A DNA stretch of 64,000 bases from Barnesiella viscericola DSM 18177. Lineage in GTDB: Bacteria; Bacteroidota; Bacteroidia; Bacteroidales; Barnesiellaceae. The notes beneath the pieces are model-generated. The model made no database searches and was not told where the DNA came from. It saw nothing but the letters and a program-made list of their open reading frames with translations. The translations under genes and the position numbers were made by a program. Positions 1-64,000 of this stretch are shown here, piece after piece. The stretch lies in assembly GCF_000512915.1 (NCBI RefSeq), contig NZ_CP007034.1, positions 1,736,001 through 1,800,000 of the forward strand, read 5' to 3'. Numbering within the stretch: position 1 is the stretch's first letter; each line of letters begins with the position of its first letter.

Positions 1-68
1 GACCCGTTTCAGACAGTTTATTTTTTTCATTTTATTTCATAATCATAGTTTTGCATTCAAACTTTCAT

Positions 69-76
69 TATCTTTG
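69..76 (+). promoter_or_regulatory. -7 promoter box of pnp
   Basis: TATCTTTG matches the Bacteroidetes -7 consensus TAnnTTTG exactly and lies 40 bases before the pnp start. No clear TTTG box is seen about 20 bases upstream. The rest of positions 1-116 is AT-rich and shows no gene. Confidence 0.55.
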
Positions 77-116
77 CGTGATTTTGAGATGAAAAAAATA
101 TAGAAAAATCGATTTT

Positions 117-2303
<2,187 letters not shown>

Positions 2304-2338
2304 GCAAGCGTAACAAGGCCTCTGGCCTGTCGTCATAC

Positions 2339-2374
2339 GAGCCGCATATCTGCCCGATATGCGGCTCTTTTTTT
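2339..2374 (+). terminator. Rho-independent terminator of pnp
   Basis: A perfect 12-bp stem (2339-2350 with 2356-2367), a 5-base loop and a run of seven T residues follow the pnp stop by 35 bases. Confidence 0.9.
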
Positions 2375-2504
2375 ATCGCCCCACCGCCACGGCTACGGAC
2401 TCGACCGACCACAACGGCAGAATCCCCTTCCCGCGCCTATTTCAAACATATATTGTGCGGGGTTAAAAATTCTCATTTTTTTACTTATTTAGCGTAAAAA
2501 TCGT

Positions 2505-2512
2505 TACCTTCG
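2505..2512 (+). promoter_or_regulatory. Probable -7 box of the rpoN operon
   Basis: TACCTTCG differs from TAnnTTTG at one position and lies 21 bases before the rpoN ATG. The stretch between the pnp terminator and this box shows no gene. Confidence 0.4.
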
Positions 2513-2533
2513 TTTGCAAATGATTCTCGTCCT

Positions 2534-4003
2534 ATGGCAGCACTGAAACAGCAGCTACAACAGAAGCTGCAACAAAAGCTCTCACCCCAGCAGATACAAC
2601 TCATTCGGCTCCTCGAACTCACCGAAGTCGAGTTTGAAGAGCGCGTGCAGCAGGAGCTGGTCGACAACCCCGCTCTGGAAGAGGGGCGGGAAGAAAGTCT
2701 CGACAGCCTGAACGACTTCAACCCCAACGCCGACGAAGACGGGAACCCCACCGAGTCGGCCGAGGAACTCTCGCTGGGCGACTACCGCACCGAGGACGAT
2801 ATTCCCGACTACCGCCTCGAAGCCGACAACTTCTCGAAGGACGACAAAAAAGACGACATACCCTTTGTCTCGGCCTCGTCGTTTCACGACTACCTCGAAA
2901 GTCAGCTGGGCGAACTGTCGCTCGACGACACCTCCTACCAGATAGCCCAGTACATCATCGGCAACATCGACGACAACGGCTACCTGCAACGCCCCATACA
3001 GGCCATCACCGACGACCTCATCTTTCAGGTGGGGCTCGATGTACCGGTGAGTCAGGTCGAGGATATTCTGCAAATGATTCAAGAGTTCGAGCCCGCCGGC
3101 GTGGGGGCCTCGAACCTGCGCGAATGCCTGCTGCTGCAACTCGAACGCCACGAGGGAACTCCCGCCAACCTGCTGGCCTACAAGATTGTCGACCAGATGT
3201 TCGACGAGTTCTCCAAGAAGCACTACGACAAAATCATGCGCCAGTGCAACGTGAGCGAAGAGGAGTTGAAACAGGCCATTCGGGAAATCACCCAACTCAA
3301 CCCCAAGCCGGGCAGCGCCTGGAACAACAGCTACTCGGGCAACACCGAGCACCATATCATACCCGACTTCTACGTCGAGGCTCAGGACGGCGAGCTCTCC
3401 ATCAGCCTCAACAACAGCAACATTCCCGAGCTGCACGTGAGCCGCGACTATCAGGACATGCTCGAAGACTACTCCTCGAACAAGCAGAACCAGACGCGCG
3501 ACAAGCGCGACGCCCTGCTGTTTGTCAAGCAGAAACTCGACGCCGCCCAGTGGTTTGTCAATGCCGTGAAACAGCGGCAGGAGACGCTGCTCAAAACCAT
3601 CACCGTGATTGTCGAACTGCAAAAGGAGTTTTTCCTCACCGGCGACGAACGCACGCTCAAACCCATGATTCTGAAAGATGTGGCCGAGCGCACCGGATAT
3701 GACATCTCGACCATCTCGCGCGCCAGCAACAGCAAGTACGTGCAAACAAATTTCGGTATTTATCCGTTAAAATATTTCTTCTCCGAGTCGATGCAGAACG
3801 ATGCCGGCGAGGAGGTTTCGACCCGCGAAATCAAACGGCTGCTGCAAGAGTTGGTCGAGCATGAAGACAAGCACAAACCACTCTCCGACGACAAGCTGTG
3901 CGAATTGCTGCAACAGAAGGGATACCCCATCGCGCGACGCACCATCGCCAAGTATCGGGAACAACTCTCCATTCCTGTGGCCCGGTTGAGAAAAGAGATA
4001 TGA
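2534..4003 (+). CDS. rpoN: RNA polymerase sigma-54 factor
   Basis: This 489-residue protein is the sigma-54 subunit that directs RNA polymerase to -24/-12 promoters and needs an AAA+ activator for melting. The Gln-rich N-terminal region I (residues 1-50, LSPQQIQLIRLLEL) binds activator and core enzyme. An acidic region II follows, then the core-binding domain. The C-terminal end carries the RpoN box, ARRTIAKYRE near residue 470, which reads the -24 element. Its stop overlaps the next gene's start as ATGA, so rpoN leads a run with the membrane protein, purE and ispG. No sigma-54 activator gene is present in this window. Confidence 0.96.
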   Translation: MAALKQQLQQKLQQKLSPQQIQLIRLLELTEVEFEERVQQELVDNPALEEGREESLDSLNDFNPNADEDGNPTESAEELSLGDYRTEDDIPDYRLEADNFSKDDKKDDIPFVSASSFHDYLESQLGELSLDDTSYQIAQYIIGNIDDNGYLQRPIQAITDDLIFQVGLDVPVSQVEDILQMIQEFEPAGVGASNLRECLLLQLERHEGTPANLLAYKIVDQMFDEFSKKHYDKIMRQCNVSEEELKQAIREITQLNPKPGSAWNNSYSGNTEHHIIPDFYVEAQDGELSISLNNSNIPELHVSRDYQDMLEDYSSNKQNQTRDKRDALLFVKQKLDAAQWFVNAVKQRQETLLKTITVIVELQKEFFLTGDERTLKPMILKDVAERTGYDISTISRASNSKYVQTNFGIYPLKYFFSESMQNDAGEEVSTREIKRLLQELVEHEDKHKPLSDDKLCELLQQKGYPIARRTIAKYREQLSIPVARLRKEI

Positions 4004-4641
4004 ACCCATTAAACCCACGAACGAAAATGAAAAAACTGGCTACCCTGCTGTCGACCCTGTTCCACCCGCTGCTCATGCCCACCTACGGCATAGCCATCGC
4101 GCTCTACACCTCATACATGCGCATCTTCGGCGACCGGCTGCTGGGTATCATCGTCACAGGCGTACTGCTCACCACCTGTGTGTTGCCGTCGCTGGGCATC
4201 TATATCCTCTACAAGACGGGACACATCAGCGATGTCAGACTGCACAACCGCACCGAGCGCACGGTACCCTACATCATCAACTTTGTCTGCTACGTGGCCT
4301 GCTACCTCTACCTCTATCGGTTCGGAATACCCAGCTGGATACTCTCTTTCATAGCTGCCGCTCTCATTTCACTTATCCTCGCCCTCTTCATCAACCGCTA
4401 CTGGAAGATAAGCGCCCACATGATTGCAGCCGGTTCGATGGTCACGCTGGTCTTTCTCATGAGTTTCTACGGACTCATGCTCAAGCCCTATATTCTCCCG
4501 CTACAACTCATCACGCTGTTACTGGCCGGAGCCATAGGCTCATCGCGCATTCTGCTCAACCGCCACACGTTGGGACAGGTAGGAGCCGGATTCAGCCTGG
4601 GAGTGCTCTGCTGCGTGTCAATGTTTTATATCTTTGCATAA
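4000..4641 (+). CDS. PAP2-like integral membrane protein
   Basis: A hydrophobic protein of about 213 residues with around six membrane segments. It resembles the C-terminal half of PAP2-type lipid phosphatases: KISAHMIAAGS sits where the family has PSGH, and SRILLNRHTLGQVGAG sits where it has SRxxxxxHxxxD, with the final Asp replaced by Gln. The catalytic set is therefore incomplete, and activity on a lipid pyrophosphate or phosphatidate is uncertain. The start at 4000 overlaps the rpoN stop (ATGA); a second in-frame ATG at 4027 (MKKLATLLS) is a good alternative. It is co-directional with rpoN and purE and probably translationally coupled to rpoN. Confidence 0.7.
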   Translation: MNPLNPRTKMKKLATLLSTLFHPLLMPTYGIAIALYTSYMRIFGDRLLGIIVTGVLLTTCVLPSLGIYILYKTGHISDVRLHNRTERTVPYIINFVCYVACYLYLYRFGIPSWILSFIAAALISLILALFINRYWKISAHMIAAGSMVTLVFLMSFYGLMLKPYILPLQLITLLLAGAIGSSRILLNRHTLGQVGAGFSLGVLCCVSMFYIFA

Positions 4642-4669
4642 CCTATAACGATAAGTAATATATACCACT

Positions 4670-5176
4670 ATGAAACCTGTTGTAAGTATCATCATGGGGA
4701 GCACCTCCGACCTCCCCGTCATGGAAAAGGCCGCCAAGCTGCTCGACGAGTGCGAAATCCCCTTCGAGATGCTGGCCCTCTCGGCCCATCGCACACCGGC
4801 TCAGGTCGAAGAGTTTGCCAAAGGAGCCAAAGCGCGCGGCATCAAAGTAATCATCGCGGCTGCCGGCATGGCGGCTCACCTGCCCGGAGTCATCGCCTCG
4901 ATGACTCCCCTGCCGGTTATCGGTGTGCCCATCAAATCGGGTATGGAAGGTCTCGACGCCCTGCTGGCCATCGTACAGATGCCCCCGGGAATCCCCGTAG
5001 CCACCGTGGGTATCAACGCCTCGCTCAACGCCGCTATCCTGGCCACCCAGATGCTGGCTCTGGGCGATGCCGCCATTGCCGAAAAGGTGGAGAAATACAA
5101 AGCCGGATTGACGCAAAAGATCGTCGCCGCCAACGAAGCGCTGGCCGAGGTCAAATACAAGTTCAAAACCAACTGA
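4670..5176 (+). CDS. purE: N5-carboxyaminoimidazole ribonucleotide mutase
   Basis: This 168-residue class I PurE moves the carboxyl group of N5-CAIR to give CAIR in purine synthesis. The active-site segments are plain: GSTSDLPVMEKA (residues 10-21), SAHRTP (40-45) and AGMAAHLPGV (66-75). Length is normal for a stand-alone PurE; no purK is next to it. It lies 28 bases after the membrane protein and 27 bases before ispG, suggesting one transcript. Confidence 0.95.
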   Translation: MKPVVSIIMGSTSDLPVMEKAAKLLDECEIPFEMLALSAHRTPAQVEEFAKGAKARGIKVIIAAAGMAAHLPGVIASMTPLPVIGVPIKSGMEGLDALLAIVQMPPGIPVATVGINASLNAAILATQMLALGDAAIAEKVEKYKAGLTQKIVAANEALAEVKYKFKTN

Positions 5177-5203
5177 TTCTTATTCATACCGTTCGCTTTT
5201 ATC

Positions 5204-7015
5204 ATGGATTACTACAACTATCATCGCCGGAAAAGCAGTGTCGTACACATCGGCGACACGCCCCTCGGCGGGGAATACCCCATACGCATACAGTCGATGA
5301 CCAACACCTCTACCCTCGACACCCCGGGCAGCGTGGAGCAGTGTATCCGCATCATCGAGGCCGGGGCCGACTATGTGCGGCTCACCGCCCAGGGTGTGCG
5401 CGAAGCCGAGAACCTGGCCGAAATCAAGAAGGGGCTGCTTGCCCGGGGATACCACACCCCCTTGATTGCCGACATTCACTTCAACCCCAAGGCGGCCGAT
5501 GCCGCTGCCTGCACCGTCGAGAAGGTTCGTATCAATCCCGGTAACTTCGTCGACAGTGCCCGCACCTTCAAGCAAATCGACTATACCGACGAGGAGTATG
5601 CCGCCGAACTGCAACGGCTCAGGGAGCGCTTCGTCGCCTTCCTCGACATCTGCAAGGCACATCACACGGCCATTCGGCTGGGGGTAAACCACGGCTCGCT
5701 CTCCGACCGCATCATGAGCCGCTACGGCGACACGCCGGCCGGCATGGTGGAATCGTGCATGGAGTTCCTGCGCATCTGCCGCGACGAACATTTCGACGAT
5801 GTGGTTATCTCCATCAAGGCCTCCAATACGGTGGTCATGGTACAGACCGTGCGGCTGCTCATCAAAACGATGGAGGCTGAGGGCATGTGCTACCCGCTGC
5901 ATCTGGGGGTAACCGAGGCCGGCGACGGCGAGGACGGACGAATCAAATCGGCCGTGGGCATAGGCACCCTGCTGGCCGACGGCATCGGCGACACCATCAG
6001 AGTCTCGCTGAGCGAGGCTCCCGAGGCCGAAGTACCGGTGGCCCGCAAGCTGGTCGACTACATCACGGCCCGGGCCGGACACACTCCGGTCGTGGCTCCC
6101 GACCTCTCGCTCGAACAGCTGGCCGACCGACCCAAAGCCGCTTGCGGCGGCATAGGTGCCGGCGAACAGCCGGTTGTCATCGCCGAAGGGACTCCCGGGT
6201 CGGGCACAAAGGCCGACTTCTACTACACGCACGACCGGGCGGCCGACGATGCCACCCGGGTGATTGTCGACTATCCCCACTATCACGGCCAAGACAACAC
6301 CTTCCCGCTCTTCGGGACGGCCGACGAGCAGGCCCTGAAATCCTGTCGGGCTCCCCTGCGGTTCCTGCAAGCCGATACCGCCGAGATTTCCGACTCGCTG
6401 CTCTCCCTGCTGACCGGGGAGAAGGGTGTCGTGCTGATTCTCTCGTCGCAACACCCCAACCCCGTGGGTGACCTGCGGGCTGCCCTGGCTCGACTCACGG
6501 CGGCCGGTTGCCCGTGTCCCGTAATCCTGAAAAGGTACTACCGCGAGAACGACCCCGAGGAGTTGCAGGTGAAGGCCGGAGCCGATTTCGGCCCCTTCCT
6601 GCTCGACAGCCTCATCGACGGGGTATTCCTCCGCAACGACGGAGATATCGCCTCACAGCGCCTCGTAGAGTACATGTTCACCATTTTACAGGCGGCCCGC
6701 AAGCGATTCAGCAAGACCGAATACATCTCCTGCCCCAGTTGCGGACGGACAATGTTCGACCTGCAAACGACCATCGCCCGAGTCAAGGCGGCTACCTCGC
6801 ACCTCACCGGCCTCAAAATAGGTATCATGGGGTGTATCGTGAACGGTCCCGGCGAAATGGCCGACGCCGACTACGGCTACGTGGGTGCCGGACGCAACCG
6901 GGTGAGCCTCTACAAAGGCAAGAACTGCATCGAAAAGAATATTCCCGAAGAGCTGGCTATCGAGAAACTCATCGCCCTTATCAAAGCCAACGGCGACTGG
7001 TGCGACCCGGCTTGA
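5204..7015 (+). CDS. ispG: 4-hydroxy-3-methylbut-2-en-1-yl diphosphate synthase (IspG/GcpE), large form
   Basis: This enzyme of the MEP isoprenoid pathway reduces MEcPP to HMBPP with a [4Fe-4S] cluster. At 603 residues it is the long, three-domain type known from plants, Chlamydia and Bacteroidetes, with an inserted domain (roughly residues 270-490) between the TIM barrel and the Fe-S domain. Cluster ligands are visible as CPSC near residue 510 and GCIVNGPGE near 543. The N-terminal barrel begins with the typical IQSMTNTSTLD and has NPGN near 112. It follows purE closely and precedes the MATE gene by 17 bases. Confidence 0.96.
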   Translation: MDYYNYHRRKSSVVHIGDTPLGGEYPIRIQSMTNTSTLDTPGSVEQCIRIIEAGADYVRLTAQGVREAENLAEIKKGLLARGYHTPLIADIHFNPKAADAAACTVEKVRINPGNFVDSARTFKQIDYTDEEYAAELQRLRERFVAFLDICKAHHTAIRLGVNHGSLSDRIMSRYGDTPAGMVESCMEFLRICRDEHFDDVVISIKASNTVVMVQTVRLLIKTMEAEGMCYPLHLGVTEAGDGEDGRIKSAVGIGTLLADGIGDTIRVSLSEAPEAEVPVARKLVDYITARAGHTPVVAPDLSLEQLADRPKAACGGIGAGEQPVVIAEGTPGSGTKADFYYTHDRAADDATRVIVDYPHYHGQDNTFPLFGTADEQALKSCRAPLRFLQADTAEISDSLLSLLTGEKGVVLILSSQHPNPVGDLRAALARLTAAGCPCPVILKRYYRENDPEELQVKAGADFGPFLLDSLIDGVFLRNDGDIASQRLVEYMFTILQAARKRFSKTEYISCPSCGRTMFDLQTTIARVKAATSHLTGLKIGIMGCIVNGPGEMADADYGYVGAGRNRVSLYKGKNCIEKNIPEELAIEKLIALIKANGDWCDPA

Positions 7016-7032
7016 AATTACAGGAATAACCG

Positions 7033-8403
7033 ATGAACCGCAAGAACGACATTCGGGCCGAACTGGCCACGCTCCCCGTGGGGAAACTGCTTTGGCGATA
7101 CTCGGTACCGGCCATCGTGGGAACGATGGTCATGTCGCTCTACAACGTAATCGACCGCATCTTTATCGGGCAGGGGGTGGGCCCCGACGCCATATCGGGG
7201 CTGGCCCTCACCTTCCCCATCATGTCGATTTCGGGGGCCATCGGCATGCTGGTAGGTCAAGGTGCGGCAGCCCGCATCTCGATTGTGCTGGGACAGGACG
7301 ACAAGGAGAAGGCCGAGAAGATTCTGGCCAACAGCCTCATTCTCTCCATCACCTTTGCCCTCTGCTACCTCTCGCTCTTCGTCGTCTTCATGGACGACAT
7401 TCTGCGCAGCTTCGGCGGCAGCGACCGCACCATACCCTACGCCCGCGAGTTCCTGCTCTACATCATGCCCGGCATGCTCTTCACCAACCTCTGTTACAGT
7501 TTCAACAACATGATGCGGGCCTCGGGCTATCCCGGTAAGGCCATGTACACAATGCTCATCGGGGCTTTCTCCAACCTCATTCTTGCCCCCATCTTCATCT
7601 TCGGTCTGAAATTGGGTATCAAGGGAGCGGCCATCGCGACCGACATCGCCATGACCATCTCGGCGGTTTTCGTGATGGCACACTTCTGCAATGCTCGCAG
7701 TAACGTGCGGTTTCACCGACGCTACTTCAAGCTCGAATGGGCCATTCTCATCAATATCGTCTCCATAGGCATGTCGCCCTTCCTGGTCAATATCGCCAGC
7801 AGCGTAATCAACGCCATCATCAACACCTCGCTCTATCGCTACGGCGGCGACGAAGCCATCGGGGCCTTCGGTATCTTCAACAGCTACGCCACGCTGGTGG
7901 TGATGCTTATCGTAGGGCTGTGCCAGGGCATGCAACCTGTCGTGGGCTACAACTACGGGGCCGGAAACTACAACCGCATGACGCGGGCCTTCAAGATTAC
8001 CTGCGCCGTGGCTACCCTCTGCGCTACGGTAGGGTGGATAGGCTCGACCTTCTTCCCCTACTACATCATACGGGCCTTCACCACCGACGAGCACCTGATC
8101 GAGGTGGCCATACACGGCATGCGCATCGCCATGGGGGTATTCCCCATCGTGGGGCTGCAAATCGTCACCACCAACCTGTTCCAGTCGCTGGGTATGGCCT
8201 CAAAGGCTATCTTCATGAGTCTCACGCGTCAGGTCATTTTCCTCATTCCGCTGTTGCTCGTCCTGCCCCGCCTGTTCGACCTGGACGGCGTGTGGGGTGC
8301 CATGCCGGTATCCGACACGATTGCCACCCTCGTCACGCTGCTGATGTTATGGTACACGCGCAAAAAGATGATACGCAACCATTCGGCAAACACGCCCGCT
8401 TAA
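7033..8403 (+). CDS. MATE family multidrug efflux transporter
   Basis: A 456-residue inner-membrane protein with about 12 hydrophobic segments. It shows MATE hallmarks: VGTMVMSLYNVIDRIFIGQGVGPDAISGLAL near the N-terminus, GQGAAARISIVLGQ near 76, and the matching second-half motif MQPVVGYNYGAGNYNR near 305. Such proteins export cationic drugs by Na+ or H+ antiport. The substrate cannot be told from sequence. It is the last gene of the rpoN-purE-ispG run, and a hairpin terminator follows. Confidence 0.9.
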   Translation: MNRKNDIRAELATLPVGKLLWRYSVPAIVGTMVMSLYNVIDRIFIGQGVGPDAISGLALTFPIMSISGAIGMLVGQGAAARISIVLGQDDKEKAEKILANSLILSITFALCYLSLFVVFMDDILRSFGGSDRTIPYAREFLLYIMPGMLFTNLCYSFNNMMRASGYPGKAMYTMLIGAFSNLILAPIFIFGLKLGIKGAAIATDIAMTISAVFVMAHFCNARSNVRFHRRYFKLEWAILINIVSIGMSPFLVNIASSVINAIINTSLYRYGGDEAIGAFGIFNSYATLVVMLIVGLCQGMQPVVGYNYGAGNYNRMTRAFKITCAVATLCATVGWIGSTFFPYYIIRAFTTDEHLIEVAIHGMRIAMGVFPIVGLQIVTTNLFQSLGMASKAIFMSLTRQVIFLIPLLLVLPRLFDLDGVWGAMPVSDTIATLVTLLMLWYTRKKMIRNHSANTPA

Positions 8404-8476
8404 ATTCAGACTGTACAGTTGTCCTGCCCCCGGTTCCCGGCCATGAGCGACGTGTTGTCTCAATCCCCAAAAACAA

Positions 8477-8528
8477 ACGAGGGCAACACCCGCGCCTTGT
8501 GGCATCGGGGGTTACCCTCGTCTTTATT
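8477..8528. terminator. Bidirectional terminator between the MATE and Lrp genes
   Basis: The arms ACGAGGG (8477-8483) and CCCTCGT (8515-8521) pair, with further pairing inside, and are followed by CTTTATT. On the other strand the stem is followed by TTTGTTTTT. It therefore serves both convergent genes. Confidence 0.65.
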
Positions 8529-8566
8529 TATACTCCCCGGGGCTCCCCGCGGGAAATCTATGGCCT

Positions 8567-9028
8567 TTACTCCTTCATCACCGGAATCTCGCGATTCATG
8601 CTCTGTTCGAGTGAGATAAGCGTCTCGGTCGAAACCACACCCTTGATGTGCTGAATCTTGTCGTTCAGCAACTCCATCAGGTGCTCGTTGTCACGGGCAT
8701 AGAGCTTGCACAGCATCGTATAGGGACCAGTCGTGAAGTGGCACTCTACCACCTCGGGAATCTTTTCGAGCTCGGGAACAACATCGCGATACATCGAACC
8801 CTTCTCCAATTTCACCCCGATATAGGTACATGTTCTGAAACCTAACGATTTGGGATTTACATGATACCCCGAACCGGTAATCACATGCATGTCGATCATG
8901 CGTTGAATACGCTGGTGAATGGCAGCACGCGAAACACCGCATTCGGCGGCTACGTCCTTCGACGGAATGCGGGCATTGCGCATGATAATCTCAAGAATCT
9001 GACGATCTAAGTTATCTATCTTTTCCAT
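8567..9028 (-). CDS. Lrp/AsnC family transcriptional regulator
   Basis: A 153-residue regulator with the usual two parts. An N-terminal helix-turn-helix covers residues 6-55 (LDRQILEIIMRNARIPSKDVAAECGVSRAAIHQRIQRM), and a C-terminal RAM ligand-binding domain follows (residues 68-145, including FTTGPYTMLCKLYARDNEHL). Such proteins form octamers or larger assemblies and sense amino acids or other small molecules. The gene stands alone and converges on the MATE gene. The effector is not predictable here. Confidence 0.92.
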   Translation of the reverse strand: MEKIDNLDRQILEIIMRNARIPSKDVAAECGVSRAAIHQRIQRMIDMHVITGSGYHVNPKSLGFRTCTYIGVKLEKGSMYRDVVPELEKIPEVVECHFTTGPYTMLCKLYARDNEHLMELLNDKIQHIKGVVSTETLISLEQSMNREIPVMKE

Positions 9029-9058
9029 AAAAATTTATTTACATAAATCATTTTGCGA

Positions 9059-9089
9059 CAAAAATATCATTTCTTTTTGAATATACAAC
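9059..9089 (-). promoter_or_regulatory. Promoter of the Lrp/AsnC gene
   Basis: On the minus strand a GTTG (9086-9089) and a perfect -7 box TATTTTTG (9059-9066) are 19 bases apart, the spacing expected for Bacteroidetes sigma-ABfr promoters. Confidence 0.6.
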
Positions 9090-9262
9090 TATGTTTTAGC
9101 TATTTTTTTGGCAAAAAGATAGAGAAACCTTCACAAATGGTCTGCACCCATGGAACTCACACAACACTTTTCTATCCGAAACCAGGCTAAACAGGAGATT
9201 CGGCGAAGAGAGAGAGTACAGCACCCTCTTTATCCTCTGCCAATGTTAAAAATCAATTTTTT

Positions 9263-9294
9263 ATTGGTGTTCTTGCAATAAATGGTTATACTTG
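9263..9294 (+). promoter_or_regulatory. Probable promoter of the TetR-efflux operon
   Basis: ATTG (9263-9266) and TATACTTG (9287-9294, one mismatch to TAnnTTTG) are 20 bases apart and end 34 bases before the TetR start. The TetR product may bind nearby, but no clear inverted-repeat operator was identified. Confidence 0.45.
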
Positions 9295-9328
9295 TGAATT
9301 AACAGAGCTGTTAAATCAGTAAAGCACT

Positions 9329-9982
9329 ATGAATCAGTCAAAAGTAGGAAACAAGCGAAGACATACCGAGGGTGCCGTCATGGCTGCCGCCGAGGAGCTG
9401 TTTCTCGAAAAGGGATACTCGCTGGCTACCACAACCGAGATTGCCCGACGGGCAGGAGTGACTCACGCCATGCTGCACTACTATTTCCAGACCAAGGAGC
9501 AGATTTTCTTCAAGGTACTGGACAAGAACCTGCACGAACTGTTTGCCTCGATACGGGTAGCCATGTCGACCGAAGCCGTCTCGTTTTGGGAAAATCTGAA
9601 AGGCGGTGTAACCCGCCTGCTCGATTATTTCGACCAGCACCGCCAGTTGGTGGCATTCCTGTACGATATAGCCCGGCACAACCCCGAGCTGCTCGCCCGC
9701 TACCGCGAGAGCACCATAGACCTGATTGCCGGACTTGCCGGGCATCACAAGGTTCTGCTCGACCGGGAGGTACAGGCGGGCCGATGCAACCCCATCACCT
9801 TCGAGCAACTCTTTCTGGACATCGTCACGACGAGCTTTGCGACCTACCTGTTTCTGCCGGTCGTCGAACCCATAGCGGGTATGACCGGTCCCGAAACGGA
9901 TCAAGCACTGCAACGTCGGCACGAAGAGGTCATCGCCCTGTTGTATCACCGCCTCTACGGGCAGTGTGCCTCCAATCGATAA
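9329..9982 (+). CDS. TetR/AcrR family regulator of the efflux operon
   Basis: A 217-residue repressor-type protein. The N-terminal helix-turn-helix is clear at residues 11-60 (EGAVMAAAEELFLEKGYSLATTTEIARRAGVTHAMLHYYFQTKEQIFFKVLD). The C-terminal part is a helical ligand pocket without a recognisable specificity motif. It is the first gene of a run with TolC, HlyD, two ABC ATPases and two permeases, so it most likely controls export of a toxic compound and its own expression. The layout resembles E. coli cecR-ybhGFSR. Confidence 0.9.
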   Translation: MNQSKVGNKRRHTEGAVMAAAEELFLEKGYSLATTTEIARRAGVTHAMLHYYFQTKEQIFFKVLDKNLHELFASIRVAMSTEAVSFWENLKGGVTRLLDYFDQHRQLVAFLYDIARHNPELLARYRESTIDLIAGLAGHHKVLLDREVQAGRCNPITFEQLFLDIVTTSFATYLFLPVVEPIAGMTGPETDQALQRRHEEVIALLYHRLYGQCASNR

Positions 9983-10057
9983 ACCATACCGGGACTCATG
10001 CCCCGGACTCGATAGAACGTCAAACACAAGAAAGTTAAGGAAGGGAGATAGATACCG

Positions 10058-11308
10058 ATGAAAAGATGGGTTTTTCTTATGCTATGGGCCACTCTGGCCG
10101 GGTCGGTCGCCGCACAGGTAACGCTGAGCGAATGTGTGGAGAAGGCCCGCAACAACTACCCGCAAATTCAGGAGCTCGGACTGATTCGCGAAGCCGAGAA
10201 ATATGACCTGTCGACGGCCAGTCAAAGCTGGCTGCCGCAACTCACCATCAGCGGTAAAGCCCAATACCAGTCGAAGGTAGTCGAAATGCCCTTCGAGATA
10301 CCCGAGTTCAAGTTCAACCTGCCCCACGACCAGTATTCGCTGGTAGGCGAGGTGAGCCAGACCATCTGGGACGGCGGCTCAACGGCCAACAAAAAACGGC
10401 TGGTGAGTGCCGATGCCAAGATACAGAGCAAACAGTTGGAGGTCTCGCTCTACGGTCTGCGGCAGAAGGTCGAAAACATCTTCCTGGGTATCCTGCTCAT
10501 CGACAAGCAGATTGCCCAGAACGAAATTGCCGTCAAGAGCCTCTACCGCAACCGCGAGTCGGTGCTGGCCGGCATCGAGCACGGTGTGTCGTACCAGTCG
10601 GACCTGAGTATCGTCGACGTGAATATCCTCAACTACAAGCAGACCATCTCGTCGCTGCATGCCGACCGCCAGGCCTATGTCGACATCCTGGGCCGCCTCA
10701 CCGGCGAGGACCTGTCGCAAGCCCGGTTTGTCGAGCCGCCTGTCGACCTGCCTATCGACACCGCTACCCTCGCCCGTCCTGAACTGCAACTCTACAAGGC
10801 TCAGTTGGAACAGACTCAGATACAGCGCCGTGACCTGCAATCCAACCTCTATCCCAAGCTCAACCTCTCGTTGCAGGGTGGTATAGGTCGCCCGGGACTG
10901 AATATCCTGAAAAACGAGTTTGAACCCTACTACACCGTGGGGGTGAAGCTGCAATGGAACCTGGGAGCCCTCTACTCGCGCAAGAACGATATTCGCAAGA
11001 TAGCCGTGCAGAAGGAGCGCATCGAGCGTCAGCAGGAGGCCTTCGTGCTCAACACCATGCTCGATGTGACCGACCAGCTGAACGAGGTGCACAAAGCCGA
11101 ACACGTACTCGAGCAGGACCGCGAGATTATCCGGCTGCGCGAGGAGATACGCCAGGCGGGCGAAGAGCAATACAAGCAGGGGGTAATCATGCTCACCGAC
11201 CTGATGGAGATGATCGACGAGGAGTTCAACGCCCGGGTGGCCCAATCGCTCCACCAGGTGCAACTGGTCATGGCCATCTGCGACCTGAAAAATACATTGG
11301 GACAATAA
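10058..11308 (+). CDS. TolC family outer membrane efflux protein
   Basis: A 416-residue outer membrane channel component. A signal peptide (MKRWVFLMLWATLAGSVAAQ) is followed by two OEP-type repeats rich in long coiled-coil helices, e.g. EECQ-like LSECVEKARNNYPQIQE at the start and ALYSRKNDIRKIAVQKERIERQQEAF in the second repeat. It would take substrate from the HlyD adaptor and inner-membrane ABC exporter encoded directly downstream. A purine-rich ribosome site (GGAAGGGAGA) lies before the ATG. It sits 30 bases before the adaptor gene. Confidence 0.92.
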   Translation: MKRWVFLMLWATLAGSVAAQVTLSECVEKARNNYPQIQELGLIREAEKYDLSTASQSWLPQLTISGKAQYQSKVVEMPFEIPEFKFNLPHDQYSLVGEVSQTIWDGGSTANKKRLVSADAKIQSKQLEVSLYGLRQKVENIFLGILLIDKQIAQNEIAVKSLYRNRESVLAGIEHGVSYQSDLSIVDVNILNYKQTISSLHADRQAYVDILGRLTGEDLSQARFVEPPVDLPIDTATLARPELQLYKAQLEQTQIQRRDLQSNLYPKLNLSLQGGIGRPGLNILKNEFEPYYTVGVKLQWNLGALYSRKNDIRKIAVQKERIERQQEAFVLNTMLDVTDQLNEVHKAEHVLEQDREIIRLREEIRQAGEEQYKQGVIMLTDLMEMIDEEFNARVAQSLHQVQLVMAICDLKNTLGQ

Positions 11309-11338
11309 TCAACCGAACAACCATAAAACCAAAAGGCA

Positions 11339-12241
11339 ATGAAAAAGCAGATTTTCTATGTAGCGACAGCGGCTGCACTGCTGGCTCTCGGCAGCTGTAC
11401 CGACCGCTCACGCGAATTTGACGCCTGCGGACAGATAGAGGCTACCGAAGTAGTCGTTTCGGCCGAAGCCAACGGACGCATCATCGCCCTGCAACTGACC
11501 GAGGGCGACAAGCTCACCACCGATGAGGTGGTGGGCGTCATCGACTCGGTACAGACCTATTTGCAGAAGGAGGAGTTGGTGCGCAAGCGGAGCAACACGC
11601 AGACCAAATGGGTGGACATCGACCGGCAACTGGCCTCGCAATACGCCCAACTGAACAAGCTGAAATCGGACCGCGAGCGCTACCAGGCCCTCGAAGCCAA
11701 AGATGCCGCTACCCGAAAGCAGGTGGACGACCTGGTGTCGCAGATTGCCGTGACCGAACGGGAGATTGCCGCCCAGCGACAGAACTACGAACGCAACAAC
11801 GCCGGAATCCGCGAGGAGCTCGCCCTCTACGACGTGCAAATCGCCGAGAAGGACGACCAGCTGAGCAAATGCCGCATCGTCGCCCCCATCGACGGCACGG
11901 TGCTGACCAAGTTTGCCGAAGCGGGCGAACTGGTCACCTCGGGCAAATCGCTCTTCAAGCTGGCCGACCTGAAACAGGTCTATGTGCGGGCCTACCTCAC
12001 CACCGCCCAACTGGCCGAGGTGAAACTGGGCGACACCGTGCGGGTGACCATCGAGGACGGTACCGACAAGCCCCGCACATATGAAGGGCGACTGGTGTGG
12101 ATTGCCGACGAGGCCGAGTTTACCCCGAAGAACATTCAGACCAAGGACGAACGGGCCGACCTGGTCTACGCCGCCAAAATCGCCCTCGACAATGACGGAT
12201 ACCTCAAACTGGGCATGTATGCCTATGTGCGGTTTCAATAA
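11339..12241 (+). CDS. HlyD/RND-type periplasmic adaptor lipoprotein
   Basis: A 300-residue membrane fusion protein. The signal peptide ends in a lipobox (LGSC, Cys20), so it is probably a lipoprotein. A split biotinyl-lipoyl-like domain (VVVSAEANGRIIALQLTEGDKL and IVAPIDGTVLTKFAEAGELV) surrounds a coiled-coil hairpin at roughly residues 80-165, and a beta-barrel domain follows. It should link the ABC exporter to the TolC-like channel. It matches YbhG in length and operon position. Confidence 0.92.
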   Translation: MKKQIFYVATAAALLALGSCTDRSREFDACGQIEATEVVVSAEANGRIIALQLTEGDKLTTDEVVGVIDSVQTYLQKEELVRKRSNTQTKWVDIDRQLASQYAQLNKLKSDRERYQALEAKDAATRKQVDDLVSQIAVTEREIAAQRQNYERNNAGIREELALYDVQIAEKDDQLSKCRIVAPIDGTVLTKFAEAGELVTSGKSLFKLADLKQVYVRAYLTTAQLAEVKLGDTVRVTIEDGTDKPRTYEGRLVWIADEAEFTPKNIQTKDERADLVYAAKIALDNDGYLKLGMYAYVRFQ

Positions 12242-12253
12242 AGCATCACAACC

Positions 12254-13177
12254 ATGGGAGCCATCGAAGTAACAACAGTGAGCAAACGCTACGGTACCTG
12301 CCAGGCCCTGGACCGCATCTCGCTCGACATACAGCGGGGCGAGATTTACGGCCTCATCGGTCCCGACGGGGCCGGCAAGACCACGCTGTTCCGCATTCTG
12401 GTGACGCTGCTCCTGCCCGACAGCGGCAGTGCCCGCATCGAAGGGCTCGACGTGGTGAAAGATTTCATGGCCATCAGGCAACGCATCGGCTACATGCCGG
12501 GACGCTTCTCGCTCTATCAAGACCTGACGGTAGCCGAGAACCTCGACTTTTTCGCCACGATGTTCGGCACCACCGTAGCCGAGAACTACGGAAACATCGA
12601 AGAAATCTATGCTCAAATCGAGCCTTTTCGCGACCGGCGCGCCGGGAAACTTTCGGGCGGCATGAAACAGAAACTGGCCCTCTGCTGCGCCCTGGTGCAC
12701 CGCCCCTCGGTACTTTTTCTCGACGAGCCCACCACGGGCGTCGATGCCGTGAGCCGCAAGGATTTCTGGAACATGCTCTACCGCATTCGGGAGTCGGGGG
12801 TGACCATACTGGTGTCGACTCCCTACATGGACGAGGCCTCCCTCTGCGACCGCATCTCGCTCCTGCAAAAGGGGCGAATCATCGAGACGGGTACCCCTGC
12901 CGCCATCGTGGCCCAGTATCCACACCGGCTGTTCGGCGTGTCGGGCAAACCGGCCTACCCGCTGTTGAAATTCCTGCGGCGCACACCCGGCCTGCTGCGG
13001 TGCTTCTCGTTCGGTTCGGAGCACCACGTGGCCGTAACACCGGGGACCATACAGCCGGAAGAGTTGACAGCAAAGCTCCAAGCGGCCGGATTTCACGACG
13101 TAGTGGTGCGGGAAATCGAGCCGAATATCGAAGACTGTTTCATGGAACTGGCAAAAGAAAAAAGGCAAGAATCATGA
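12254..13177 (+). CDS. ABC transporter ATP-binding protein (first of pair)
   Basis: A 307-residue ATPase of the drug-exporter type. Walker A is GPDGAGKTT near residue 37, the signature is [11 protein letters not shown] near 134, Walker B is [12 protein letters not shown] near 155, and the switch His position reads STPYMDEA, so the usual H-loop His is absent. A C-terminal extension of about 80 residues follows. It overlaps the next ATPase gene as ATGA, showing tight coupling. Together the two correspond to the two halves of the fused E. coli protein YbhF. Confidence 0.93.
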
Positions 13178-13917
13178 ACCCAAACACCGATATTATTGTG
13201 GTCGACGAACTGACCAAAAAATTCGGCGACTTTACGGCGGTCGACCACATCAGTTTCAAGGTACACCGGGGCGAAATCTTCGGATTCCTCGGAGCCAATG
13301 GGGCCGGCAAGACCACCGCCATGAAGATTCTGTGCGGATTGAGCCGTCCCACCTCGGGTGGCGGGACGGTCAACGGGTATGACCTGAACCGCGACCAGGA
13401 GAAAATCAAGCGCCACATCGGGTACATGAGCCAGAAATTCTCGCTCTATGCCGACCTGAAAGTGTGGGAGAATATCCGCCTGTTCGGGGGCATCTACGGG
13501 CTGAGCGGCAAGCGCATTCGGGAGAAGAGCGACGCCATGCTGCGCTACCTGAACATGACCGACCTGAGAGACGAGCTGGTGGGCGACCTCCCCTTGGGCT
13601 GGAAACAGAAGCTGGCTTTCAGCATCGCCCTCATTCACAACCCGGCCATCGTCTTTCTCGACGAGCCCACCGGGGGTGTCGACCCCGAAACCCGACGACT
13701 CTTCTGGGACCTGATTTGCGAGGCGGCCGAGGGCGGCACAACGATATTTGTCACCACGCACTATATGGACGAGGCCGAGTATTGCGACCGGGTGTCAATC
13801 ATGGTCGACGGGGTCATTGCCGACCTTGACACGCCTGCCGCACTCAAACAGCGCTACGGGGCGACCGATATGGACACGGTATTCCGTAAACTGGCCTATC
13901 GTGCCCAAAGAGAATAG
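13174..13917 (+). CDS. ABC transporter ATP-binding protein (second of pair)
   Basis: A 247-residue ATPase. Walker A is GANGAGKTT near residue 41, Walker B is IVFLDEPTGGVD near 160, and the H-loop is present (TTHYMDEAEYCD). The signature motif is degenerate, LPLGWKQKLAF instead of LSGGQ, as is also known for the second half of YbhF-like proteins. The start at 13174 overlaps the preceding stop (ATGA); an upstream in-frame start at 13000 would lie wholly inside the previous gene. It probably forms a heterodimer with the first ATPase. Confidence 0.93.
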   Translation: MNPNTDIIVVDELTKKFGDFTAVDHISFKVHRGEIFGFLGANGAGKTTAMKILCGLSRPTSGGGTVNGYDLNRDQEKIKRHIGYMSQKFSLYADLKVWENIRLFGGIYGLSGKRIREKSDAMLRYLNMTDLRDELVGDLPLGWKQKLAFSIALIHNPAIVFLDEPTGGVDPETRRLFWDLICEAAEGGTTIFVTTHYMDEAEYCDRVSIMVDGVIADLDTPAALKQRYGATDMDTVFRKLAYRAQRE

Positions 13918-13930
13918 GAGGAGACGGAGA

Positions 13931-15034
13931 ATGAAAACATTTTTTTCCTTCATCAAGAAAGAGTTCCGACACATATTCCGGGACAGGCGCACCATACTCA
14001 TCGTGCTGGTGATGCCCGTCGTGCAGATTATCCTGTTCGGATTTGCCGTCAGCACCGAGGTGCACAACGCCCGGGTCGACGTCGTGGGCGACAGCAACGA
14101 CCCCGCAGTGAGGCAAATCGTGGAGCGCATCGACCGGAATCCCTACCTGAACGTCGAGGCCGTCTACGAGTCAGTCTCCGAGGTACCGGAACGGTTCCGC
14201 CAGGGACGGGCGGACGTGGCGGTCTGTTTCGAGCGCAACTTCGACGAGCGGCTGCACCACTACGGCCAGGCCTCGGTGCGTCTGCTGGGCGACGGCTCCG
14301 ACCCCAATACCGCCCAGATGATTGTCAACTACGTGAACGGGGTGTTGAGTGACGTGCAGAGCGAACTCGGCACACAAGGCGACTCGCCACAGGCCGCCTT
14401 CCCCCACGTGCAATACATGTACAACCCGGCCGTGCGGTCGTCCTACAACTTCGTGCCCGGGGTGATGGGACTCATTCTCATGCTGGTCTGCTCGATGATG
14501 ACCGCCATCTCGATTGTGCGCGAGAAAGAGAGCGGCACCATGGAGCTGCTGCTCGTCTCGCCTATCCGCCCCATCGGCGTGATTATCAGCAAGGCCATAC
14601 CCTATCTGGTCCTGTCGCTGGTCAATCTGGTCACAATCCTGCTGCTGGCCCGCTTCGTCCTGGGGGTACCCCTGCGGGGCAGTCTGCTGCTCCTGTCGGT
14701 CGTCTCGGTACTCTTCATTCTGGCTTCGCTGGGTATCGGGCTGCTCATTTCGGTCATCTCGTCCACCCAAAAGACCGCCCTGCTCATCTCGGGCATGGGG
14801 CTCACGATGCCCACGATGATTTTCTCGGGTATCATCTTCCCCTGCGAGAGCATGCCGGTCGTGCTGCAATACGTGTCGGACATTATCCCGGCCAAGTGGT
14901 ACATCATCATGGTCAAGAAGGTGATGATCGAGGGGGTAGGCTTCGGCTACATCTATCAGGAATTTACCATTCTGCTGCTGATGACCCTGTTCCTGCTGGC
15001 CGTCAGCGTGCGGTTGTTCAAACGGAGATTATAA
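13931..15034 (+). CDS. ABC-2 type permease (YbhS/YbhR-like), first
   Basis: A 367-residue membrane protein with the ABC-2 exporter layout: one N-terminal membrane segment (residues 21-42), a large extracytoplasmic domain (about 45-175) and five C-terminal segments. The motif IVREKESGTMELLLVSPIRPIGVIISK is typical of the family. A strong ribosome site (TAGGAGGAGA) lies just before the ATG at 13931; the open frame extends upstream but inside the ATPase gene. It should pair with the next gene to form the membrane part of the exporter. Confidence 0.92.
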   Translation: MKTFFSFIKKEFRHIFRDRRTILIVLVMPVVQIILFGFAVSTEVHNARVDVVGDSNDPAVRQIVERIDRNPYLNVEAVYESVSEVPERFRQGRADVAVCFERNFDERLHHYGQASVRLLGDGSDPNTAQMIVNYVNGVLSDVQSELGTQGDSPQAAFPHVQYMYNPAVRSSYNFVPGVMGLILMLVCSMMTAISIVREKESGTMELLLVSPIRPIGVIISKAIPYLVLSLVNLVTILLLARFVLGVPLRGSLLLLSVVSVLFILASLGIGLLISVISSTQKTALLISGMGLTMPTMIFSGIIFPCESMPVVLQYVSDIIPAKWYIIMVKKVMIEGVGFGYIYQEFTILLLMTLFLLAVSVRLFKRRL

Positions 15035-15049
15035 AGGGAGGGAGTATTT

Positions 15050-16156
15050 ATGGTCATGCTTTATTTGTTGGAGAAAGAGTTCAAGCAGTTTTTCAGAGAC
15101 CCCGGCCTGCCCAAGATGGCCATCGCCTTCCCGGTGCTGATGATGCTGGTATTCCCGTTTGCCGTGAGCATGGAGATACGCAACATCGACCTGGTGGTGG
15201 TCGACAACAACCGGACGATGGCCTCGTCGAAGCTGATCGAGACCTGCACCGCCTCGGGATATTTCGATCTGGTGGGTGTGAGCGACGACCCCGACTGGGC
15301 CATGCAACAGATGGACCGGAACAAGGCCGACGCCATCTTGACCATCGAATCGGACTTTGACCGTTCGCTCGAACGGGGCGAACCTCTGCCCGTGGGAATC
15401 AAGGTAAACACCATCAACGGCACGAAAGGGAGTATCGGTGCCGGATACCTCACCTCGTGCGTCCAGCGCTTCTACGCCGAACATGCGCCAGGCCGACAAG
15501 GCTCGACAACAGGCGCTCAACTCGACGTGTCGCCGAAATACTATTTCAACACCTATCTCGACTACAAGCTGTTCATGGTACCGGCGCTCATCGTCATCGC
15601 CATCACAATGCTCACAGGCTTCTTCCCGGCCCTTAACATCGTCAGCGAAAAGGAGCGGGGAACCATCGAACAGATTAACGTAACCCCCGTGAACCGGGGT
15701 GTCTTTATCCTCTGCAAACTCATTCCCTACTGGCTGGTAGCCTTTTTCGTACTCACGGCCTGCCTCCTCATCGCCTGGTGGGTATTCGACTACTCCTGCG
15801 CCGGGTCAATCGGGCTGATGTATTTCTTCACCGCCGGCAACATTCTGGTCACGGCCGGTATGGGGCTGCTAATCTCCAATTACAGCGACAATGCACAGCA
15901 GGCCATGTTTGTCACCTGGTTTTTCATGATGGTGTTCATGCTCGTGAGCGGTATCTTCACCCCCATCGCCTCGATGCCCGGCTGGGCCCAGGCCATCACC
16001 TATCTGAATCCCATGCGCTACTATGCCGATGCCATGCGCGGCATCTACATCAAGGGCAGCACCCTGGCCGACGTGTGGACCGATGCCGCCGGCCTGCTGG
16101 CCATCGGTGCCGCCATGGTATCGTGGGCTATCCTGAGCTACAAGAAAACCACCTGA
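15050..16156 (+). CDS. ABC-2 type permease (YbhS/YbhR-like), second
   Basis: A 368-residue paralogue of the preceding gene with the same layout: N-terminal segment, extracytoplasmic domain (about residues 40-170) and a five-segment membrane domain with VSEKERGTIEQINVTPVNRGVFILCK. It is the last gene of the operon. An in-frame ATG at 15056 is a possible alternative start. The pair plus two ATPases, adaptor and TolC make a complete tripartite exporter. Confidence 0.92.
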   Translation: MVMLYLLEKEFKQFFRDPGLPKMAIAFPVLMMLVFPFAVSMEIRNIDLVVVDNNRTMASSKLIETCTASGYFDLVGVSDDPDWAMQQMDRNKADAILTIESDFDRSLERGEPLPVGIKVNTINGTKGSIGAGYLTSCVQRFYAEHAPGRQGSTTGAQLDVSPKYYFNTYLDYKLFMVPALIVIAITMLTGFFPALNIVSEKERGTIEQINVTPVNRGVFILCKLIPYWLVAFFVLTACLLIAWWVFDYSCAGSIGLMYFFTAGNILVTAGMGLLISNYSDNAQQAMFVTWFFMMVFMLVSGIFTPIASMPGWAQAITYLNPMRYYADAMRGIYIKGSTLADVWTDAAGLLAIGAAMVSWAILSYKKTT

Positions 16157-16178
16157 ACAAAAAACAATGAGAGGGGAC

Positions 16179-16196
16179 ATACACCCCGGGGTGTAT
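16179..16196. repeat. Perfect 18-bp palindrome between convergent operons
   Basis: ATACACCCCGGGGTGTAT is a perfect palindrome without a loop. It sits 22 bases after the last efflux gene and just before a hairpin terminator. It may be part of the termination region or a protein-binding site. Confidence 0.5.
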
Positions 16197-16231
16197 AAAA
16201 AGAGAGCTTGACCTCAATGGTCAAGCTCTCT
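16195..16231 (-). terminator. Terminator of the FKBP operon
   Basis: A perfect 13-bp stem (16201-16213 with 16219-16231) and a 5-base loop, followed on the minus strand by TTTTATAC. It ends the two FKBP genes and may also act on the efflux operon. Confidence 0.75.
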
Positions 16232-16315
16232 CACTTGGAAATATATGTTTTTTATCTTCAACTTTCGGAGAAGAATCGTATAACGACAGTCTATTCTCCC
16301 AATAACCGGAAAGGC

Positions 16316-17188
16316 TTATTTCAGGATATCCAAAACCTCTACCTCGAATACAAGTGCCGAGTTGGTAGGAATCTTATCGCCACCGCCGCGTACACCGTAA
16401 CCCAGTTCGGCAGGAATGTAAAGGATATACTTGCCACCTTTCTGCATCAGTTGCAGACCTTCGCCGAAACCTTTCACTACACCCGCAGGCGAGAAGATTG
16501 CACTGGCATTGGCATCGAATTGAGTTCCGTCGATCAACGTACCTTTGTACGATACTTTGGCACGTTGGTTGGCTTGAACCTTTTCGCCTTGACCCTCTTT
16601 AACGACCTTGTAGAGCAAGCCCGATTCGGTCTTTACAACGCCCTCTTCCTTGGCTTTCTCGGCCAGGAAGGCTTCGCCCTTGGCCAGGTTTTCCTTAGCT
16701 TCGGGAGTCTCGGCCAGGCGAGCAAGTTCCTCTTTTTCCTTGGCCTCGGCAGCAGCTCTGAAAATAGCATCGAGAACCGTATTGGAATCCATAGCCGAAA
16801 TCATCAGAGTCGTATCTCCTTCAAAAGCCTGTTTGTAAGCCTGAACAAAGGTAGCCACATCGATTTTCAAACCGGTACCTTTCTCGATGTTGTTCAGCAT
16901 CTCTTTGATGTAGATACCCTGGCTCATACCCATTTCGTAGGAACGTTGCGTAGAGTCGGTTTTCAAAGCAGCGACCATACCTTTCATAAAATCATCGGGG
17001 TCGATACCTTTCAACTGGTCATACATGCCCGACTTCAAGGCTTCGCCAAAACGGGCACCATTGGAAACACCCAGTGCGTAGCTGGCACTATCGGTTGCAT
17101 TCTCCAATTTAGTAGCGGCTTTATTTCCGCAAGACGACATTACCGTGAGACCGGCAAGCGCCACACAAAATAAAATACTTTTTTTCAT
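16316..17188 (-). CDS. FKBP-type peptidyl-prolyl cis-trans isomerase, lipoprotein
   Basis: A 290-residue folding helper outside the cytoplasm. The signal peptide ends in a lipobox (MSSC, Cys20). A helical FkpA-like dimerisation domain spans about residues 30-180. The FKBP domain follows at about 195-290, with AKVSYKGTLIDGTQFDAN, VVKGFGEGLQLMQKGGKYILYIPAELGYG and the closing VFEVEVLDI. It lies 18 bases after the second FKBP gene and in the same direction, so the two are likely co-transcribed. Confidence 0.94.
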   Translation of the reverse strand: MKKSILFCVALAGLTVMSSCGNKAATKLENATDSASYALGVSNGARFGEALKSGMYDQLKGIDPDDFMKGMVAALKTDSTQRSYEMGMSQGIYIKEMLNNIEKGTGLKIDVATFVQAYKQAFEGDTTLMISAMDSNTVLDAIFRAAAEAKEKEELARLAETPEAKENLAKGEAFLAEKAKEEGVVKTESGLLYKVVKEGQGEKVQANQRAKVSYKGTLIDGTQFDANASAIFSPAGVVKGFGEGLQLMQKGGKYILYIPAELGYGVRGGGDKIPTNSALVFEVEVLDILK

Positions 17189-17206
17189 TGTTTATGAGGT
17201 AATTAA

Positions 17207-17791
17207 TTACAATATTTTAATAAGTTCCACTTCAAATACAAGCGTAGCGTTGGCGGGAATACTGCCCCCGGCCCCCTGCTCGCCATAGGCCAAGTCGGAG
17301 GGTATGTAGAGTTTCCAGCGAGAGCCCTCGGGCATCAACTGCAAGGCCTCTACCCACCCGGGAATTACCTGATTGACCCCGAACACGGCGGGTGTACCCC
17401 GTTGAATGGAGCTGTCGAATACCTGTCCGTCAATCAAGGTTCCGTGATAGTGGCACTGTACCTTGTCGGTGGCTTTCGGTTTGCGACCTTTTCCCTCGGT
17501 GAGCACCTCGTATTGCAAACCGCTGGGCAGAACCACGACACCGGGACGCTTGGCGTTCTCGGCGAGAAATGCCTCACCGGCGCGTTTGTTCTCCTCGGCA
17601 ATCTCGTTTTGCAGATTGGTGAAATACTCGTTGATGATTTGTTTGGCTTCGTCGAAACTGATTTCGGGTTTCTCCTGCTTGTATACGGCCTCTACACCCT
17701 TGGCAAAATCCTCGACGTTCAACGATTTGATTCCCGAACCCAGGAAATTGTGCCCCATGCTGAGACCCAATGCATAACTCAATTTATCCAT
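17207..17791 (-). CDS. FKBP-type peptidyl-prolyl cis-trans isomerase
   Basis: A 194-residue relative of its neighbour with a shorter N-terminal helical domain (residues 1-85) and a complete FKBP domain (VQCHYHGTLIDGQVFDSS, VIPGWVEALQLMPEGSRWKLYIPSDLAYGEQGAGG). No signal peptide is visible (it begins MDKLSYALGLSMG), so it is probably cytoplasmic, in contrast to the lipoprotein paralogue downstream. Confidence 0.94.
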   Translation of the reverse strand: MDKLSYALGLSMGHNFLGSGIKSLNVEDFAKGVEAVYKQEKPEISFDEAKQIINEYFTNLQNEIAEENKRAGEAFLAENAKRPGVVVLPSGLQYEVLTEGKGRKPKATDKVQCHYHGTLIDGQVFDSSIQRGTPAVFGVNQVIPGWVEALQLMPEGSRWKLYIPSDLAYGEQGAGGSIPANATLVFEVELIKIL

Positions 17792-17842
17792 TTTCTATTC
17801 TATTGTTCTGTTAGGCAAACTTGATATACAATATTTGCGTGG

Positions 17843-17850
17843 CGAAGATA
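17843..17850 (-). promoter_or_regulatory. Probable -7 box of the FKBP operon
   Basis: TATCTTCG on the minus strand differs from TAnnTTTG by one base and lies 51 bases upstream of the FKBP start. The IS element begins about 95 bases further upstream and leaves this box intact. Confidence 0.4.
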
Positions 17851-17943
17851 GGGTTTTTATACTTAATTCGATAAAATCTCCTTAAAAAAAAATATAATTA
17901 TCGCCCCAACCGGTACAGCGGAGAGCACATTTTCAACATATTT

Positions 17944-17963
17944 TAACGTGAGTTCGATATAAA
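17944..17963 (+). repeat. Left inverted repeat of the IS982-family element
   Basis: This 20-base arm begins TAACGTGAG and is the exact reverse complement of 18960-18979. Confidence 0.9.
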
Positions 17964-18978
17964 GATTGAAATTATCAGTTTGAAAATTAGGAACATAGCG
18001 ATAAAAGCATTAAATTTATAGTGCTCAATTATAACATTTAAGCGACTACCACTATGTTCTCAGAGGCTAAAGTTACGGAGATTTTTTGTATGGCGGATGA
18101 TTTTTGCAAGGAATTTGCCAAAACACAGGAAAAATATATGGTTGAAGACAAGAATCATAAGCATCGGAATAAGCCGAACCGGATGAGTGATGCGGAAATC
18201 ATGGTCATCCTAGTCCTGTTCCACTCGGGAGGCTTCAGATGTTTCAAGCATTACTACAAAGAATATGTATGCAAACATCTGACGCATCTCTTTCCCAGAC
18301 GTGTGTCCTATAACCGTTTTGTAGAACTGGAAAAGGAAGTCCTGCTGCAGCTGACCATTTTCATCAAGGAAGTCCTGTTGGGTACTTGTACCGGTATCAG
18401 CTTTGTGGATTCCACACCGCTGCGTGTATGCCGAAACCAACGCATATTGATTCACAAGACTTTTAAGGGTCTCGCCGAACGTGGAAAATGCTCCATGGGA
18501 TGGTTCTTCGGGTTTAAGCTTCACCTGATCATCAACGATAAGGGTGAAATTCTCAATTTCATGTTTACTCCGGGAAATGTGGATGACCGTGAACCGCTGA
18601 AACAGACAAAGTTCCTGAAGAACATCAAGGGCAAACTGTGTGCGGACAAGGGGTATATCGGGCAAACCTTGTTCGAGAACCTATTTCTTAACGGCATACA
18701 GTTGATAACCAAAGTGAAGAACAACATGAAGAACTCCCTGATGAGCATAGCGGACAAAATCCTGCTGAGAAAACGTGCTTTGATTGAAACAGTCAATGAC
18801 GAGTTAAAGAACATCGCCCAGATTGAACACTCCAGACACCGTTCCTTCAATAACTTTATTGCCAACTCGCTCTCTGCCATAGCTGCATACTGCTTCTTTG
18901 AAAAGAAGCCCGCCATTGACGTACGTTTTGTCAAAGACGGACAACTCACGATGTTTTAATTTATATCGAACTCACGTT
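17945..18978 (+). mobile_element. IS982-family insertion sequence
   Basis: An element of about 1,034 bp holding one transposase gene. Perfect inverted repeats bound it: 17944-17963 is the exact reverse complement of 18960-18979 over 20 bases. A 5-base direct repeat ATTTT (17940-17944 and 18979-18983) flanks the inner 19-bp arms and may be the target duplication, though the AT-rich site makes this weak. The element lies between the FKBP promoter and the sirtuin gene. Perfect ends and an intact gene point to recent insertion. Confidence 0.88.
18054..18959 (+). CDS. IS982-family transposase
   Basis: A 301-residue DDE transposase of full family length. The N-terminal half carries the family motif RMSDAEIMVILVLFHSGGFRCFKHYYKEYV. 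Candidate catalytic residues are Asp in SFVDSTPLR (near 122), Asp in ADKGYIG (near 198) and Glu in RKRALIETVNDELK (near 243), the last resembling the Y/R-rich C1 region. Codon use is less GC-rich than neighbouring genes, as expected for a mobile gene. No frameshift or internal stop is seen, so it may be active. Confidence 0.93.
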   Translation: MFSEAKVTEIFCMADDFCKEFAKTQEKYMVEDKNHKHRNKPNRMSDAEIMVILVLFHSGGFRCFKHYYKEYVCKHLTHLFPRRVSYNRFVELEKEVLLQLTIFIKEVLLGTCTGISFVDSTPLRVCRNQRILIHKTFKGLAERGKCSMGWFFGFKLHLIINDKGEILNFMFTPGNVDDREPLKQTKFLKNIKGKLCADKGYIGQTLFENLFLNGIQLITKVKNNMKNSLMSIADKILLRKRALIETVNDELKNIAQIEHSRHRSFNNFIANSLSAIAAYCFFEKKPAIDVRFVKDGQLTMF

Positions 18979-18979
18979 A
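18960..18979 (-). repeat. Right inverted repeat of the IS982-family element
   Basis: Perfect 20-base reverse complement of 17944-17963. It overlaps the stop codon of the transposase gene by one base. Confidence 0.9.
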
Positions 18980-18993
18980 TTTTATATAAATCA

Positions 18994-19025
18994 TTTGCGC
19001 CCGTCGCTGTTTTATACTACTTTTA
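18994..19025 (+). promoter_or_regulatory. Promoter of the sirtuin gene
   Basis: TTTG (18994-18997) and TACTTTTA (19018-19025, one mismatch) are exactly 20 bases apart. The -33 box starts only 15 bases beyond the IS right end, so the promoter survived the insertion. Confidence 0.6.
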
Positions 19026-19074
19026 GGTGGGTTCTTCCCCTGTATATCGACAAACATTTTAAGGCTGTAAAGAT

Positions 19075-19773
19075 ATGAAAAAGAGACTGGTTGTATTAAC
19101 CGGAGCGGGCATGAGCGTAGAGAGCGGGCTCTCTACCTTCCGCGACAGCGGCGGCCTGTGGGACCGCTATCCCGTAGAAGATGTGGCTACCCCCGAGGGG
19201 TGGGAACGAAATCCCGCCCTGGTTCAGGGATTTTACAACAAGCGGCGCAAGGAGTTGCTCACCGTAGAGCCCAATGCGGGCCACAAGGGGCTGGCCTCGC
19301 TCGAAAAGGAGTATGACGTAACCATCATCACCCAGAATGTCGACAACCTGCACGAGCGGGCGGGCAGTTCGCACGTGATTCACCTGCATGGCGAACTCAC
19401 CAAGGTGCGCTCGGTGAAGGACGAGAGCAGGGTTTACGAACTTACTCCCGACCAGTATGAACTGGCTCCCGATGCCACCGACCCGTATGGCGACCGGCTG
19501 CGGCCCCACATCGTGTGGTTTGGCGAGGCGGTCCCCATGATCGAGCCGGCAATTGAGATTACCGAGCAGGCCGATATCTTTGTCGTGATAGGCACCTCGC
19601 TCAACGTCTACCCGGCAGCCGGACTGCTGCGCTACGTGCGTCCGCAGATACCCATCTACCTTATCGACCCCCAAGAGGTGCGGGTGCCGATAAACCGCCC
19701 CGTCCACGTCATTCAGAAAGGGGCTTCAGAGGGGGTGGCCGAACTTATCGAACTGCTGCACCGCAATGCCTGA
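19075..19773 (+). CDS. cobB: NAD-dependent protein deacylase (sirtuin) without a zinc site
   Basis: This 232-residue cytoplasmic enzyme should remove acyl groups from lysine using NAD+. Visible motifs are GAGMSVESGLSTFRD (residues 10-24), TQNVDNLHERAG (86-97), the catalytic HLHG (His105) and GTSLNVYPAAG (173-183). Tyr54 and Arg57 form the YxxR pattern of class III enzymes that prefer succinyl- or malonyl-lysine. The protein contains no cysteine at all; the segment 106-144, where sirtuins normally have four zinc-binding Cys, is a short Cys-free loop. Homologues in Bacteroidales appear to share this, from memory. Confidence 0.9.
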   Translation: MKKRLVVLTGAGMSVESGLSTFRDSGGLWDRYPVEDVATPEGWERNPALVQGFYNKRRKELLTVEPNAGHKGLASLEKEYDVTIITQNVDNLHERAGSSHVIHLHGELTKVRSVKDESRVYELTPDQYELAPDATDPYGDRLRPHIVWFGEAVPMIEPAIEITEQADIFVVIGTSLNVYPAAGLLRYVRPQIPIYLIDPQEVRVPINRPVHVIQKGASEGVAELIELLHRNA

Positions 19774-19797
19774 GCCCCCTCGGCTCTCTACCCATAA

Positions 19798-19840
19798 CGA
19801 CAACGCCCGGGAGAGTTTCTCCCGGGCGTTGTCGTCTTTC
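19798..19840. terminator. Bidirectional terminator between sirtuin and Na/Pi genes
   Basis: A perfect 17-bp stem (19798-19814 with 19818-19834) with a 3-base loop separates the convergent genes; a T-rich stretch follows on the plus strand. Confidence 0.85.
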
Positions 19841-19856
19841 CACATCACAACCGTTA

Positions 19857-21683
19857 TTACGCATGACGCTCTTCTTGTTGCTTGATGGCGTCGACTACGT
19901 TGATCACGTAATCGCCCAGGCGTTCGCACTCGGCCACCATGTCCATGTAGTAGATGCCGGCCTGGTATTCATAGTGCTTGTTGTTGATGTTCTCGATGTT
20001 CGACTTGCGCAACTGATTCCTGAAATTGTTGATTTCACACTCCTTGTTGTACGAAACCATAATCTCGCTCATCGTGGGCTCGTTGCTCGACAAGAGCAGC
20101 ACCATGTTGTTGAGCGCCTCGGCATTGAGTTTGAACATGGCATCGATATTGCCGATAATCTCGTCGTTAAAGACGATGTGCGAGTCCTGCTTCCGTTGCA
20201 GCGTGCGGGCCAGGTTGTAGCAGCAGTCGCCGATGCTCTCAATCTCGGTCACGATGCTGAGCATGCTGTTCACCCGCATCTTGCCGTCGAAACTCAATCG
20301 GCCGCCCACAACCAGATTCAGGAAGCCGGCAATCTCCAACTCCATGCGGTCGCAAATCTGTTCATATTTCTCGATGCGGTTGTAGAGCTTCATATAAGCC
20401 TCGCTCCCCTCCTTCTCGTGCAGCAAATCCTCTACCATGCCAAACATGCGTTGCACCCGCTCGGCATAGACGGCAATCTCCTGATGAGCCTGAGGCAAAT
20501 TCAATTCCGAAGCCGACAACATACCCCGCGAGATGAATTTCAGCTGGAACTCCTCCTCGCCCTTCTTGTCCTTCACCCGCACCAACCGGGTGACAATCTT
20601 CTCGTAGAGCCCCGTGAACCAAATCATAATCGTCACGTTGATGACGTTGAACACCGTGTGGAACATCGACAACCCAAACGACACCGAGAACTGCATTGCC
20701 TCGAAATGAGCTTTCTGCTGCTCGAAATCAGGCGTATGCAGGGTCCCCCCGTTATTCAGGGCGTTGATGAGCGAAGGGTTTGTCTGCTCGTTGGCCGATA
20801 CGAAAGCCATCAAATCGTTGGGGTTCCCCACGCCCAGCGAGGTACATATCCACACGATAAAACGAATAAAAGGGTAGTACAGTATCAAGGTCCATATCGA
20901 CCCCAGCACGTTGAACAACAGGTGTCCCATCGCGGCCCGCTTGGCCGACACATTGGCACTGATCGAAGCCAACAGCGGGGTTATCGTGGTACCGATGTTA
21001 CTCCCCAGGATCAGCGCCGCGGCAATGTCGAAGGTTATCCACCCCTTGCTGCACATGATGAGCGAGATGGCCAGCGTCGCACTCGACGCCTGCACGATCA
21101 TGGTCACGATGGCACCTACGGCGCAGAATATCAAGATGGAGAGGAATCCCATCTGGGTGTAGGAGGTGAGAAACTCAAATATCTCGGGATTGCTTTTCAG
21201 GTCGGGGACCGAGTGATTGAGGTAGTCGAGCCCCATGAAGAGGAAGGAGAAACCGATGAGGAACTCGCCCCACGACTTGTGGGTGCTGTTCCTCGAAAAG
21301 AGGAGCGGAGTGCCCAAACCGATCAACGGGAGGGCAAACAGGGTGATGTTGACCTTGAAGCCAAAGATGGAGATAATCCAGGCCGTAACGGTAGTTCCCA
21401 CGTTGGCACCCATAATCACCGCCATCGACTGCCCCAGGGTCATCAGACCCGCGTTGACGAAGCTCACTACCATCACCGTCGATGCCGACGAGCTCTGTAT
21501 CAGTGCCGTAATCAATATACCGGTAAACATTCCTGAAAACCGATTCTTTGTCATTACAGCCAGGATATTGCGCAGTCTGTCGCCTGCCACCTTCTGCAAT
21601 CCTTCGCTCATGACCTTCATTCCATACAGGAACAAGCCCACCGACCCGATCAGGGTCAGGAAGTCCAGAAATGTGTACTCCAT
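19857..21683 (-). CDS. Na/Pi cotransporter family protein with PhoU-like C-terminus
   Basis: A 608-residue inner-membrane protein. The membrane half carries the two inverted Na/Pi repeats marked by TALIQSSSASTVMVVSFVNAG (near 60) and VQASSATLAISLIM (near 200). The C-terminal third (from about residue 385) is cytoplasmic and PhoU-like, with helical bundles such as RVQRMFGMVEDLLHE and ECERLGDYVINVVDAI. The family (NptA/YjbB-like) moves phosphate with sodium, often outward. It is divergent from the nucleoside kinase gene. Confidence 0.93.
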   Translation of the reverse strand: MEYTFLDFLTLIGSVGLFLYGMKVMSEGLQKVAGDRLRNILAVMTKNRFSGMFTGILITALIQSSSASTVMVVSFVNAGLMTLGQSMAVIMGANVGTTVTAWIISIFGFKVNITLFALPLIGLGTPLLFSRNSTHKSWGEFLIGFSFLFMGLDYLNHSVPDLKSNPEIFEFLTSYTQMGFLSILIFCAVGAIVTMIVQASSATLAISLIMCSKGWITFDIAAALILGSNIGTTITPLLASISANVSAKRAAMGHLLFNVLGSIWTLILYYPFIRFIVWICTSLGVGNPNDLMAFVSANEQTNPSLINALNNGGTLHTPDFEQQKAHFEAMQFSVSFGLSMFHTVFNVINVTIMIWFTGLYEKIVTRLVRVKDKKGEEEFQLKFISRGMLSASELNLPQAHQEIAVYAERVQRMFGMVEDLLHEKEGSEAYMKLYNRIEKYEQICDRMELEIAGFLNLVVGGRLSFDGKMRVNSMLSIVTEIESIGDCCYNLARTLQRKQDSHIVFNDEIIGNIDAMFKLNAEALNNMVLLLSSNEPTMSEIMVSYNKECEINNFRNQLRKSNIENINNKHYEYQAGIYYMDMVAECERLGDYVINVVDAIKQQEERHA

Positions 21684-21766
21684 AAAAGTTTCTTAAATAG
21701 TTGTTTTATTATCCTCTTTGTGGTATATTTAACACTCAATCTTGCATCTGGAAAAGCATTCCTTTG

Positions 21767-21774
21767 CAAATTTA
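21767..21774 (-). promoter_or_regulatory. -7 box of the Na/Pi transporter gene
   Basis: TAAATTTG on the minus strand matches TAnnTTTG exactly, 84 bases upstream of the start. No perfect TTTG lies 20 bases upstream. Confidence 0.45.
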
Positions 21775-21863
21775 TACAAATAAAAAGACTTGCACAGAGA
21801 TAAGATTGTTGTTTTGTTTTTATTAACAATATGTGAAACCCTCGTCCATACTTTATAATCACA

Positions 21864-23537
21864 ATGGAAAGAGAAAAATTTGACATTTTTTGTGTCAACA
21901 CGGGCAAGAGCCTGCGCATAGACGGCGGTGAAACTCTGCTCGAAATCTACGAAATGGCAAAACCCCAACTGGCTCATCGCCCCCTATGTGCCTATGTAAA
22001 CAACAAGACCGAAGAGTTGCGGTACCGGGTGTACGGTCCCAAAGACATCGAGTTTCTCGACATCACCCACCCCTCGGGCATGCGCACCTACGTGCGTTCG
22101 CTCTGCTTTGTCATGTACAAGGCCATCAGCGACATTGTGCCGGGCACCCGGCTGCGCATCGAGCACTCCCTGTCGCACGGCTACTACTGCCTGCTCGACA
22201 ACCCCGAAGCGCTCAAACCCGAGGTAATTGCCCGAATCAAGGAGCGCATGGCACAGATTATCGCGGCCGATATCCCCTTCAAGAAAATCGAATGCCACAC
22301 GGCCGACGCCATCGAGACCTTCCGGCAGCAGAGCATGTTCGACAAAATCGAGCTGCTGCAATCGACCCACCAGCTCTACACGCAATACCACACCCTCGAC
22401 GGACTGGCCGACTCGTATTACAGCTGGCTCACCCCCTCGACGGGCTATTTGCAGGGATTCGACCTGATGAAATACAACGGCGGGGTGTTGCTGGTGCCCC
22501 CTACTCCCGACGACCCTACGAAACCGGCACCCATCGAACCGCAGGAGAAGATGCTGAACGCCTTCAAGGAGTACCTCACCTTCAACCATATCATCGGGTT
22601 GAGCAACATCGGCGACCTCAACAAAGCGGTCGAGAGCCGACGGGCAACCGACCTCATCAAGGTGGCCGAAGCGCTGCACGAGAAGAAAATCAGCAAGATT
22701 GCCGACGACATTACCCGCCGATACCATGAGGAGGGTACCCGCATCGTACTCATTTCGGGACCCTCATCGTCGGGCAAAACCACCTTCTCGAAACGGCTCT
22801 CGATTCAGCTCATGACCAACCTGCTCAAACCGGTGGCCATCTCGCTCGACAACTACTTTGTCAACCGCGAGGACACGCCGCGCGACGAGACGGGCGACTA
22901 TGACTACGAGTCGCTCTATGCCCTCGACCTCGACCTCTTCAACAAGGACCTCAACCGACTGTTGCAGGGCGAGACGGTGCCGATGCCTACCTACAACTTC
23001 GAGACCGGCAGCCGCGAATACAGGGGCAACACCCTGAAACTCGACGAGGGGGCGGTGCTCATTCTCGAAGGGATACACGGGTTGAATCCCGAACTGACGC
23101 CCCAAATCAAGCCGCATCAGAAATACCGCATCTACGTCTCGGCCCTCACCACTATCTCGATCGACGACCACAACTGGATACCGACGGCCGACAACCGACT
23201 GCTGCGCCGCATCATTCGCGACTACAAATACCGCGGAGCCTCGGCTCAAAGTACCATTGCCCGCTGGGGCAGCGTGCGGCGGGGCGAAGAGAAGTGGATA
23301 TTCCCCTACCAGGAGAATGCCGACGCCATGTTCAACTCGTCGCTCCTCTTCGAGCTGGCCGTGATGAAAGACTACGCACAGCCCATACTCAGCGCCGTGC
23401 CACACGACTGCCACGAGTATGCCGAGGCGCACCGTCTGCTCCGGTTCCTGGGCTATTTCCTATCGATCAACCAGCGTGAGATTCCGCCCACATCGCTCCT
23501 GCGCGAGTTCCTGGGCGGCAGCAGTTTCAAATATTGA
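21864..23537 (+). CDS. Nucleoside kinase with TGS/threonyl-tRNA-synthetase-like N-terminus
   Basis: A 557-residue fusion protein. Residues 1-75 look like a TGS domain, residues 80-260 resemble the editing region of threonyl-tRNA synthetase (IEHSLSHGYYCLL, IECHTADAIETF), and the C-terminal half is a uridine-kinase-like P-loop kinase. The Walker A motif is GPSSSGKTTFSKRL near residue 299, and SLDNYFVNREDTP follows. Such proteins phosphorylate a nucleoside; the Bacteroidetes enzyme's substrate is not settled, and what the N-terminal part does is unknown. Length fits this fused family, and there is no frameshift. Confidence 0.88.
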   Translation: MEREKFDIFCVNTGKSLRIDGGETLLEIYEMAKPQLAHRPLCAYVNNKTEELRYRVYGPKDIEFLDITHPSGMRTYVRSLCFVMYKAISDIVPGTRLRIEHSLSHGYYCLLDNPEALKPEVIARIKERMAQIIAADIPFKKIECHTADAIETFRQQSMFDKIELLQSTHQLYTQYHTLDGLADSYYSWLTPSTGYLQGFDLMKYNGGVLLVPPTPDDPTKPAPIEPQEKMLNAFKEYLTFNHIIGLSNIGDLNKAVESRRATDLIKVAEALHEKKISKIADDITRRYHEEGTRIVLISGPSSSGKTTFSKRLSIQLMTNLLKPVAISLDNYFVNREDTPRDETGDYDYESLYALDLDLFNKDLNRLLQGETVPMPTYNFETGSREYRGNTLKLDEGAVLILEGIHGLNPELTPQIKPHQKYRIYVSALTTISIDDHNWIPTADNRLLRRIIRDYKYRGASAQSTIARWGSVRRGEEKWIFPYQENADAMFNSSLLFELAVMKDYAQPILSAVPHDCHEYAEAHRLLRFLGYFLSINQREIPPTSLLREFLGGSSFKY

Positions 23538-23550
23538 TCTACATAAAAGC

Positions 23551-23595
23551 CAGCGGGGCTGCTCTCCTGACAGAGAGCAGCCCCGCTGATTATAT
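23551..23595. terminator. Bidirectional terminator between nucleoside kinase and polyprenyl synthase genes
   Basis: A perfect 16-bp GC-rich stem (23551-23566 with 23573-23588) with a 6-base loop lies between the convergent genes. Confidence 0.8.
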
Positions 23596-23618
23596 CCAGT
23601 CGTCCCAAGCGGGGCGAA

Positions 23619-24599
23619 TTATTTTTCGCGTTCGATGGTATAGTCGAGGATAGCGATGAGCGCATCGAGAGTCTCGGAAGCCGGAAATCCTTCGAGCAGG
23701 GCGACTGCCTCGTTGCGTATCCGCCTCATCGTCTCATAGGCATACTCGATGCCCCCTTCGTGTTTGGCATACTCGATGAGCGTGTGCACGCTCTCGGCCG
23801 ACAAATGCTCTTCGGAGAGCAACGCCCGCATCTGTTCATTCTCAGCACCCGTACCATGCGTGATGGCATAGATGAGCGGCAGCGTGATTTTGCCCTCCCG
23901 CAAATCATTGCCGGTGGGTTTGCCAATCACCTTGTCTTCGTAGTAGTCGAATATATCGTCCTTGATTTGGAAACAGAGTCCCAACTTCTCGCCAAACCGG
24001 CTCAACCGCTCGACATCGGCTTCGGGAGCCCCGGCGGCCAAAGCCCCCAGCTGCATGCAGGCATAAAAGAGCGAGGCCGTTTTGCGGCGAATCACCTCGA
24101 AATAGGCCTCCTCGTCGAGGCGGTGCGTACGGGCGTTGGAGAGTTGGTCTATCTCGCCACGTGCCAGTTCACGGCCCAAAGTACCCAGACTGGCCACGAT
24201 GGCTATCTGCCGGGTCCGTACCGAACAGTCGAGCGCACACGACACGAAATAATCGCCGGTCAAGACGGCTATCCGATTGTCATACAGATGATTGATGGTG
24301 GGTAACCCCCGACGCTTCTGCGACTCGTCGACCACATCGTCGTGTATGAGGCTGGCATTGTGCAGCAACTCCAACGAGGCGGCCGCGTCGATTGCCGCCC
24401 GGGGTACCGGGCCGAACAACTTGGCGCACAGCAGCACCAGAATAGGCCTTATCTGCTTGCCCTTGCTTTCGAGATAAGTGTGTATCACCTCGTTCATCAA
24501 AGGACTGCTTGTATGCAGGGTCTCGGTAAGGGTCTTATTCAGTAAGTCGAGTTCGTCGGTTATAGGTTGCCGTATGACCAAAAGTTTATCCATATCCAT
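23619..24599 (-). CDS. Polyprenyl diphosphate synthase (octaprenyl type)
   Basis: A 326-residue trans-prenyltransferase that lengthens FPP or GPP with IPP to make a quinone side chain. The first Asp-rich motif is DDVVDE (near residue 91) and the second is DDIFDYYED (near 215); KGKQIRPILVLL (46-57) binds IPP. The residues four and five before the first motif are Ser and Ala, small enough to allow a long product, so a menaquinone tail synthase is likely. Exact chain length cannot be told. It is divergent from polA. Confidence 0.92.
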   Translation of the reverse strand: MDMDKLLVIRQPITDELDLLNKTLTETLHTSSPLMNEVIHTYLESKGKQIRPILVLLCAKLFGPVPRAAIDAAASLELLHNASLIHDDVVDESQKRRGLPTINHLYDNRIAVLTGDYFVSCALDCSVRTRQIAIVASLGTLGRELARGEIDQLSNARTHRLDEEAYFEVIRRKTASLFYACMQLGALAAGAPEADVERLSRFGEKLGLCFQIKDDIFDYYEDKVIGKPTGNDLREGKITLPLIYAITHGTGAENEQMRALLSEEHLSAESVHTLIEYAKHEGGIEYAYETMRRIRNEAVALLEGFPASETLDALIAILDYTIEREK

Positions 24600-24610
24600 T
24601 TATTCTGCTG

Positions 24611-24618
24611 CAAAAATA
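24611..24618 (-). promoter_or_regulatory. -7 box of the polyprenyl synthase gene
   Basis: TATTTTTG on the minus strand is a perfect -7 match 12 bases before the ATG, giving a very short leader. Confidence 0.45.
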
Positions 24619-24710
24619 GTAATAAAACAAAAGAATCCGTATTTTTATCGTAATTTTACCGCATTGCAATGACGCTTTTTTAATTCTTATCTACAAACCG
24701 CATATTCGAC

Positions 24711-27503
24711 ATGCAAGAGAAACGACTTTTCCTGTTAGACGCCTACGCGCTCATCTACCGCTCTTATTATGCCTTCATCAAAAATCCCCGCATCAACTCC
24801 AAGGGAATAAACACCTCGGCCGTCCTGGGGTTTGTCAACACCCTCGAAGAGTTGCTCAAAAAGGAGAACCCCTCGCACATTGCCGTGGGATTCGACCCAC
24901 AGGGGCCTACCTTTCGCCATGAAGCCTACGAGCAGTACAAGGCTCAGCGCGAAGAGACGCCCGAGGTGATTCGTTACTCGGTCCCCATCATCAAGGAGAT
25001 TATCGGGGCCTACAACATACCCATCATCGAGGTGCCCCGTTTCGAGGCCGACGATGTGATAGGCACCCTGGCCAAACTGGCCGAAAAGGAGGGATTCGAT
25101 ACCTACATGATGACCCCCGACAAGGACTACGGCCAACTGGTATCGCCCCATATCTTCATGTACCGCCCCAAGTTCGGCGGCGATTTCGAGATACTGGGTC
25201 CCGAAGAGATCAAGGCCAAATACGGCATCGAGTCGCCCGAACAGGTCATCGACATACTGGGACTGATGGGCGACAGTTCTGACAACATACCGGGCTGTCC
25301 CGGTGTGGGCGAAAAGACGGCCGTGAAACTCATCGCCGATTTCGGTGGCATCGAGAATCTGCTGGCCCATACCGACCGTCTGAAAGGGGCGCTCAAAACC
25401 AAAATCGAGAGCAACCGCGAGCAAATCGAGTTCTCCCGCTTCCTGGCCACGATTCGCACCGACGTGCCCCTCACCTTCGACGAAGAGGCTCTGCGCCGCG
25501 AGCCGGTCAATGCCGAGAAGCTGCGCCCCATCTTCGAGGAGCTGGAATTCCGCAGCCTCACCGAACGGGTGCTGGGCAACAAACCGGCTACCGCAACGAT
25601 GCCCAAACCGGCCACACAGCGTTCGCTCTTCGATCAAGCCGAACAACCGGAAACCTCGGAAACTCAGGCGGCACAACCGGCCGAATCGAAACTCACCGAC
25701 ATACACTCGGTCCCCCACACCTACCACCTGGTCGACACGACCGAGAAGATGTGGGACCTGGCTGCCCTGCTGGCCTGTGCCCCAGCCTTCGCCTTCGACT
25801 CCGAAACAACCGGCATCGACCCCATGAGCGTCGAGCTGGTGGGCCTCTCCTTTGCCCTCAAAGAGCACGAAGCCTACTATGTGCCCATACCCGACGACCA
25901 GCAGAAGGCCCGCGAAACGGTGCGCATCTTCAAATCGGCACTCGAAAACCCGGCCTCACTGAAAATCGGGCAAAACATCAAATACGACTACATCGTGCTG
26001 CACAACTACGGGGTCGAGGTCAAGGGCAACCTCTTCGACACCATGGTGGCCCACTACCTGTTGCAGCCCGAACAGTACCACAACATGGACTATCTGGCCA
26101 ACGTCTACCTGGGCTACAAGCCGGTAGCCATCGAGGAGCTCATCGGCCCCAAGGGAAAGAAACAGCTCTCCATGCGGCAAGTACCCATCGAACAGATTTA
26201 CCAATATGCCGCCGAAGACGCCGACGTAACCCTGCAACTGAAAAATCGCCTCGAAAAGGAGTTGACCCGCGAAAAGATGGAGAAACTCTTCTACGAGATG
26301 GAGATGCCCCTCACCCGCGTGCTTGCCGACATGGAGATTACCGGGGTAAACGTCGATACGGCCGAGTTGAAAAGCTCGTCCGACCTGCTCACCCGACGAA
26401 TGGGCGAACTGGAACAGGAGATTTACCAACTGGCCGGGACTACCTTCAACGTCAGCTCGGCCCGACAGGTGGGCGAAATTCTTTTCGAGCGGCTCAAAAT
26501 CGACGAGAAGGCCAAGAAGACCAAGACCGGGCAGTACTCCACCACCGAAGAGATTCTGGAAAAACTGCGCTCGCGCCACCCCATCGTAGGCAAGATTCTC
26601 GACCTGCGCGGCATACGCAAGCTGCTCAGCACCTATATCAACGCCCTGCCCGAACTGATTAACCCCCGAACGGGCAAGATTCACACCTCGTTCAACCAGA
26701 CAGTGACGGCTACCGGTCGGCTCAGTTCGAGCAACCCCAACTTGCAGAACATTCCGATACGCGACAACGAGGGTCGCGAGATTCGCCGCGCCTTCGTGCC
26801 CGACCCGGGGTGCCTCTTCTTCTCGGCCGACTACTCCCAAATCGAATTGCGCATCATGGCCCACCTGAGCGGCGACCGCCACATGATCGAGGCCTTCCGC
26901 GAGGGGTCGGACATTCACGCCGCCACCGCAGCCAAGATTTACAAGGTGCCCATCGACGAGGTGACCTCCGACATGCGCCGGAAGGCCAAGACGGCCAACT
27001 TCGGCATCATCTACGGCATCTCGGTATTCGGTCTGGCCGAGCGGCTCAACATTCCCCGCAGCGAAGCCAAGGTGCTCATCGACGGCTATTTCGAGAGCTA
27101 CCCGCAAATCAAGGAGTACATGAACAAGAGTATCGAGGTGGCCCGCGAAAAGGGATACGTCGAGACCATCTGCGGCCGCAAGCGCATGCTCCCCGACATT
27201 CACTCGCACAACAGCGTCGTGCGCGGATATGCCGAACGAAATGCCATCAACGCCCCAATCCAGGGCAGTGCGGCCGACATCATCAAGATTGCCATGATTC
27301 GCATTGCCCGACGGCTGGAAGAGGAGGGGTTGAAGAGCCGCATGATTCTGCAAGTGCACGACGAACTCAACTTCAACGTGCCGGCCGACGAACTCGACCG
27401 GGTGAAGGAGATTGTGTGCCAGGAGATGGAAAACGCCTACCCGCTGCAAGTGCCGCTGGTGGCCGACTACGGTACCGGACACAACTGGCTTGAAGCCCAT
27501 TGA
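24711..27503 (+). CDS. polA: DNA polymerase I
   Basis: This 930-residue repair and Okazaki-fragment polymerase has all three activities. The 5'-3' exonuclease covers residues 1-295 (FEADDVIGTLA, GDSSDNIPGCPGVGEKTA). The 3'-5' proofreading domain spans about 340-530 and keeps its metal ligands (FDSETTGI and YAAEDADVTLQL). The polymerase domain shows motif A (SADYSQIELRIMAHLSGD), motif B (RRKAKTANFGIIYG) and motif C (QVHDELNF). Length is typical. A linker rich in Gln, Ala and Pro (about 290-340) joins the first two parts. Confidence 0.97.
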   Translation: MQEKRLFLLDAYALIYRSYYAFIKNPRINSKGINTSAVLGFVNTLEELLKKENPSHIAVGFDPQGPTFRHEAYEQYKAQREETPEVIRYSVPIIKEIIGAYNIPIIEVPRFEADDVIGTLAKLAEKEGFDTYMMTPDKDYGQLVSPHIFMYRPKFGGDFEILGPEEIKAKYGIESPEQVIDILGLMGDSSDNIPGCPGVGEKTAVKLIADFGGIENLLAHTDRLKGALKTKIESNREQIEFSRFLATIRTDVPLTFDEEALRREPVNAEKLRPIFEELEFRSLTERVLGNKPATATMPKPATQRSLFDQAEQPETSETQAAQPAESKLTDIHSVPHTYHLVDTTEKMWDLAALLACAPAFAFDSETTGIDPMSVELVGLSFALKEHEAYYVPIPDDQQKARETVRIFKSALENPASLKIGQNIKYDYIVLHNYGVEVKGNLFDTMVAHYLLQPEQYHNMDYLANVYLGYKPVAIEELIGPKGKKQLSMRQVPIEQIYQYAAEDADVTLQLKNRLEKELTREKMEKLFYEMEMPLTRVLADMEITGVNVDTAELKSSSDLLTRRMGELEQEIYQLAGTTFNVSSARQVGEILFERLKIDEKAKKTKTGQYSTTEEILEKLRSRHPIVGKILDLRGIRKLLSTYINALPELINPRTGKIHTSFNQTVTATGRLSSSNPNLQNIPIRDNEGREIRRAFVPDPGCLFFSADYSQIELRIMAHLSGDRHMIEAFREGSDIHAATAAKIYKVPIDEVTSDMRRKAKTANFGIIYGISVFGLAERLNIPRSEAKVLIDGYFESYPQIKEYMNKSIEVAREKGYVETICGRKRMLPDIHSHNSVVRGYAERNAINAPIQGSAADIIKIAMIRIARRLEEEGLKSRMILQVHDELNFNVPADELDRVKEIVCQEMENAYPLQVPLVADYGTGHNWLEAH

Positions 27504-27549
27504 CCCTAAAAATCGGGGCCGACAGGCCTCACGGCGACAAATAATTGTG

Positions 27550-27557
27550 TAACTTTG
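27550..27557 (+). promoter_or_regulatory. -7 box of mfd
   Basis: TAACTTTG matches TAnnTTTG exactly. Transcription would begin near 27563, which argues for the mfd start at 27583 rather than 27568. Confidence 0.5.
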
Positions 27558-27582
27558 TGTCCCGGTTATGACGATTACAAGC

Positions 27583-30500
27583 ATGGACATTCAAAGTTTT
27601 TCGGCACTCTTCAACACGCCGACGCGACGTGACGCCTTCCTGTCGCTGGTCAAGGACTCCAAGAAAAAGAATATTTTCATACAAGGGCTCGAAGGTTCGG
27701 CCCCGGCGCTGCTCTTCTCCAACCTGTTGGAGAACAAGCACCCTCACCTCATCATCGCCAACGACCTCGACGAAGCGGGGTACCTTTACAACGACCTGGT
27801 GCAGATCAACGGCAGCGACCACATCTTGCTCTTCCCCTCGGGCTACAAGCGCGACATCAAGTACGGACAGCCCGACCCGCCCTCCGAGATACTGAGGACC
27901 GAGGTGCTGAACCGGCTGAACCGGAAAGGTGACTCACTGCTGGTGGTTACCTACCCCGAGGCGCTCGCAGAGAAGGTGGTGCCGGTCGACACCCTTACCG
28001 ACCAGACGCTCCACATCGACAAAAAGACGAAATGCGACATCATGGCCCTGGCCGACAAGTTGAGGGAACTCGGATTCAACGAGGTCGACTACGTCTACGA
28101 ACCGGGACAGTTTGCCGTGCGAGGCAGTATTCTCGACGTCTTCTCGTTTACCAACGAGCTGCCCTACCGTATCGATTTCTTCGGCAAGGAGGTGGAGAGT
28201 ATCCGCACCTTCGAGGTCGAGACCCAACTGTCGACCGAGCGGCTCGACGAGGTGTATATCGTCTCCAACATGAGCGGGAAAGAAACCTCGGGCATCTCGA
28301 TGCTCGATTTCATCGATAAAAATGCCCTTCTCGTATGTCATAACCTCTCGTGGACGCTCGACCGGATAGAGGCCATTGCCTCGGAGTCGCTCTCGGAGCA
28401 GACCCTCATCGCCGAGGAGGGCGACCGCGATGCCATGAAGAAGGTCATCAACCCGGCTGAGTTCCGCCGGAAAGCCCTCTCGTTCCGCCGCATCGACTAC
28501 GGCACATCGAGCGAGGCAGCCACCCCGGCCGTCATGCGGTTCGACTGCGCCCCGCAGGGTGTCTACCACAAGAATTTCGACCTCGTCAGCCAGTCATTCG
28601 CCCAATTCATCGAGAAAAAGTACACCATCTACATACTCAGCGACAGCGAGAAACAGATTGAGCGCCTGCAAGCCATCTTCGAGGAGCGGGGCGAATCCAT
28701 CACCTTTACCCCCGTGCTGAAAACCCTGCACGAGGGATTCGTCGACAACGACCTGAAAATATGTTGTTTTACCGACCACCAGATTTTCGACCGCTTCCAC
28801 AAGTATACGCTGAAAAGCGACCATGCCCGGTCGGGCAAACTGGCCCTCTCGCTCAAAGAGCTCAACCAGATCGAGGTGGGCGACTACATCGTGCACGTCG
28901 ACCACGGTATCGGCCGCTTCGGCGGACTGATTCGCACCGAAATCAACGGCAAGATGCAGGAGGTCATCAAGCTCACCTACCAGAACGACGACATCATCTT
29001 TGTGAGCATACACGCCCTGCACAAGCTGGCCAAGTATCGCGGCAAGGAGGGTGAGACGCCCCGCGTCAACAAACTGGGCAGCGGCGCCTGGGAGCGCATG
29101 AAAGAGAAGACCAAGGGCAAGATGAAGGAGATTGCCCGCGACCTTATCAAACTCTATGCCGCCCGCAAGCAGGAGAAGGGCTTTGCCTTCTCGCCCGACT
29201 CGTTCCTGCAACAGGAGCTCGAAGCCTCGTTCATCTATGAGGATACGCCCGACCAAATCAAGTCGACGGCCGAGGTCAAGGCCGACATGGAACGCGAACG
29301 TCCCATGGACCGGCTCATCTGCGGCGATGTGGGTTTCGGCAAGACCGAGATTGCCATACGGGCTGCCTTCAAGGCCACCTGCGACAACAAGCAGGTGGCG
29401 GTGCTCGTGCCCACCACCGTGCTGGCCTTCCAGCACTACCAGACCTTCAAGGAGCGGTTGAAAGAGTTTCCCGTGCGCATCGAGTACCTCAGCCGGGCCC
29501 GCAAGGCTTCGGAGGTGAAAAAGATACTCAAAGACCTGGCCGACCGCAAAATCGACATCATTATCGGCACGCACAAGCTCATCGGGAAAGATGTGAAATT
29601 CAACGACCTGGGCTTGCTGATTATCGACGAGGAGCAGAAGTTCGGCGTAGCGGTCAAGGAGAAACTGAAACAGATGAAGGTCAATGTCGACACCCTCACC
29701 ATGTCGGCCACCCCGATTCCCCGCACGCTGCAATTCTCGCTGATGGGAGCCCGCGACCTCTCGGTCATCTCCACACCGCCGGCCAACCGCTACCCCATAC
29801 AGACCGAGGTGCACGCCTTCAACGACGACATCATCAAGGAGGCCATCAACTTCGAGATGAGCCGTGGCGGACAGGTATTCTTTGTCAACAACCGCATTCC
29901 GCAACTCTACGAACTCGAAAATACCATACACCGGCTGGTGCCCGACGCCCGCGTGGTCATCGGCCACGGACAGATGCCGCCCGAAAAACTGGAACAGGCC
30001 ATCATCGACTTTGTCAACTACGACTACGACGTGCTGCTGGCCACCACCATCATCGAGTCGGGTATCGATATGCCCAACACCAACACCATCATCATCAACG
30101 ATGCCCAGAACTTCGGGTTGAGCGAGCTGCACCAGCTGCGCGGCCGGGTGGGCCGCAGCAACCGCAAGGCCTTCTGCTACCTGCTCACACCGCCGCGTCA
30201 CACCTTCTCGGTCGACGCCCGTCGGCGGTTACAGGCCATCGAGAGTTTCTCGGAGCTGGGCAGCGGCATACACATCGCCATGCAGGACCTCGACATACGG
30301 GGGGCAGGCAATCTGCTTGGAGCCGAACAGAGCGGTTTCATCGCCGATTTGGGCTATGAGACCTACCAAAAAATCCTGAAAGAGGCGGTCGACGAGTTGA
30401 AAAACGACGAGTTCAGCGACCTCTACTACGGGGCCGACTCCGACGCGAAACCCGAGGAGTTCGTCTCGGAGTGTACCATCGAGTCGGATCTCGAAATTCT

Positions 30501-30927
30501 ATTCCCGGCCGACTACGTGCCGCAGGAATCGGAACGCATCTCGCTCTACCAGGAGCTCGACAACATGGAGCGGGAGACCGACATACGCCAGTTCTGCGAA
30601 CGGCTCGAAGACCGTTTCGGACGTATTCCCCACGAGGCCATGGAGCTAATCCGTGTCGTGCGGCTACGGCGCCTCGCCAAGCAGCTGGGTATCGAAAAGG
30701 TGGGATTGAAACAGGGACAGATGTATCTCTACTTCGTCTCTGACGAACATGTGGCCTACTACCAGTCGGCCGCCTTCGGCCGCATACTCGCCTATCTGCA
30801 AAAGTACCCCCGCCAGTGCAAACTGCGCGAAATAAACGGACGCCGTTCGCTGGCCATCAAGGATATTATTTCGGTGGAATCGGCGGTTGCGGTGCTTGAG
30901 GAGGTGTTGCAGACGACACCGGTTTAG
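27583..30927 (+). CDS. mfd: Transcription-repair coupling factor
   Basis: This protein of about 1,114 residues removes stalled RNA polymerase and brings in UvrA. It has a UvrB-like N-terminal part (GYKRDIKYGQPDPPSEILRTEVLNRL), the RNA-polymerase-binding Tudor-like domain (GDYIVHVDHGIGRFGGL near 443), and an SF2 translocase with Walker A GDVGFGKTEIAIRAAF (near 585), the DEEQ box (IIDEEQKFGV) and TMSATPIPRTL. The C-terminal TRCF domain is present. The in-frame ATG at 27568 would sit only about 5 bases below the predicted transcription start, so 27583 is preferred. The last 62 bases overlap the convergent channel gene. Confidence 0.95.
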   Translation: MDIQSFSALFNTPTRRDAFLSLVKDSKKKNIFIQGLEGSAPALLFSNLLENKHPHLIIANDLDEAGYLYNDLVQINGSDHILLFPSGYKRDIKYGQPDPPSEILRTEVLNRLNRKGDSLLVVTYPEALAEKVVPVDTLTDQTLHIDKKTKCDIMALADKLRELGFNEVDYVYEPGQFAVRGSILDVFSFTNELPYRIDFFGKEVESIRTFEVETQLSTERLDEVYIVSNMSGKETSGISMLDFIDKNALLVCHNLSWTLDRIEAIASESLSEQTLIAEEGDRDAMKKVINPAEFRRKALSFRRIDYGTSSEAATPAVMRFDCAPQGVYHKNFDLVSQSFAQFIEKKYTIYILSDSEKQIERLQAIFEERGESITFTPVLKTLHEGFVDNDLKICCFTDHQIFDRFHKYTLKSDHARSGKLALSLKELNQIEVGDYIVHVDHGIGRFGGLIRTEINGKMQEVIKLTYQNDDIIFVSIHALHKLAKYRGKEGETPRVNKLGSGAWERMKEKTKGKMKEIARDLIKLYAARKQEKGFAFSPDSFLQQELEASFIYEDTPDQIKSTAEVKADMERERPMDRLICGDVGFGKTEIAIRAAFKATCDNKQVAVLVPTTVLAFQHYQTFKERLKEFPVRIEYLSRARKASEVKKILKDLADRKIDIIIGTHKLIGKDVKFNDLGLLIIDEEQKFGVAVKEKLKQMKVNVDTLTMSATPIPRTLQFSLMGARDLSVISTPPANRYPIQTEVHAFNDDIIKEAINFEMSRGGQVFFVNNRIPQLYELENTIHRLVPDARVVIGHGQMPPEKLEQAIIDFVNYDYDVLLATTIIESGIDMPNTNTIIINDAQNFGLSELHQLRGRVGRSNRKAFCYLLTPPRHTFSVDARRRLQAIESFSELGSGIHIAMQDLDIRGAGNLLGAEQSGFIADLGYETYQKILKEAVDELKNDEFSDLYYGADSDAKPEEFVSECTIESDLEILFPADYVPQESERISLYQELDNMERETDIRQFCERLEDRFGRIPHEAMELIRVVRLRRLAKQLGIEKVGLKQGQMYLYFVSDEHVAYYQSAAFGRILAYLQKYPRQCKLREINGRRSLAIKDIISVESAVAVLEEVLQTTPV

Positions 30928-32269
30928 CGGCCGACGACGCAGCCTGCCGCATCGTGCCGAAGGGAATGCCCCACAACTCGTCGGGGTGATGACCGGCGGT
31001 AAGCAGGGCGGCATTGATGTAGTCGCGGCTCGACGGATTCTGGAAGGGATAGAGGCCGAACCGTGGCATGATGGCGGCATAGTGCTCGAAAATCTCCGAT
31101 TGAATCGACTCGTAGCTCACCCAGTCGGTATTGGTCGAGAAGCAGTAGAGCTGCAAGGGCAGCCCGTTGTCGTTCGGGTCGAGCGCCCGCACCATCAGAA
31201 TCATCTGCCCGCCGATGAACTTGTGATGTTGCAGATAGAGTGTCATGTAGGCCCGGAAAAGTCCCAGATTTGTCTCGATGGTCCCGTTCACCAACCCCTC
31301 GCTGTTTTGGGTATTCTCCACGATGCCGCGTTGCTGTTGAGCCTCTTTTTTTTCGATGAAATCGCGCAAAATATCCATTTCCTTCATCTTTTCCAGAAAC
31401 TCGGGCGTACAGAATTTCACCGTACTCAGATCGATGGTAAACGAACGCATGATGCGTCGGCCGCCCGCTTCGGTCATGCCTCGCCAGTTCTGCACCTCGC
31501 CCGACACCAGCGAGTAGGGAGGCAAGGTCACTATCGTGTTGTCGAAGTTCTGAACCTTCACCGTATCGAGCGACACATCGATGACGATACCGTTCACACT
31601 GCCGCCCGGCACCACAATCCAGTCGCCGTTGCGAATCATGTCGTTTTGCGACAGCTGCACCCCCGCCACAAAACCCAGGATACTGTCTTTGAAGACCAGC
31701 ATCAACACCGCGGCAAAGGCCCCCAGCCCGGTAATCAGGGCCATGGGTGAACGCTCGATGAGAATCGACACGGCTACGATGACCCAGAAACCGGCCAGTA
31801 GCCCTTTGATGATTTGAATCATACCCTTCATGGGACGGTTGCGCAAAGCGGTGCGACTCGAATAGAACTTCCAGAAGACCGACAACTGGGTGTTGATGGA
31901 AAAGACGATGACCCCCAGTATGTAAATCCAGCACAACTTTTCGATGAGTTTCAAGAAAACCGGCGTCCCGTGAAAGGCAAAGGGGAGCAACGCCACAATG
32001 ACCAGTGGCGGAATGATGTGAGTGAGGCGGGTAAAGATATGAGCCTCGACCAGCGACTTCAACAGATAGCTTCCCCGATACCGGGCCACACGGTGAATCA
32101 CATAAATGACGACGGCCCGCAGTATGCGACCCACCACAATGGCTATTACAAAAACCAGCACCCCGTACACAATGCGGTCCCACACCGGCGAGGGCGAACC
32201 GGTGAGGCGCAACAACAAATCCGACACCCACTCCATCAGCCGGTCGGCTATTTCATACGCTTTTTTCAT
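30866..32269 (-). CDS. Mechanosensitive ion channel (MscS superfamily, YbdG/MscM-like)
   Basis: A 467-residue inner-membrane channel that opens under membrane tension. About five membrane segments are followed by the MscS pore and beta domain (GLGAFAAVLMLVFKDSILGFVAGVQLSQNDMIRNGDWI, residues 181-218). The length and C-terminal domain fit the YbdG branch. The tail (about residues 444-467) is Pro/Ala-rich, and its last codons are antisense to the mfd 3' end, giving a 62-base convergent overlap. No terminator separates the two genes. Confidence 0.9.
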   Translation of the reverse strand: MKKAYEIADRLMEWVSDLLLRLTGSPSPVWDRIVYGVLVFVIAIVVGRILRAVVIYVIHRVARYRGSYLLKSLVEAHIFTRLTHIIPPLVIVALLPFAFHGTPVFLKLIEKLCWIYILGVIVFSINTQLSVFWKFYSSRTALRNRPMKGMIQIIKGLLAGFWVIVAVSILIERSPMALITGLGAFAAVLMLVFKDSILGFVAGVQLSQNDMIRNGDWIVVPGGSVNGIVIDVSLDTVKVQNFDNTIVTLPPYSLVSGEVQNWRGMTEAGGRRIMRSFTIDLSTVKFCTPEFLEKMKEMDILRDFIEKKEAQQQRGIVENTQNSEGLVNGTIETNLGLFRAYMTLYLQHHKFIGGQMILMVRALDPNDNGLPLQLYCFSTNTDWVSYESIQSEIFEHYAAIMPRFGLYPFQNPSSRDYINAALLTAGHHPDELWGIPFGTMRQAASSAAKPVSSATPPQAPQPPIPPK

Positions 32270-32402
32270 CGCTTCTCTTTTCCCCTAAAAACGTCCCGCA
32301 GGGGTGTTGGGTTCACCCCCGGCGGCATCTCCTACCCGTTTTTACTGCAACGGATTCGACAACCCTGCCGGGAATAAACGACCAACGTATGAAAAGATTA
32401 GT

Positions 32403-32410
32403 TATCTTTG
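32403..32410 (+). promoter_or_regulatory. -7 box of ychF
   Basis: TATCTTTG is a perfect -7 match with a leader of about 60 bases before ychF. Confidence 0.55.
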
Positions 32411-32473
32411 CAGCGCCTGAATGGATAGGAGACTATCCGGTTTCGCCGAATAATCAATAAAATATACGATATA

Positions 32474-33577
32474 ATGAGTTTACAATGTGGCATAGTCGGG
32501 CTGCCCAACGTGGGCAAATCGACGCTTTTCAACTGTTTGTCCAACGCCAAAGCGCAATCGGCAAACTTCCCGTTCTGTACCATCGAGCCCAATGTGGGTG
32601 TCATCACCGTTCCCGATGAGCGGTTGAACAAACTGGCCGAATTGGTTCACCCCCAACGCATCGTCCCCACGACGGTCGAGATTGTCGACATTGCCGGACT
32701 GGTGAAAGGGGCCAGCAAAGGGGAAGGCCTGGGCAACAAATTCCTCGCCAACATACGGGAGACCGACGCCATTCTGCACGTGCTCCGTTGCTTCGACGAC
32801 GACAACATCACCCACGTCGACGGGTCGGTCAATCCCGTGAGAGACAAGGAGATTATCGACTTTGAGCTGCAACTCAAAGACTTGGAGACCATCGAGTCGC
32901 GCATCTCGAAAGTTCAGAAACAGGCCCAGACCGGCGGCGACAAGGCGGCCAAAATCGCCTACGAGGTACTGAGCCGCTACAAAGAGGCACTCGAACAGGG
33001 CAAACCGGCACGTACCGTGACCTTCGAAACCAAAGACGAACAGAAGATTGCCCACGACCTCTTCCTGCTCACCAACAAACCGGTGATGTATATCTGCAAC
33101 GTCGACGACGCCAGCGCCGTGTCGGGCAACAAATATGTCGACATGGTGCGCGAGGCAGTCAAGGAGGAGAACGCCCAGATACTGATTGTGGCTGCCAAGA
33201 CCGAATCGGAGATTGCCGAGTTCGAAACCTACGAAGAGCGCCAGATGTTCCTCAACGAAATCGGGCTCAAAGAGTCGGGCGTATCGCGTCTGATTCGGGC
33301 CGCTTACAGCCTGCTCAACCTCGAAACCTATTTCACCGCCGGACCTCAGGAGGTACGTGCCTGGACCTACCTGAAAGGGAGCAAGGCTCCGCAATGCGCG
33401 GGCATTATCCACACCGACTTTGAAAAGGGCTTCATTCGGGCCGAGGTCATCAAGTATGACGACTACATCGCCCTCGGGTCGGAAAACGCCTGCAAGGAGG
33501 CTGGAAAGATGTATATCGAGGGGAAGGACTACGTGGTACAGGACGGCGACATCATGCACTTCCGCTTCAACGTATAG
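32474..33577 (+). CDS. ychF: Redox-responsive ATPase YchF (Obg family)
   Basis: A 367-residue ribosome-associated P-loop protein that prefers ATP over GTP. G1 is [15 protein letters not shown] (residues 8-22), switch II is [20 protein letters not shown] (69-88), and a TGS domain forms the C-terminus (about 280-367, [21 protein letters not shown]). A coiled-coil segment lies between. The family acts in stress response and translation control. It is monocistronic, with its own promoter and terminator. Confidence 0.96.
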
Positions 33578-33608
33578 GCGATAAGAAGAGTATCACTCTT
33601 TACATACA

Positions 33609-33655
33609 CAGAAGGGCGGCGAATCCATCGAAATTCGCCGCCCTTCTGTTATCGT
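33609..33655. terminator. Terminator between ychF and the S41 protease gene
   Basis: A perfect 16-bp stem (33609-33624 with 33633-33648) with an 8-base loop stands between the convergent genes. Confidence 0.8.
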
Positions 33656-33680
33656 TCAATCCCGAAACGGGAAAAATCTT

Positions 33681-35360
33681 TTACTGCTTTTTTACCGGAA
33701 GATTCAGAATCTTGGCATAGCGGGCCTCGTCGTTGAGAATACCGCAAGCCTCCTCCAAATCCTTGTCGTTCTTGATCGACTCGATGATTTCGCCCTTCTG
33801 GTAATAGTAGCGTTTGACAATCTCGATTGAGAGCAGTTGCGCGATTTCATCGCGAAAAGTCTCCAAGTCGCGGTCCAAATCGTGGTTCAGCGAAGCTGCC
33901 AAGGCCTCGAACTGCTTTTGGGTATTTTCGTCGAAATAGCCCTCAAACTTGGCTACCTCCTTCAAATCGTCCAAGATGCGTTCGCTCTGCTTGTCATACT
34001 TGAAGTTCTTCGACTTGACATAGGCCTTGAAATCGTCGTACACCGAGTCGGGCAACACGAAATCCCGGGCAGGAGCAATCGAGTCGTGCCGGGCGGCAAA
34101 CCGGGTAGCGTAGTCGAAGAAATAGAAATCTTTCATCAAGTAGTAACTGATGTTGCCCCGGCGCTCTACCGTGGTCTCGATATCGGGCTTGATGCCACCC
34201 CCGTCTCGCACGATGCGGCCGTGGGCAGTCTTGAACTCGTGGGTGAGACTGTCGGGGATACGGGCCACGCTGCCGTCGGGGTTACGATGCGAGTAGTCGA
34301 TGGCCTGTATGAGGCGTCCGCTGGGAATATAATAGCGAGCTATCGTCACTTTGAGCATGCCGTTGTAGGGCAACGGGCGGGTCGACTGCACCAACCCCTT
34401 GCCAAACGACCGCGAGCCTATAATCACGGCCCGGTCGAGGTCTTGCAAGGACCCGGCCACAATCTCCGACGACGAGGCGGTACCGCCGTCAATCAGCACG
34501 GCCAGCGGGATATGCTCGTCGACCGGCTCCTGGGTGGTCTTGTAAATCTTGTCCATCTTCTTGTTCCGACCCCGGGTCGAGAGTACCTCCTCGCCCTTGG
34601 GGACAAACAGATTGACCAGTTGCACGGCCTCTTCCAGAATACCGCCACCGTTACCCCGCAGGTCGAGTACAAGCGAGGTAATACCCTGTCGTTTCAACTC
34701 CTGCAAGGCCCGCTTCACCTCATCGGAGGCCGAATCGGTGAAACTGCTCAGGTAGATGTATCCCACACTGTCACACACCACTCCATAATAAGGTACGGCC
34801 GGTATCTGTATCTTTTTACGGGTAAGTTCGAAGGAGAGTGTGCCCTCGACACCCGGCCGCTCAACGGTGACCTTCAACTTGGTGTTGGCCGGGCCTTTCA
34901 ACCGCTCGCTCACGGCAGCACTCTTCCAACCCGTTACCGAATCATTGTCGATCATGACAATCTTGTCGCCGGGTCGCAAACCGGCCAACTGGGCAGGCAT
35001 ACCCTCATAGGGTTCCGAAATATAGACCGCCTTGTCACGCTCCATAATCAAGGAACCTATACCGGCATACTCCCCGGTGGTAGAGAGGAAGAAATCATCT
35101 TTCTCTTTCTCGGGAATATATTCGGTGTAAGGGTCCAACCGGGCCAACATCGCATTCACCCCGTCGTTGATAGCCTTCTCGGCATCGATGGTATCGACAT
35201 AAAACAGGTTCAACTCCTTGAACAGCGAGTTGAATATATCGAGGTTTCGCGAGACTTCAAAATCCCGTCGGTCCGACTTCCCGGCCTGCACCGCGCTCAC
35301 ACGGCCCACACAAAGGGCCAATGCCAACACGATTCCCATGCTCAAACTTGTTTTTCTCAT
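33681..35360 (-). CDS. S41 family C-terminal processing protease
   Basis: A 559-residue exported Ser/Lys protease of the CtpA/Tsp type. A signal segment (MRKTSLSMGIVLALALCVGRVSA) is followed by a helical region, a PDZ domain (about residues 80-165, GIGSLIM to DKIVMIDNDSVTGW) and the S41 core. The nucleophile Ser is in GGTASSSEIVAGSLQD and the general-base Lys in GSRSFGKGLVQ. A C-terminal region of about 200 residues follows. The open frame extends upstream to 35417, but the start at 35360 gives the signal segment and avoids overlap with the PfkB gene. Confidence 0.92.
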   Translation of the reverse strand: MRKTSLSMGIVLALALCVGRVSAVQAGKSDRRDFEVSRNLDIFNSLFKELNLFYVDTIDAEKAINDGVNAMLARLDPYTEYIPEKEKDDFFLSTTGEYAGIGSLIMERDKAVYISEPYEGMPAQLAGLRPGDKIVMIDNDSVTGWKSAAVSERLKGPANTKLKVTVERPGVEGTLSFELTRKKIQIPAVPYYGVVCDSVGYIYLSSFTDSASDEVKRALQELKRQGITSLVLDLRGNGGGILEEAVQLVNLFVPKGEEVLSTRGRNKKMDKIYKTTQEPVDEHIPLAVLIDGGTASSSEIVAGSLQDLDRAVIIGSRSFGKGLVQSTRPLPYNGMLKVTIARYYIPSGRLIQAIDYSHRNPDGSVARIPDSLTHEFKTAHGRIVRDGGGIKPDIETTVERRGNISYYLMKDFYFFDYATRFAARHDSIAPARDFVLPDSVYDDFKAYVKSKNFKYDKQSERILDDLKEVAKFEGYFDENTQKQFEALAASLNHDLDRDLETFRDEIAQLLSIEIVKRYYYQKGEIIESIKNDKDLEEACGILNDEARYAKILNLPVKKQ

Positions 35361-35394
35361 CGCTCTATTTTTTGTCTTGGCCTTACGAAGATAG

Positions 35395-36387
35395 TCAATG
35401 ACCGCGGTCTTCGGCAATCATCTCGGCCACTTTTAACTTTATTTCAGCCCATATCTCATCGCTCATCTTGGTTCCTATCACCTTGATGACCCGACCGGCC
35501 AGCAGCGACCCTATCTCGCCACACATGCGCAACGAACAATGCTGCGAGAGACCGTAGAGGAATCCCGAAGCATAAAGGTCGCCCGCACCTGTCGAATCAA
35601 TACGGACCTCGGGCGTAGCCGGTACCTCGACAACCGCATCGCCACAACCCACAAACGAACCGTGAGCACCGCACTTGACTACAGCAATCCGACAATGACG
35701 GGCCAACGTCTCGACCGCCTGGCGCGGCTCCTCGCCCACATAGGCCATCGCCTCCTCTTCGTTGGCAAACAGAATATCGACATAGTTCTCTACCAGGGTG
35801 TGGATAATGGCATAGTTCTCTTTCACGACATTGTAGCTGGCCATATCGAAGGAGACTTGCAGCCCCATCTCCTTGGCCAGTTGCACGGCCCGCAAGATGA
35901 GCGCCTCGTCCTGTACCAGATAGCCTTCGATGTGAAGCAAGTCGTACCCGGCAAACATCTGGGGGTCAAGCTCGTCGGCACTCAATGTGGCCGCGGCTCC
36001 CAGAAAAGTACCGAAGGTGCGTTCGCCGTCGGGGGTAATGAGGGTCATGGCACAACCCGAAGCCTGGTCGCACTCGATCAGCGAGGTCTTCACCCCGTTG
36101 CGCTCCATGTCGTCGCGGAAAAACTGTCCGTAGGCGTCGCGACCTATCTTGCCGATAAAACCACCCTCAACACCCATTCGGGTCACCCCCGAAACGGCAT
36201 TGGCCGCCGAACCACCCGATGCCAGCGTCGTTTCCAGCCCTTCGAAAATCGCCATGATTTTCAAAAGTCTCTCTTCATCAATCAGTTGCATACCTCCCTT
36301 CAAGAGACCCATGGCCTCGAAACACGCGTCGGAGTGCAACCGTGCCAGCACGTCGGTAAGTGCGTTTCCCAATCCTACTATCCTCAT
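35395..36387 (-). CDS. PfkB family kinase (adenosine kinase-like)
   Basis: A 330-residue ribokinase-fold kinase. It starts IVGLGNALTDVLARL, the family's first signature is near GGSAANAVSGVTRMG (53-67), and the catalytic Asp is in DSTGAGDLYASGFLYG (about 248-263). Proteins of this shape in Bacteroidetes are annotated as adenosine kinase or sugar kinase; substrate is not certain. A TTG at 36408 in frame lies inside a perfect -7 box, so the ATG at 36387 is the start. The S41 protease gene follows in the same direction after 34 bases. Confidence 0.9.
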   Translation of the reverse strand: MRIVGLGNALTDVLARLHSDACFEAMGLLKGGMQLIDEERLLKIMAIFEGLETTLASGGSAANAVSGVTRMGVEGGFIGKIGRDAYGQFFRDDMERNGVKTSLIECDQASGCAMTLITPDGERTFGTFLGAAATLSADELDPQMFAGYDLLHIEGYLVQDEALILRAVQLAKEMGLQVSFDMASYNVVKENYAIIHTLVENYVDILFANEEEAMAYVGEEPRQAVETLARHCRIAVVKCGAHGSFVGCGDAVVEVPATPEVRIDSTGAGDLYASGFLYGLSQHCSLRMCGEIGSLLAGRVIKVIGTKMSDEIWAEIKLKVAEMIAEDRGH

Positions 36388-36405
36388 GGTGGAAATTTTT
36401 TTTTG

Positions 36406-36413
36406 CAAATATA
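36406..36413 (-). promoter_or_regulatory. -7 box of the PfkB gene
   Basis: TATATTTG on the minus strand is a perfect match. It abuts the upstream element of the divergent tRNA-Asn promoter. Confidence 0.5.
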
Positions 36414-36444
36414 TTGCATAATTGGAAATAACCCATTACTTTTG
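36413..36444 (+). promoter_or_regulatory. Promoter of the tRNA-Asn pair
   Basis: ATTG (36413-36416) and a perfect TACTTTTG (36437-36444) are 20 bases apart; the first tRNA starts 27 bases below. Confidence 0.6.
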
Positions 36445-36470
36445 CATCGCATTTTTAAGAGATGCTATCT

Positions 36471-36547
36471 TCTTCAGTAGCTCAGTCGGTTAGAGCATCT
36501 GACTGTTAATCAGAGGGTCGTTGGTTCAAGTCCAACCTGAAGAGCCA
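36471..36547 (+). tRNA. tRNA-Asn(GTT), CCA encoded
   Basis: A full cloverleaf: acceptor TCTTCAG pairs with CTGAAGA, the D arm is GCTC/GAGC, and the anticodon stem TCTGA/TCAGA frames the loop CTGTTAA with anticodon GTT. The T arm is GTTGG/CCAAC. The discriminator G is followed by an encoded CCA. Confidence 0.95.
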
Positions 36548-36566
36548 GACATTTTGATACTTTTAT

Positions 36567-36640
36567 TCTTCAGTAGCTCAGTCGGTTAGAGCATCTGACT
36601 GTTAATCAGAGGGTCGTTGGTTCAAGTCCAACCTGAAGAG
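36567..36640 (+). tRNA. tRNA-Asn(GTT), second copy, no encoded CCA
   Basis: Its 74 bases are identical to the first copy from the acceptor stem to the discriminator base. The following bases are CTT, so CCA must be added by the nucleotidyltransferase. The spacer between the two is 19 bases after the first copy's CCA. Confidence 0.95.
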
Positions 36641-36647
36641 CTTCGAG

Positions 36648-36675
36648 GAGTTCGTTCACCAGACGAACTCTTTTT
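36648..36675 (+). terminator. Terminator of the tRNA-Asn pair
   Basis: GAGTTCGT (36648-36655) pairs with ACGAACTC (36663-36670), and five T residues follow. Confidence 0.85.
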
Positions 36676-36818
36676 ATTCTCCCTAAATTCATCTGATTAT
36701 GGACGATTCAAACCCGCGAACGTGCAGTAGTATTCACACCTCCCTCGGGAGCAAGTAAGGTTTGAAGGTCAAATGTTGCAGGCTCCGGCAGGGATACAAA
36801 AAAGAAAGGAGCAACGCA

Positions 36819-37745
36819 ATGAGAAAATATCTCTTTTGTGAAGCAGGTTTCGTAGAGAAACCTCACTGGATTCCCAACTGCTGGGTAAACGTAGAGTGCC
36901 CGACCCAAGACGATTTCGATTTCCTGGAAAAAGATTTGAAAGTGCCGGAAGCATTCCTGCACGACATTGCCGATACCGACGAACGGCCGCGTATCGACAC
37001 CGAAGGCAACTGGCTGCTGACCATCTTGCGTATTCCCGTCGTCGAGAAGAACAGCAATATCTCCTACACCACCGTGCCTATCGGTATCATCACCAACAAC
37101 GAAATCACCGTGTCGGTGTGCTACCGCTCGACCGACATGATTCCCGACTTCATCGAACACACCCGCCGCAAGGAGATTGTGGTTCCCAACAAATACGAGT
37201 TTATCCTACGGCTCATCTACTCCTCGGCCGTGTGGTACCTCAAATACCTGAAACAGATTTACAACGAGGTGAGTTCGGCCGAAAAGGAGCTGCAACGGAG
37301 CATTCGCAACGAAGACCTGCTGCGACTGATGAACCTGCAAAAATGCCTCGTCTACTTCAACACCTCGATTCGGGGCAACGAGATGATGATCAGCAAACTG
37401 CCCAAGATATTCCACGAGAAGGATTACCAGAATCCCGAACTGCTCGACGACGTGATGATCGAATTGCGGCAGGCCCACAACATGGTGAACATTTACAGCG
37501 ACATTCTCACCGGAACGATGGACGCCTTTGCCTCCATCATCTCCAACAACGTAAACACCATCATGAAACGCATGACCAGCCTCTCGATCGTACTGATGGT
37601 GCCCACGCTCATCGCCAGCTTCTACGGCATGAACGTCGACATTCACATCGAGCAGATTCCGCATGCCTTCTCGCTGATAGTCTTCTTCTCGATTCTGTTG
37701 TCGGCCCTGGCCTTTATCATATTCCGAAAAATCAAGTGGTTCTAA
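36819..37745 (+). CDS. CorA family divalent cation transporter
   Basis: A 308-residue transporter, probably for Mg2+. The N-terminal two-thirds is the cytoplasmic funnel domain with a long helix (about residues 130-250). Two C-terminal membrane segments follow, and the signature YGMN ends the first one (SFYGMNVDIHIEQIPHAF). The ATG at 36819 has a clear ribosome site (AAAGGAG) 7 bases upstream; a longer open frame from 36762 lacks one. The 36676-36818 leader has a short CTCCC/GGGAG hairpin but no recognisable Mg2+ riboswitch. Confidence 0.92.
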   Translation: MRKYLFCEAGFVEKPHWIPNCWVNVECPTQDDFDFLEKDLKVPEAFLHDIADTDERPRIDTEGNWLLTILRIPVVEKNSNISYTTVPIGIITNNEITVSVCYRSTDMIPDFIEHTRRKEIVVPNKYEFILRLIYSSAVWYLKYLKQIYNEVSSAEKELQRSIRNEDLLRLMNLQKCLVYFNTSIRGNEMMISKLPKIFHEKDYQNPELLDDVMIELRQAHNMVNIYSDILTGTMDAFASIISNNVNTIMKRMTSLSIVLMVPTLIASFYGMNVDIHIEQIPHAFSLIVFFSILLSALAFIIFRKIKWF

Positions 37746-37851
37746 GGGGAGGAGTACCGTCGCCGACAGGGAGCGAAACGGGCAGACCGGTTTCACCTCC
37801 TTCCCGACCTCTCATTCTGCCCGAATTTCCACACCTGTTATCACCCCGCCG

Positions 37852-38685
37852 ATGAAAACCCAAACGCTCTACATCTCCGACCTGGACGGGACCCTGCTCA
37901 ACAGCGACTCCGTCGTTTCGCCCCATTCCATCGAAAAAATCAACGCTCTCCTCCACCGGGGCATGCACTTCACGGTAGCCACGGCACGCACCCCGGCCAC
38001 CGTCATTCCACTCTTGCAACAACTCGACCTCAACATGCCGGCCGTGCTCATGAACGGGGCTGTGCTCTACGACATACGCCGCAGGCGCTATATCCGCACC
38101 AACGGGTTTACCGACGACTCGGCCCTGCGGTATATCGAACGGCTCGAAAAACGCCATCTGGTACCCTTTGTCTACCGCATCGACGACAACAAGCTGCACG
38201 TCTTCCACAAGACGCTGTCCAACGAGATGCAGCGCACCTTCAAGAGCCAACGCGAAAATACCCCCTATAAAGATTTTATCCTCACGACTGATTACCGGGA
38301 AGAGCTGCTCGACCGCCCTCCCCTCTTTATCCTGGTCATCGACCTGTTCGACCGGCTCGAAACGGCTGCGGCCGAGATTGCCCGAACCGGCAAATGCAGC
38401 CTGTTCTGCTACCGCGACATTGTCGACCCCCGCTACGGCAACCTCGAAATCTACCCACAGGGGGTCTCCAAGGCAGCCACCGCACAACAGATTATCGACT
38501 CGCTCAACCCTTGGGAGGTAGTGGCTTTCGGCGACAACCTCAACGACCTGCCCCTCTTCGGCATCGCCGACCGGCGATATGCTCCGGCCAATGCCATGGA
38601 CGAGGTGAAGCAACAGGCTACGGCCATTATTCCCGACAACAACCACGACGGGGTAGCCCGGTTCCTCGACCAGGATTATCGCTAA
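37852..38685 (+). CDS. Cof-type HAD-IIB phosphatase
   Basis: A 277-residue cytoplasmic phosphatase for small phosphorylated compounds. Motif I is DLDGTLLNSD (residues 10-19), motif II is in TVATARTP, the Lys of motif III is in YPQGVSKAAT and motif IV is GDNLNDLPLFGIAD. A C2B cap domain lies between (about 85-190). It follows corA by 106 bases in the same direction. The substrate cannot be told from sequence. Confidence 0.9.
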   Translation: MKTQTLYISDLDGTLLNSDSVVSPHSIEKINALLHRGMHFTVATARTPATVIPLLQQLDLNMPAVLMNGAVLYDIRRRRYIRTNGFTDDSALRYIERLEKRHLVPFVYRIDDNKLHVFHKTLSNEMQRTFKSQRENTPYKDFILTTDYREELLDRPPLFILVIDLFDRLETAAAEIARTGKCSLFCYRDIVDPRYGNLEIYPQGVSKAATAQQIIDSLNPWEVVAFGDNLNDLPLFGIADRRYAPANAMDEVKQQATAIIPDNNHDGVARFLDQDYR

Positions 38686-38735
38686 TCTTCCGGAGAAAAT
38701 ACAAATAAAATACAGATATATTACAGATAAAAAAT

Positions 38736-38773
38736 AGCCGTAAGTAATTATTACTTACGGCTCTACTATTTTC
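38736..38773. terminator. Bidirectional terminator between HAD and EamA genes
   Basis: A perfect 12-bp stem (38736-38747 with 38751-38762) with a TTA loop. T-rich tracts follow on both strands. Confidence 0.85.
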
Positions 38774-38784
38774 CTAATTCACTA

Positions 38785-39768
38785 TTACCGATTCGTATCT
38801 TTGGCAGCCTCATTACCCGCTGCGGCACTCCCTTCGCGGACCGCTTTGAGAGCCATCTCGGCTTCGAGTTGAGCCCTCGACTTACTGGTCGTCACCACAT
38901 AGACACCCAGGAATACCAGCAGAATGGCAAAGCCTTTCACTAAATCGAAGCTATCCATGCCCCACCATACGGCCAGCAACGAAGCGACGATAGGCTGAAT
39001 GTAGTTGTACATGCTCACTACCGTGGGGCGCAACCGTTTCTGACCGACCGAGACCAGCATATACGACAGGAAGGTGGCACCGAATATCACGAAGAAGAGG
39101 TCGAGATAAACCGTGGCATCGAGCGTAGCAAACGGAATGCTCATGATGCCTGAACTACCGAAAGGCAGGCAGCAAACCGTTGCAAACAGAAACATCCACT
39201 TCATGAGCGTTACCGGTTTGTAGCGGTTGATCAGGTCCTTGAATGCCACATAGTAGATGGCGAAACTTATCTCGGCAATCAGACAGAACAGGTCGCCCAT
39301 GACCCGTCCGCCCGACAAGCCTCCCGTCATACCTTCGGCCCCGTCCAGAATCAGCATCAACGCCCCCGAAAGACCCATGAAGACACCGATTATCTTCTTG
39401 CCCGTCATCGGCTCCTTCTGGATAAAGGCGGCCAATATCATGGTAATGATAGGCGTGAGCGAGGCGACTACCGAGGCATCGATAGGAGTCGTGTAGGAGA
39501 GCCCCACCACAAAAAATCCCTGGTTGAGCGTGATGCCGAACAGGGAAGCCGCAAACAGTAAAAGCAAATCGCGCCGGGTTACCTTCTCACGAGGCATAAA
39601 CAGCGAGGCAATCCAAAAGAAGACGGCAGCCCCTATCATACGCATGTTGGTTAACGAAAAAGCCGATATGACACCGGTAAAAAAGATTGATTTAGAAATA
39701 GGCGACATGATTCCCCACAGGAAATTTGCCGTAAACATGGCCGAGTGGCCCTTTAACTTCTCTTTCAT
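38785..39768 (-). CDS. EamA/DMT family transporter
   Basis: A 327-residue inner-membrane protein with about ten membrane segments in two EamA repeats (residues 8-142, starting FTANFLWGIMSPISK; and 158-295). The family exports metabolites such as amino acids. A charged tail of about 30 residues rich in Ala and Glu follows. The gene stands alone between a shared terminator and its own promoter. Confidence 0.9.
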   Translation of the reverse strand: MKEKLKGHSAMFTANFLWGIMSPISKSIFFTGVISAFSLTNMRMIGAAVFFWIASLFMPREKVTRRDLLLLFAASLFGITLNQGFFVVGLSYTTPIDASVVASLTPIITMILAAFIQKEPMTGKKIIGVFMGLSGALMLILDGAEGMTGGLSGGRVMGDLFCLIAEISFAIYYVAFKDLINRYKPVTLMKWMFLFATVCCLPFGSSGIMSIPFATLDATVYLDLFFVIFGATFLSYMLVSVGQKRLRPTVVSMYNYIQPIVASLLAVWWGMDSFDLVKGFAILLVFLGVYVVTTSKSRAQLEAEMALKAVREGSAAAGNEAAKDTNR

Positions 39769-39786
39769 TTCCCATTAATTTGGGCG

Positions 39787-39794
39787 CAAAATTA
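39787..39794 (-). promoter_or_regulatory. -7 box of the EamA gene
   Basis: TAATTTTG on the minus strand is a perfect -7 match 19 bases before the ATG. Confidence 0.5.
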
Positions 39795-39870
39795 CAAATT
39801 GTTTCGTCAGGAAATTCGTTTCACCCCACATATTTTTCATCGAAACCCGCTGCCTTTGAAATAATCCGTT

Positions 39871-39878
39871 TATCTTTG
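39871..39878 (+). promoter_or_regulatory. -7 box of the secreted hydrolase gene
   Basis: TATCTTTG is a perfect -7 match 82 bases before the start at 39960. Confidence 0.5.
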
Positions 39879-39959
39879 TCGAAAGCTAATCCCGGCACAG
39901 GAAGCACAGCGGTGTACCCCGACGGGAACATATTCATCACACTTAAAAAAACAACTGCC

Positions 39960-40817
39960 ATGAAAATCTGTCGATTTGCCTCCCTGCTACTCATTTCGTG
40001 TGCGCTCGGGGCTCCAATCCAAGCTCAGAACAACCAACCCCTCGACATCGCCTTGTGGGAAAACGGTCCGGCCGAAAAGAACGACGACACCGGACAGTCC
40101 TACGACGAGAGCCGTCACATCTATCAACCCTCGATACGGGTCTTCCTGCCCAAGGAGCAACGTACCGGACGCGCCATCATCTTGTGTCCCGGTGGCGGAT
40201 ATGCCATGCTGGCCTACGACCACGAAGGATATGCCTATGCCGACTATTTCAAGCATCAGGGCATCGCTCTCATCGTCTTGAAATACCGCATGCCGCACGG
40301 TAACCACCGGGTACCCCTGTCGGACGTATGCGAAGCCATGCGCGTGGTCAAGGCTCATGCCGGTGAATGGGGCATCAGTCCCGACGACATCGGCATCATG
40401 GGCTTCTCGGCGGGCGGTCATCTGGCCTCGACCTTTGCCACCCACTACCCCACCGAACTGAAACCGGCCTTCCAGATACTCTTCTACCCCGTTATCTCGA
40501 TGGATTCGGCCATCACCCACCAAGGCTCTCGCGAGAACCTCATCGGCAAAGAGCCCGACCACCAACTGATCGACTATTACTCCAACGAAAAGCAGGTGAA
40601 CAACGAGACACCCCGCGCCTTCATTGCCCTGTCGGACAACGACTATGGGGTACCCGTCGAAAACAGTATCCGCTACTACATGGCGCTGCACCAACACCGG
40701 GTACCGGCCTCGCTGCACATCTACCCCACCGGCGGACACGGCTGGGGCTACAACGAATCGTTCCGCTTCAAACAGGCCGTTCACGCCGAACTGGCCGACT
40801 GGCTGCGGTCGTTCTGA
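39960..40817 (+). CDS. Secreted alpha/beta hydrolase (acetyl-xylan-esterase-like)
   Basis: A 285-residue exported esterase-type protein. A signal peptide (MKICRFASLLLISCALGAPIQA) is followed by an alpha/beta-hydrolase fold with the oxyanion motif CPGGGYAML (near 78), the nucleophile in GFSAGGHLAS, the acid in ALSDNDYGVP and the His in GGHGWGY. The order and length match a carbohydrate-esterase-like family common in Bacteroidetes. The open frame extends upstream to 39780, but that part crosses the promoter. It may deacylate a plant or host glycan; the substrate is not known. Confidence 0.87.
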   Translation: MKICRFASLLLISCALGAPIQAQNNQPLDIALWENGPAEKNDDTGQSYDESRHIYQPSIRVFLPKEQRTGRAIILCPGGGYAMLAYDHEGYAYADYFKHQGIALIVLKYRMPHGNHRVPLSDVCEAMRVVKAHAGEWGISPDDIGIMGFSAGGHLASTFATHYPTELKPAFQILFYPVISMDSAITHQGSRENLIGKEPDHQLIDYYSNEKQVNNETPRAFIALSDNDYGVPVENSIRYYMALHQHRVPASLHIYPTGGHGWGYNESFRFKQAVHAELADWLRSF

Positions 40818-40886
40818 ACGTTGGGGAAACACCCCTCCCCTTGTGAAAAAGGGAAAAACAATACCGATACAAACCGTTTGATAAAT

Positions 40887-40936
40887 AAAGAGGCGATGGC
40901 TGCTACCGCAGTCACCGCCTCTTTCCCTTTTCTACA
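40887..40936. terminator. Terminator between the hydrolase gene and the glycan locus
   Basis: AAAGAGGCG (40887-40895) pairs with CGCCTCTTT (40916-40924), and an inner 7-bp stem with one G-T pair extends it. T-rich sequence follows on the plus strand. It separates the hydrolase from the convergent GH89 gene. Confidence 0.8.
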
Positions 40937-40943
40937 ATCTATC

Positions 40944-43118
40944 TTAATGCCCTATTTTCTTCTCGTATTTTTTCAGCAGCTCCCGCGAGGTATCGAGTAA
41001 CGTACCGTGGCGCTCGATTATCACAGGATCCGTACTCTCCACCCACGCCTGTTCAAAGGCGGCGAGTTTTTGATTCAACGCCTGGCTGTCAAGTTCGGCA
41101 CCCTGCTCGGCCGCAGCGATTACCGCATCGAAATAGATTTCCCAGCGACCGGCATAGTACGATTTCACCAATCCGGCCCATGTGCGGCTTGCATAGTCGT
41201 TCAAGTTGCCGCCCCAGGTGGTAATGAGGTTGCGGGCGTTCTTCTCGTAATAATTTTTCAAGGCATCGGTCGTGCCCATGTTGCGAGCCTCATCAATCCA
41301 CGTATCGAGCGAAGCGTGGCTATGGAAAGCGTTCAAGGCCTCCAAATCGACCAGAATCTCACGCATCTCGGCAGCCTTGGCCTGCAAGGCCGGGACATTC
41401 CGCTCGCCGTACAAGCGGTCAAACTCCTGCTTTACCATCAGGAAATAGTTTCCCAAGAGCTGCCGCCCCACCATCACGAGGTCGATATTGTAGGCATCTC
41501 GCTGGCAGGCCGGCACATCGAGCAAGAGTTTCCAGACCTGCAACAAGATGGTATTGTCATATTCGTTACTGGTGCGCTTGTCGTGATTGTTGCCCAGCTG
41601 CGGGCGGAAGCCCGGCAAAATGCCCAACGTGCGGGGCACCTGTACGAAAATATCGTCGTACAAGAGGTGCCAGGCTTTACGTGCCGGAGCCGAGACAGCC
41701 CCCACGTGACGGTCGGCCAACCGGTCGATCCACTCCTGCTCGTCCACCGCTATGTTCCAAGCCTTCTCAAAGATATACTCATAGGGGAACTGGTCGATGT
41801 CCAGCCCTTCCAACGTAGAGCCTATCCCCGCCAGGTTGTCACCCCCGCTCTTCAAAGCCTCGTCGAGACGACGGCCACTCTCCCTTACATTGCCGGTGAG
41901 GGTCGTATTCCCGCCGAAATTGCCCAGATAGCACCAGATATAGGGCTGCCCGTGAAACTTGTCGGTACTCTTCCACAACTCCACATTCTCACAGTGATAG
42001 TCGAGCAGCATCATCTTGTCCTGCGGTACCCCGGTCAGCAATGCCTTGATGCGCGGAGCCGTCCACAAATCGCGGTCGTGATAGAACATCCAGGTCATTT
42101 GCAACCACACGGCCTCGGGGTCGGCAGCAGTCAGCGTCTTGTACATGTCGGCCGATACCTGAGCCAGATACTTCGGATCCCAACTGGGCGGATCCACCTC
42201 ATTGAAGGGGTCCACGCCATAGATGTGGTCGGTACCGAACAACTTTTCCTGCTCTTGGAGGAAACTCTTCTGAATCTCGGCAAACAACGGCTCCTCAGGA
42301 TTCAAGAAGTGGCAACGGTAGGTATCGGAAAATCCGGCCCACTTGCCCAAATACTGGATATTGGCCTCGGGATAGATGCGCTTCAAGGCAGCCGGCACAT
42401 GACCGGCAAAGGCCGGCAACACGGGAGTCATGTTCAACTCGCGCTCCCGGGCCAGAATCTTCTGCTGCAACTCGGTCTGCGACTCCAACCACTCCATGGG
42501 CAGAGGTCCATTCCACCCGTCGATATTGGCCATGCGGTGCCAGGGCAGGTAGACAGGCCCGGTAAAATAGGAGCGTATCTCCTCATCGGTCAGCCCCATC
42601 TTGCGCCACACCTTGTACCATACCGATTCCTGTCCGGTGATGGCCAAGGGCATGTTCACGCCGTTCAAGGCCATCCAGTCAATCATGCGCTCCCAGTCGC
42701 GCCATTGCCAGAAAGGCATGGAATAGCCGTAGGTACAGTAGTTCAGGAAGAAACGGGTATCGACCTTGGCCTCTACGGTGACTGGCTTGTCGACAGCAGG
42801 CAGAACCTGCGGCATCTCGACCGGAATATCGGCATACCACGACACGGTCGTGAGGCAATAGTATTTCAAGTAGTAGTTAAGTCCGGCTGCCATCGAATTG
42901 GCGTTATTTCCGCGGACAACGATTTTCCCGTCCCGACTTTCGAGCGTATAATAATCCCCGGCCTTGGCCGAAGCCTTCTCAAATACGAATCCATCGGCAT
43001 AATCGGGAATCAAGCGACGGGTAAGCCGTTCGGCCGCCTTCACATCGCTATCTTGCGAAAAGCAGAAGGCCGTTCCCAAAAACCAAAAGGACAACGCAAT
43101 AATAAACAGTTTCTTCAT
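40944..43118 (-). CDS. GH89 alpha-N-acetylglucosaminidase (first copy, after DUF5009)
   Basis: A 724-residue exported glycosidase that removes terminal alpha-linked GlcNAc, the reaction of lysosomal NAGLU. It has a signal peptide (MKKLFIIALSFWFLGTAFCFS), a small N-terminal domain (to about 110), a TIM barrel and a helical C-terminal domain. Barrel landmarks are WQWRDWERMIDWMALNGVNMPLA, the acid/base Glu in GVDPFNEVDPPS, and the likely nucleophile Glu in GSTLEGLDIDQFPYEYIFEKAWN. The start at 43118 follows the DUF5009 stop by 10 bases; an upstream in-frame start at 43205 would run into that gene. It is the last gene of the block. Confidence 0.93.
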   Translation of the reverse strand: MKKLFIIALSFWFLGTAFCFSQDSDVKAAERLTRRLIPDYADGFVFEKASAKAGDYYTLESRDGKIVVRGNNANSMAAGLNYYLKYYCLTTVSWYADIPVEMPQVLPAVDKPVTVEAKVDTRFFLNYCTYGYSMPFWQWRDWERMIDWMALNGVNMPLAITGQESVWYKVWRKMGLTDEEIRSYFTGPVYLPWHRMANIDGWNGPLPMEWLESQTELQQKILARERELNMTPVLPAFAGHVPAALKRIYPEANIQYLGKWAGFSDTYRCHFLNPEEPLFAEIQKSFLQEQEKLFGTDHIYGVDPFNEVDPPSWDPKYLAQVSADMYKTLTAADPEAVWLQMTWMFYHDRDLWTAPRIKALLTGVPQDKMMLLDYHCENVELWKSTDKFHGQPYIWCYLGNFGGNTTLTGNVRESGRRLDEALKSGGDNLAGIGSTLEGLDIDQFPYEYIFEKAWNIAVDEQEWIDRLADRHVGAVSAPARKAWHLLYDDIFVQVPRTLGILPGFRPQLGNNHDKRTSNEYDNTILLQVWKLLLDVPACQRDAYNIDLVMVGRQLLGNYFLMVKQEFDRLYGERNVPALQAKAAEMREILVDLEALNAFHSHASLDTWIDEARNMGTTDALKNYYEKNARNLITTWGGNLNDYASRTWAGLVKSYYAGRWEIYFDAVIAAAEQGAELDSQALNQKLAAFEQAWVESTDPVIIERHGTLLDTSRELLKKYEKKIGH

Positions 43119-43128
43119 CTTCTTATTC

Positions 43129-44223
43129 TTACAATTTGATATAGATATGCTTTTTATACAAGAACCAGGCGACAAGCCAGTTGAGCAGAAGGAATGCCAG
43201 CGCATAGGCCAGACTCCCGCCGTAATTCCCGAAGAGGGGTTGCCACAGGCTGTCGAACGAGAGCGTGGTCCAATGCCACTTGCGGAACGCCTCCCCGACG
43301 ATTTCGCTGAATATGTAGATGGACAAGGGATTCACCCCCACCACGACAAAGGGAAGCGTCCACCGGCTCTTTTTCAACTCATCGATAAAATAGACGAGCA
43401 TAGCCAAGATGAGCGAGGTAGCCCCGCAAGTCACCAACACGAAGCTCGACGTCCACAACCGCTTGTTCAACGGCGCGCCATAGCTCCACAGATAACCGAG
43501 TATGAGCATCACCGTGCCCCAAACGGCCAGTTTCACAATCTGCGTGCGAATCTCCTTTTCCCCGACGATAATGCGGCCGCACAGGAAACCGATCATCACC
43601 TGAGCCACCGCGGGGATTGTACTCAGCACCCCTTCGGGGTCGACAAACTGAGCGCCACCCAAATACATGTGCGACGGACCCAGCACGGCAAAATCGACAA
43701 TCGACACCACATTCTCGGCACACTTTTCAAAGCCGTTGCCAAAGAGTTGAAGCAAATAGTACCCCACCAGCAACACGACGATTATCGCCGGGAAGAACCG
43801 ATGCCGCACCGTGACCGACAGAAGTGCAACGATGCCGTAGCAGATACCCAGTCGCTGCAAGACGCCCATGATGCGCAGATTCTCGAGCGTATTGCATTCG
43901 CCCGTCGCAATCCAGGCCAAGACCCATTTGAGGGCTATGCCCGACAGGATTATCAGGAAAGTGCGCCGCAGAATGCGTCCGATCGAAACCCGCCAGTCAA
44001 ACCCGCTCTTATTAAGCGACAGAAAAATCGACACTCCCATGATGAACAGGAAGGCCGGGAAAACGAGGTCGGCAGGCGTAAAGCCGTCCCACCGCGCATG
44101 TTTCAACGGGGCGTAGGCATACCCGCAAGCCCCGGCGTTGTTGACGAGAATCATGCCATAAATGGTAATTCCCCGCAACACATCGAGCGAAACCAGTCTT
44201 TTCGTAGTTTTTTTCAACGACAT
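43129..44223 (-). CDS. DUF5009 membrane protein related to heparan-alpha-glucosaminide N-acetyltransferase
   Basis: A 364-residue inner-membrane protein with about ten segments. Its N-terminus (RLVSLDVLRGITIYGMILVNN, then LKHARWDGFTPADLVFPAFLFIMG) follows the pattern of human HGSNAT, including the KHxxWxG motif that holds the catalytic His (here His42). HGSNAT passes an acetyl group from cytosolic acetyl-CoA across the membrane onto terminal alpha-glucosamine. The start at 44223 overlaps the permease stop by 10 bases, and the GH89 gene begins 10 bases after its stop, so the three are coupled. Acetyl transfer to GlcN here is inferred, not shown. Confidence 0.85.
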   Translation of the reverse strand: MSLKKTTKRLVSLDVLRGITIYGMILVNNAGACGYAYAPLKHARWDGFTPADLVFPAFLFIMGVSIFLSLNKSGFDWRVSIGRILRRTFLIILSGIALKWVLAWIATGECNTLENLRIMGVLQRLGICYGIVALLSVTVRHRFFPAIIVVLLVGYYLLQLFGNGFEKCAENVVSIVDFAVLGPSHMYLGGAQFVDPEGVLSTIPAVAQVMIGFLCGRIIVGEKEIRTQIVKLAVWGTVMLILGYLWSYGAPLNKRLWTSSFVLVTCGATSLILAMLVYFIDELKKSRWTLPFVVVGVNPLSIYIFSEIVGEAFRKWHWTTLSFDSLWQPLFGNYGGSLAYALAFLLLNWLVAWFLYKKHIYIKL

Positions 44224-45467
44224 ATCCAATACATTAACGTGGAACACAAGGTTAATACAGCCCCGATGAGGCTTTCATAAGGAATCAATTTCATCCGCTC
44301 CTTGAAGGAGAGCTCACACACCCCGCCCGTGGCGTGGAAGAAAGAGCCGTGGGGCAGATGGTCGAGCACGGTAGAGCCGGCATTGACCATGGCCGCACCC
44401 CATACCGACGAAACGCCTACCGCCAGAATCGTGTCGGCAAATGAGGCCGACGCCAGCGTGGCTCCCGCCGTCGTGGAGGCCGTAGCGGCCGACATCAAGA
44501 TACCCGAGACGGGGGCTATCAACTCTTTCCCGACACTGATGTGGTCGAGCAGCACCAATATGTGGTCTTTGAGGGTAGAATCCTGAATGACCCCGGCAAT
44601 CGTACCCGTACCGATGAGCAGCACGGCGATTACCGACATCTTCTGCAACCCGAATTCGATACTGGGCAGGGCGTTTTTCCATTGCTTCATGCAGAGGAGT
44701 CCGCACAGACCGCCCACTGGTAAAGCAATCAACGGGTCGACGGTAATTCCGCACAACGGTCGCAAGGCCAGCAGGAGAATGGTCACGACGGGGGCAACCA
44801 GACTGCTCCACAACGGGGGTAACGTCCGGTCATCGGCCACGGTCTCGCAGTCGGAATGGACTCGACGTTCGGGTACCGGGAAGAAGCGGGCTATGACAAA
44901 GACGGTAAAGAGCAACCCGATGAGGGCCGGGACGACATTGGCAAACATGACCGACGACAGATCGGCCCCGAAATTCTCGGCCGCGATAATTGTGTTGGGG
45001 TTGGGCGAGATAATGTTGCCGCACTTTCCGCCCCCAATCATCACCAGCAGCAACTGCGGAGTGGGGACTCCCAGCCGGCGACCTATCGAGAGGGCTACCG
45101 GGGCTACCGTAATGACCGCCACATCGATAAACACCCCTACCGCACACAAGAGCATCGTGGCGAAGGCCAGTGCCAGATAGACGCGCTTCTCGCCCCAGAA
45201 CCGAATGATGGCATTCGAGATGGTCATGGCGGCACCGGTCTTGATCAACACCCCCGACAGCACCCCGGCTGTCAAGATGCGCAACACGGCCGAAGAGACT
45301 CCTTTCACCCCCTCGGTCATCGAGGCTACCACCTCTTCCAGCGAGAGGCCTCCGGCCAAGCCGCCGATCAAAGCACCCAGAATGAGGCTATATGCAGGCG
45401 ATACCTTTTTGATAATCAATCCTATCGCCACCAACAGACCCAACAATGCACCTACCGTACTATCCAT
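44214..45467 (-). CDS. GntP-type organic acid permease
   Basis: A 417-residue inner-membrane transporter of the gluconate/glycerate H+ symporter family, with about twelve segments. It has GALIGGLAGGLSLEEVVASMTEGVKGVSS near the N-terminus and GGGKCGNIISPNPNTIIAAENFGADLSSVM in the middle, both typical of the family. Its start overlaps the glycerate kinase stop by 8 bases, so glycerate or a related sugar acid is the likely substrate. Confidence 0.88.
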   Translation of the reverse strand: MDSTVGALLGLLVAIGLIIKKVSPAYSLILGALIGGLAGGLSLEEVVASMTEGVKGVSSAVLRILTAGVLSGVLIKTGAAMTISNAIIRFWGEKRVYLALAFATMLLCAVGVFIDVAVITVAPVALSIGRRLGVPTPQLLLVMIGGGKCGNIISPNPNTIIAAENFGADLSSVMFANVVPALIGLLFTVFVIARFFPVPERRVHSDCETVADDRTLPPLWSSLVAPVVTILLLALRPLCGITVDPLIALPVGGLCGLLCMKQWKNALPSIEFGLQKMSVIAVLLIGTGTIAGVIQDSTLKDHILVLLDHISVGKELIAPVSGILMSAATASTTAGATLASASFADTILAVGVSSVWGAAMVNAGSTVLDHLPHGSFFHATGGVCELSFKERMKLIPYESLIGAVLTLCSTLMYWICR

Positions 45468-46605
45468 GGTTTACGATTTGAAGGGTCCGCATTATCTGTG
45501 AAACGACCTGCCGGATATTCTGCAAGGCAAACGCACGGTCCATCGCCTGCTGCAACGAGACCGGCGCCGGCTGTATGGAAAAGACACCGGCAAAGCCCAT
45601 CTGATTCAATACCTCGCAATCCTCTACGCAACCGCCCAGAGCGATGACCGGGACCTGCTCGCGCTTCGCATGGCGCAGAACACCTCCCAAGGCTTTCCCC
45701 ATACCCGTCTGCCGGTCCAGTTTACCTTCGCCGGTCAGAATCAAGTCGGCACCCCGTATAATCTCGTCGAAGCGGAGCATCTCCAACACAATGTCGATGC
45801 CCGAGTGCAACTCGGCCCGAAGGAAGGGCAGCATGCCTCCACCCAATCCGCCGGCAGCCCCAGCACCCGGAATGGTCGAAATATCGATGTGCTTCGACGA
45901 CTCTATCACGCGGGCATAATGGACCATGCCCTTCTCCAACAAGGCCACGTCGTCGGGCGAAGCGCCCTTTTGAGGGGCATAAATCGCAGCTGCACCGCGA
46001 GGGCCGTAGAAGGGATTGTTCACATCGCAGGCAATCGTAAAGGTAGTCTCGCTCAAGGCTTCGTTGGCCCCACTTTCGTCGATGCGGGCTATGCGCTCCA
46101 AGTTCTTTCCCGCCGGGAAGAGCTCCTCGCCCTGGTCATCGAGAAACCGATAGCCCAGTGCGGCCAACAGTCCCGTACCCGCATCGTTGGTGGCGCTGCC
46201 GCCAATCCCCATGACGATGCGACGACACCCGCGGCTCAACGCATCGGCAATCATCTCGCCGGTACCCCAGGTGGTCGTGAGCAGGGGATTCCGCTTTTCG
46301 GGCGGTACCAGCGGCAATCCACTGGCCGCCGCCATCTCCATCACGGCAGTCGTACCGTCGGCCGTGATGCCATAGGTAGCCTCTATCGGGCACATGAGCG
46401 GGTCGTGAACCCGGCACGACACCCGCTCGACGGGCAGGCTGGCACAAATCGCCTCGGCCGTACCTTCGCCGCCATCGGCCACCGGTACCGTCACCACCTC
46501 GCACCCGGCCAGGCAATCGGTAATCCCCTGTCGGGCAGCGGCGGCTATCTCTTGCGAACTTGCACAACCCTTGAATGAATCAAATGCTAAAATTATCCTT
46601 TTCAT
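45460..46605 (-). CDS. Glycerate kinase (type 1, GarK/GlxK family)
   Basis: A 381-residue cytoplasmic kinase that phosphorylates glycerate to phosphoglycerate and feeds glycolysis. It starts MKRIILAFDSFKGCASSQEIA, with GGEGTAEA near 60, GIGGSATNDAGTGLLAALGY near 135 and a C-terminal ILTGEGKLDRQTGMGKALGGV, all characteristic. The start at 46605 has GGAGG upstream and a -7 box in front; the longer frame from 46698 enters the GH89 gene. It is directly coupled to the permease gene. Confidence 0.93.
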   Translation of the reverse strand: MKRIILAFDSFKGCASSQEIAAAARQGITDCLAGCEVVTVPVADGGEGTAEAICASLPVERVSCRVHDPLMCPIEATYGITADGTTAVMEMAAASGLPLVPPEKRNPLLTTTWGTGEMIADALSRGCRRIVMGIGGSATNDAGTGLLAALGYRFLDDQGEELFPAGKNLERIARIDESGANEALSETTFTIACDVNNPFYGPRGAAAIYAPQKGASPDDVALLEKGMVHYARVIESSKHIDISTIPGAGAAGGLGGGMLPFLRAELHSGIDIVLEMLRFDEIIRGADLILTGEGKLDRQTGMGKALGGVLRHAKREQVPVIALGGCVEDCEVLNQMGFAGVFSIQPAPVSLQQAMDRAFALQNIRQVVSQIMRTLQIVNHG

Positions 46606-46625
46606 GGTCTCTTTCTTCTTTCCTC

Positions 46626-46633
46626 CAAATGTA
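46626..46633 (-). promoter_or_regulatory. Internal -7 box before glycerate kinase
   Basis: TACATTTG on the minus strand is a perfect -7 match 20 bases before the start and directly upstream of a GGAGG ribosome site. It could drive the last four genes of the block apart from the rest. Confidence 0.45.
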
Positions 46634-46642
46634 GCGAAAATA

Positions 46643-48811
46643 TTACTCCTCTTTACACCGGACCACCCATTCGATGGCGCTCTGCAACGGGTCGTCAAAA
46701 GCGGTAGAGGTATTGTGCCACGGAGTCTTTATCCAGTTCTCCTCCCAGCGATCCAGGTCGGCCCGCTGTTCCGAGAAATACAATTTCATGCGGGGAATAT
46801 AGTAATCCTTTATCAGTCCGCTCCAAAAACGGGCGGCATAATCTTCCTGAAATCCGCCCCAAGTGGTAATGAGCCGCTTGGCGTTGGCCTCATAGGCGTC
46901 TTTCTCCCGGTCGGTCTCACCCCATTCGCGAGCCCGGTCAACCCACTCGTCCAGTCGGTAGAGCGGGTGCGAAGCCAGCAGTTTGTCGACGGTCAAAAGA
47001 ATCTCGACCGAGCGGTTCAACTGTTGCGCAGCCTCCACCTGGTTTCCCAACGAGTCGGCATGCAACGCCTGCCGGTAATGGTCGTCGGCCTTGACGGCCA
47101 GATAGTAGGAGGCATATTCGAGGGCATCGTTTACATAGAGCGGCGACGATTTCAAGCTGTCGGCACACGACAGGAACTGCTCCACCCCTTGCAGGAAGTT
47201 CTCATTCATATCGTGCCTGCTCATCCGGCGGGTATCGGGCACAACCGTCTGCCAGGTAAACCGGGGATAGGAATAGAGCGAACTGTAAACCGATTCCCGG
47301 AACCGGTGCCAAGCGCTGTCCATGGCTGCCGGACAACTCCCGTAACGAGCCCGGCAATAATCGGGCAACCAGGTATCCAGATCAATCGAATCGGCAGTCC
47401 AGCCCATATCGGCGAGCAGTTCATAGACCACCTCGTTGTTTTCAAGACCCTCGGGAGCCGACCCGAATCCAATCAGGTTCCCGGCTTTCCCGCTGTGCAG
47501 GGCTTCGGCCGACGAGGTAGCATACATCTGCAAATCGCCGGTCATCGGGGTCTTTCCCCCGAAGTTGGGCACATAGCTGAAAATCCACTTCTTCCCATAA
47601 AAGCCGTCGTGATTCTTCCATGTCTGCTCGGTACCCCAAACCCACTTGGGATAATCGTTCCCCAGGTCTATGATAATCATCTTGTCGTCGGGAACCCGGC
47701 TCAACAGAGCCTGCAAACTGGAACGGTCCCAAAAGTCGTGCTGATACCCGAAGGTCCAGCCCTGTGTCACCCACACGGCATCGGGGTTACCGGCCGCAAT
47801 CGAGCGATATATCGATTCGCCGTACTGGGCCAACAGCCGGTGCTTCCCGGCTTCGTCACCCTCGGCGACAGGCAATCTCATCTCATTGAAACTATCCGAC
47901 AGATAGTAGGTGTTCTTGCCGAACTCCTTTTCCCACTCCTCGACAAACATCTTTCCTATCTCGTTGAAATAAGGCGTATCGGGAGGTAATACATAGGCAT
48001 TGTACTTTTCATCAAATCCACCCCACTCCAAGTGCTTGAACGCAATCTCGGGGTGTTGCTCGGCAAAAGCCATCGGGACAAACCCGGCAAACGCGGGAGC
48101 TACGGGCTCCATGCCTAACTCGCGCATGCGTTTCAATATCTTGTGTTGCAGTTTTATCTGGGCCTCCTGCCACCCCTCCGACAGCGGTCCGTCCCAGCTG
48201 TTGAGGTTACCCATGCGATGCCAGGGCAGATGGGCCGGCCCGGTGAAAAAGGTTCGTATATCCTCTTCCTTCAACCCCATCTTCAACCACACGCGTTCGG
48301 CTATCGCCTCGCTGGCCACGGTAGCCAACGGCATGTTCACGCCCCGCAGCGCCATCCAGTCAATCTCCTTCTCCCAGCGGTCCCAATCCCAATAGGGAGC
48401 GGTGTATCCAAACGTACACACGTTCAGAAAATAACGGAACTGATAGGGGGTGGTCTGTCGCTTCAAGGCATAGTCGGGCCAAACGGCCGGCAAGGTCATG
48501 TGCTCCCCACTCCACGTCTTCATCGACTGGCAAGCCTCACGCAGGTAGGTGTGGAAGGCATAACAGAGGGCAACCGTGCTGCTGCCTCTCAGGGTGAGAA
48601 CTCCTTGCCGAGCCTCGATCTCGAAGGTCTCTTTTCCGTTTTCGGGGGCGATAACCTCCAACTTTATCTCTGAGGCCCGCTCGCCGATTTGTCGCTCGAG
48701 CAGCTCAAAAGCGGGCTGTATCACCGCATTCGATTGGCCCGACGAGCTACACCCGCACAGGCATAAAATCAGGAAAAGAAGGTAAAAACAAGGAGATGTG
48801 AAGCGTTTCAT
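46643..48811 (-). CDS. GH89 alpha-N-acetylglucosaminidase lipoprotein (second copy)
   Basis: A 722-residue paralogue of the GH89 at 40944. The signal peptide ends in LCGC (Cys21), so it is a lipoprotein and may sit on the cell surface. The barrel shows WDWDRWEKEIDWMALRGVNMPLA, an acid/base Glu in LSDSFNEMRLPV and a nucleophile region SAPEGLENNEVVYELLADMGW, which is closer to the human NAGLU pattern than in the other copy. A terminator separates it from the beta-helix gene upstream. Confidence 0.93.
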   Translation of the reverse strand: MKRFTSPCFYLLFLILCLCGCSSSGQSNAVIQPAFELLERQIGERASEIKLEVIAPENGKETFEIEARQGVLTLRGSSTVALCYAFHTYLREACQSMKTWSGEHMTLPAVWPDYALKRQTTPYQFRYFLNVCTFGYTAPYWDWDRWEKEIDWMALRGVNMPLATVASEAIAERVWLKMGLKEEDIRTFFTGPAHLPWHRMGNLNSWDGPLSEGWQEAQIKLQHKILKRMRELGMEPVAPAFAGFVPMAFAEQHPEIAFKHLEWGGFDEKYNAYVLPPDTPYFNEIGKMFVEEWEKEFGKNTYYLSDSFNEMRLPVAEGDEAGKHRLLAQYGESIYRSIAAGNPDAVWVTQGWTFGYQHDFWDRSSLQALLSRVPDDKMIIIDLGNDYPKWVWGTEQTWKNHDGFYGKKWIFSYVPNFGGKTPMTGDLQMYATSSAEALHSGKAGNLIGFGSAPEGLENNEVVYELLADMGWTADSIDLDTWLPDYCRARYGSCPAAMDSAWHRFRESVYSSLYSYPRFTWQTVVPDTRRMSRHDMNENFLQGVEQFLSCADSLKSSPLYVNDALEYASYYLAVKADDHYRQALHADSLGNQVEAAQQLNRSVEILLTVDKLLASHPLYRLDEWVDRAREWGETDREKDAYEANAKRLITTWGGFQEDYAARFWSGLIKDYYIPRMKLYFSEQRADLDRWEENWIKTPWHNTSTAFDDPLQSAIEWVVRCKEE

Positions 48812-48852
48812 GGAATGACTATTTTTTGAAATTAAACGAACGGGAAAGTCAC

Positions 48853-48911
48853 AAAAAATCGTGTTGCGAATCGCTTACGCCTCGTGAGCAGATAAGCAAC
48901 TCACAACACGA
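48853..48911 (-). terminator. Terminator after the beta-helix gene
   Basis: On the minus strand TCGTGTTG (48904-48911) pairs with CAACACGA (48859-48866), with inner pairing between, and six T residues follow (48853-48858). It divides the block into an upstream and a downstream transcription unit. Confidence 0.75.
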
Positions 48912-48952
48912 CAATTCATGAATTTACCACAAAAAACAACCTATTTTTCTAA

Positions 48953-50536
48953 TTATCTAACAATCAGTTTTTGGGTCAAGTGATCTACGACAATCAGGTA
49001 GATGCCTTGGGCTACGGGCAATTCGAGGGCTGCACCGTCGGCGATAACCCCTTCGTAAACCAGACTACCGGTCAGGTTGTAAACCCGGGCTTCGGCCTCA
49101 CCGTCCAAACCGGCGGCATAGACTACCCGACCGTCGTTCCAGATGCGGAGTTCATTGCCAACCACGGCACTCTCGATACCACTTATCTCGGCGGCATATT
49201 CAACGGCACCTACTGCGGGAGCCTCGGGACGCGGATTGCCCAGCTGGTCGGTCGTGGGGATTTCAATCCCTTCGTAACTCTTCAAACCCTTGCCGATAAC
49301 AACACTGTTCTCGGCAATCATGGCTACGTGCAAGTCGCCCATCAAGGTGGCTGTCATGTGCGAATATTCGGGATCGTTCTCGTCCCACGGGTTCTGTTCG
49401 GTAGCAGCGAAAACGGCATCGCTCGAAAAATCGATCAGTGCATTGTCGTCGGCTGCATCGAGAACCTGATAGAATTTATCGTTGGCAGCGGCAAAATAGT
49501 TGTTTTTGCAAACCGGGAATACCGTTTGAGGTTGTGCCACATCGCCGGCCTTGTCGCCTTCGAGGTAGAAAGCCTTCACGTCGTTCAACGGGTTTGTATA
49601 CCAGGGATCGTAGTAGTTCTCGGCAAAGAGGTTGTTGATCAATACGGGTTTCATCGGTTCGGCCGTAGCACGAGCCCATACGTTGATGGCACCGCCGTCG
49701 TCGCTGTTGGTGATGTTGTTGAGGTTACCCACGAAGGTACAGTTGACTACTACCGGTTCAAAAGAACCCGTAGTTTCGGCCGTCTGCATGTAAAGGGCGC
49801 CGCCCCGGTTGCCGCAGGTATTGTTGGCAAAGGTAGAGTTGGCAATATACACGCTGGGAACCACTCCTTTTTTGAGGACGTTCACACCAACGGCACCACC
49901 CGATACGGCTTCGTTATACTCAAACGTACAGTTGGTAATGCGCAACGCAGGTGCCATGGTCGACTCGGCAGTGTAGAAGCAGAGGGCGCCGCCACCGTAA
50001 CTACCCATACCCTTGTTGTTGTAGAACCAGCATTGGTCGAAGGTGGCGTTACAGTTGTTGATACGGGCTACGCCACCGTTGTTTCCACTCTCGTTCTTGG
50101 GGTCGCGATTATCGCGGAAGACGCATTTCGTAGCCGAGAAGGAGCAGTCGCCCGACATCTTGATGGCAATGGCGCTGAACCCTTTGACCACGAGATTTTC
50201 CATCGATACATTCGAGCCTCCCGACAGGTTCAGGAAGTAGTTGGAACCACCCACAATAGTCACGGGTTTGCCGTTTTTCTTGTTGAGACCGTCGATTTTG
50301 ACATTCTTCTTGTCCAAATCGATTCCCTTGCAATCTTCCGTATTGTATTCCAGCGTTTCGCCATCGAAATTAAACTCGACCGTCGTTTCCGTTTCGCCGG
50401 AAATGGCCGACATAACTTGCAGCAGAGAACCCTCTGTGGCTGCGTTCATTTCGGCAGTAGTCACCTGTACGGTCTCTGCCAACAGTGTGCCTGAGCAAAG
50501 TGCCAATAGGCACAACAATGATGTACTCTTTTTCAT
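48953..50536 (-). CDS. Secreted right-handed beta-helix protein with C-terminal sorting-like domain
   Basis: A 527-residue exported protein. A signal peptide (MKKSTSLLCLLALCSGTLLA) is followed by parallel beta-helix repeats (about residues 65-330) with Asn-rich turns such as NCTFEYNEAVSGGAVGV and NSTFANNTCGNRGGALYM, a pattern seen in polymorphic outer membrane proteins and polysaccharide-binding folds. The last 70 residues (VYNLTGSLVYEG, GIYLIVVDHLTQKLIVR) look like a type 9 secretion sorting domain. No catalytic motif is evident. It follows an EEP gene by 12 bases. Confidence 0.75.
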   Translation of the reverse strand: MKKSTSLLCLLALCSGTLLAETVQVTTAEMNAATEGSLLQVMSAISGETETTVEFNFDGETLEYNTEDCKGIDLDKKNVKIDGLNKKNGKPVTIVGGSNYFLNLSGGSNVSMENLVVKGFSAIAIKMSGDCSFSATKCVFRDNRDPKNESGNNGGVARINNCNATFDQCWFYNNKGMGSYGGGALCFYTAESTMAPALRITNCTFEYNEAVSGGAVGVNVLKKGVVPSVYIANSTFANNTCGNRGGALYMQTAETTGSFEPVVVNCTFVGNLNNITNSDDGGAINVWARATAEPMKPVLINNLFAENYYDPWYTNPLNDVKAFYLEGDKAGDVAQPQTVFPVCKNNYFAAANDKFYQVLDAADDNALIDFSSDAVFAATEQNPWDENDPEYSHMTATLMGDLHVAMIAENSVVIGKGLKSYEGIEIPTTDQLGNPRPEAPAVGAVEYAAEISGIESAVVGNELRIWNDGRVVYAAGLDGEAEARVYNLTGSLVYEGVIADGAALELPVAQGIYLIVVDHLTQKLIVR

Positions 50537-50548
50537 AATTTTAAAAAT

Positions 50549-51574
50549 TTAATGGTTAAGAATGTATTTGAAAGTGCTATTTTGATAGCCGTTTTTCACT
50601 TGTACGAGATAGAGCCCGTTGCGGCACGAGGCTGGGAAACAGACCTCGTCTCCGTTGTCGACCCGTTGCGAGCCGACCAACGTGCCGTCCAACGCATAGA
50701 GATCGACTGTCGACTCGGCTTGAAGAGAGGTCAGCGAGAATCCTCCGGAGGTTCTTAGCAGCTGCATCTCGCGGGTTGCGGTCGCATGGTCTACTCCACT
50801 CCCCTCGACCGGATCGATTACCACATAGACCGGCAGGTGGTCCGACACGTCGGAGAGGGTAAGCCCGTCGACCGAGGTGACTACCCCCGTCTCGGCTACC
50901 TCATACTCCTGTCCCAGTTCGCTGCAATAGGAGATAATCATGTCGATGCACGACGTAGGTCCGTCGGCCGGGAAGGTGTAGGCCGAGGTGTTGTTCAGTA
51001 TCGAGAAGCCGTTGTTCTTGAAGGTGACCATGGCCCGATAGGTGGGCTGGGCATTGAAATCGCCGGCGATGAAGACCGTCTTGTCGCTCTTCCGGGCAAA
51101 ATTGATGACCCAGGCCGTCGCGGTATCCCGGTCGTCGGCATTGAGCGAATAGTGGGTACTGATGAAATAGAAATCCTCAAACTCGGCAATGAGAAATCCG
51201 CGGGCCTCCTTGTCTTTCGAGGTATCCGACGGGTCGAACGACTGGGTCTGCACCGACAGGGGTTCGGTCTTCGACAGCAGCCCTACTCCATAATAGGAGC
51301 CGACCAGCGCAAAGAACGACGAGTGCATGCCAGTAGCCTCGGCCAGTTCTCTCAGATAGTTGTGCTTGATACCTATGAAAGTGCGGTTATCCACCTCCTG
51401 CAAAGCCACGATATCGGGCGTTTGGGCATTGATGACGGCAGCGATATCTTCCAACCGCGAATCGGTCATACTGTGCCCCTTGATGTTGTAGGTGAGCAAC
51501 TTCACCGGTTCGGCCGCAACCAGGCTTCCTACCACGGCCACCCACAAAACGATTATGGTAAATACTCTTTTCAT
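50549..51574 (-). CDS. Secreted EEP-fold phosphodiesterase with C-terminal sorting-like domain
   Basis: A 341-residue exported protein. The signal peptide (MKRVFTIIVLWVAVVGSLVAA) is followed by an endonuclease/exonuclease/phosphatase domain with a full active site: LLTYNIKG, ALQEVD, THYSLNA, GDFNAQP and SDHLPV. Such enzymes cleave phosphodiester or phosphomonoester bonds in nucleic acids, phospholipids or inositol phosphates. The last 75 residues (TVDLYALDGTLVGSQ, NGLYLVQVKNG) resemble a sorting domain like that of the next gene. The start at 51574 gives the signal peptide; a longer frame from 51667 enters the GH127 gene. Confidence 0.85.
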   Translation of the reverse strand: MKRVFTIIVLWVAVVGSLVAAEPVKLLTYNIKGHSMTDSRLEDIAAVINAQTPDIVALQEVDNRTFIGIKHNYLRELAEATGMHSSFFALVGSYYGVGLLSKTEPLSVQTQSFDPSDTSKDKEARGFLIAEFEDFYFISTHYSLNADDRDTATAWVINFARKSDKTVFIAGDFNAQPTYRAMVTFKNNGFSILNNTSAYTFPADGPTSCIDMIISYCSELGQEYEVAETGVVTSVDGLTLSDVSDHLPVYVVIDPVEGSGVDHATATREMQLLRTSGGFSLTSLQAESTVDLYALDGTLVGSQRVDNGDEVCFPASCRNGLYLVQVKNGYQNSTFKYILNH

Positions 51575-51605
51575 GAATCTTATCTTTTGGTTATTGTCAT
51601 TTGGT

Positions 51606-53615
51606 TTATTCGGCCGCCTGTACCTCGGGCGGAACTTCGCCCACACGCCCAAAGGGGAACATGGCAATCCTCAACGTGGTGCAGCCGTACGGTTCGAGCC
51701 GGAGCAGCTGCGGAGTGGCGTTGTTCAAAGCAAATATCATGATGCCTCTGGCCGGTAGACCCGGTGTGACGGGGGCAAAGATTTCGCTTCCCGACGAGTG
51801 TGCTATCTTGCGGTATTCGAGTTGCCAACCGGCCAGCTCGTAACCCGGGAAGACTACGGTAAGCGGCGACGGCGACAGGGTCCACGGATTCTCGTCCGCA
51901 CCGATGTTCCGCTCGATGAGCTTATATCCCTTGTCCTGTTCGTCGGCAACGCCCAGAGCAAAGTTCCATTTCGAGGCCGGAGTCATCGTGTAGCCCTTGT
52001 AGCTGAACGACTGTATGGCGGGGGTGAGCACATCGGTCTGTACCGTATGGCTCTCGACCGGCAGCGCCATCAACAGCGGTCCGCACGTGACCACCATGGC
52101 TTCGTGGTCCCACCGCTGCAACCGCACCTGCTTCGGGAAGAGCAACTCGATGCGGTCGCCCGTCTTCCAGAGTCGGTGAATATCGAAATATCCGTCATGC
52201 GCGGCACGCGTAACCTTCTGGTTGTTGACATACACCTCGGCCCGGTCGCACCAGCCGGGGATTCGCAAGTGGAGCGACATCTCGGCCTCTCCCTCGACCA
52301 CCGAGAGGAGAACCTTGTCACCAAACGGATAGGCCGACTCTTCACGCACGGTTATCGACCCCTCGCGCGAGGTCAGCGTTGCTTCGCCCGGACCATAGAG
52401 CATCTTGTAATACTCGCCCTCGCCGTGCATCCACTGTGCCCCGGCATAGATGGGCAACAGGCGGTTCAGATTGCCCGTGCAGCACGACGGCCGATGTACC
52501 TGCCGATAGGCAAAACGGCTGTTGTCATAGGCTCCCGTGTGGTTGGAATACTCGGTACACACCACTTGATTGGGAGCCGAGTAGTATTGATGGGCATCGA
52601 AATTCTTGGTGATACCGCCCAGACCGGCGTTGAACAGGGCACACTCGATGCGGTCGGCAAACTGTGTGTCGCCGGTGGCCCGCAACATGTAGGAGCAGGT
52701 CCACATGTAATCGACCACGTTGCACATCTCGTGCACGCTCCGGGCCGTCCGCCCCGAGAGACCCTCTTCTCCGCTGGCCACCCCGTCGGGGAGCATGTGA
52801 TAGCGGTCGAGCTTGGCAAAGGCCGCCCGGGCCAGATCGAGGTATCTGCGGTCGCCGGTGAGGTCGTAGAAGAGAACCGGCAGTTTGAGGAACTCGTGGA
52901 AGGTCACGGCGTGAATCTCGGTGCGCTCATCGGCGGCAAACCGTTCCATCGCCTGCCTCAATGTATACTCGCCGAAGCAAGGCTCGTCGAGCATCGAGAG
53001 CGCCTTTGTCTTGAAGAAGTCATCGCCGGTCTCCCGATAGAGCCAGTCGAGCACCTCGATGTTGCAGAGGCTGCGGGCCGTATATCGCACCGTATCGTTG
53101 CGGAAGTGGCGTTCGAGTGCCTCGACGACCGCCTGGTTGCGTGTCACCTCATACTCGGCCATCATCGCTCTGAAAAAGACCGCCTGTACCCAGCGGCTCA
53201 TCTCCTTCGACACGACGCGGGGCCCCAGCAATCCGTCGTCGCCGGCCCGGTCGATGGTACCGTAAACGGCCCGGCGAGCCTTGTCGAGCAAGGGGGCCGA
53301 ATCGAGCAGATAGCCCAGACGTATCATACCGTCGTAATAATAGGCCGTCTGTTCATAAGGAACCCAAAACTCCTCGGTAACTCCGTTTTTCACCCGCAGG
53401 AAGGGCTGTGCCCCCCACCCCCCTTGTGTAAAGGGGAAGGCGGTCTTGTCGAGAATCCCGGTAAAGTTCCGCTCCTGAGCCTGCATCAGGTCGGCCAGCC
53501 AACCTTGCGGAGTGAGGCGATCGAGAGGTTCGGTCGACAACATTCGGCCGGCTTCCGCCGACAGAGGCAGCAGGGAGATGATGAAACACCATATGGCTAA
53601 TCGGGTTGTTCTCAT
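51606..53615 (-). CDS. GH127-type glycoside hydrolase (DUF1680, beta-L-arabinofuranosidase-like)
   Basis: A 669-residue exported enzyme. The signal peptide (MRTTRLAIWCFIISLLPLSAEA) precedes an (alpha/alpha)6-barrel and a C-terminal beta-sandwich. The Cys/Glu zinc cluster of GH127 is present: E296 and C298 in HEMCN, and C378-C379 in PSCCTGN, where the first Cys of the pair is the nucleophile in the Bifidobacterium enzyme HypBA1. The family removes beta-L-arabinofuranose, but related families act on other sugars. The start at 53615 is chosen for the signal peptide. Confidence 0.88.
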   Translation of the reverse strand: MRTTRLAIWCFIISLLPLSAEAGRMLSTEPLDRLTPQGWLADLMQAQERNFTGILDKTAFPFTQGGWGAQPFLRVKNGVTEEFWVPYEQTAYYYDGMIRLGYLLDSAPLLDKARRAVYGTIDRAGDDGLLGPRVVSKEMSRWVQAVFFRAMMAEYEVTRNQAVVEALERHFRNDTVRYTARSLCNIEVLDWLYRETGDDFFKTKALSMLDEPCFGEYTLRQAMERFAADERTEIHAVTFHEFLKLPVLFYDLTGDRRYLDLARAAFAKLDRYHMLPDGVASGEEGLSGRTARSVHEMCNVVDYMWTCSYMLRATGDTQFADRIECALFNAGLGGITKNFDAHQYYSAPNQVVCTEYSNHTGAYDNSRFAYRQVHRPSCCTGNLNRLLPIYAGAQWMHGEGEYYKMLYGPGEATLTSREGSITVREESAYPFGDKVLLSVVEGEAEMSLHLRIPGWCDRAEVYVNNQKVTRAAHDGYFDIHRLWKTGDRIELLFPKQVRLQRWDHEAMVVTCGPLLMALPVESHTVQTDVLTPAIQSFSYKGYTMTPASKWNFALGVADEQDKGYKLIERNIGADENPWTLSPSPLTVVFPGYELAGWQLEYRKIAHSSGSEIFAPVTPGLPARGIMIFALNNATPQLLRLEPYGCTTLRIAMFPFGRVGEVPPEVQAAE

Positions 53616-53649
53616 ATACGCTTTTCCAACGGGTAACAAGGAGTTGTTT

Positions 53650-54429
53650 TTATTTCACGAAAATCAAGTCGGAGACGATGGGCAGGTGGTCGGACAGCTG
53701 CGAATGCACGGTTTGTGTCTTGACAAGCGTCCACCCCTTCATGGGCCGGGCAAAGAGATAGTCGATTTTGATAATGGGGTTCCAGGCCGGGAAGGTAAAG
53801 TCGTTGTTCGTAGCCGGGAACCAGCTCTTCGACATGATATTGACAATGGCATTGGAGTAGTGACGGGCATTGAAATCACCGCCGATAATCACCGGATAGG
53901 GGGCATTTTCAAAGCGGTCGCAGATGAATTGGGCCTGCATGTTGCGCAGGCTCTCGCTGTTCACCTCCAAGTGGGTAGTCACGAAGGTAAGGGTATCGTC
54001 GCCCATCTCAATCAGAGCTTCGAGCAAGGCCCGTTGTTCCTTTTTCTCGGGATTGGGCAGCAGCACCTTTTCGGTCTTGATGTAGGGATATTTCGACAGC
54101 ATGCCTATACCGTAGTATCCGCCACCATACTCGATGGTCTTGCCATAGAGGCCGAACATACCGGTGCGGTAGGCCAGTTCGCCGATGAAATCTTTTCCTT
54201 TCTGATGCGGAGCCCGCTTGCGGTCGGTGTGGACATCGACCTCTTCCAGAGCCACGAAATCGGGCTTGAACGATTTGATGTGATAGGCGAGATCTTCGAG
54301 CGACGACAGTTCGCCGAAGCGCAGATTATAGGTCATTACTCTCACCCGCAGGGTGTCTTGCTGAGCCGAAACAACCCCGCAAGAGAGGGCTATGAAAAGC
54401 AGAATTACTAATTTACGAAATGTGTTCAT
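53650..54429 (-). CDS. Secreted EEP-fold phosphodiesterase (second of three)
   Basis: A 259-residue exported protein with signal peptide MNTFRKLVILLFIALSCGVVSA. The EEP core is complete: MTYNLRFG, ALEEVDVHTDR, THLEVNSES, GGDFNARH and SDHLPIV. There is no lipobox and no C-terminal extension, so it is probably soluble in the periplasm. It lies 13 bases after the lipoprotein paralogue and 34 before GH127. Confidence 0.88.
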   Translation of the reverse strand: MNTFRKLVILLFIALSCGVVSAQQDTLRVRVMTYNLRFGELSSLEDLAYHIKSFKPDFVALEEVDVHTDRKRAPHQKGKDFIGELAYRTGMFGLYGKTIEYGGGYYGIGMLSKYPYIKTEKVLLPNPEKKEQRALLEALIEMGDDTLTFVTTHLEVNSESLRNMQAQFICDRFENAPYPVIIGGDFNARHYSNAIVNIMSKSWFPATNNDFTFPAWNPIIKIDYLFARPMKGWTLVKTQTVHSQLSDHLPIVSDLIFVK

Positions 54430-54442
54430 ACGATAATTGTGA

Positions 54443-55297
54443 TTAGGGTTTTATTTCCAAAACCGAGATAATGGGCAGGTGATCCGAAGCATTCACACCG
54501 GTAATGACCGTGTGAGAAACGACCCGAAACCTGTCGTTGGGATAATAGGTGATATAGTCTAACTCCCGATTGGGATTGTTCGACGGAATGGTAAATTTCG
54601 TCGGATCGGTGTTCGTGCGGGTAAACCCGGCAGCATCGAGAATGGCAATCGTCGAGTTGGAAGGTGTAGCGTTGAAGTCACCGCCCAGGACAACGGGCCG
54701 CTTGATCGGCTCGAAGATATTTTCGAGAGCATAAGTGATTTGCAAGTCGCGCTCGCTCTGTATCGTAGAGAGGTGTGTCACGGCAAATGTAATGTCGGTA
54801 CCGCCGATGTTGATGATGGCCGTGCCCACGGCGTTGTCGCTGGTCATGACCTGCCCCTCGATTTCATCGGGAAAAAGGTAGGTCTTGGTCTCCTTAAACG
54901 GTTTCTTCGAGAGCATGGCCAGGCCATATTCGCCGCTGCGATAATCCATAATCCGGAAGAAATGGTAATAGGGATACTTGGCCCGCGCGGCTATCTCCTT
55001 GGCCTGGTCTACCCCCAGGCTGCGGGTCGTGCAGCTGTCGATCTCTTGAAGCAGAACAACGTCGGGCATCTTCGACTTGATGACATTGGCTATGCCGTCG
55101 ACATCGGGAACGGTCTCTTCGCCGCTCACCCCATAATAAGGAGCGCAATGCCGGGTGTTATACGACATCACCGTCACCCGCTCGTTACCCACCGTTACAC
55201 CGGTCCCCCCGGGAACAGCGGGTTCGCCGCTGTTCTCCTTGGAGCAACTCGGTAACAGGAGTAGTAAATAAAACAATATGAATAAACTACGATACAT
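54443..55297 (-). CDS. EEP-fold phosphodiesterase lipoprotein (first of three)
   Basis: A 284-residue protein with a lipobox (LLPSC, Cys18), so it is membrane-anchored and possibly surface-exposed. The EEP active site is complete: MSYNTRHC, LLQEIDSCTTRS, THLSTIQSE, GGDFNATPSN and SDHLPII. It lies 26 bases after SusD. The in-frame extension to 55393 lies inside susD, so 55297 is the start. Substrate unknown. Confidence 0.88.
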   Translation of the reverse strand: MYRSLFILFYLLLLLPSCSKENSGEPAVPGGTGVTVGNERVTVMSYNTRHCAPYYGVSGEETVPDVDGIANVIKSKMPDVVLLQEIDSCTTRSLGVDQAKEIAARAKYPYYHFFRIMDYRSGEYGLAMLSKKPFKETKTYLFPDEIEGQVMTSDNAVGTAIINIGGTDITFAVTHLSTIQSERDLQITYALENIFEPIKRPVVLGGDFNATPSNSTIAILDAAGFTRTNTDPTKFTIPSNNPNRELDYITYYPNDRFRVVSHTVITGVNASDHLPIISVLEIKP

Positions 55298-55323
55298 TAT
55301 GTGAGTGTGTGAATAGTCGGTTA

Positions 55324-57051
55324 TTATTCGGGCCAACCGGGATTCTGTCCAAGCAACGGGTTCTTGATGCGCTCGGCATAAGGTACCGGCCACAGGTAGT
55401 GCACGGCCGGGTCGAAATAGCGGGGACCACCCTCGGCACGCGATTTCTCGTAGATAATGTCGCCGAACTCATCGACACCGGTATCGGGATAGGGATTGGC
55501 TCCCAAGTCGTTGATGCAAACCCGTTCGCTCGGACCCGTGATAGCCCGGCCGAAGCGCAATTCGCCTTCACGCCAGCGCATCACGTCGGCATACCGCATA
55601 CCATCGAGCACCATCTCGATGCGACGCTCACGCTTGATTTCGGTCCAGAGGTCGAGGTTCCAGGCCTTCAACTCGTCCAGATTCATGCGGTGCATGCCCA
55701 CCCGGTCTCTCAGCTTGTTGATCGTATAGTTGATCTGGTCTTGCGTGAGGGTCCCGTTCAGCTGATACATGGCCTCGGCATAGATGAGCAATACCTCGGG
55801 GTAGCGCAACACATTGAGGTTGTTGTGCGACAGGTTGTAGTTACCGGCAATCTGCTTATCGTTGTACTTCTTGAAATAGAATCCGGTGCGGGCATTGGCC
55901 CCGTTGTTACCGGCCTGCAAGGGAAGAAAGCGAGGCAAGTTGAATGTCTTGTTGGGTTTCTTGGTCTCGGCATCGCCATCATCACCACCAGGCCACTCGT
56001 CACCGGGGCAATAGAGCGTCATATACATGCGGGGATCACGGTTCTTGAAATAGTCGGCATAATGTTCCTCGGGGAAGGTGTACAGGTCGGAGGTAACGAT
56101 ATCGGTACGCTTGTAATATTCCAGACCAGCCTTGGCCGGTTTGCCATCGGTGCACAAATAGGCATCGACCAGCGATTTGGCGGGATTGAGGCGGATATAG
56201 TCGACCGGGCAGCAGGATTCGTTGGAAACGTTGTGGGTGCGCACGTCGGGTACATAGACACTGTAAATCATCGACTCGGTGTTGTCGGGATTGATTTCGG
56301 TATCACCCTCGGGCTGATATACCATACCGTAGTCGTACAGCTTGTAAGGGCTCTTGTCGATAATCTCTTTGGAGAGCGATGCAGCCAACTCGTAACGCCC
56401 GTTTTGCAGGGCGATACGGGCCTGCATGGCCAAGGCACCCCAGCGGTCGATACGACCTACGTTCTCGCCCAGCTGGCGTTCACGCGGCAGTTTCGATGCC
56501 GCCCATGTCAAATCGTCCATCAGATGGTCTATCACTACATCGCGGTTGTCGCGGGGCACATAGGCCTCCTCGGCAGTGATGACGTGGTCGACCCAGGGCA
56601 CATCGCCCCAGAAGGTGGTCAACAGGAAGTAGAGATAGGATCTGATAACCTTTACCTCGGCGGCATAGACATCTTTGACATCCTGATCGACCTCGGCACG
56701 GTTGTAGTTATCGAGGAAGTTGTTGCACACGAAGATATATCCATAGGCCTGCTCCCAATAGGTGGTAAAGGGGAAGCCGTCGGTATAGGCGTGCTTGCCG
56801 CCCGATACCTTGCTCAATCCGCTCGTGATGTTACCCCACATGCAGGTCTCGGCACAACACTCGCTCCAGTTGATGATAAAGTCTTTGTAAAACGCTTCGT
56901 AGCAAGGATACAACGCGGCCCGCAGCTGTTCCTCGTTTTTCCAATAGGTCTCATTGGTGATCGAATCCTGCGGATAGCGATCCAAAAAGTCGGAGCAGGA
57001 AGTCGACAACAACACGACTACTGCCAGTATATATTTATATATCTTTTTCAT
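55324..57051 (-). CDS. RagB/SusD family outer membrane lipoprotein
   Basis: A 575-residue surface glycan-binding lipoprotein. The signal peptide ends in the lipobox STSC (Cys19), followed by SDFLDRYPQDSITNETYWKNEEQL, the usual SusD start. Tetratricopeptide-like helices follow, and the C-terminal part ends with the family's W-P-V-P-Y-AERIKNP-LL-QNPGW pattern. It forms the lid of the SusC channel encoded directly upstream (13-base gap). The bound glycan cannot be told from sequence. Confidence 0.96.
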   Translation of the reverse strand: MKKIYKYILAVVVLLSTSCSDFLDRYPQDSITNETYWKNEEQLRAALYPCYEAFYKDFIINWSECCAETCMWGNITSGLSKVSGGKHAYTDGFPFTTYWEQAYGYIFVCNNFLDNYNRAEVDQDVKDVYAAEVKVIRSYLYFLLTTFWGDVPWVDHVITAEEAYVPRDNRDVVIDHLMDDLTWAASKLPRERQLGENVGRIDRWGALAMQARIALQNGRYELAASLSKEIIDKSPYKLYDYGMVYQPEGDTEINPDNTESMIYSVYVPDVRTHNVSNESCCPVDYIRLNPAKSLVDAYLCTDGKPAKAGLEYYKRTDIVTSDLYTFPEEHYADYFKNRDPRMYMTLYCPGDEWPGGDDGDAETKKPNKTFNLPRFLPLQAGNNGANARTGFYFKKYNDKQIAGNYNLSHNNLNVLRYPEVLLIYAEAMYQLNGTLTQDQINYTINKLRDRVGMHRMNLDELKAWNLDLWTEIKRERRIEMVLDGMRYADVMRWREGELRFGRAITGPSERVCINDLGANPYPDTGVDEFGDIIYEKSRAEGGPRYFDPAVHYLWPVPYAERIKNPLLGQNPGWPE

Positions 57052-57064
57052 AATATATTAGTTT

Positions 57065-60000
57065 TTAGAATGTTGCGGTTAATCCAAATATGACGGTCTT
57101 GACCTGGGGATAGGCATCGCCCGAACTGGTTCTCACCTCGGGATCGTAGGCCCCGAAATAGTTGGAGAAGGTGAGCAGATTATCGGCCGAAACATATACT
57201 CTCACGTGTTCGAGCTTACACGGATTCAGCCATTTCTTGGGCAAGCTGTAACCCAACTGAACGTTTTTCAGACGCAGATACGATGCATCTTCCAACCAAT
57301 AGTCGCTGAAAAGCAGGTTGTGTGTCTGCGATTGGTACATACGCGGATATGTAGCGCCGGGATTGGAGGGAGTCCAACGGTCCAGATGTTCTACCTTGGG
57401 CACCGAGTAATCGTTGATAAAGCAGTGACGAGCCTCGTCCGAGAGGTAACCGTTCACCTGACCGATACCTTGCAGGTAGAAACTGAAATCGAATCCTTTC
57501 CACTCGACCGAACCTTTCAGCGAGAAGGCGTAGTGCGGATCTTTGTCGCCGAATACCACCTTGTCGTTGTCGTCGATTACACCGTCGGGCACCCCGTTGG
57601 GACCGCTGATGTCGCGATACTTGATATCACCGGGTTGGGTGATGGCTTCGGCAGCCTTGGGTATGGCAAATTTGGGATTGATATAGCGGCCGTCGCTGTC
57701 GACACCGCCAAAGTCATCGATTTGAGCCAGGCCGTCGGTAAGGTAGCCGTAGTAGGCGTCGATGGGATCGCCCTCGCGACGGATATAATTACCCAACGAA
57801 GGTTCGCTGGCTCCCAGGTCGATAATCTTGTTACGCGAGTCGGAGAGGTTGAAGGCTACGCTATACTTCACCTGGTCGATGCGGTCGCGCCATTGAATCC
57901 ACCATTCCCAACCTTTATTCTCGATTTCACCCATGTTCTCGAACGGCAGGTTGGCCGAACCCGAGATACCTACCAGCGTAGGATAGATGGGCTGAACCAG
58001 AGCGTCGATATTGTTCTTCTTGTACCAGTCGAACGTGGTCGACAGGCGGTTGTCGAAGAACGAGAGGTCGATACCCACATTCAACATGCGAATGGTTTCC
58101 CACTTGATATTCTTGTTACCCAACTTGGTCTGTTGGAAACCCACGTTGTTTGTTCCACCGATAGGATAGGTTTTGTCGACCCGCTCGATAGGAGTCAGGT
58201 AGGGATAGTAGTTGCTGCTGATATTCTGGTTACCCAGCTCACCCCACGAAGCACGGATCTTACCGCCGGTAAGTACCGATTGAGCCCACTCGAAGAAATT
58301 CTCCCGGGCAAAGTTCCAACCGGCCGAGAAGGAGGGGAAGTAACCCCAACGGTTCTCCTTGGCAAAACGCGAGGTTCCGTCGATACGGAGGTTGGCCTCG
58401 AACAGATATTTGTTGTCGTAGGCGTAGTTGACACGACCGAAATAGGAGCGCAAAGCCCACGATTGTTTGATACCGCCGTTGGTAATGTCCTCGGTACCGG
58501 CATCGAGCACGTAGATGCCGTCGAGCAGAATATTCTTACGGCTTGCTGTGAGCGTGCTGCGATTTTCCCACTCCTGCGAGAAACCCAGCAAAGCCGATAC
58601 TTCGTGCTTCTGAGCAAAAGTCTGGTTGTATTTCAAGGTAGCCTGTGCCGTTTGAGTGAGGTAGTTGTACTGACTTTGCGACACGTAGTTTCTCAAATTC
58701 TCGTTACCGCTGCTGGGAGTACCGTCCTGATAGTACTGATACATGGCCGGGTTATATTCGTTGGTCTCCCGCGAGTAATAGTTGGCGGCATATTGACCGG
58801 TCAGGTGCAACTGGTCGATGATACGGATATCGGCTCCCACGATACCGTTGAAAGTACGGGTCTGACGCTCCTCGGTACCCGAGTTGTAGGCTACATCGAC
58901 CGGGTTGCGAACCATGCCGAACGAATACCACTCGGTGTCGCTCCACGTACCGTCGGGATTCTCCTGCTGCCATTTGACCGGCAACAGCGGCGAGATGCGT
59001 TGTGCCAGGCGGAACACACCCGACGTGCCGCTATATCCGGCTTCGCTGCGGAAGAAGTCGACGTAGCTCATGTTACCCGTAATCTTGATGCGGTCGAACA
59101 CCTCGGTATTGACCGACATACGGGCGTTGTGACGGTGAGAGTTGAAGGCGTCGCCTACCACGAGACCCTCCTGGTTCAAATAGCCATACGAAATGAAGTA
59201 GCCGCTCTTGGCCGTTCCGCCCCGGATACTCAGATTGTGGTTGGTCTGGAAGGCACTCTTCTTGTACACTTCGCCAATCCAGTCGGTATTGGAGTAGTCG
59301 TTGGGATAACGACCCGAATCGTATTTCTCAAAAGCCGTCTGGTCATAGGGAGCCGAGAATCCGGCAGCTACCATGGCCTCGTTCGACAGCGTCATGTAGT
59401 CGCGACCGTTGACCAACCGGGGCAGACGGGTCGGACTCTGCCAACCGGCATATCCCGAGTAGGTGAGTTTGGCCTTTTCGTTCACACCGCTCTTGGTCGT
59501 CACCAAGATGACACCGTTGGCGGCCCGGGCACCGTAGATAGCAGCCGAAGCGGCATCTTTCAGCACCGAGATGCTCTCGATATCGCCCGGGTTGAGCAGG
59601 TCGAGGTCACCCCCGGCCACACCGTCGATCAGAATAAGCGGCGAGGTTTCACTGTTGATGGTACTCACACCGCGAATCACGATTGAGGTGGCGGCACCCG
59701 GCTGTCCCGAGGCGTGGGTCACCGATACGCCCGGCAACTCGCCCTGCAAGGCGGCTGCGGCACTGGTCACCGGACGGCTTTCGAGTTCGTCGCCCTTGAT
59801 CATCGACACGGCGCCGGTCACGTTGATTTTCTTCTGTACACCATAACCCACGACGACCACATCGTTGAGCGAGACCGAACTTTCGGCCATGTCCACATTG
59901 ACGGTCCCCGCCTTCTGTACGGTTTTCTTTTCGTCCTTATATCCTACATAAGAGAATTTCAGGGTGCTGCCCTCGGGCACATTGATGGCATACTTGCCAT

Positions 60001-60478
60001 CGACATCGGTCGAGGTTCCTTTCGACAGCCCCTCGATAACGACCGAGGCTCCTATGATAGGCTCACCCGTCAGGCGATCGACCACGGTACCGTTGACCGA
60101 CAAGCTCTTGCTGCTTTTACCGGTCGTACTCTTTCCGGTACTACCTTGTTGTTTGTCACGATTGTAGAGGAGGACACTGTTGTCCAAGAAGCGAAAACCG
60201 ATATTGGTTCCTTCAAAAAGTTGAGTCAGCGCCGCTTGCAGAGTCACATCGTTGACCTTCAAGGAAACAGGTTTGTCGGGATTGACAAACTCCTTGCTAT
60301 ATGCCACATTTACAGACGCTTGTTTTTTGATTTGCTCCATCGCCTGTTCTAACGTAACATGCTGTATGTTCAACGTTACTTTCTGTTGCTGAGCGAATGC
60401 AACCCACGGAAAAGCAAGACAAAGCCCTCCCACCATACACCACTTGCGGATGTATGGAAAAATGTATTTTTCCAGCAT
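57065..60478 (-). CDS. SusC/RagA TonB-linked outer membrane transporter with STN domain
   Basis: A 1,137-residue TonB-dependent importer. After the signal peptide (ending WVAFAQ) comes an STN domain (about 33-105, LNIQHVTLEQAMEQIKKQASVNVAYS), a carboxypeptidase-like beta domain (about 127-205, VNGTVVDRLTGEPIIGASVVIEG), a plug (DVVVVGYGVQKK near 210 to about 340) and a beta barrel ending in a terminal Phe (IFGLTATF). The STN domain is the part that contacts a FecR-type anti-sigma factor, and such a gene lies just upstream. Import is likely of oligosaccharides cut outside the cell. Confidence 0.96.
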   Translation of the reverse strand: MLEKYIFPYIRKWCMVGGLCLAFPWVAFAQQQKVTLNIQHVTLEQAMEQIKKQASVNVAYSKEFVNPDKPVSLKVNDVTLQAALTQLFEGTNIGFRFLDNSVLLYNRDKQQGSTGKSTTGKSSKSLSVNGTVVDRLTGEPIIGASVVIEGLSKGTSTDVDGKYAINVPEGSTLKFSYVGYKDEKKTVQKAGTVNVDMAESSVSLNDVVVVGYGVQKKINVTGAVSMIKGDELESRPVTSAAAALQGELPGVSVTHASGQPGAATSIVIRGVSTINSETSPLILIDGVAGGDLDLLNPGDIESISVLKDAASAAIYGARAANGVILVTTKSGVNEKAKLTYSGYAGWQSPTRLPRLVNGRDYMTLSNEAMVAAGFSAPYDQTAFEKYDSGRYPNDYSNTDWIGEVYKKSAFQTNHNLSIRGGTAKSGYFISYGYLNQEGLVVGDAFNSHRHNARMSVNTEVFDRIKITGNMSYVDFFRSEAGYSGTSGVFRLAQRISPLLPVKWQQENPDGTWSDTEWYSFGMVRNPVDVAYNSGTEERQTRTFNGIVGADIRIIDQLHLTGQYAANYYSRETNEYNPAMYQYYQDGTPSSGNENLRNYVSQSQYNYLTQTAQATLKYNQTFAQKHEVSALLGFSQEWENRSTLTASRKNILLDGIYVLDAGTEDITNGGIKQSWALRSYFGRVNYAYDNKYLFEANLRIDGTSRFAKENRWGYFPSFSAGWNFARENFFEWAQSVLTGGKIRASWGELGNQNISSNYYPYLTPIERVDKTYPIGGTNNVGFQQTKLGNKNIKWETIRMLNVGIDLSFFDNRLSTTFDWYKKNNIDALVQPIYPTLVGISGSANLPFENMGEIENKGWEWWIQWRDRIDQVKYSVAFNLSDSRNKIIDLGASEPSLGNYIRREGDPIDAYYGYLTDGLAQIDDFGGVDSDGRYINPKFAIPKAAEAITQPGDIKYRDISGPNGVPDGVIDDNDKVVFGDKDPHYAFSLKGSVEWKGFDFSFYLQGIGQVNGYLSDEARHCFINDYSVPKVEHLDRWTPSNPGATYPRMYQSQTHNLLFSDYWLEDASYLRLKNVQLGYSLPKKWLNPCKLEHVRVYVSADNLLTFSNYFGAYDPEVRTSSGDAYPQVKTVIFGLTATF

Positions 60479-60514
60479 AAATTGTGAGTGTTTATTATAT
60501 TATTAGACTATAAG

Positions 60515-61456
60515 TTATTTCTCTTTCACTGCATAAACATTCTCCGATATTTCATTAATTTTTATGGGGGTAATGGCGGTCATCATTTCGAGGATACCTG
60601 ACAGGTTGTTGAGCTTGCAGGTGAAATTATAGGTGAAGGTATTTATCTGCTTGTCCCGCACGTCGAAGGTGACATCGAATTGTCGCGACAGCGTGGTCAA
60701 GACCTCGTTCAAGGGCGCATTTCTAAATACCAGTTTATTATCTTTCCAGTCCGAAGCCTCCTGGTAATACTCGTTTCGCATCACCTTACAGACTTTGCTT
60801 CCTTTCTCATAGACTGCCGTCTGGCCGGGTTCCATCTGATACGATCCCATCTTCTCGGCATAGGGATAGCTAATCACGATACCGCCCTCGTTGAGCGTCG
60901 TGGTCACCACCGAGTCGGTGGGATAGACCGAGACGTTGAACTGGGTTCCCGTCACCCGGATATTCATCTCGTCGGCCTGCACCATGAAGGGTTTCGACGC
61001 GTCTTTCTTCACCTCGAAGTAGGCTTCGCCCACCAAGGTCACCTCGCGTTTGTTGCGGGCAAACTTTTCGGGATAGACCAGTTTCGAGTCGGCATTCAGC
61101 CACACTCTCGTACCATCTTCGAGCAGAACGACCAGCCGTTCGCCCCGCAAGGCACAAATTTCCTTGTACTCGGGCTTGGAGAAATCAAAACTTTGGTAAG
61201 CCAAATACCCCACATTCAACAGAACCAAAGCAATGGCACAAGCCCACTTGCAAATAGTTCCTATGCTGCGTCGTTCGCTCCGTCGAATACCCTCCGACAA
61301 ATTTTCATAGACTCCGAACTTGTCGAAATCGGGGACTTCACGACCTCCCATCGGCAAGGATTCGGCATTCATCAGCCGCTCTATATCCTTGTCGATGTGA
61401 TTCGAGATATAATTCAATATCTCGCTATCGGTTTGATGTCGTTTCCAAAGACGCAT
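60515..61456 (-). CDS. FecR family anti-sigma factor
   Basis: A 313-residue inner-membrane regulator. A cytoplasmic part (residues 1-66) would hold the ECF sigma factor, one membrane segment spans about 68-87 (ICKWACAIALVLLNVGYLAY), and the periplasmic FecR domain follows (LLEDGTRVWLNADSKLVYPEKF, VTLVGEAYFEVKKDASKPFMVQ). The C-terminal part (LNEVLTTLSRQFDVTFDV) is a DUF4974-like domain that meets the SusC STN domain. It lies between sigma and susC, 36 bases before the latter. Confidence 0.94.
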   Translation of the reverse strand: MRLWKRHQTDSEILNYISNHIDKDIERLMNAESLPMGGREVPDFDKFGVYENLSEGIRRSERRSIGTICKWACAIALVLLNVGYLAYQSFDFSKPEYKEICALRGERLVVLLEDGTRVWLNADSKLVYPEKFARNKREVTLVGEAYFEVKKDASKPFMVQADEMNIRVTGTQFNVSVYPTDSVVTTTLNEGGIVISYPYAEKMGSYQMEPGQTAVYEKGSKVCKVMRNEYYQEASDWKDNKLVFRNAPLNEVLTTLSRQFDVTFDVRDKQINTFTYNFTCKLNNLSGILEMMTAITPIKINEISENVYAVKEK

Positions 61457-61543
61457 AATTCATAGGCTTTCATTAATAATACACACCGAAAACTGAAAAG
61501 TATTATAGAAAAAATAATTTTTTTTCAATTATTTTTCTTCATC

Positions 61544-62095
61544 TCACAATAACAACGAGATAGCACATTGTCGAATAAGCTCTTTAATTTGCTTCAAGGC
61601 CTGGCTGTATTGGAACTTGACGGTATTGATCGACAGGTGCAACTTGTCGGCAATCTCCTGATTGGAATACTGCCCCGAAATTTTCAACGAGAAGATTTTC
61701 CGGCGCTGGGGCGACAGCTGGTCGATAGCCCTGCGAATCATGTCCAGCTGCTCCCGGTCGATTTCGTCATCGACCTGATCGTCGTCGATTCGTTCCAACA
61801 GCTCCAAGCAATCGTCCAGCACGAAGATGTTGTTCTTGGAATCGCGCAGAATATTCAAGATGTCGTTTTTCAACACCGTAAACAGAAAGTGATTCAACGG
61901 CCGCCGCTCGTCGAGACAGTCGCGCTTCGTCCAAATCTTCATAAAAAGATTTTGCACGGCATCTTCGGCCAACTCTTTATTACACAAATATTTGAACGCA
62001 AGCCGATAGGCCTGGTCCGAATAGGTGTTGTAAAGAATGGTAAAAGCCAACTGGTTGCCCTGTTTTAACTGTATCGTTAAAGCGACGTCGTCCAT
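61544..62095 (-). CDS. ECF RNA polymerase sigma-70 factor
   Basis: A 183-residue extracytoplasmic-function sigma factor. Region 2 includes YRLAFKYLCNKELAEDAVQNLFMKIWTKRD (residues 31-60), which contacts the -10 region, and region 4 is the helix-turn-helix YSNQEIADKLHLSINTVKFQYSQALKQI (about 145-172). With FecR and SusC it forms a cell-surface signalling relay that would turn on this locus when the glycan is bound. An AT-rich 87-base gap follows before fecR. Confidence 0.94.
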   Translation of the reverse strand: MDDVALTIQLKQGNQLAFTILYNTYSDQAYRLAFKYLCNKELAEDAVQNLFMKIWTKRDCLDERRPLNHFLFTVLKNDILNILRDSKNNIFVLDDCLELLERIDDDQVDDEIDREQLDMIRRAIDQLSPQRRKIFSLKISGQYSNQEIADKLHLSINTVKFQYSQALKQIKELIRQCAISLLL

Positions 62096-62215
62096 TTTTA
62101 TCGATTAAGAAAATCCTAGCACGTTGCAATATTCAAAAAAAATAATGAAATCACAAAACAATTTTGATGAATTTAGAGTTACAAATTGGGAGTGAAGCCT
62201 CCTCAAAAAGGTCAT

Positions 62216-62254
62216 AAAAAAAAGCTAAACAACCGACCAGCAGTTATTTAGCTT
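62216..62254 (-). terminator. Terminator of tRNA-Leu
   Basis: On the minus strand a 12-bp stem with one G-T pair (62243-62254 with 62222-62233) is followed by a T run at 62216-62221. Confidence 0.8.
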
Positions 62255-62258
62255 CAAG

Positions 62259-62342
62259 TACCCAGAGCCGGGATCGAACCGGCATGGAGGTTAATCCACT
62301 GGTGTTTGAGACCAGCGCGTCTACCGATTCCGCCATCTGGGC
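62259..62342 (-). tRNA. tRNA-Leu(CAA)
   Basis: An 84-base class II tRNA with a long variable arm. The acceptor GCCCAGA pairs with TCTGGGT (a G-T pair at the end), the anticodon stem CTGGT/ACCAG frames the loop CTCAAAC with anticodon CAA, and the T arm is CCGGTTCGATCCCGG. CCA is not encoded. Confidence 0.94.
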
Positions 62343-62355
62343 AGAAAAGACGTGG

Positions 62356-62387
62356 CAAAGGTAAGGATTGATTTTGAATGCGCCAAA
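62356..62387 (-). promoter_or_regulatory. Promoter of tRNA-Leu
   Basis: On the minus strand a perfect TTTG (62384-62387) and a perfect TACCTTTG (62356-62363) are exactly 20 bases apart, 13 bases before the tRNA. This is the best promoter match in the window. Confidence 0.75.
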
Positions 62388-62485
62388 TAATCTCTGTTTT
62401 TTTTCAAAAAAAGTTATTCTACACATCTTCCTAAGGAAAAATAAGTTACATTAGCGGAAGAATTAACATAAAAAATGGCACAATC

Positions 62486-63562
62486 ATGGAAAATCGATAT
62501 TGTGTAATTATGGGAGGCGGCGTAGGAAGCCGTTTTTGGCCGTTCAGCCGCAATAGCAGACCGAAACAATTTCTCGATTTCTTCGGGATAGGGCGTTCGT
62601 TGTTGCAAATGAGCTACGACCGTTTCGTGAAAATAATCCCCAAAGACCACATCTTCATCGTAACGAACGAAATCTATGTCGATGTGATTAAGGAGCAGCT
62701 GCCCGAACTGCCCGAAGCCAATATCCTGCTGGAACCGGCCCGACGCAATACGGCCCCCTGCATTGCCTGGGCGGCTTATCACATACGGGCCATCAACCCC
62801 AATGCCAACATTGTGGTAGCACCCTCCGACCACCTCATTCTCAAAGAAGAGGAGTTTGCCCGCTGCATCAATCTGGGGCTTGAATTCGTGGCCAAATATC
62901 CGGCCTTGCTCACCTTGGGCATCAAACCCAACCGGCCCGAAACGGGATATGGCTACATACAGATAGGCGAAGATGCCGAAGGCGACATCAAGACGGTGAA
63001 GACCTTTACCGAAAAACCGAATCTCGAATTTGCCAAAATGTTTGTCGAAAGCGGCGAATTTTTCTGGAACTCGGGTATCTTTATCTGGAATGTACAGACC
63101 ATCATCAAGGCCTTCCAGCGCTTCTTGCCCGACATCTCCAACCGTTTCGAGGAGCACAACGAGGTATTCAACACACCGGCCGAACAGGCGTTTATCAACG
63201 ACAATTTTGCGGCCTGTCCCAATATCTCGATCGACTTCGGCATCATGGAGAAGGCGTCGAACGTATTCGTACTCTGCGCCGACTTCGGGTGGAGCGACCT
63301 GGGTTCGTGGAGCGCCTTGTATGACCACTCGCCCAAAAACAAGGACGGCAACGTGGCTCAGGGCTGCAAAACATTGCTCTACAATACAGCCAACAACGTG
63401 ATTGCCGTGAAAGGCGACAAGCTGGTGGTTGTCGAGGGCCTGAAAGATTATATCGTTGCCGAAGCCGACAATGTACTGCTCATCTGCCCCAAGAGCGAGG
63501 AACAAAAAATCAAACAGTTTGTCACCGATGCCAAGATGGCCTACGACGATACCTACATCTAA
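62486..63562 (+). CDS. Mannose-1-phosphate guanylyltransferase
   Basis: A 358-residue cytoplasmic enzyme that makes GDP-mannose from mannose-1-phosphate and GTP, for glycan and GDP-fucose synthesis. The nucleotide-binding signature is GGGVGSRFWPFSRNSRPKQFLD (residues 10-31), with APSDHLI near 111 and FTEKPNLEFA near 175. It is the short single-domain type without the phosphomannose isomerase half. A one-mismatch -7 box (TACATTAG, 62447-62454) lies 31 bases upstream. Confidence 0.94.
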   Translation: MENRYCVIMGGGVGSRFWPFSRNSRPKQFLDFFGIGRSLLQMSYDRFVKIIPKDHIFIVTNEIYVDVIKEQLPELPEANILLEPARRNTAPCIAWAAYHIRAINPNANIVVAPSDHLILKEEEFARCINLGLEFVAKYPALLTLGIKPNRPETGYGYIQIGEDAEGDIKTVKTFTEKPNLEFAKMFVESGEFFWNSGIFIWNVQTIIKAFQRFLPDISNRFEEHNEVFNTPAEQAFINDNFAACPNISIDFGIMEKASNVFVLCADFGWSDLGSWSALYDHSPKNKDGNVAQGCKTLLYNTANNVIAVKGDKLVVVEGLKDYIVAEADNVLLICPKSEEQKIKQFVTDAKMAYDDTYI

Positions 63563-63596
63563 ACCCGTCGGCCAGTCGACCTCATCATTCAAGATA

Positions 63597-63636
63597 AAAG
63601 AGAGGGCCGGAGAACAATCTCCGGCCCTCTCTTTAT
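63597..63636. terminator. Bidirectional terminator between guanylyltransferase and deoC
   Basis: A perfect 17-bp stem (63597-63613 with 63618-63634) with a 4-base loop lies between the convergent genes. Confidence 0.85.
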
Positions 63637-63656
63637 CACATTATTTTTTCGCACGC

Positions 63657-64000
63657 TTAAAAGAATTTCGTGGGTGTGCCCCAAATATCGGTGAGCAGAT
63701 TGTTGGCCAATCGACTGGCACCGATTCTGAAATGTTCGTTGTTGAGCCATTTCTCGCCCAGCACCTCTTTGACCACGCAATAATACTTCACGGCATCGAC
63801 CGTCGTCGAGATACCACCGGCAGGCTTGAACCCGATCATCGTGCCCGTCTGCTCGTAATATTCCTTGATGGCCTGACACATCACATAAGCGGCTTCGAGT
63901 GTGGCAGCCGGCTCGGTTTTGCCCGTCGAGGTCTTGATGAAATCGGCTCCCGAATAGATCGACAGCAACGAGGCTTTCTTCACGTTGGAGGCCGTCTTCA
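63657..64000 (-). CDS. deoC: Deoxyribose-phosphate aldolase, C-terminal part
   Basis: The gene runs off the right edge; only about the last 114 residues are visible. The frame stays open to position 64000. The Schiff-base Lys motif FIKTSTGK and the GFKPAGGIS motif identify a class I DeoC, which splits deoxyribose-5-phosphate to glyceraldehyde-3-phosphate and acetaldehyde in nucleoside breakdown. The C-terminus ends in GASRLANNLLTD, as usual. Confidence 0.93.
   Translation of the reverse strand, partial: KTASNVKKASLLSIYSGADFIKTSTGKTEPAATLEAAYVMCQAIKEYYEQTGTMIGFKPAGGISTTVDAVKYYCVVKEVLGEKWLNNEHFRIGASRLANNLLTDIWGTPTKFF

Follow-up and report, generated by a model that had tools for sequence, protein, structure and literature searches.

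The lysosome pairs the transmembrane acetyltransferase HGSNAT (EC 2.3.1.78) with the GH89 enzyme NAGLU, and this human system is a close described counterpart of the bacterial gene pair considered here. Among bacterial relatives, NagX (Shewanella SO_3504 type) is a proposed transmembrane GlcN acetylase that passages of PMC9007349 place often in chitin utilisation operons, and proteins of the neighbouring family DUF5009 are described in an excerpt of PMC12423673 as having no experimentally confirmed function. In the EEP family, the GlcNAc-PDases, which group with PGAP2IP, are phosphodiesterases acting at GlcNAc C6, where they take off phosphocholine or phosphoethanolamine (PMC10704324). The lipoteichoic acid (LTA) of C. 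difficile is given in passages of PMC10642750, PMC6972965 and PMC5270738 as the repeat [-6)-a-GlcNAc-(1-3)-[-P-6]-a-GlcNAc-(1-2)-D-GroA], with a 6-P-6 phosphodiester, and 15% of its L residues 'seem to be' GlcN. Here we describe a locus of Barnesiella viscericola DSM 18177 whose combination of genes, as judged from sequence, appears to fit this unusual clostridial teichoic acid better than lysosomal heparan sulfate.

A polysaccharide utilisation locus

In the window (the whole 64,000-nucleotide stretch of DNA that was analysed), the HGSNAT-like gene and its GH89 neighbour form the end of a minus-strand glycan-uptake locus of about 14 genes, 40944-62095, of which the initial annotation took in these two. 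The locus encodes sigma and anti-sigma factors, SusC and SusD, three EEP-family phosphoesterases, two GH89 enzymes, a glycerate kinase, a GntP permease and the HGSNAT-like protein. With adjacent SusC and SusD genes accompanied by glycan-active enzymes, it is a polysaccharide utilisation locus. Its features are as follows.

40944..43118, minus: GH89a, NAGLU-like alpha-N-acetylglucosaminidase with signal-peptide-like N terminus (Pfam; human NAGLU match; catalytic Glu kept)
43129..44223, minus: HGSNAT/NagX-type membrane acyltransferase, PF07786 (Pfam, NCBIfam, PDB phmmer, AF2 model, Foldseek, residue map)
44214..45467, minus: GntP-family permease, probably for D-glycerate uptake, overlapping both neighbours (Pfam)
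45460..46605, minus: glycerate kinase, from first Met, within a listed ORF that begins at TTG 46698 (PF02595, E = 1.8e-142)
46643..48811, minus: GH89b, second alpha-N-acetylglucosaminidase, with an N terminus that looks lipoprotein-like by eye (Pfam)
48953..50536, minus: beta-helix protein, no role assigned (weak PF13229, below cut-off)
50549..51574, minus: EEP-family phosphoesterase 3, from first Met (PF03372)
51606..53615, minus: GH127-like protein, from first Met, no role assigned (PF20736 and PF07944)
53650..54429, minus: EEP-family phosphoesterase 2 (EEP2), PGAP2IP-like (PF03372; PF23226 at 32.3 bits, cut-off 27)
54443..55297, minus: EEP-family phosphoesterase 1, from first Met (PF03372; PF23226 below cut-off, 23.4 vs 27)
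55324..57051, minus: SusD-like glycan-binding lipoprotein (PF07980, PF14322)
57065..60478, minus: SusC-like TonB-dependent transporter with N-terminal STN domain (PF07715, PF07660)
60515..61456, minus: FecR-type anti-sigma factor (PF04773, PF16344)
61544..62095, minus: ECF-type sigma factor, presumably the locus's first gene (PF04542, PF08281)

The glycerate kinase is the only PF02595 match found in a search of the genome. Of 393 Bacteroidales genomes, seven have the GntP subtype (matches above 160 bits), one of them as a partial match. The GH127-like protein scores far under the NCBIfam cut-off for aceric acid hydrolase.

The HGSNAT-like protein and its GH89 partner

The ORF of the HGSNAT-like protein runs on the minus strand from an ATG at 44223 to 43129, with an in-frame GTG at 44247 as an alternative start, and exactly 10 bases separate its stop from the ATG of GH89a on the same strand, the spacing given in the initial annotation. 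That annotation had also named the neighbour as a GH89 enzyme, which is borne out by matches of GH89a to the NAGLU domain PF05089 (E = 1.3e-142) and to human NAGLU (E = 1.1e-140). In the alignment, GH89a keeps the equivalents of E316 and E446 of human NAGLU, which we take to be the two catalytic glutamates, so that the partner enzyme resembles that of the human system in this respect. PF05089, PF12971 and PF12972 are found in both GH89a and GH89b.

The label DUF5009, under which the HGSNAT-like protein was initially annotated, did not hold: PF16401 reaches 21.1 bits, below the Pfam cut-off of 25, whereas HGSNAT_cat (PF07786) reaches 35.5 bits against a cut-off of 22, and by Pfam's own cut-offs the latter label is therefore used. 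The sole NCBIfam match is the NagX equivalog NF046061, at 182.2 bits and below the cut-off of 480; it covers nearly the whole length, and the two proteins share a similar size and the same histidine. This is His42 (ATG numbering; codon 44100-44098), which lies within LKHARWDG. As had been proposed from its KHxxWxG motif, here KHARWDG, it stands in an HGSNAT-like context, aligned by phmmer with H269 of human HGSNAT (E = 4e-29; numbering after PMC11357348; residue 297 in full-length numbering).

The residue map shows HGSNAT N258, H269, D279, R344, D469, E471 and E587 kept in the HGSNAT-like protein, and six of seven luminal-entrance residues are identical, with H586 replaced by Ser. An AF2 model (pLDDT 75, pTM 0.81, with the His42 loop below pLDDT 50) matched HGSNAT in all 15 best PDB chains found by Foldseek, with TM-scores by query length of 0.74-0.79. 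GWT1 came next, and transporters appeared only from E = 0.016, at TM-scores near 0.2. The HGSNAT-like protein is thus predicted to have the HGSNAT transmembrane fold, and the expectation of such a fold with an acetyl-CoA site agrees with the model and with the retained acetyl-CoA and luminal residues. The bacterial protein differs from human HGSNAT in that the luminal beta domain is missing (364 aa vs 663, the alignment to the human chain starting at residue 264) and in its presumed location at the inner membrane, facing the periplasm, rather than in the lysosome.

Linkage to GH89 and related loci

The association of the two families suggested by the initial annotation holds in one sample and is sparse in another. 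In a class sample of 396 genomes, 19 of them with GH89, the pair lies within 10 kb in 11 of the 19, the window's own genome included, where 0.27 would be expected, which is far above chance; but among the 80 loci closest to the GH89 of the pair, only 4 carry a convincing HGSNAT-like gene in the fetched flanks (4/80 rather than 5/80, as an 85-bit match at locus L157 was excluded as an unconvincing family member). Members linked to GH89 fall on several separate branches of the HGSNAT-like family tree, where gains and losses are inseparable. Within the genus, the orthologue is flanked by GH89 on each side in seven of nine genomes, counting the window's own.

Of the three EEP enzymes, EEP2 is the only one above the cut-off of the PGAP2IP model (PF23226), and it shares fold and family with GlcNAc-PDase, which clusters near the PGAP2IP domain and to which EEP2 is likened through its similarity to that domain. 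Unlike GlcNAc-PDase, the EEPs of the locus are coupled to GH89, by fusion once in a relative: in G090, a genome of another family, an EEP-GH89 fusion whose EEP half is 56% identical to EEP2 adjoins glycerate kinase and GntP genes. Two of the window's EEPs had no PDB sequence match at E 0.01. The EEP2 model (pLDDT 83) matched nocturnin, CNOT6L, TDP2, uncharacterised bacterial EEPs and neutral sphingomyelinase, and these predicted resemblances to EEPs of unlike function do not point to a single substrate.

The GH89b subtype accompanies EEP enzymes, and five other genomes have counterparts of GH89b in their loci, at 60-69%. Two Hoylesella genomes hold counterparts of EEP2, GH89b and GH89a together, and in G754 those of EEP2 and GH89b lie beside a truncated glycerate kinase/GntP remnant. 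Across the Hoylesella, G090 and G754 loci the EEP2 counterparts are 46-60% and the GH89b counterparts 62-69% identical, whereas the GH89a counterpart is at 60-64% in Hoylesella and G090 but 37% in G754. SusC/SusD were seen in the Hoylesella and G090 loci, the G754 locus carries a sulfatase, and the Hoylesella loci have no glycerate genes. None of these four EEP/GH89 loci includes an HGSNAT-like gene, although each genome has a relative elsewhere. Among the loci examined, EEP and HGSNAT-like genes share a locus only in Barnesiella; in the class sample, EEP occurs in 0 of 11 GH89 loci with an HGSNAT-like gene and 3 of 9 without. At two further loci (L104 and L108), glycerate kinase adjoins a lone GH89, with EEP and GntP not detected.

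Candidate substrates

We tentatively propose that the locus serves a phosphodiester-linked polymer of alpha-GlcN(Ac) and D-glycerate, most likely clostridial LTA of the PS-III type. Families fit for a phosphodiester, for alpha-GlcNAc and for D-glycerate are encoded together, and the match to PS-III comes from printed structures. SusC/SusD would import fragments, the EEP enzymes could cleave GlcNAc-6-P-6-GlcNAc bridges, the two GH89s would remove alpha-(1-3) linked and alpha-(1-2)-glycerate linked GlcNAc, and the GntP permease and glycerate kinase would allow use of the freed D-glycerate. GH89 enzymes, to our knowledge, are active on alpha-GlcNAc and not on alpha-GlcN, and for this reason the HGSNAT-like protein would take acetyl groups from acetyl-CoA in the cytosol, pass them through the inner membrane via His42 and N-acetylate un-acetylated alpha-GlcN residues in the periplasm. 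We infer these activities, the acceptor and the substrate from gene content and order, conservation, the predicted fold and the kept residues. The GH127-like and beta-helix proteins are unexplained by PS-III. Also weighing against the proposal are the sharing of a locus by EEP and HGSNAT-like genes in Barnesiella alone among the loci examined, the lack of the HGSNAT-like gene in the Hoylesella, G090 and G754 loci, and a tree that counts gains together with losses.

Bacterial HGSNAT relatives thereby gain a concrete, testable acceptor, terminal alpha-GlcN glycosides instead of free glucosamine. Were the substrate reading true, Bacteroidota would have a route for consuming a cell-surface polymer of clostridia, including C. 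difficile, and the locus would offer GlcNAc-6-phosphodiesterases and an alpha-GlcNAc-glycerate hydrolase as tool enzymes. It is possible, if doubtful, that a gut commensal eats clostridial teichoic acid through this locus and that acetylate-then-cleave chemistry, known from the lysosome, is an older bacterial strategy, used generally against alpha-GlcN that lacks its acetyl group, be it in teichoic acids, in GPI anchors or in plant sphingolipids; heparan would then be one late use.

Other readings account for parts of the data. Price et al. propose for NagX, from fitness data in five bacteria (passages of PMC9007349), that free glucosamine is N-acetylated in the periplasm and enters as GlcNAc. 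The NagX model is the protein's only NCBIfam match, the gene order is compatible with such salvage, and of the 99 family members in the tree, whose loci were chosen rather than sampled at random, 15 have GH20 without GH89 within 8 kb; GH89 adjacency would then reflect a shared amino-sugar theme. We consider this unlikely for the window: the model score is far from its cut-off, no source of free GlcN was recognised among the annotated genes of the locus, and the GH89 linkage of the family exceeds chance in the class sample. The genome also has no match to NagA (TIGR00221), which the same passages of PMC9007349 involve in four of the five bacteria; this absence weighs on the LTA reading too, through the fate of its GlcNAc. 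The protein further differs from NagX in its linkage to GH89, EEP and glycerate genes. Transport of GH89-released GlcNAc across the inner membrane would be another role, since the putative MurNAc transporter TfMurT is, in a passage of that paper, a distant NagX relative; the window protein's tree branch lies beside genus paralogues adjoining NamZ and an MFS protein, and no other GlcNAc transporter was recognised in the locus as bounded, with an EamA-type transporter gene just downstream (38785-39768). The ranking of HGSNAT and GWT1 over transporters in the fold search, together with the kept catalytic His and acetyl-CoA-pore residues, makes this role distinctly improbable. Lysosome-like heparan sulfate degradation draws on the same two families as HGSNAT/NAGLU and on B. 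thetaiotaomicron BT3590, a GH89 that cleaves heparosan oligosaccharides (a passage of PMC8225759). No heparan-degrading partners were found: Hepar_II_III_C has no match in the genome (a search that covered heparinase II/III), the genome's 17 sulfatase matches all lie outside the window, and in genome G345 a GH89 locus that looks heparan-type (heparinase II/III, GH88, GH89) lacks an HGSNAT-like gene within its 20 kb. After these genome searches heparan sulfate is an unlikely substrate and the reading as a whole highly improbable, so that acetylate-then-cleave stays plausible for the pair, by fold, residues and GH89 linkage, with a substrate other than heparan; the lysosomal picture has no support from locus or genome.

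Clostridial LTA, our preferred substrate, has a further competitor in inositol glycans, namely the GPI-anchor glycan or plant/fungal glycosyl inositol phosphoceramide (GIPC), which naturally carry un-acetylated alpha-GlcN. Passages of PMC11907402 and PMC12498067 describe a GPI core with GlcNa1-6Ins and GIPC with Hex, HexN or HexNAc, and EEP2 shows similarity to the PGAP2IP domain. The printed GlcNAc-PDases, however, left PE on mannose (PMC10704324). GH92, MIOX (myo-inositol oxygenase) and GH28 were undetected in the window's locus, the genome has no MIOX match, and an inositol glycan leaves the glycerate genes unexplained. Because of these glycerate genes and the missing MIOX and GH92, GPI/GIPC is no longer our first choice for the window, where it appears improbable; we retain it for other families. 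The pair also occurs in loci of other Bacteroidota, 10 of 11 of them with SusC/SusD, but these have alpha-mannosidase and often myo-inositol oxygenase where the window has EEP and glycerate genes. Several families are commoner in class-sample GH89 loci with an HGSNAT-like gene than in those without: GH92 (8/11 vs 3/9), MIOX (5/11 vs 0/9), GH28 (5/11 vs 0/9) and metallophosphoesterase (3/11 vs 0/9). No published GH89/HGSNAT-like locus with GH92 and myo-inositol oxygenase was among the literature matches listed. The presence of the latter two beside the pair points to inositol glycans, and in this second locus type acetylation before cleavage may likewise act on GPI anchors or plant GIPC. Of the 396 genomes, 31 have full-length MIOX; in six of these a listed HGSNAT-like gene lies no more than 10 kb away, and in a seventh the distance is 10.1 kb.

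The HGSNAT-like and GH89 genes and their locus

The initial annotation placed an HGSNAT-like gene 10 bases from a GH89 gene, and both open reading frames and the gap between them are confirmed:

44223-43129, minus strand: HGSNAT-like ORF, HGSNAT_cat (PF07786)
43118-40944, minus strand: GH89a ORF, GH89 (NAGLU)
38785-39768, minus strand: EamA-type transporter gene, downstream of the locus and excluded from it

The pair belongs to a larger minus-strand locus (62095 to 40944), in the order ECF-type sigma factor, FecR anti-sigma factor, SusC, SusD, two EEP-family phosphoesterases (EEP1, EEP2), GH127-like protein, EEP3, beta-helix protein, a second GH89 (GH89b), glycerate kinase (the sole PF02595 match in the genome), GntP-family permease, HGSNAT-like protein and GH89a. 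Counted from first-Met starts, genes from FecR to GH89a overlap or lie at most about 40 bases apart, except for 141 bases before GH89b. On the upstream side, next to the sigma factor gene, is a tRNA-Leu gene (62258-62342, minus strand), a possible integration site.

GH89a matches the NAGLU profile at E = 1.3e-142, has human NAGLU as its nearest solved sequence (E = 1.1e-140) and keeps the equivalents of E316 and E446. The DUF5009 label given to its partner falls below that family's cut-off (21.1 versus 25); the protein belongs to HGSNAT_cat PF07786 (35.5 bits versus 22), and its score for the NagX equivalog NF046061 is under the cut-off (182 versus 480). Every match of a phmmer search of PDB sequences was a human HGSNAT construct (best E = 4e-29), with three distinct sequences among the matches up to E = 1. 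The proposed HGSNAT-like fold is borne out by an AlphaFold2 model built from 5 sequences (pLDDT 75, pTM 0.81), whose first 15 PDB matches, at E 1e-13 to 7e-12 and with query-normalized TM-scores of 0.74-0.79, are all to human HGSNAT. The model next resembles the acyltransferase GWT1 (TM-score 0.63-0.64), followed by matches with E of at least 0.016 and TM-scores of about 0.2.

In the phmmer alignment to human HGSNAT, the conserved histidine, His42, indeed corresponds to H269, in the numbering of PMC11357348 (28 below the full-length chain). The protein shares N258, H269, D279, R344, D469, E471 and E587 with the human enzyme and has Ser in place of H586; of the residues on the cytosolic side it keeps R239, D244, R247 and R317, with Ser for E363 and Arg for K491, and K634 falls outside the alignment. 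The loop bearing His42 (residues 30-48) has pLDDT below 50 in the model. Unlike human HGSNAT, the protein has no luminal beta domain, and the alignment begins at human residue 264. It is probably an acetyltransferase rather than a transporter.

To our knowledge, GH89 does not cleave alpha-GlcN. In the proposed mechanism, acetyl-CoA would bind from the cytosolic side, in a pore between helices of the HGSNAT-like protein, and the acetyl group would be handed over by His42 to a terminal alpha-GlcN on the periplasmic side, at its 2-amino group; GH89, described in excerpts of PMC8225759 as splitting off terminal alpha-GlcNAc, would then be able to cleave the acetylated residue. A serious rival is acetylation of free glucosamine, the role put forward for NagX by Price et al. 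(PMC9007349), and we only slightly favor an alpha-GlcN glycoside over free GlcN as the acceptor. Already known are bacterial HGSNAT-like proteins, the proposal that NagX is an acetylase, and the occurrence of GH89 in gut bacteria. Among the matches listed from open-licence PMC full text, a scope outside which most subscription literature lies, there is no report of bacterial HGSNAT-like/GH89 coupling or of a utilization locus for clostridial lipoteichoic acid (LTA), GPI or GIPC.

Linkage of GH89 and HGSNAT-like genes

An orthologue of the HGSNAT-like gene (82-100% identity) is present in 7 of the 9 genus genomes searched, own included, and was not found in the other two (G002, G003); GH89 flanks it on both sides in all seven. 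Paralogues in the genus (loci L088, L089, L095) come after an MFS protein, NamZ and an FAD-linked oxidase/4Fe-4S protein, with domains shown for L088 and the same clusters in L089 and L095; we take this to be the setting expected for the putative MurNAc transporter TfMurT.

Whether GH89 and HGSNAT-like genes adjoin only by chance had been left to a survey, and here the answer is divided. In a class sample of 396 genomes (completeness at least 90%), GH89 occurs in 19 (29 matches) and an HGSNAT-like match in 79 among the matches listed; with at most four candidates scored per genome, the number of HGSNAT-like genes is a lower bound. In 11 of these 19 genomes, own included, GH89 and an HGSNAT-like gene are no more than 10 kb apart, where copy number and genome size would predict 0.27 genomes; by gene, 12 of 29 GH89 genes have a listed HGSNAT-like gene within that distance. 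The association is above chance in the class sample but not general. Among the 80 loci nearest the window's GH89 (best 80 of at least 587 confirmed), a convincing HGSNAT-like gene is found in 4 (L118, L138, L145 and Barnesiella's own L100), within fetched flanks that leave 21 loci shorter than 15 kb, and most GH89 genes there stand without one. A tree was built with 99 family members taken from chosen loci, a non-random sample (20 labeled GH89 within 8 kb, 15 GH20, 64 unlabeled and uncounted); on it the GH89 label needs 5 changes, at least 4 of them forced by well-supported branches. As these may be gains or losses, they indicate linkage on separate branches and not equally many origins.

A candidate substrate for the Barnesiella locus

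EEP and GH89 genes also share loci in two Hoylesella genomes (two of each per locus) and in genomes G754, G161, G401 and G090. In G090, a single 952-aa EEP-GH89 fusion protein (L072:9415-12273, minus strand), with halves 56% identical to EEP2 and 69% to GH89b, lies beside GntP and glycerate kinase; two GH89s in this genome also flank glycerate kinase and a GntP of the same subtype. Of the class-sample GH89 loci, 3 of the 9 lacking an HGSNAT-like gene and 0 of the 11 having one contain EEP, as do 4 of the 80 near loci (best 80 of at least 587), so that among these loci EEP occurs together with the HGSNAT-like gene in Barnesiella alone. EEP2 scores 32.3 against the PGAP2IP EEP domain (cut-off 27) and EEP1 23.4, with no match for EEP3 in the profile search. 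PMC10704324 describes the characterized bacterial enzymes clustering with PGAP2IP as GlcNAc-PDases, which split phosphodiesters at C6 of GlcNAc, and those of mannose and galactose hardly or not at all.

Of 393 Bacteroidales genomes, 26 have a GntP match at E 0.001; in 7 of these it scores above 160 bits, in the others at most 63 bits. GH89 is in the GntP locus in 5 of the 7, the exceptions being G702 and G158. In G754, an ORF adjoining two GH89s and two EEPs (L272:5753-6394, minus strand) matches part of glycerate kinase at its start and part of the GntP permease at its end, and from its sequence looks like a deletion remnant of both. In loci L104 and L108 glycerate kinase adjoins GH89, with EEP and GntP not detected in either.

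The EEP-GH89 association, the similarity of EEP2 to PGAP2IP, the glycerate genes beside GH89 and the structure of C. difficile LTA point to one polymer as target. The repeat of this LTA is given as [-6)-alpha-GlcNAc-(1-3)-[-P-6]-alpha-GlcNAc-(1-2)-D-glyceric acid], linked through 6-P-6 phosphodiesters; antibodies to it cross-react with other clostridia, and 15% of one of the two residues, L, which we read as the 1-3 linked one, 'seem to be' un-acetylated GlcN (excerpts of PMC10642750, PMC6972965, PMC5270738). The two alpha-GlcNAc residues would correspond to the two GH89s, the GlcNAc-6-phosphodiester to the putatively GlcNAc-PDase-like EEPs, D-glycerate to GntP and glycerate kinase, and some alpha-GlcN to the HGSNAT-like acetylase. 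From this gene content we infer, tentatively, a clostridial LTA-type polymer as substrate; the whole proposal, with acetylation by the HGSNAT-like protein before cleavage by GH89, is more doubtful than the substrate itself.

Several observations count against the LTA scheme. It leaves the GH127-like and beta-helix proteins without a role, and the G754 locus holds a sulfatase with an SGSH_C domain. The HGSNAT-like gene is absent from the related loci of G090, G754 and the two Hoylesella genomes, and may therefore be an added part in Barnesiella; each of these four genomes has a family member elsewhere, as do 6 of 6 tested. The Hoylesella loci also lack the glycerate genes, and NagA (TIGR00221) has no match in the Barnesiella genome. 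Heparan sulfate is an unlikely alternative substrate: in a search that covered heparinase II/III, Hepar_II_III_C has no match in the genome, and none of the genome's 17 sulfatase matches lies within the 64-kb window. Among the sampled GH89 loci, heparinase II/III and GH88 were found in one (G345), whose 20 kb contain no HGSNAT-like gene. The beta-helix (48953-50536, minus strand) and GH127-like (51606-53615, minus strand) proteins stand outside every explanation offered.

GH92 and MIOX loci in other Bacteroidota

Twenty regions were fetched, around 22 of the class sample's 29 GH89 genes (of the rest, 5 were unfetched and 2 are in the window). The 11 with an HGSNAT-like gene contain GH92 (8), myo-inositol oxygenase (MIOX; 5), GH28 (5), metallophosphoesterase (3) and GH35 (2); the 9 without contain GH92 (3) and none of the others. 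As controls, 60 loci were selected around HGSNAT-like genes that have no listed GH89 nearby; GH92 was found in 0 of them and MIOX in 2, with profiles built from the first locus set that can miss distant GH92 or other relatives. Both MIOX-bearing controls come from genomes (G121, G154) in which GH89 and the HGSNAT-like gene are 31 and 22 kb apart. Full-length MIOX occurs in 31 of the 396 genomes; its distance to a listed HGSNAT-like gene is at most 10 kb in 6 of the 31 and 10.1 kb in a seventh.

The loci L062, L063, L066, L067 and L068, as well as L187/L078 and L193/L079, combine GH89, the HGSNAT-like gene, SusC/SusD, MIOX and GH92 (the last not seen in L066), and are candidate GPI-anchor or GIPC utilization loci. 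Excerpts of PMC11907402 and PMC12498067 give the GPI glycan as Man3-GlcN-inositol and GIPC as HexN or HexNAc on GlcA-inositol, which a mannosidase, myo-inositol oxygenase, phosphoesterase and acetylate-then-cleave pair would fit. Because of this fit, the un-acetylated alpha-GlcN substrate on which the same pair acts may differ between bacteria. In L078 (6808-8736, minus strand), a protein with glucosamine-6-phosphate isomerase-type and PIG-L (de-N-acetylase) domains adjoins GH89; a protein like it might serve GlcNAc use.
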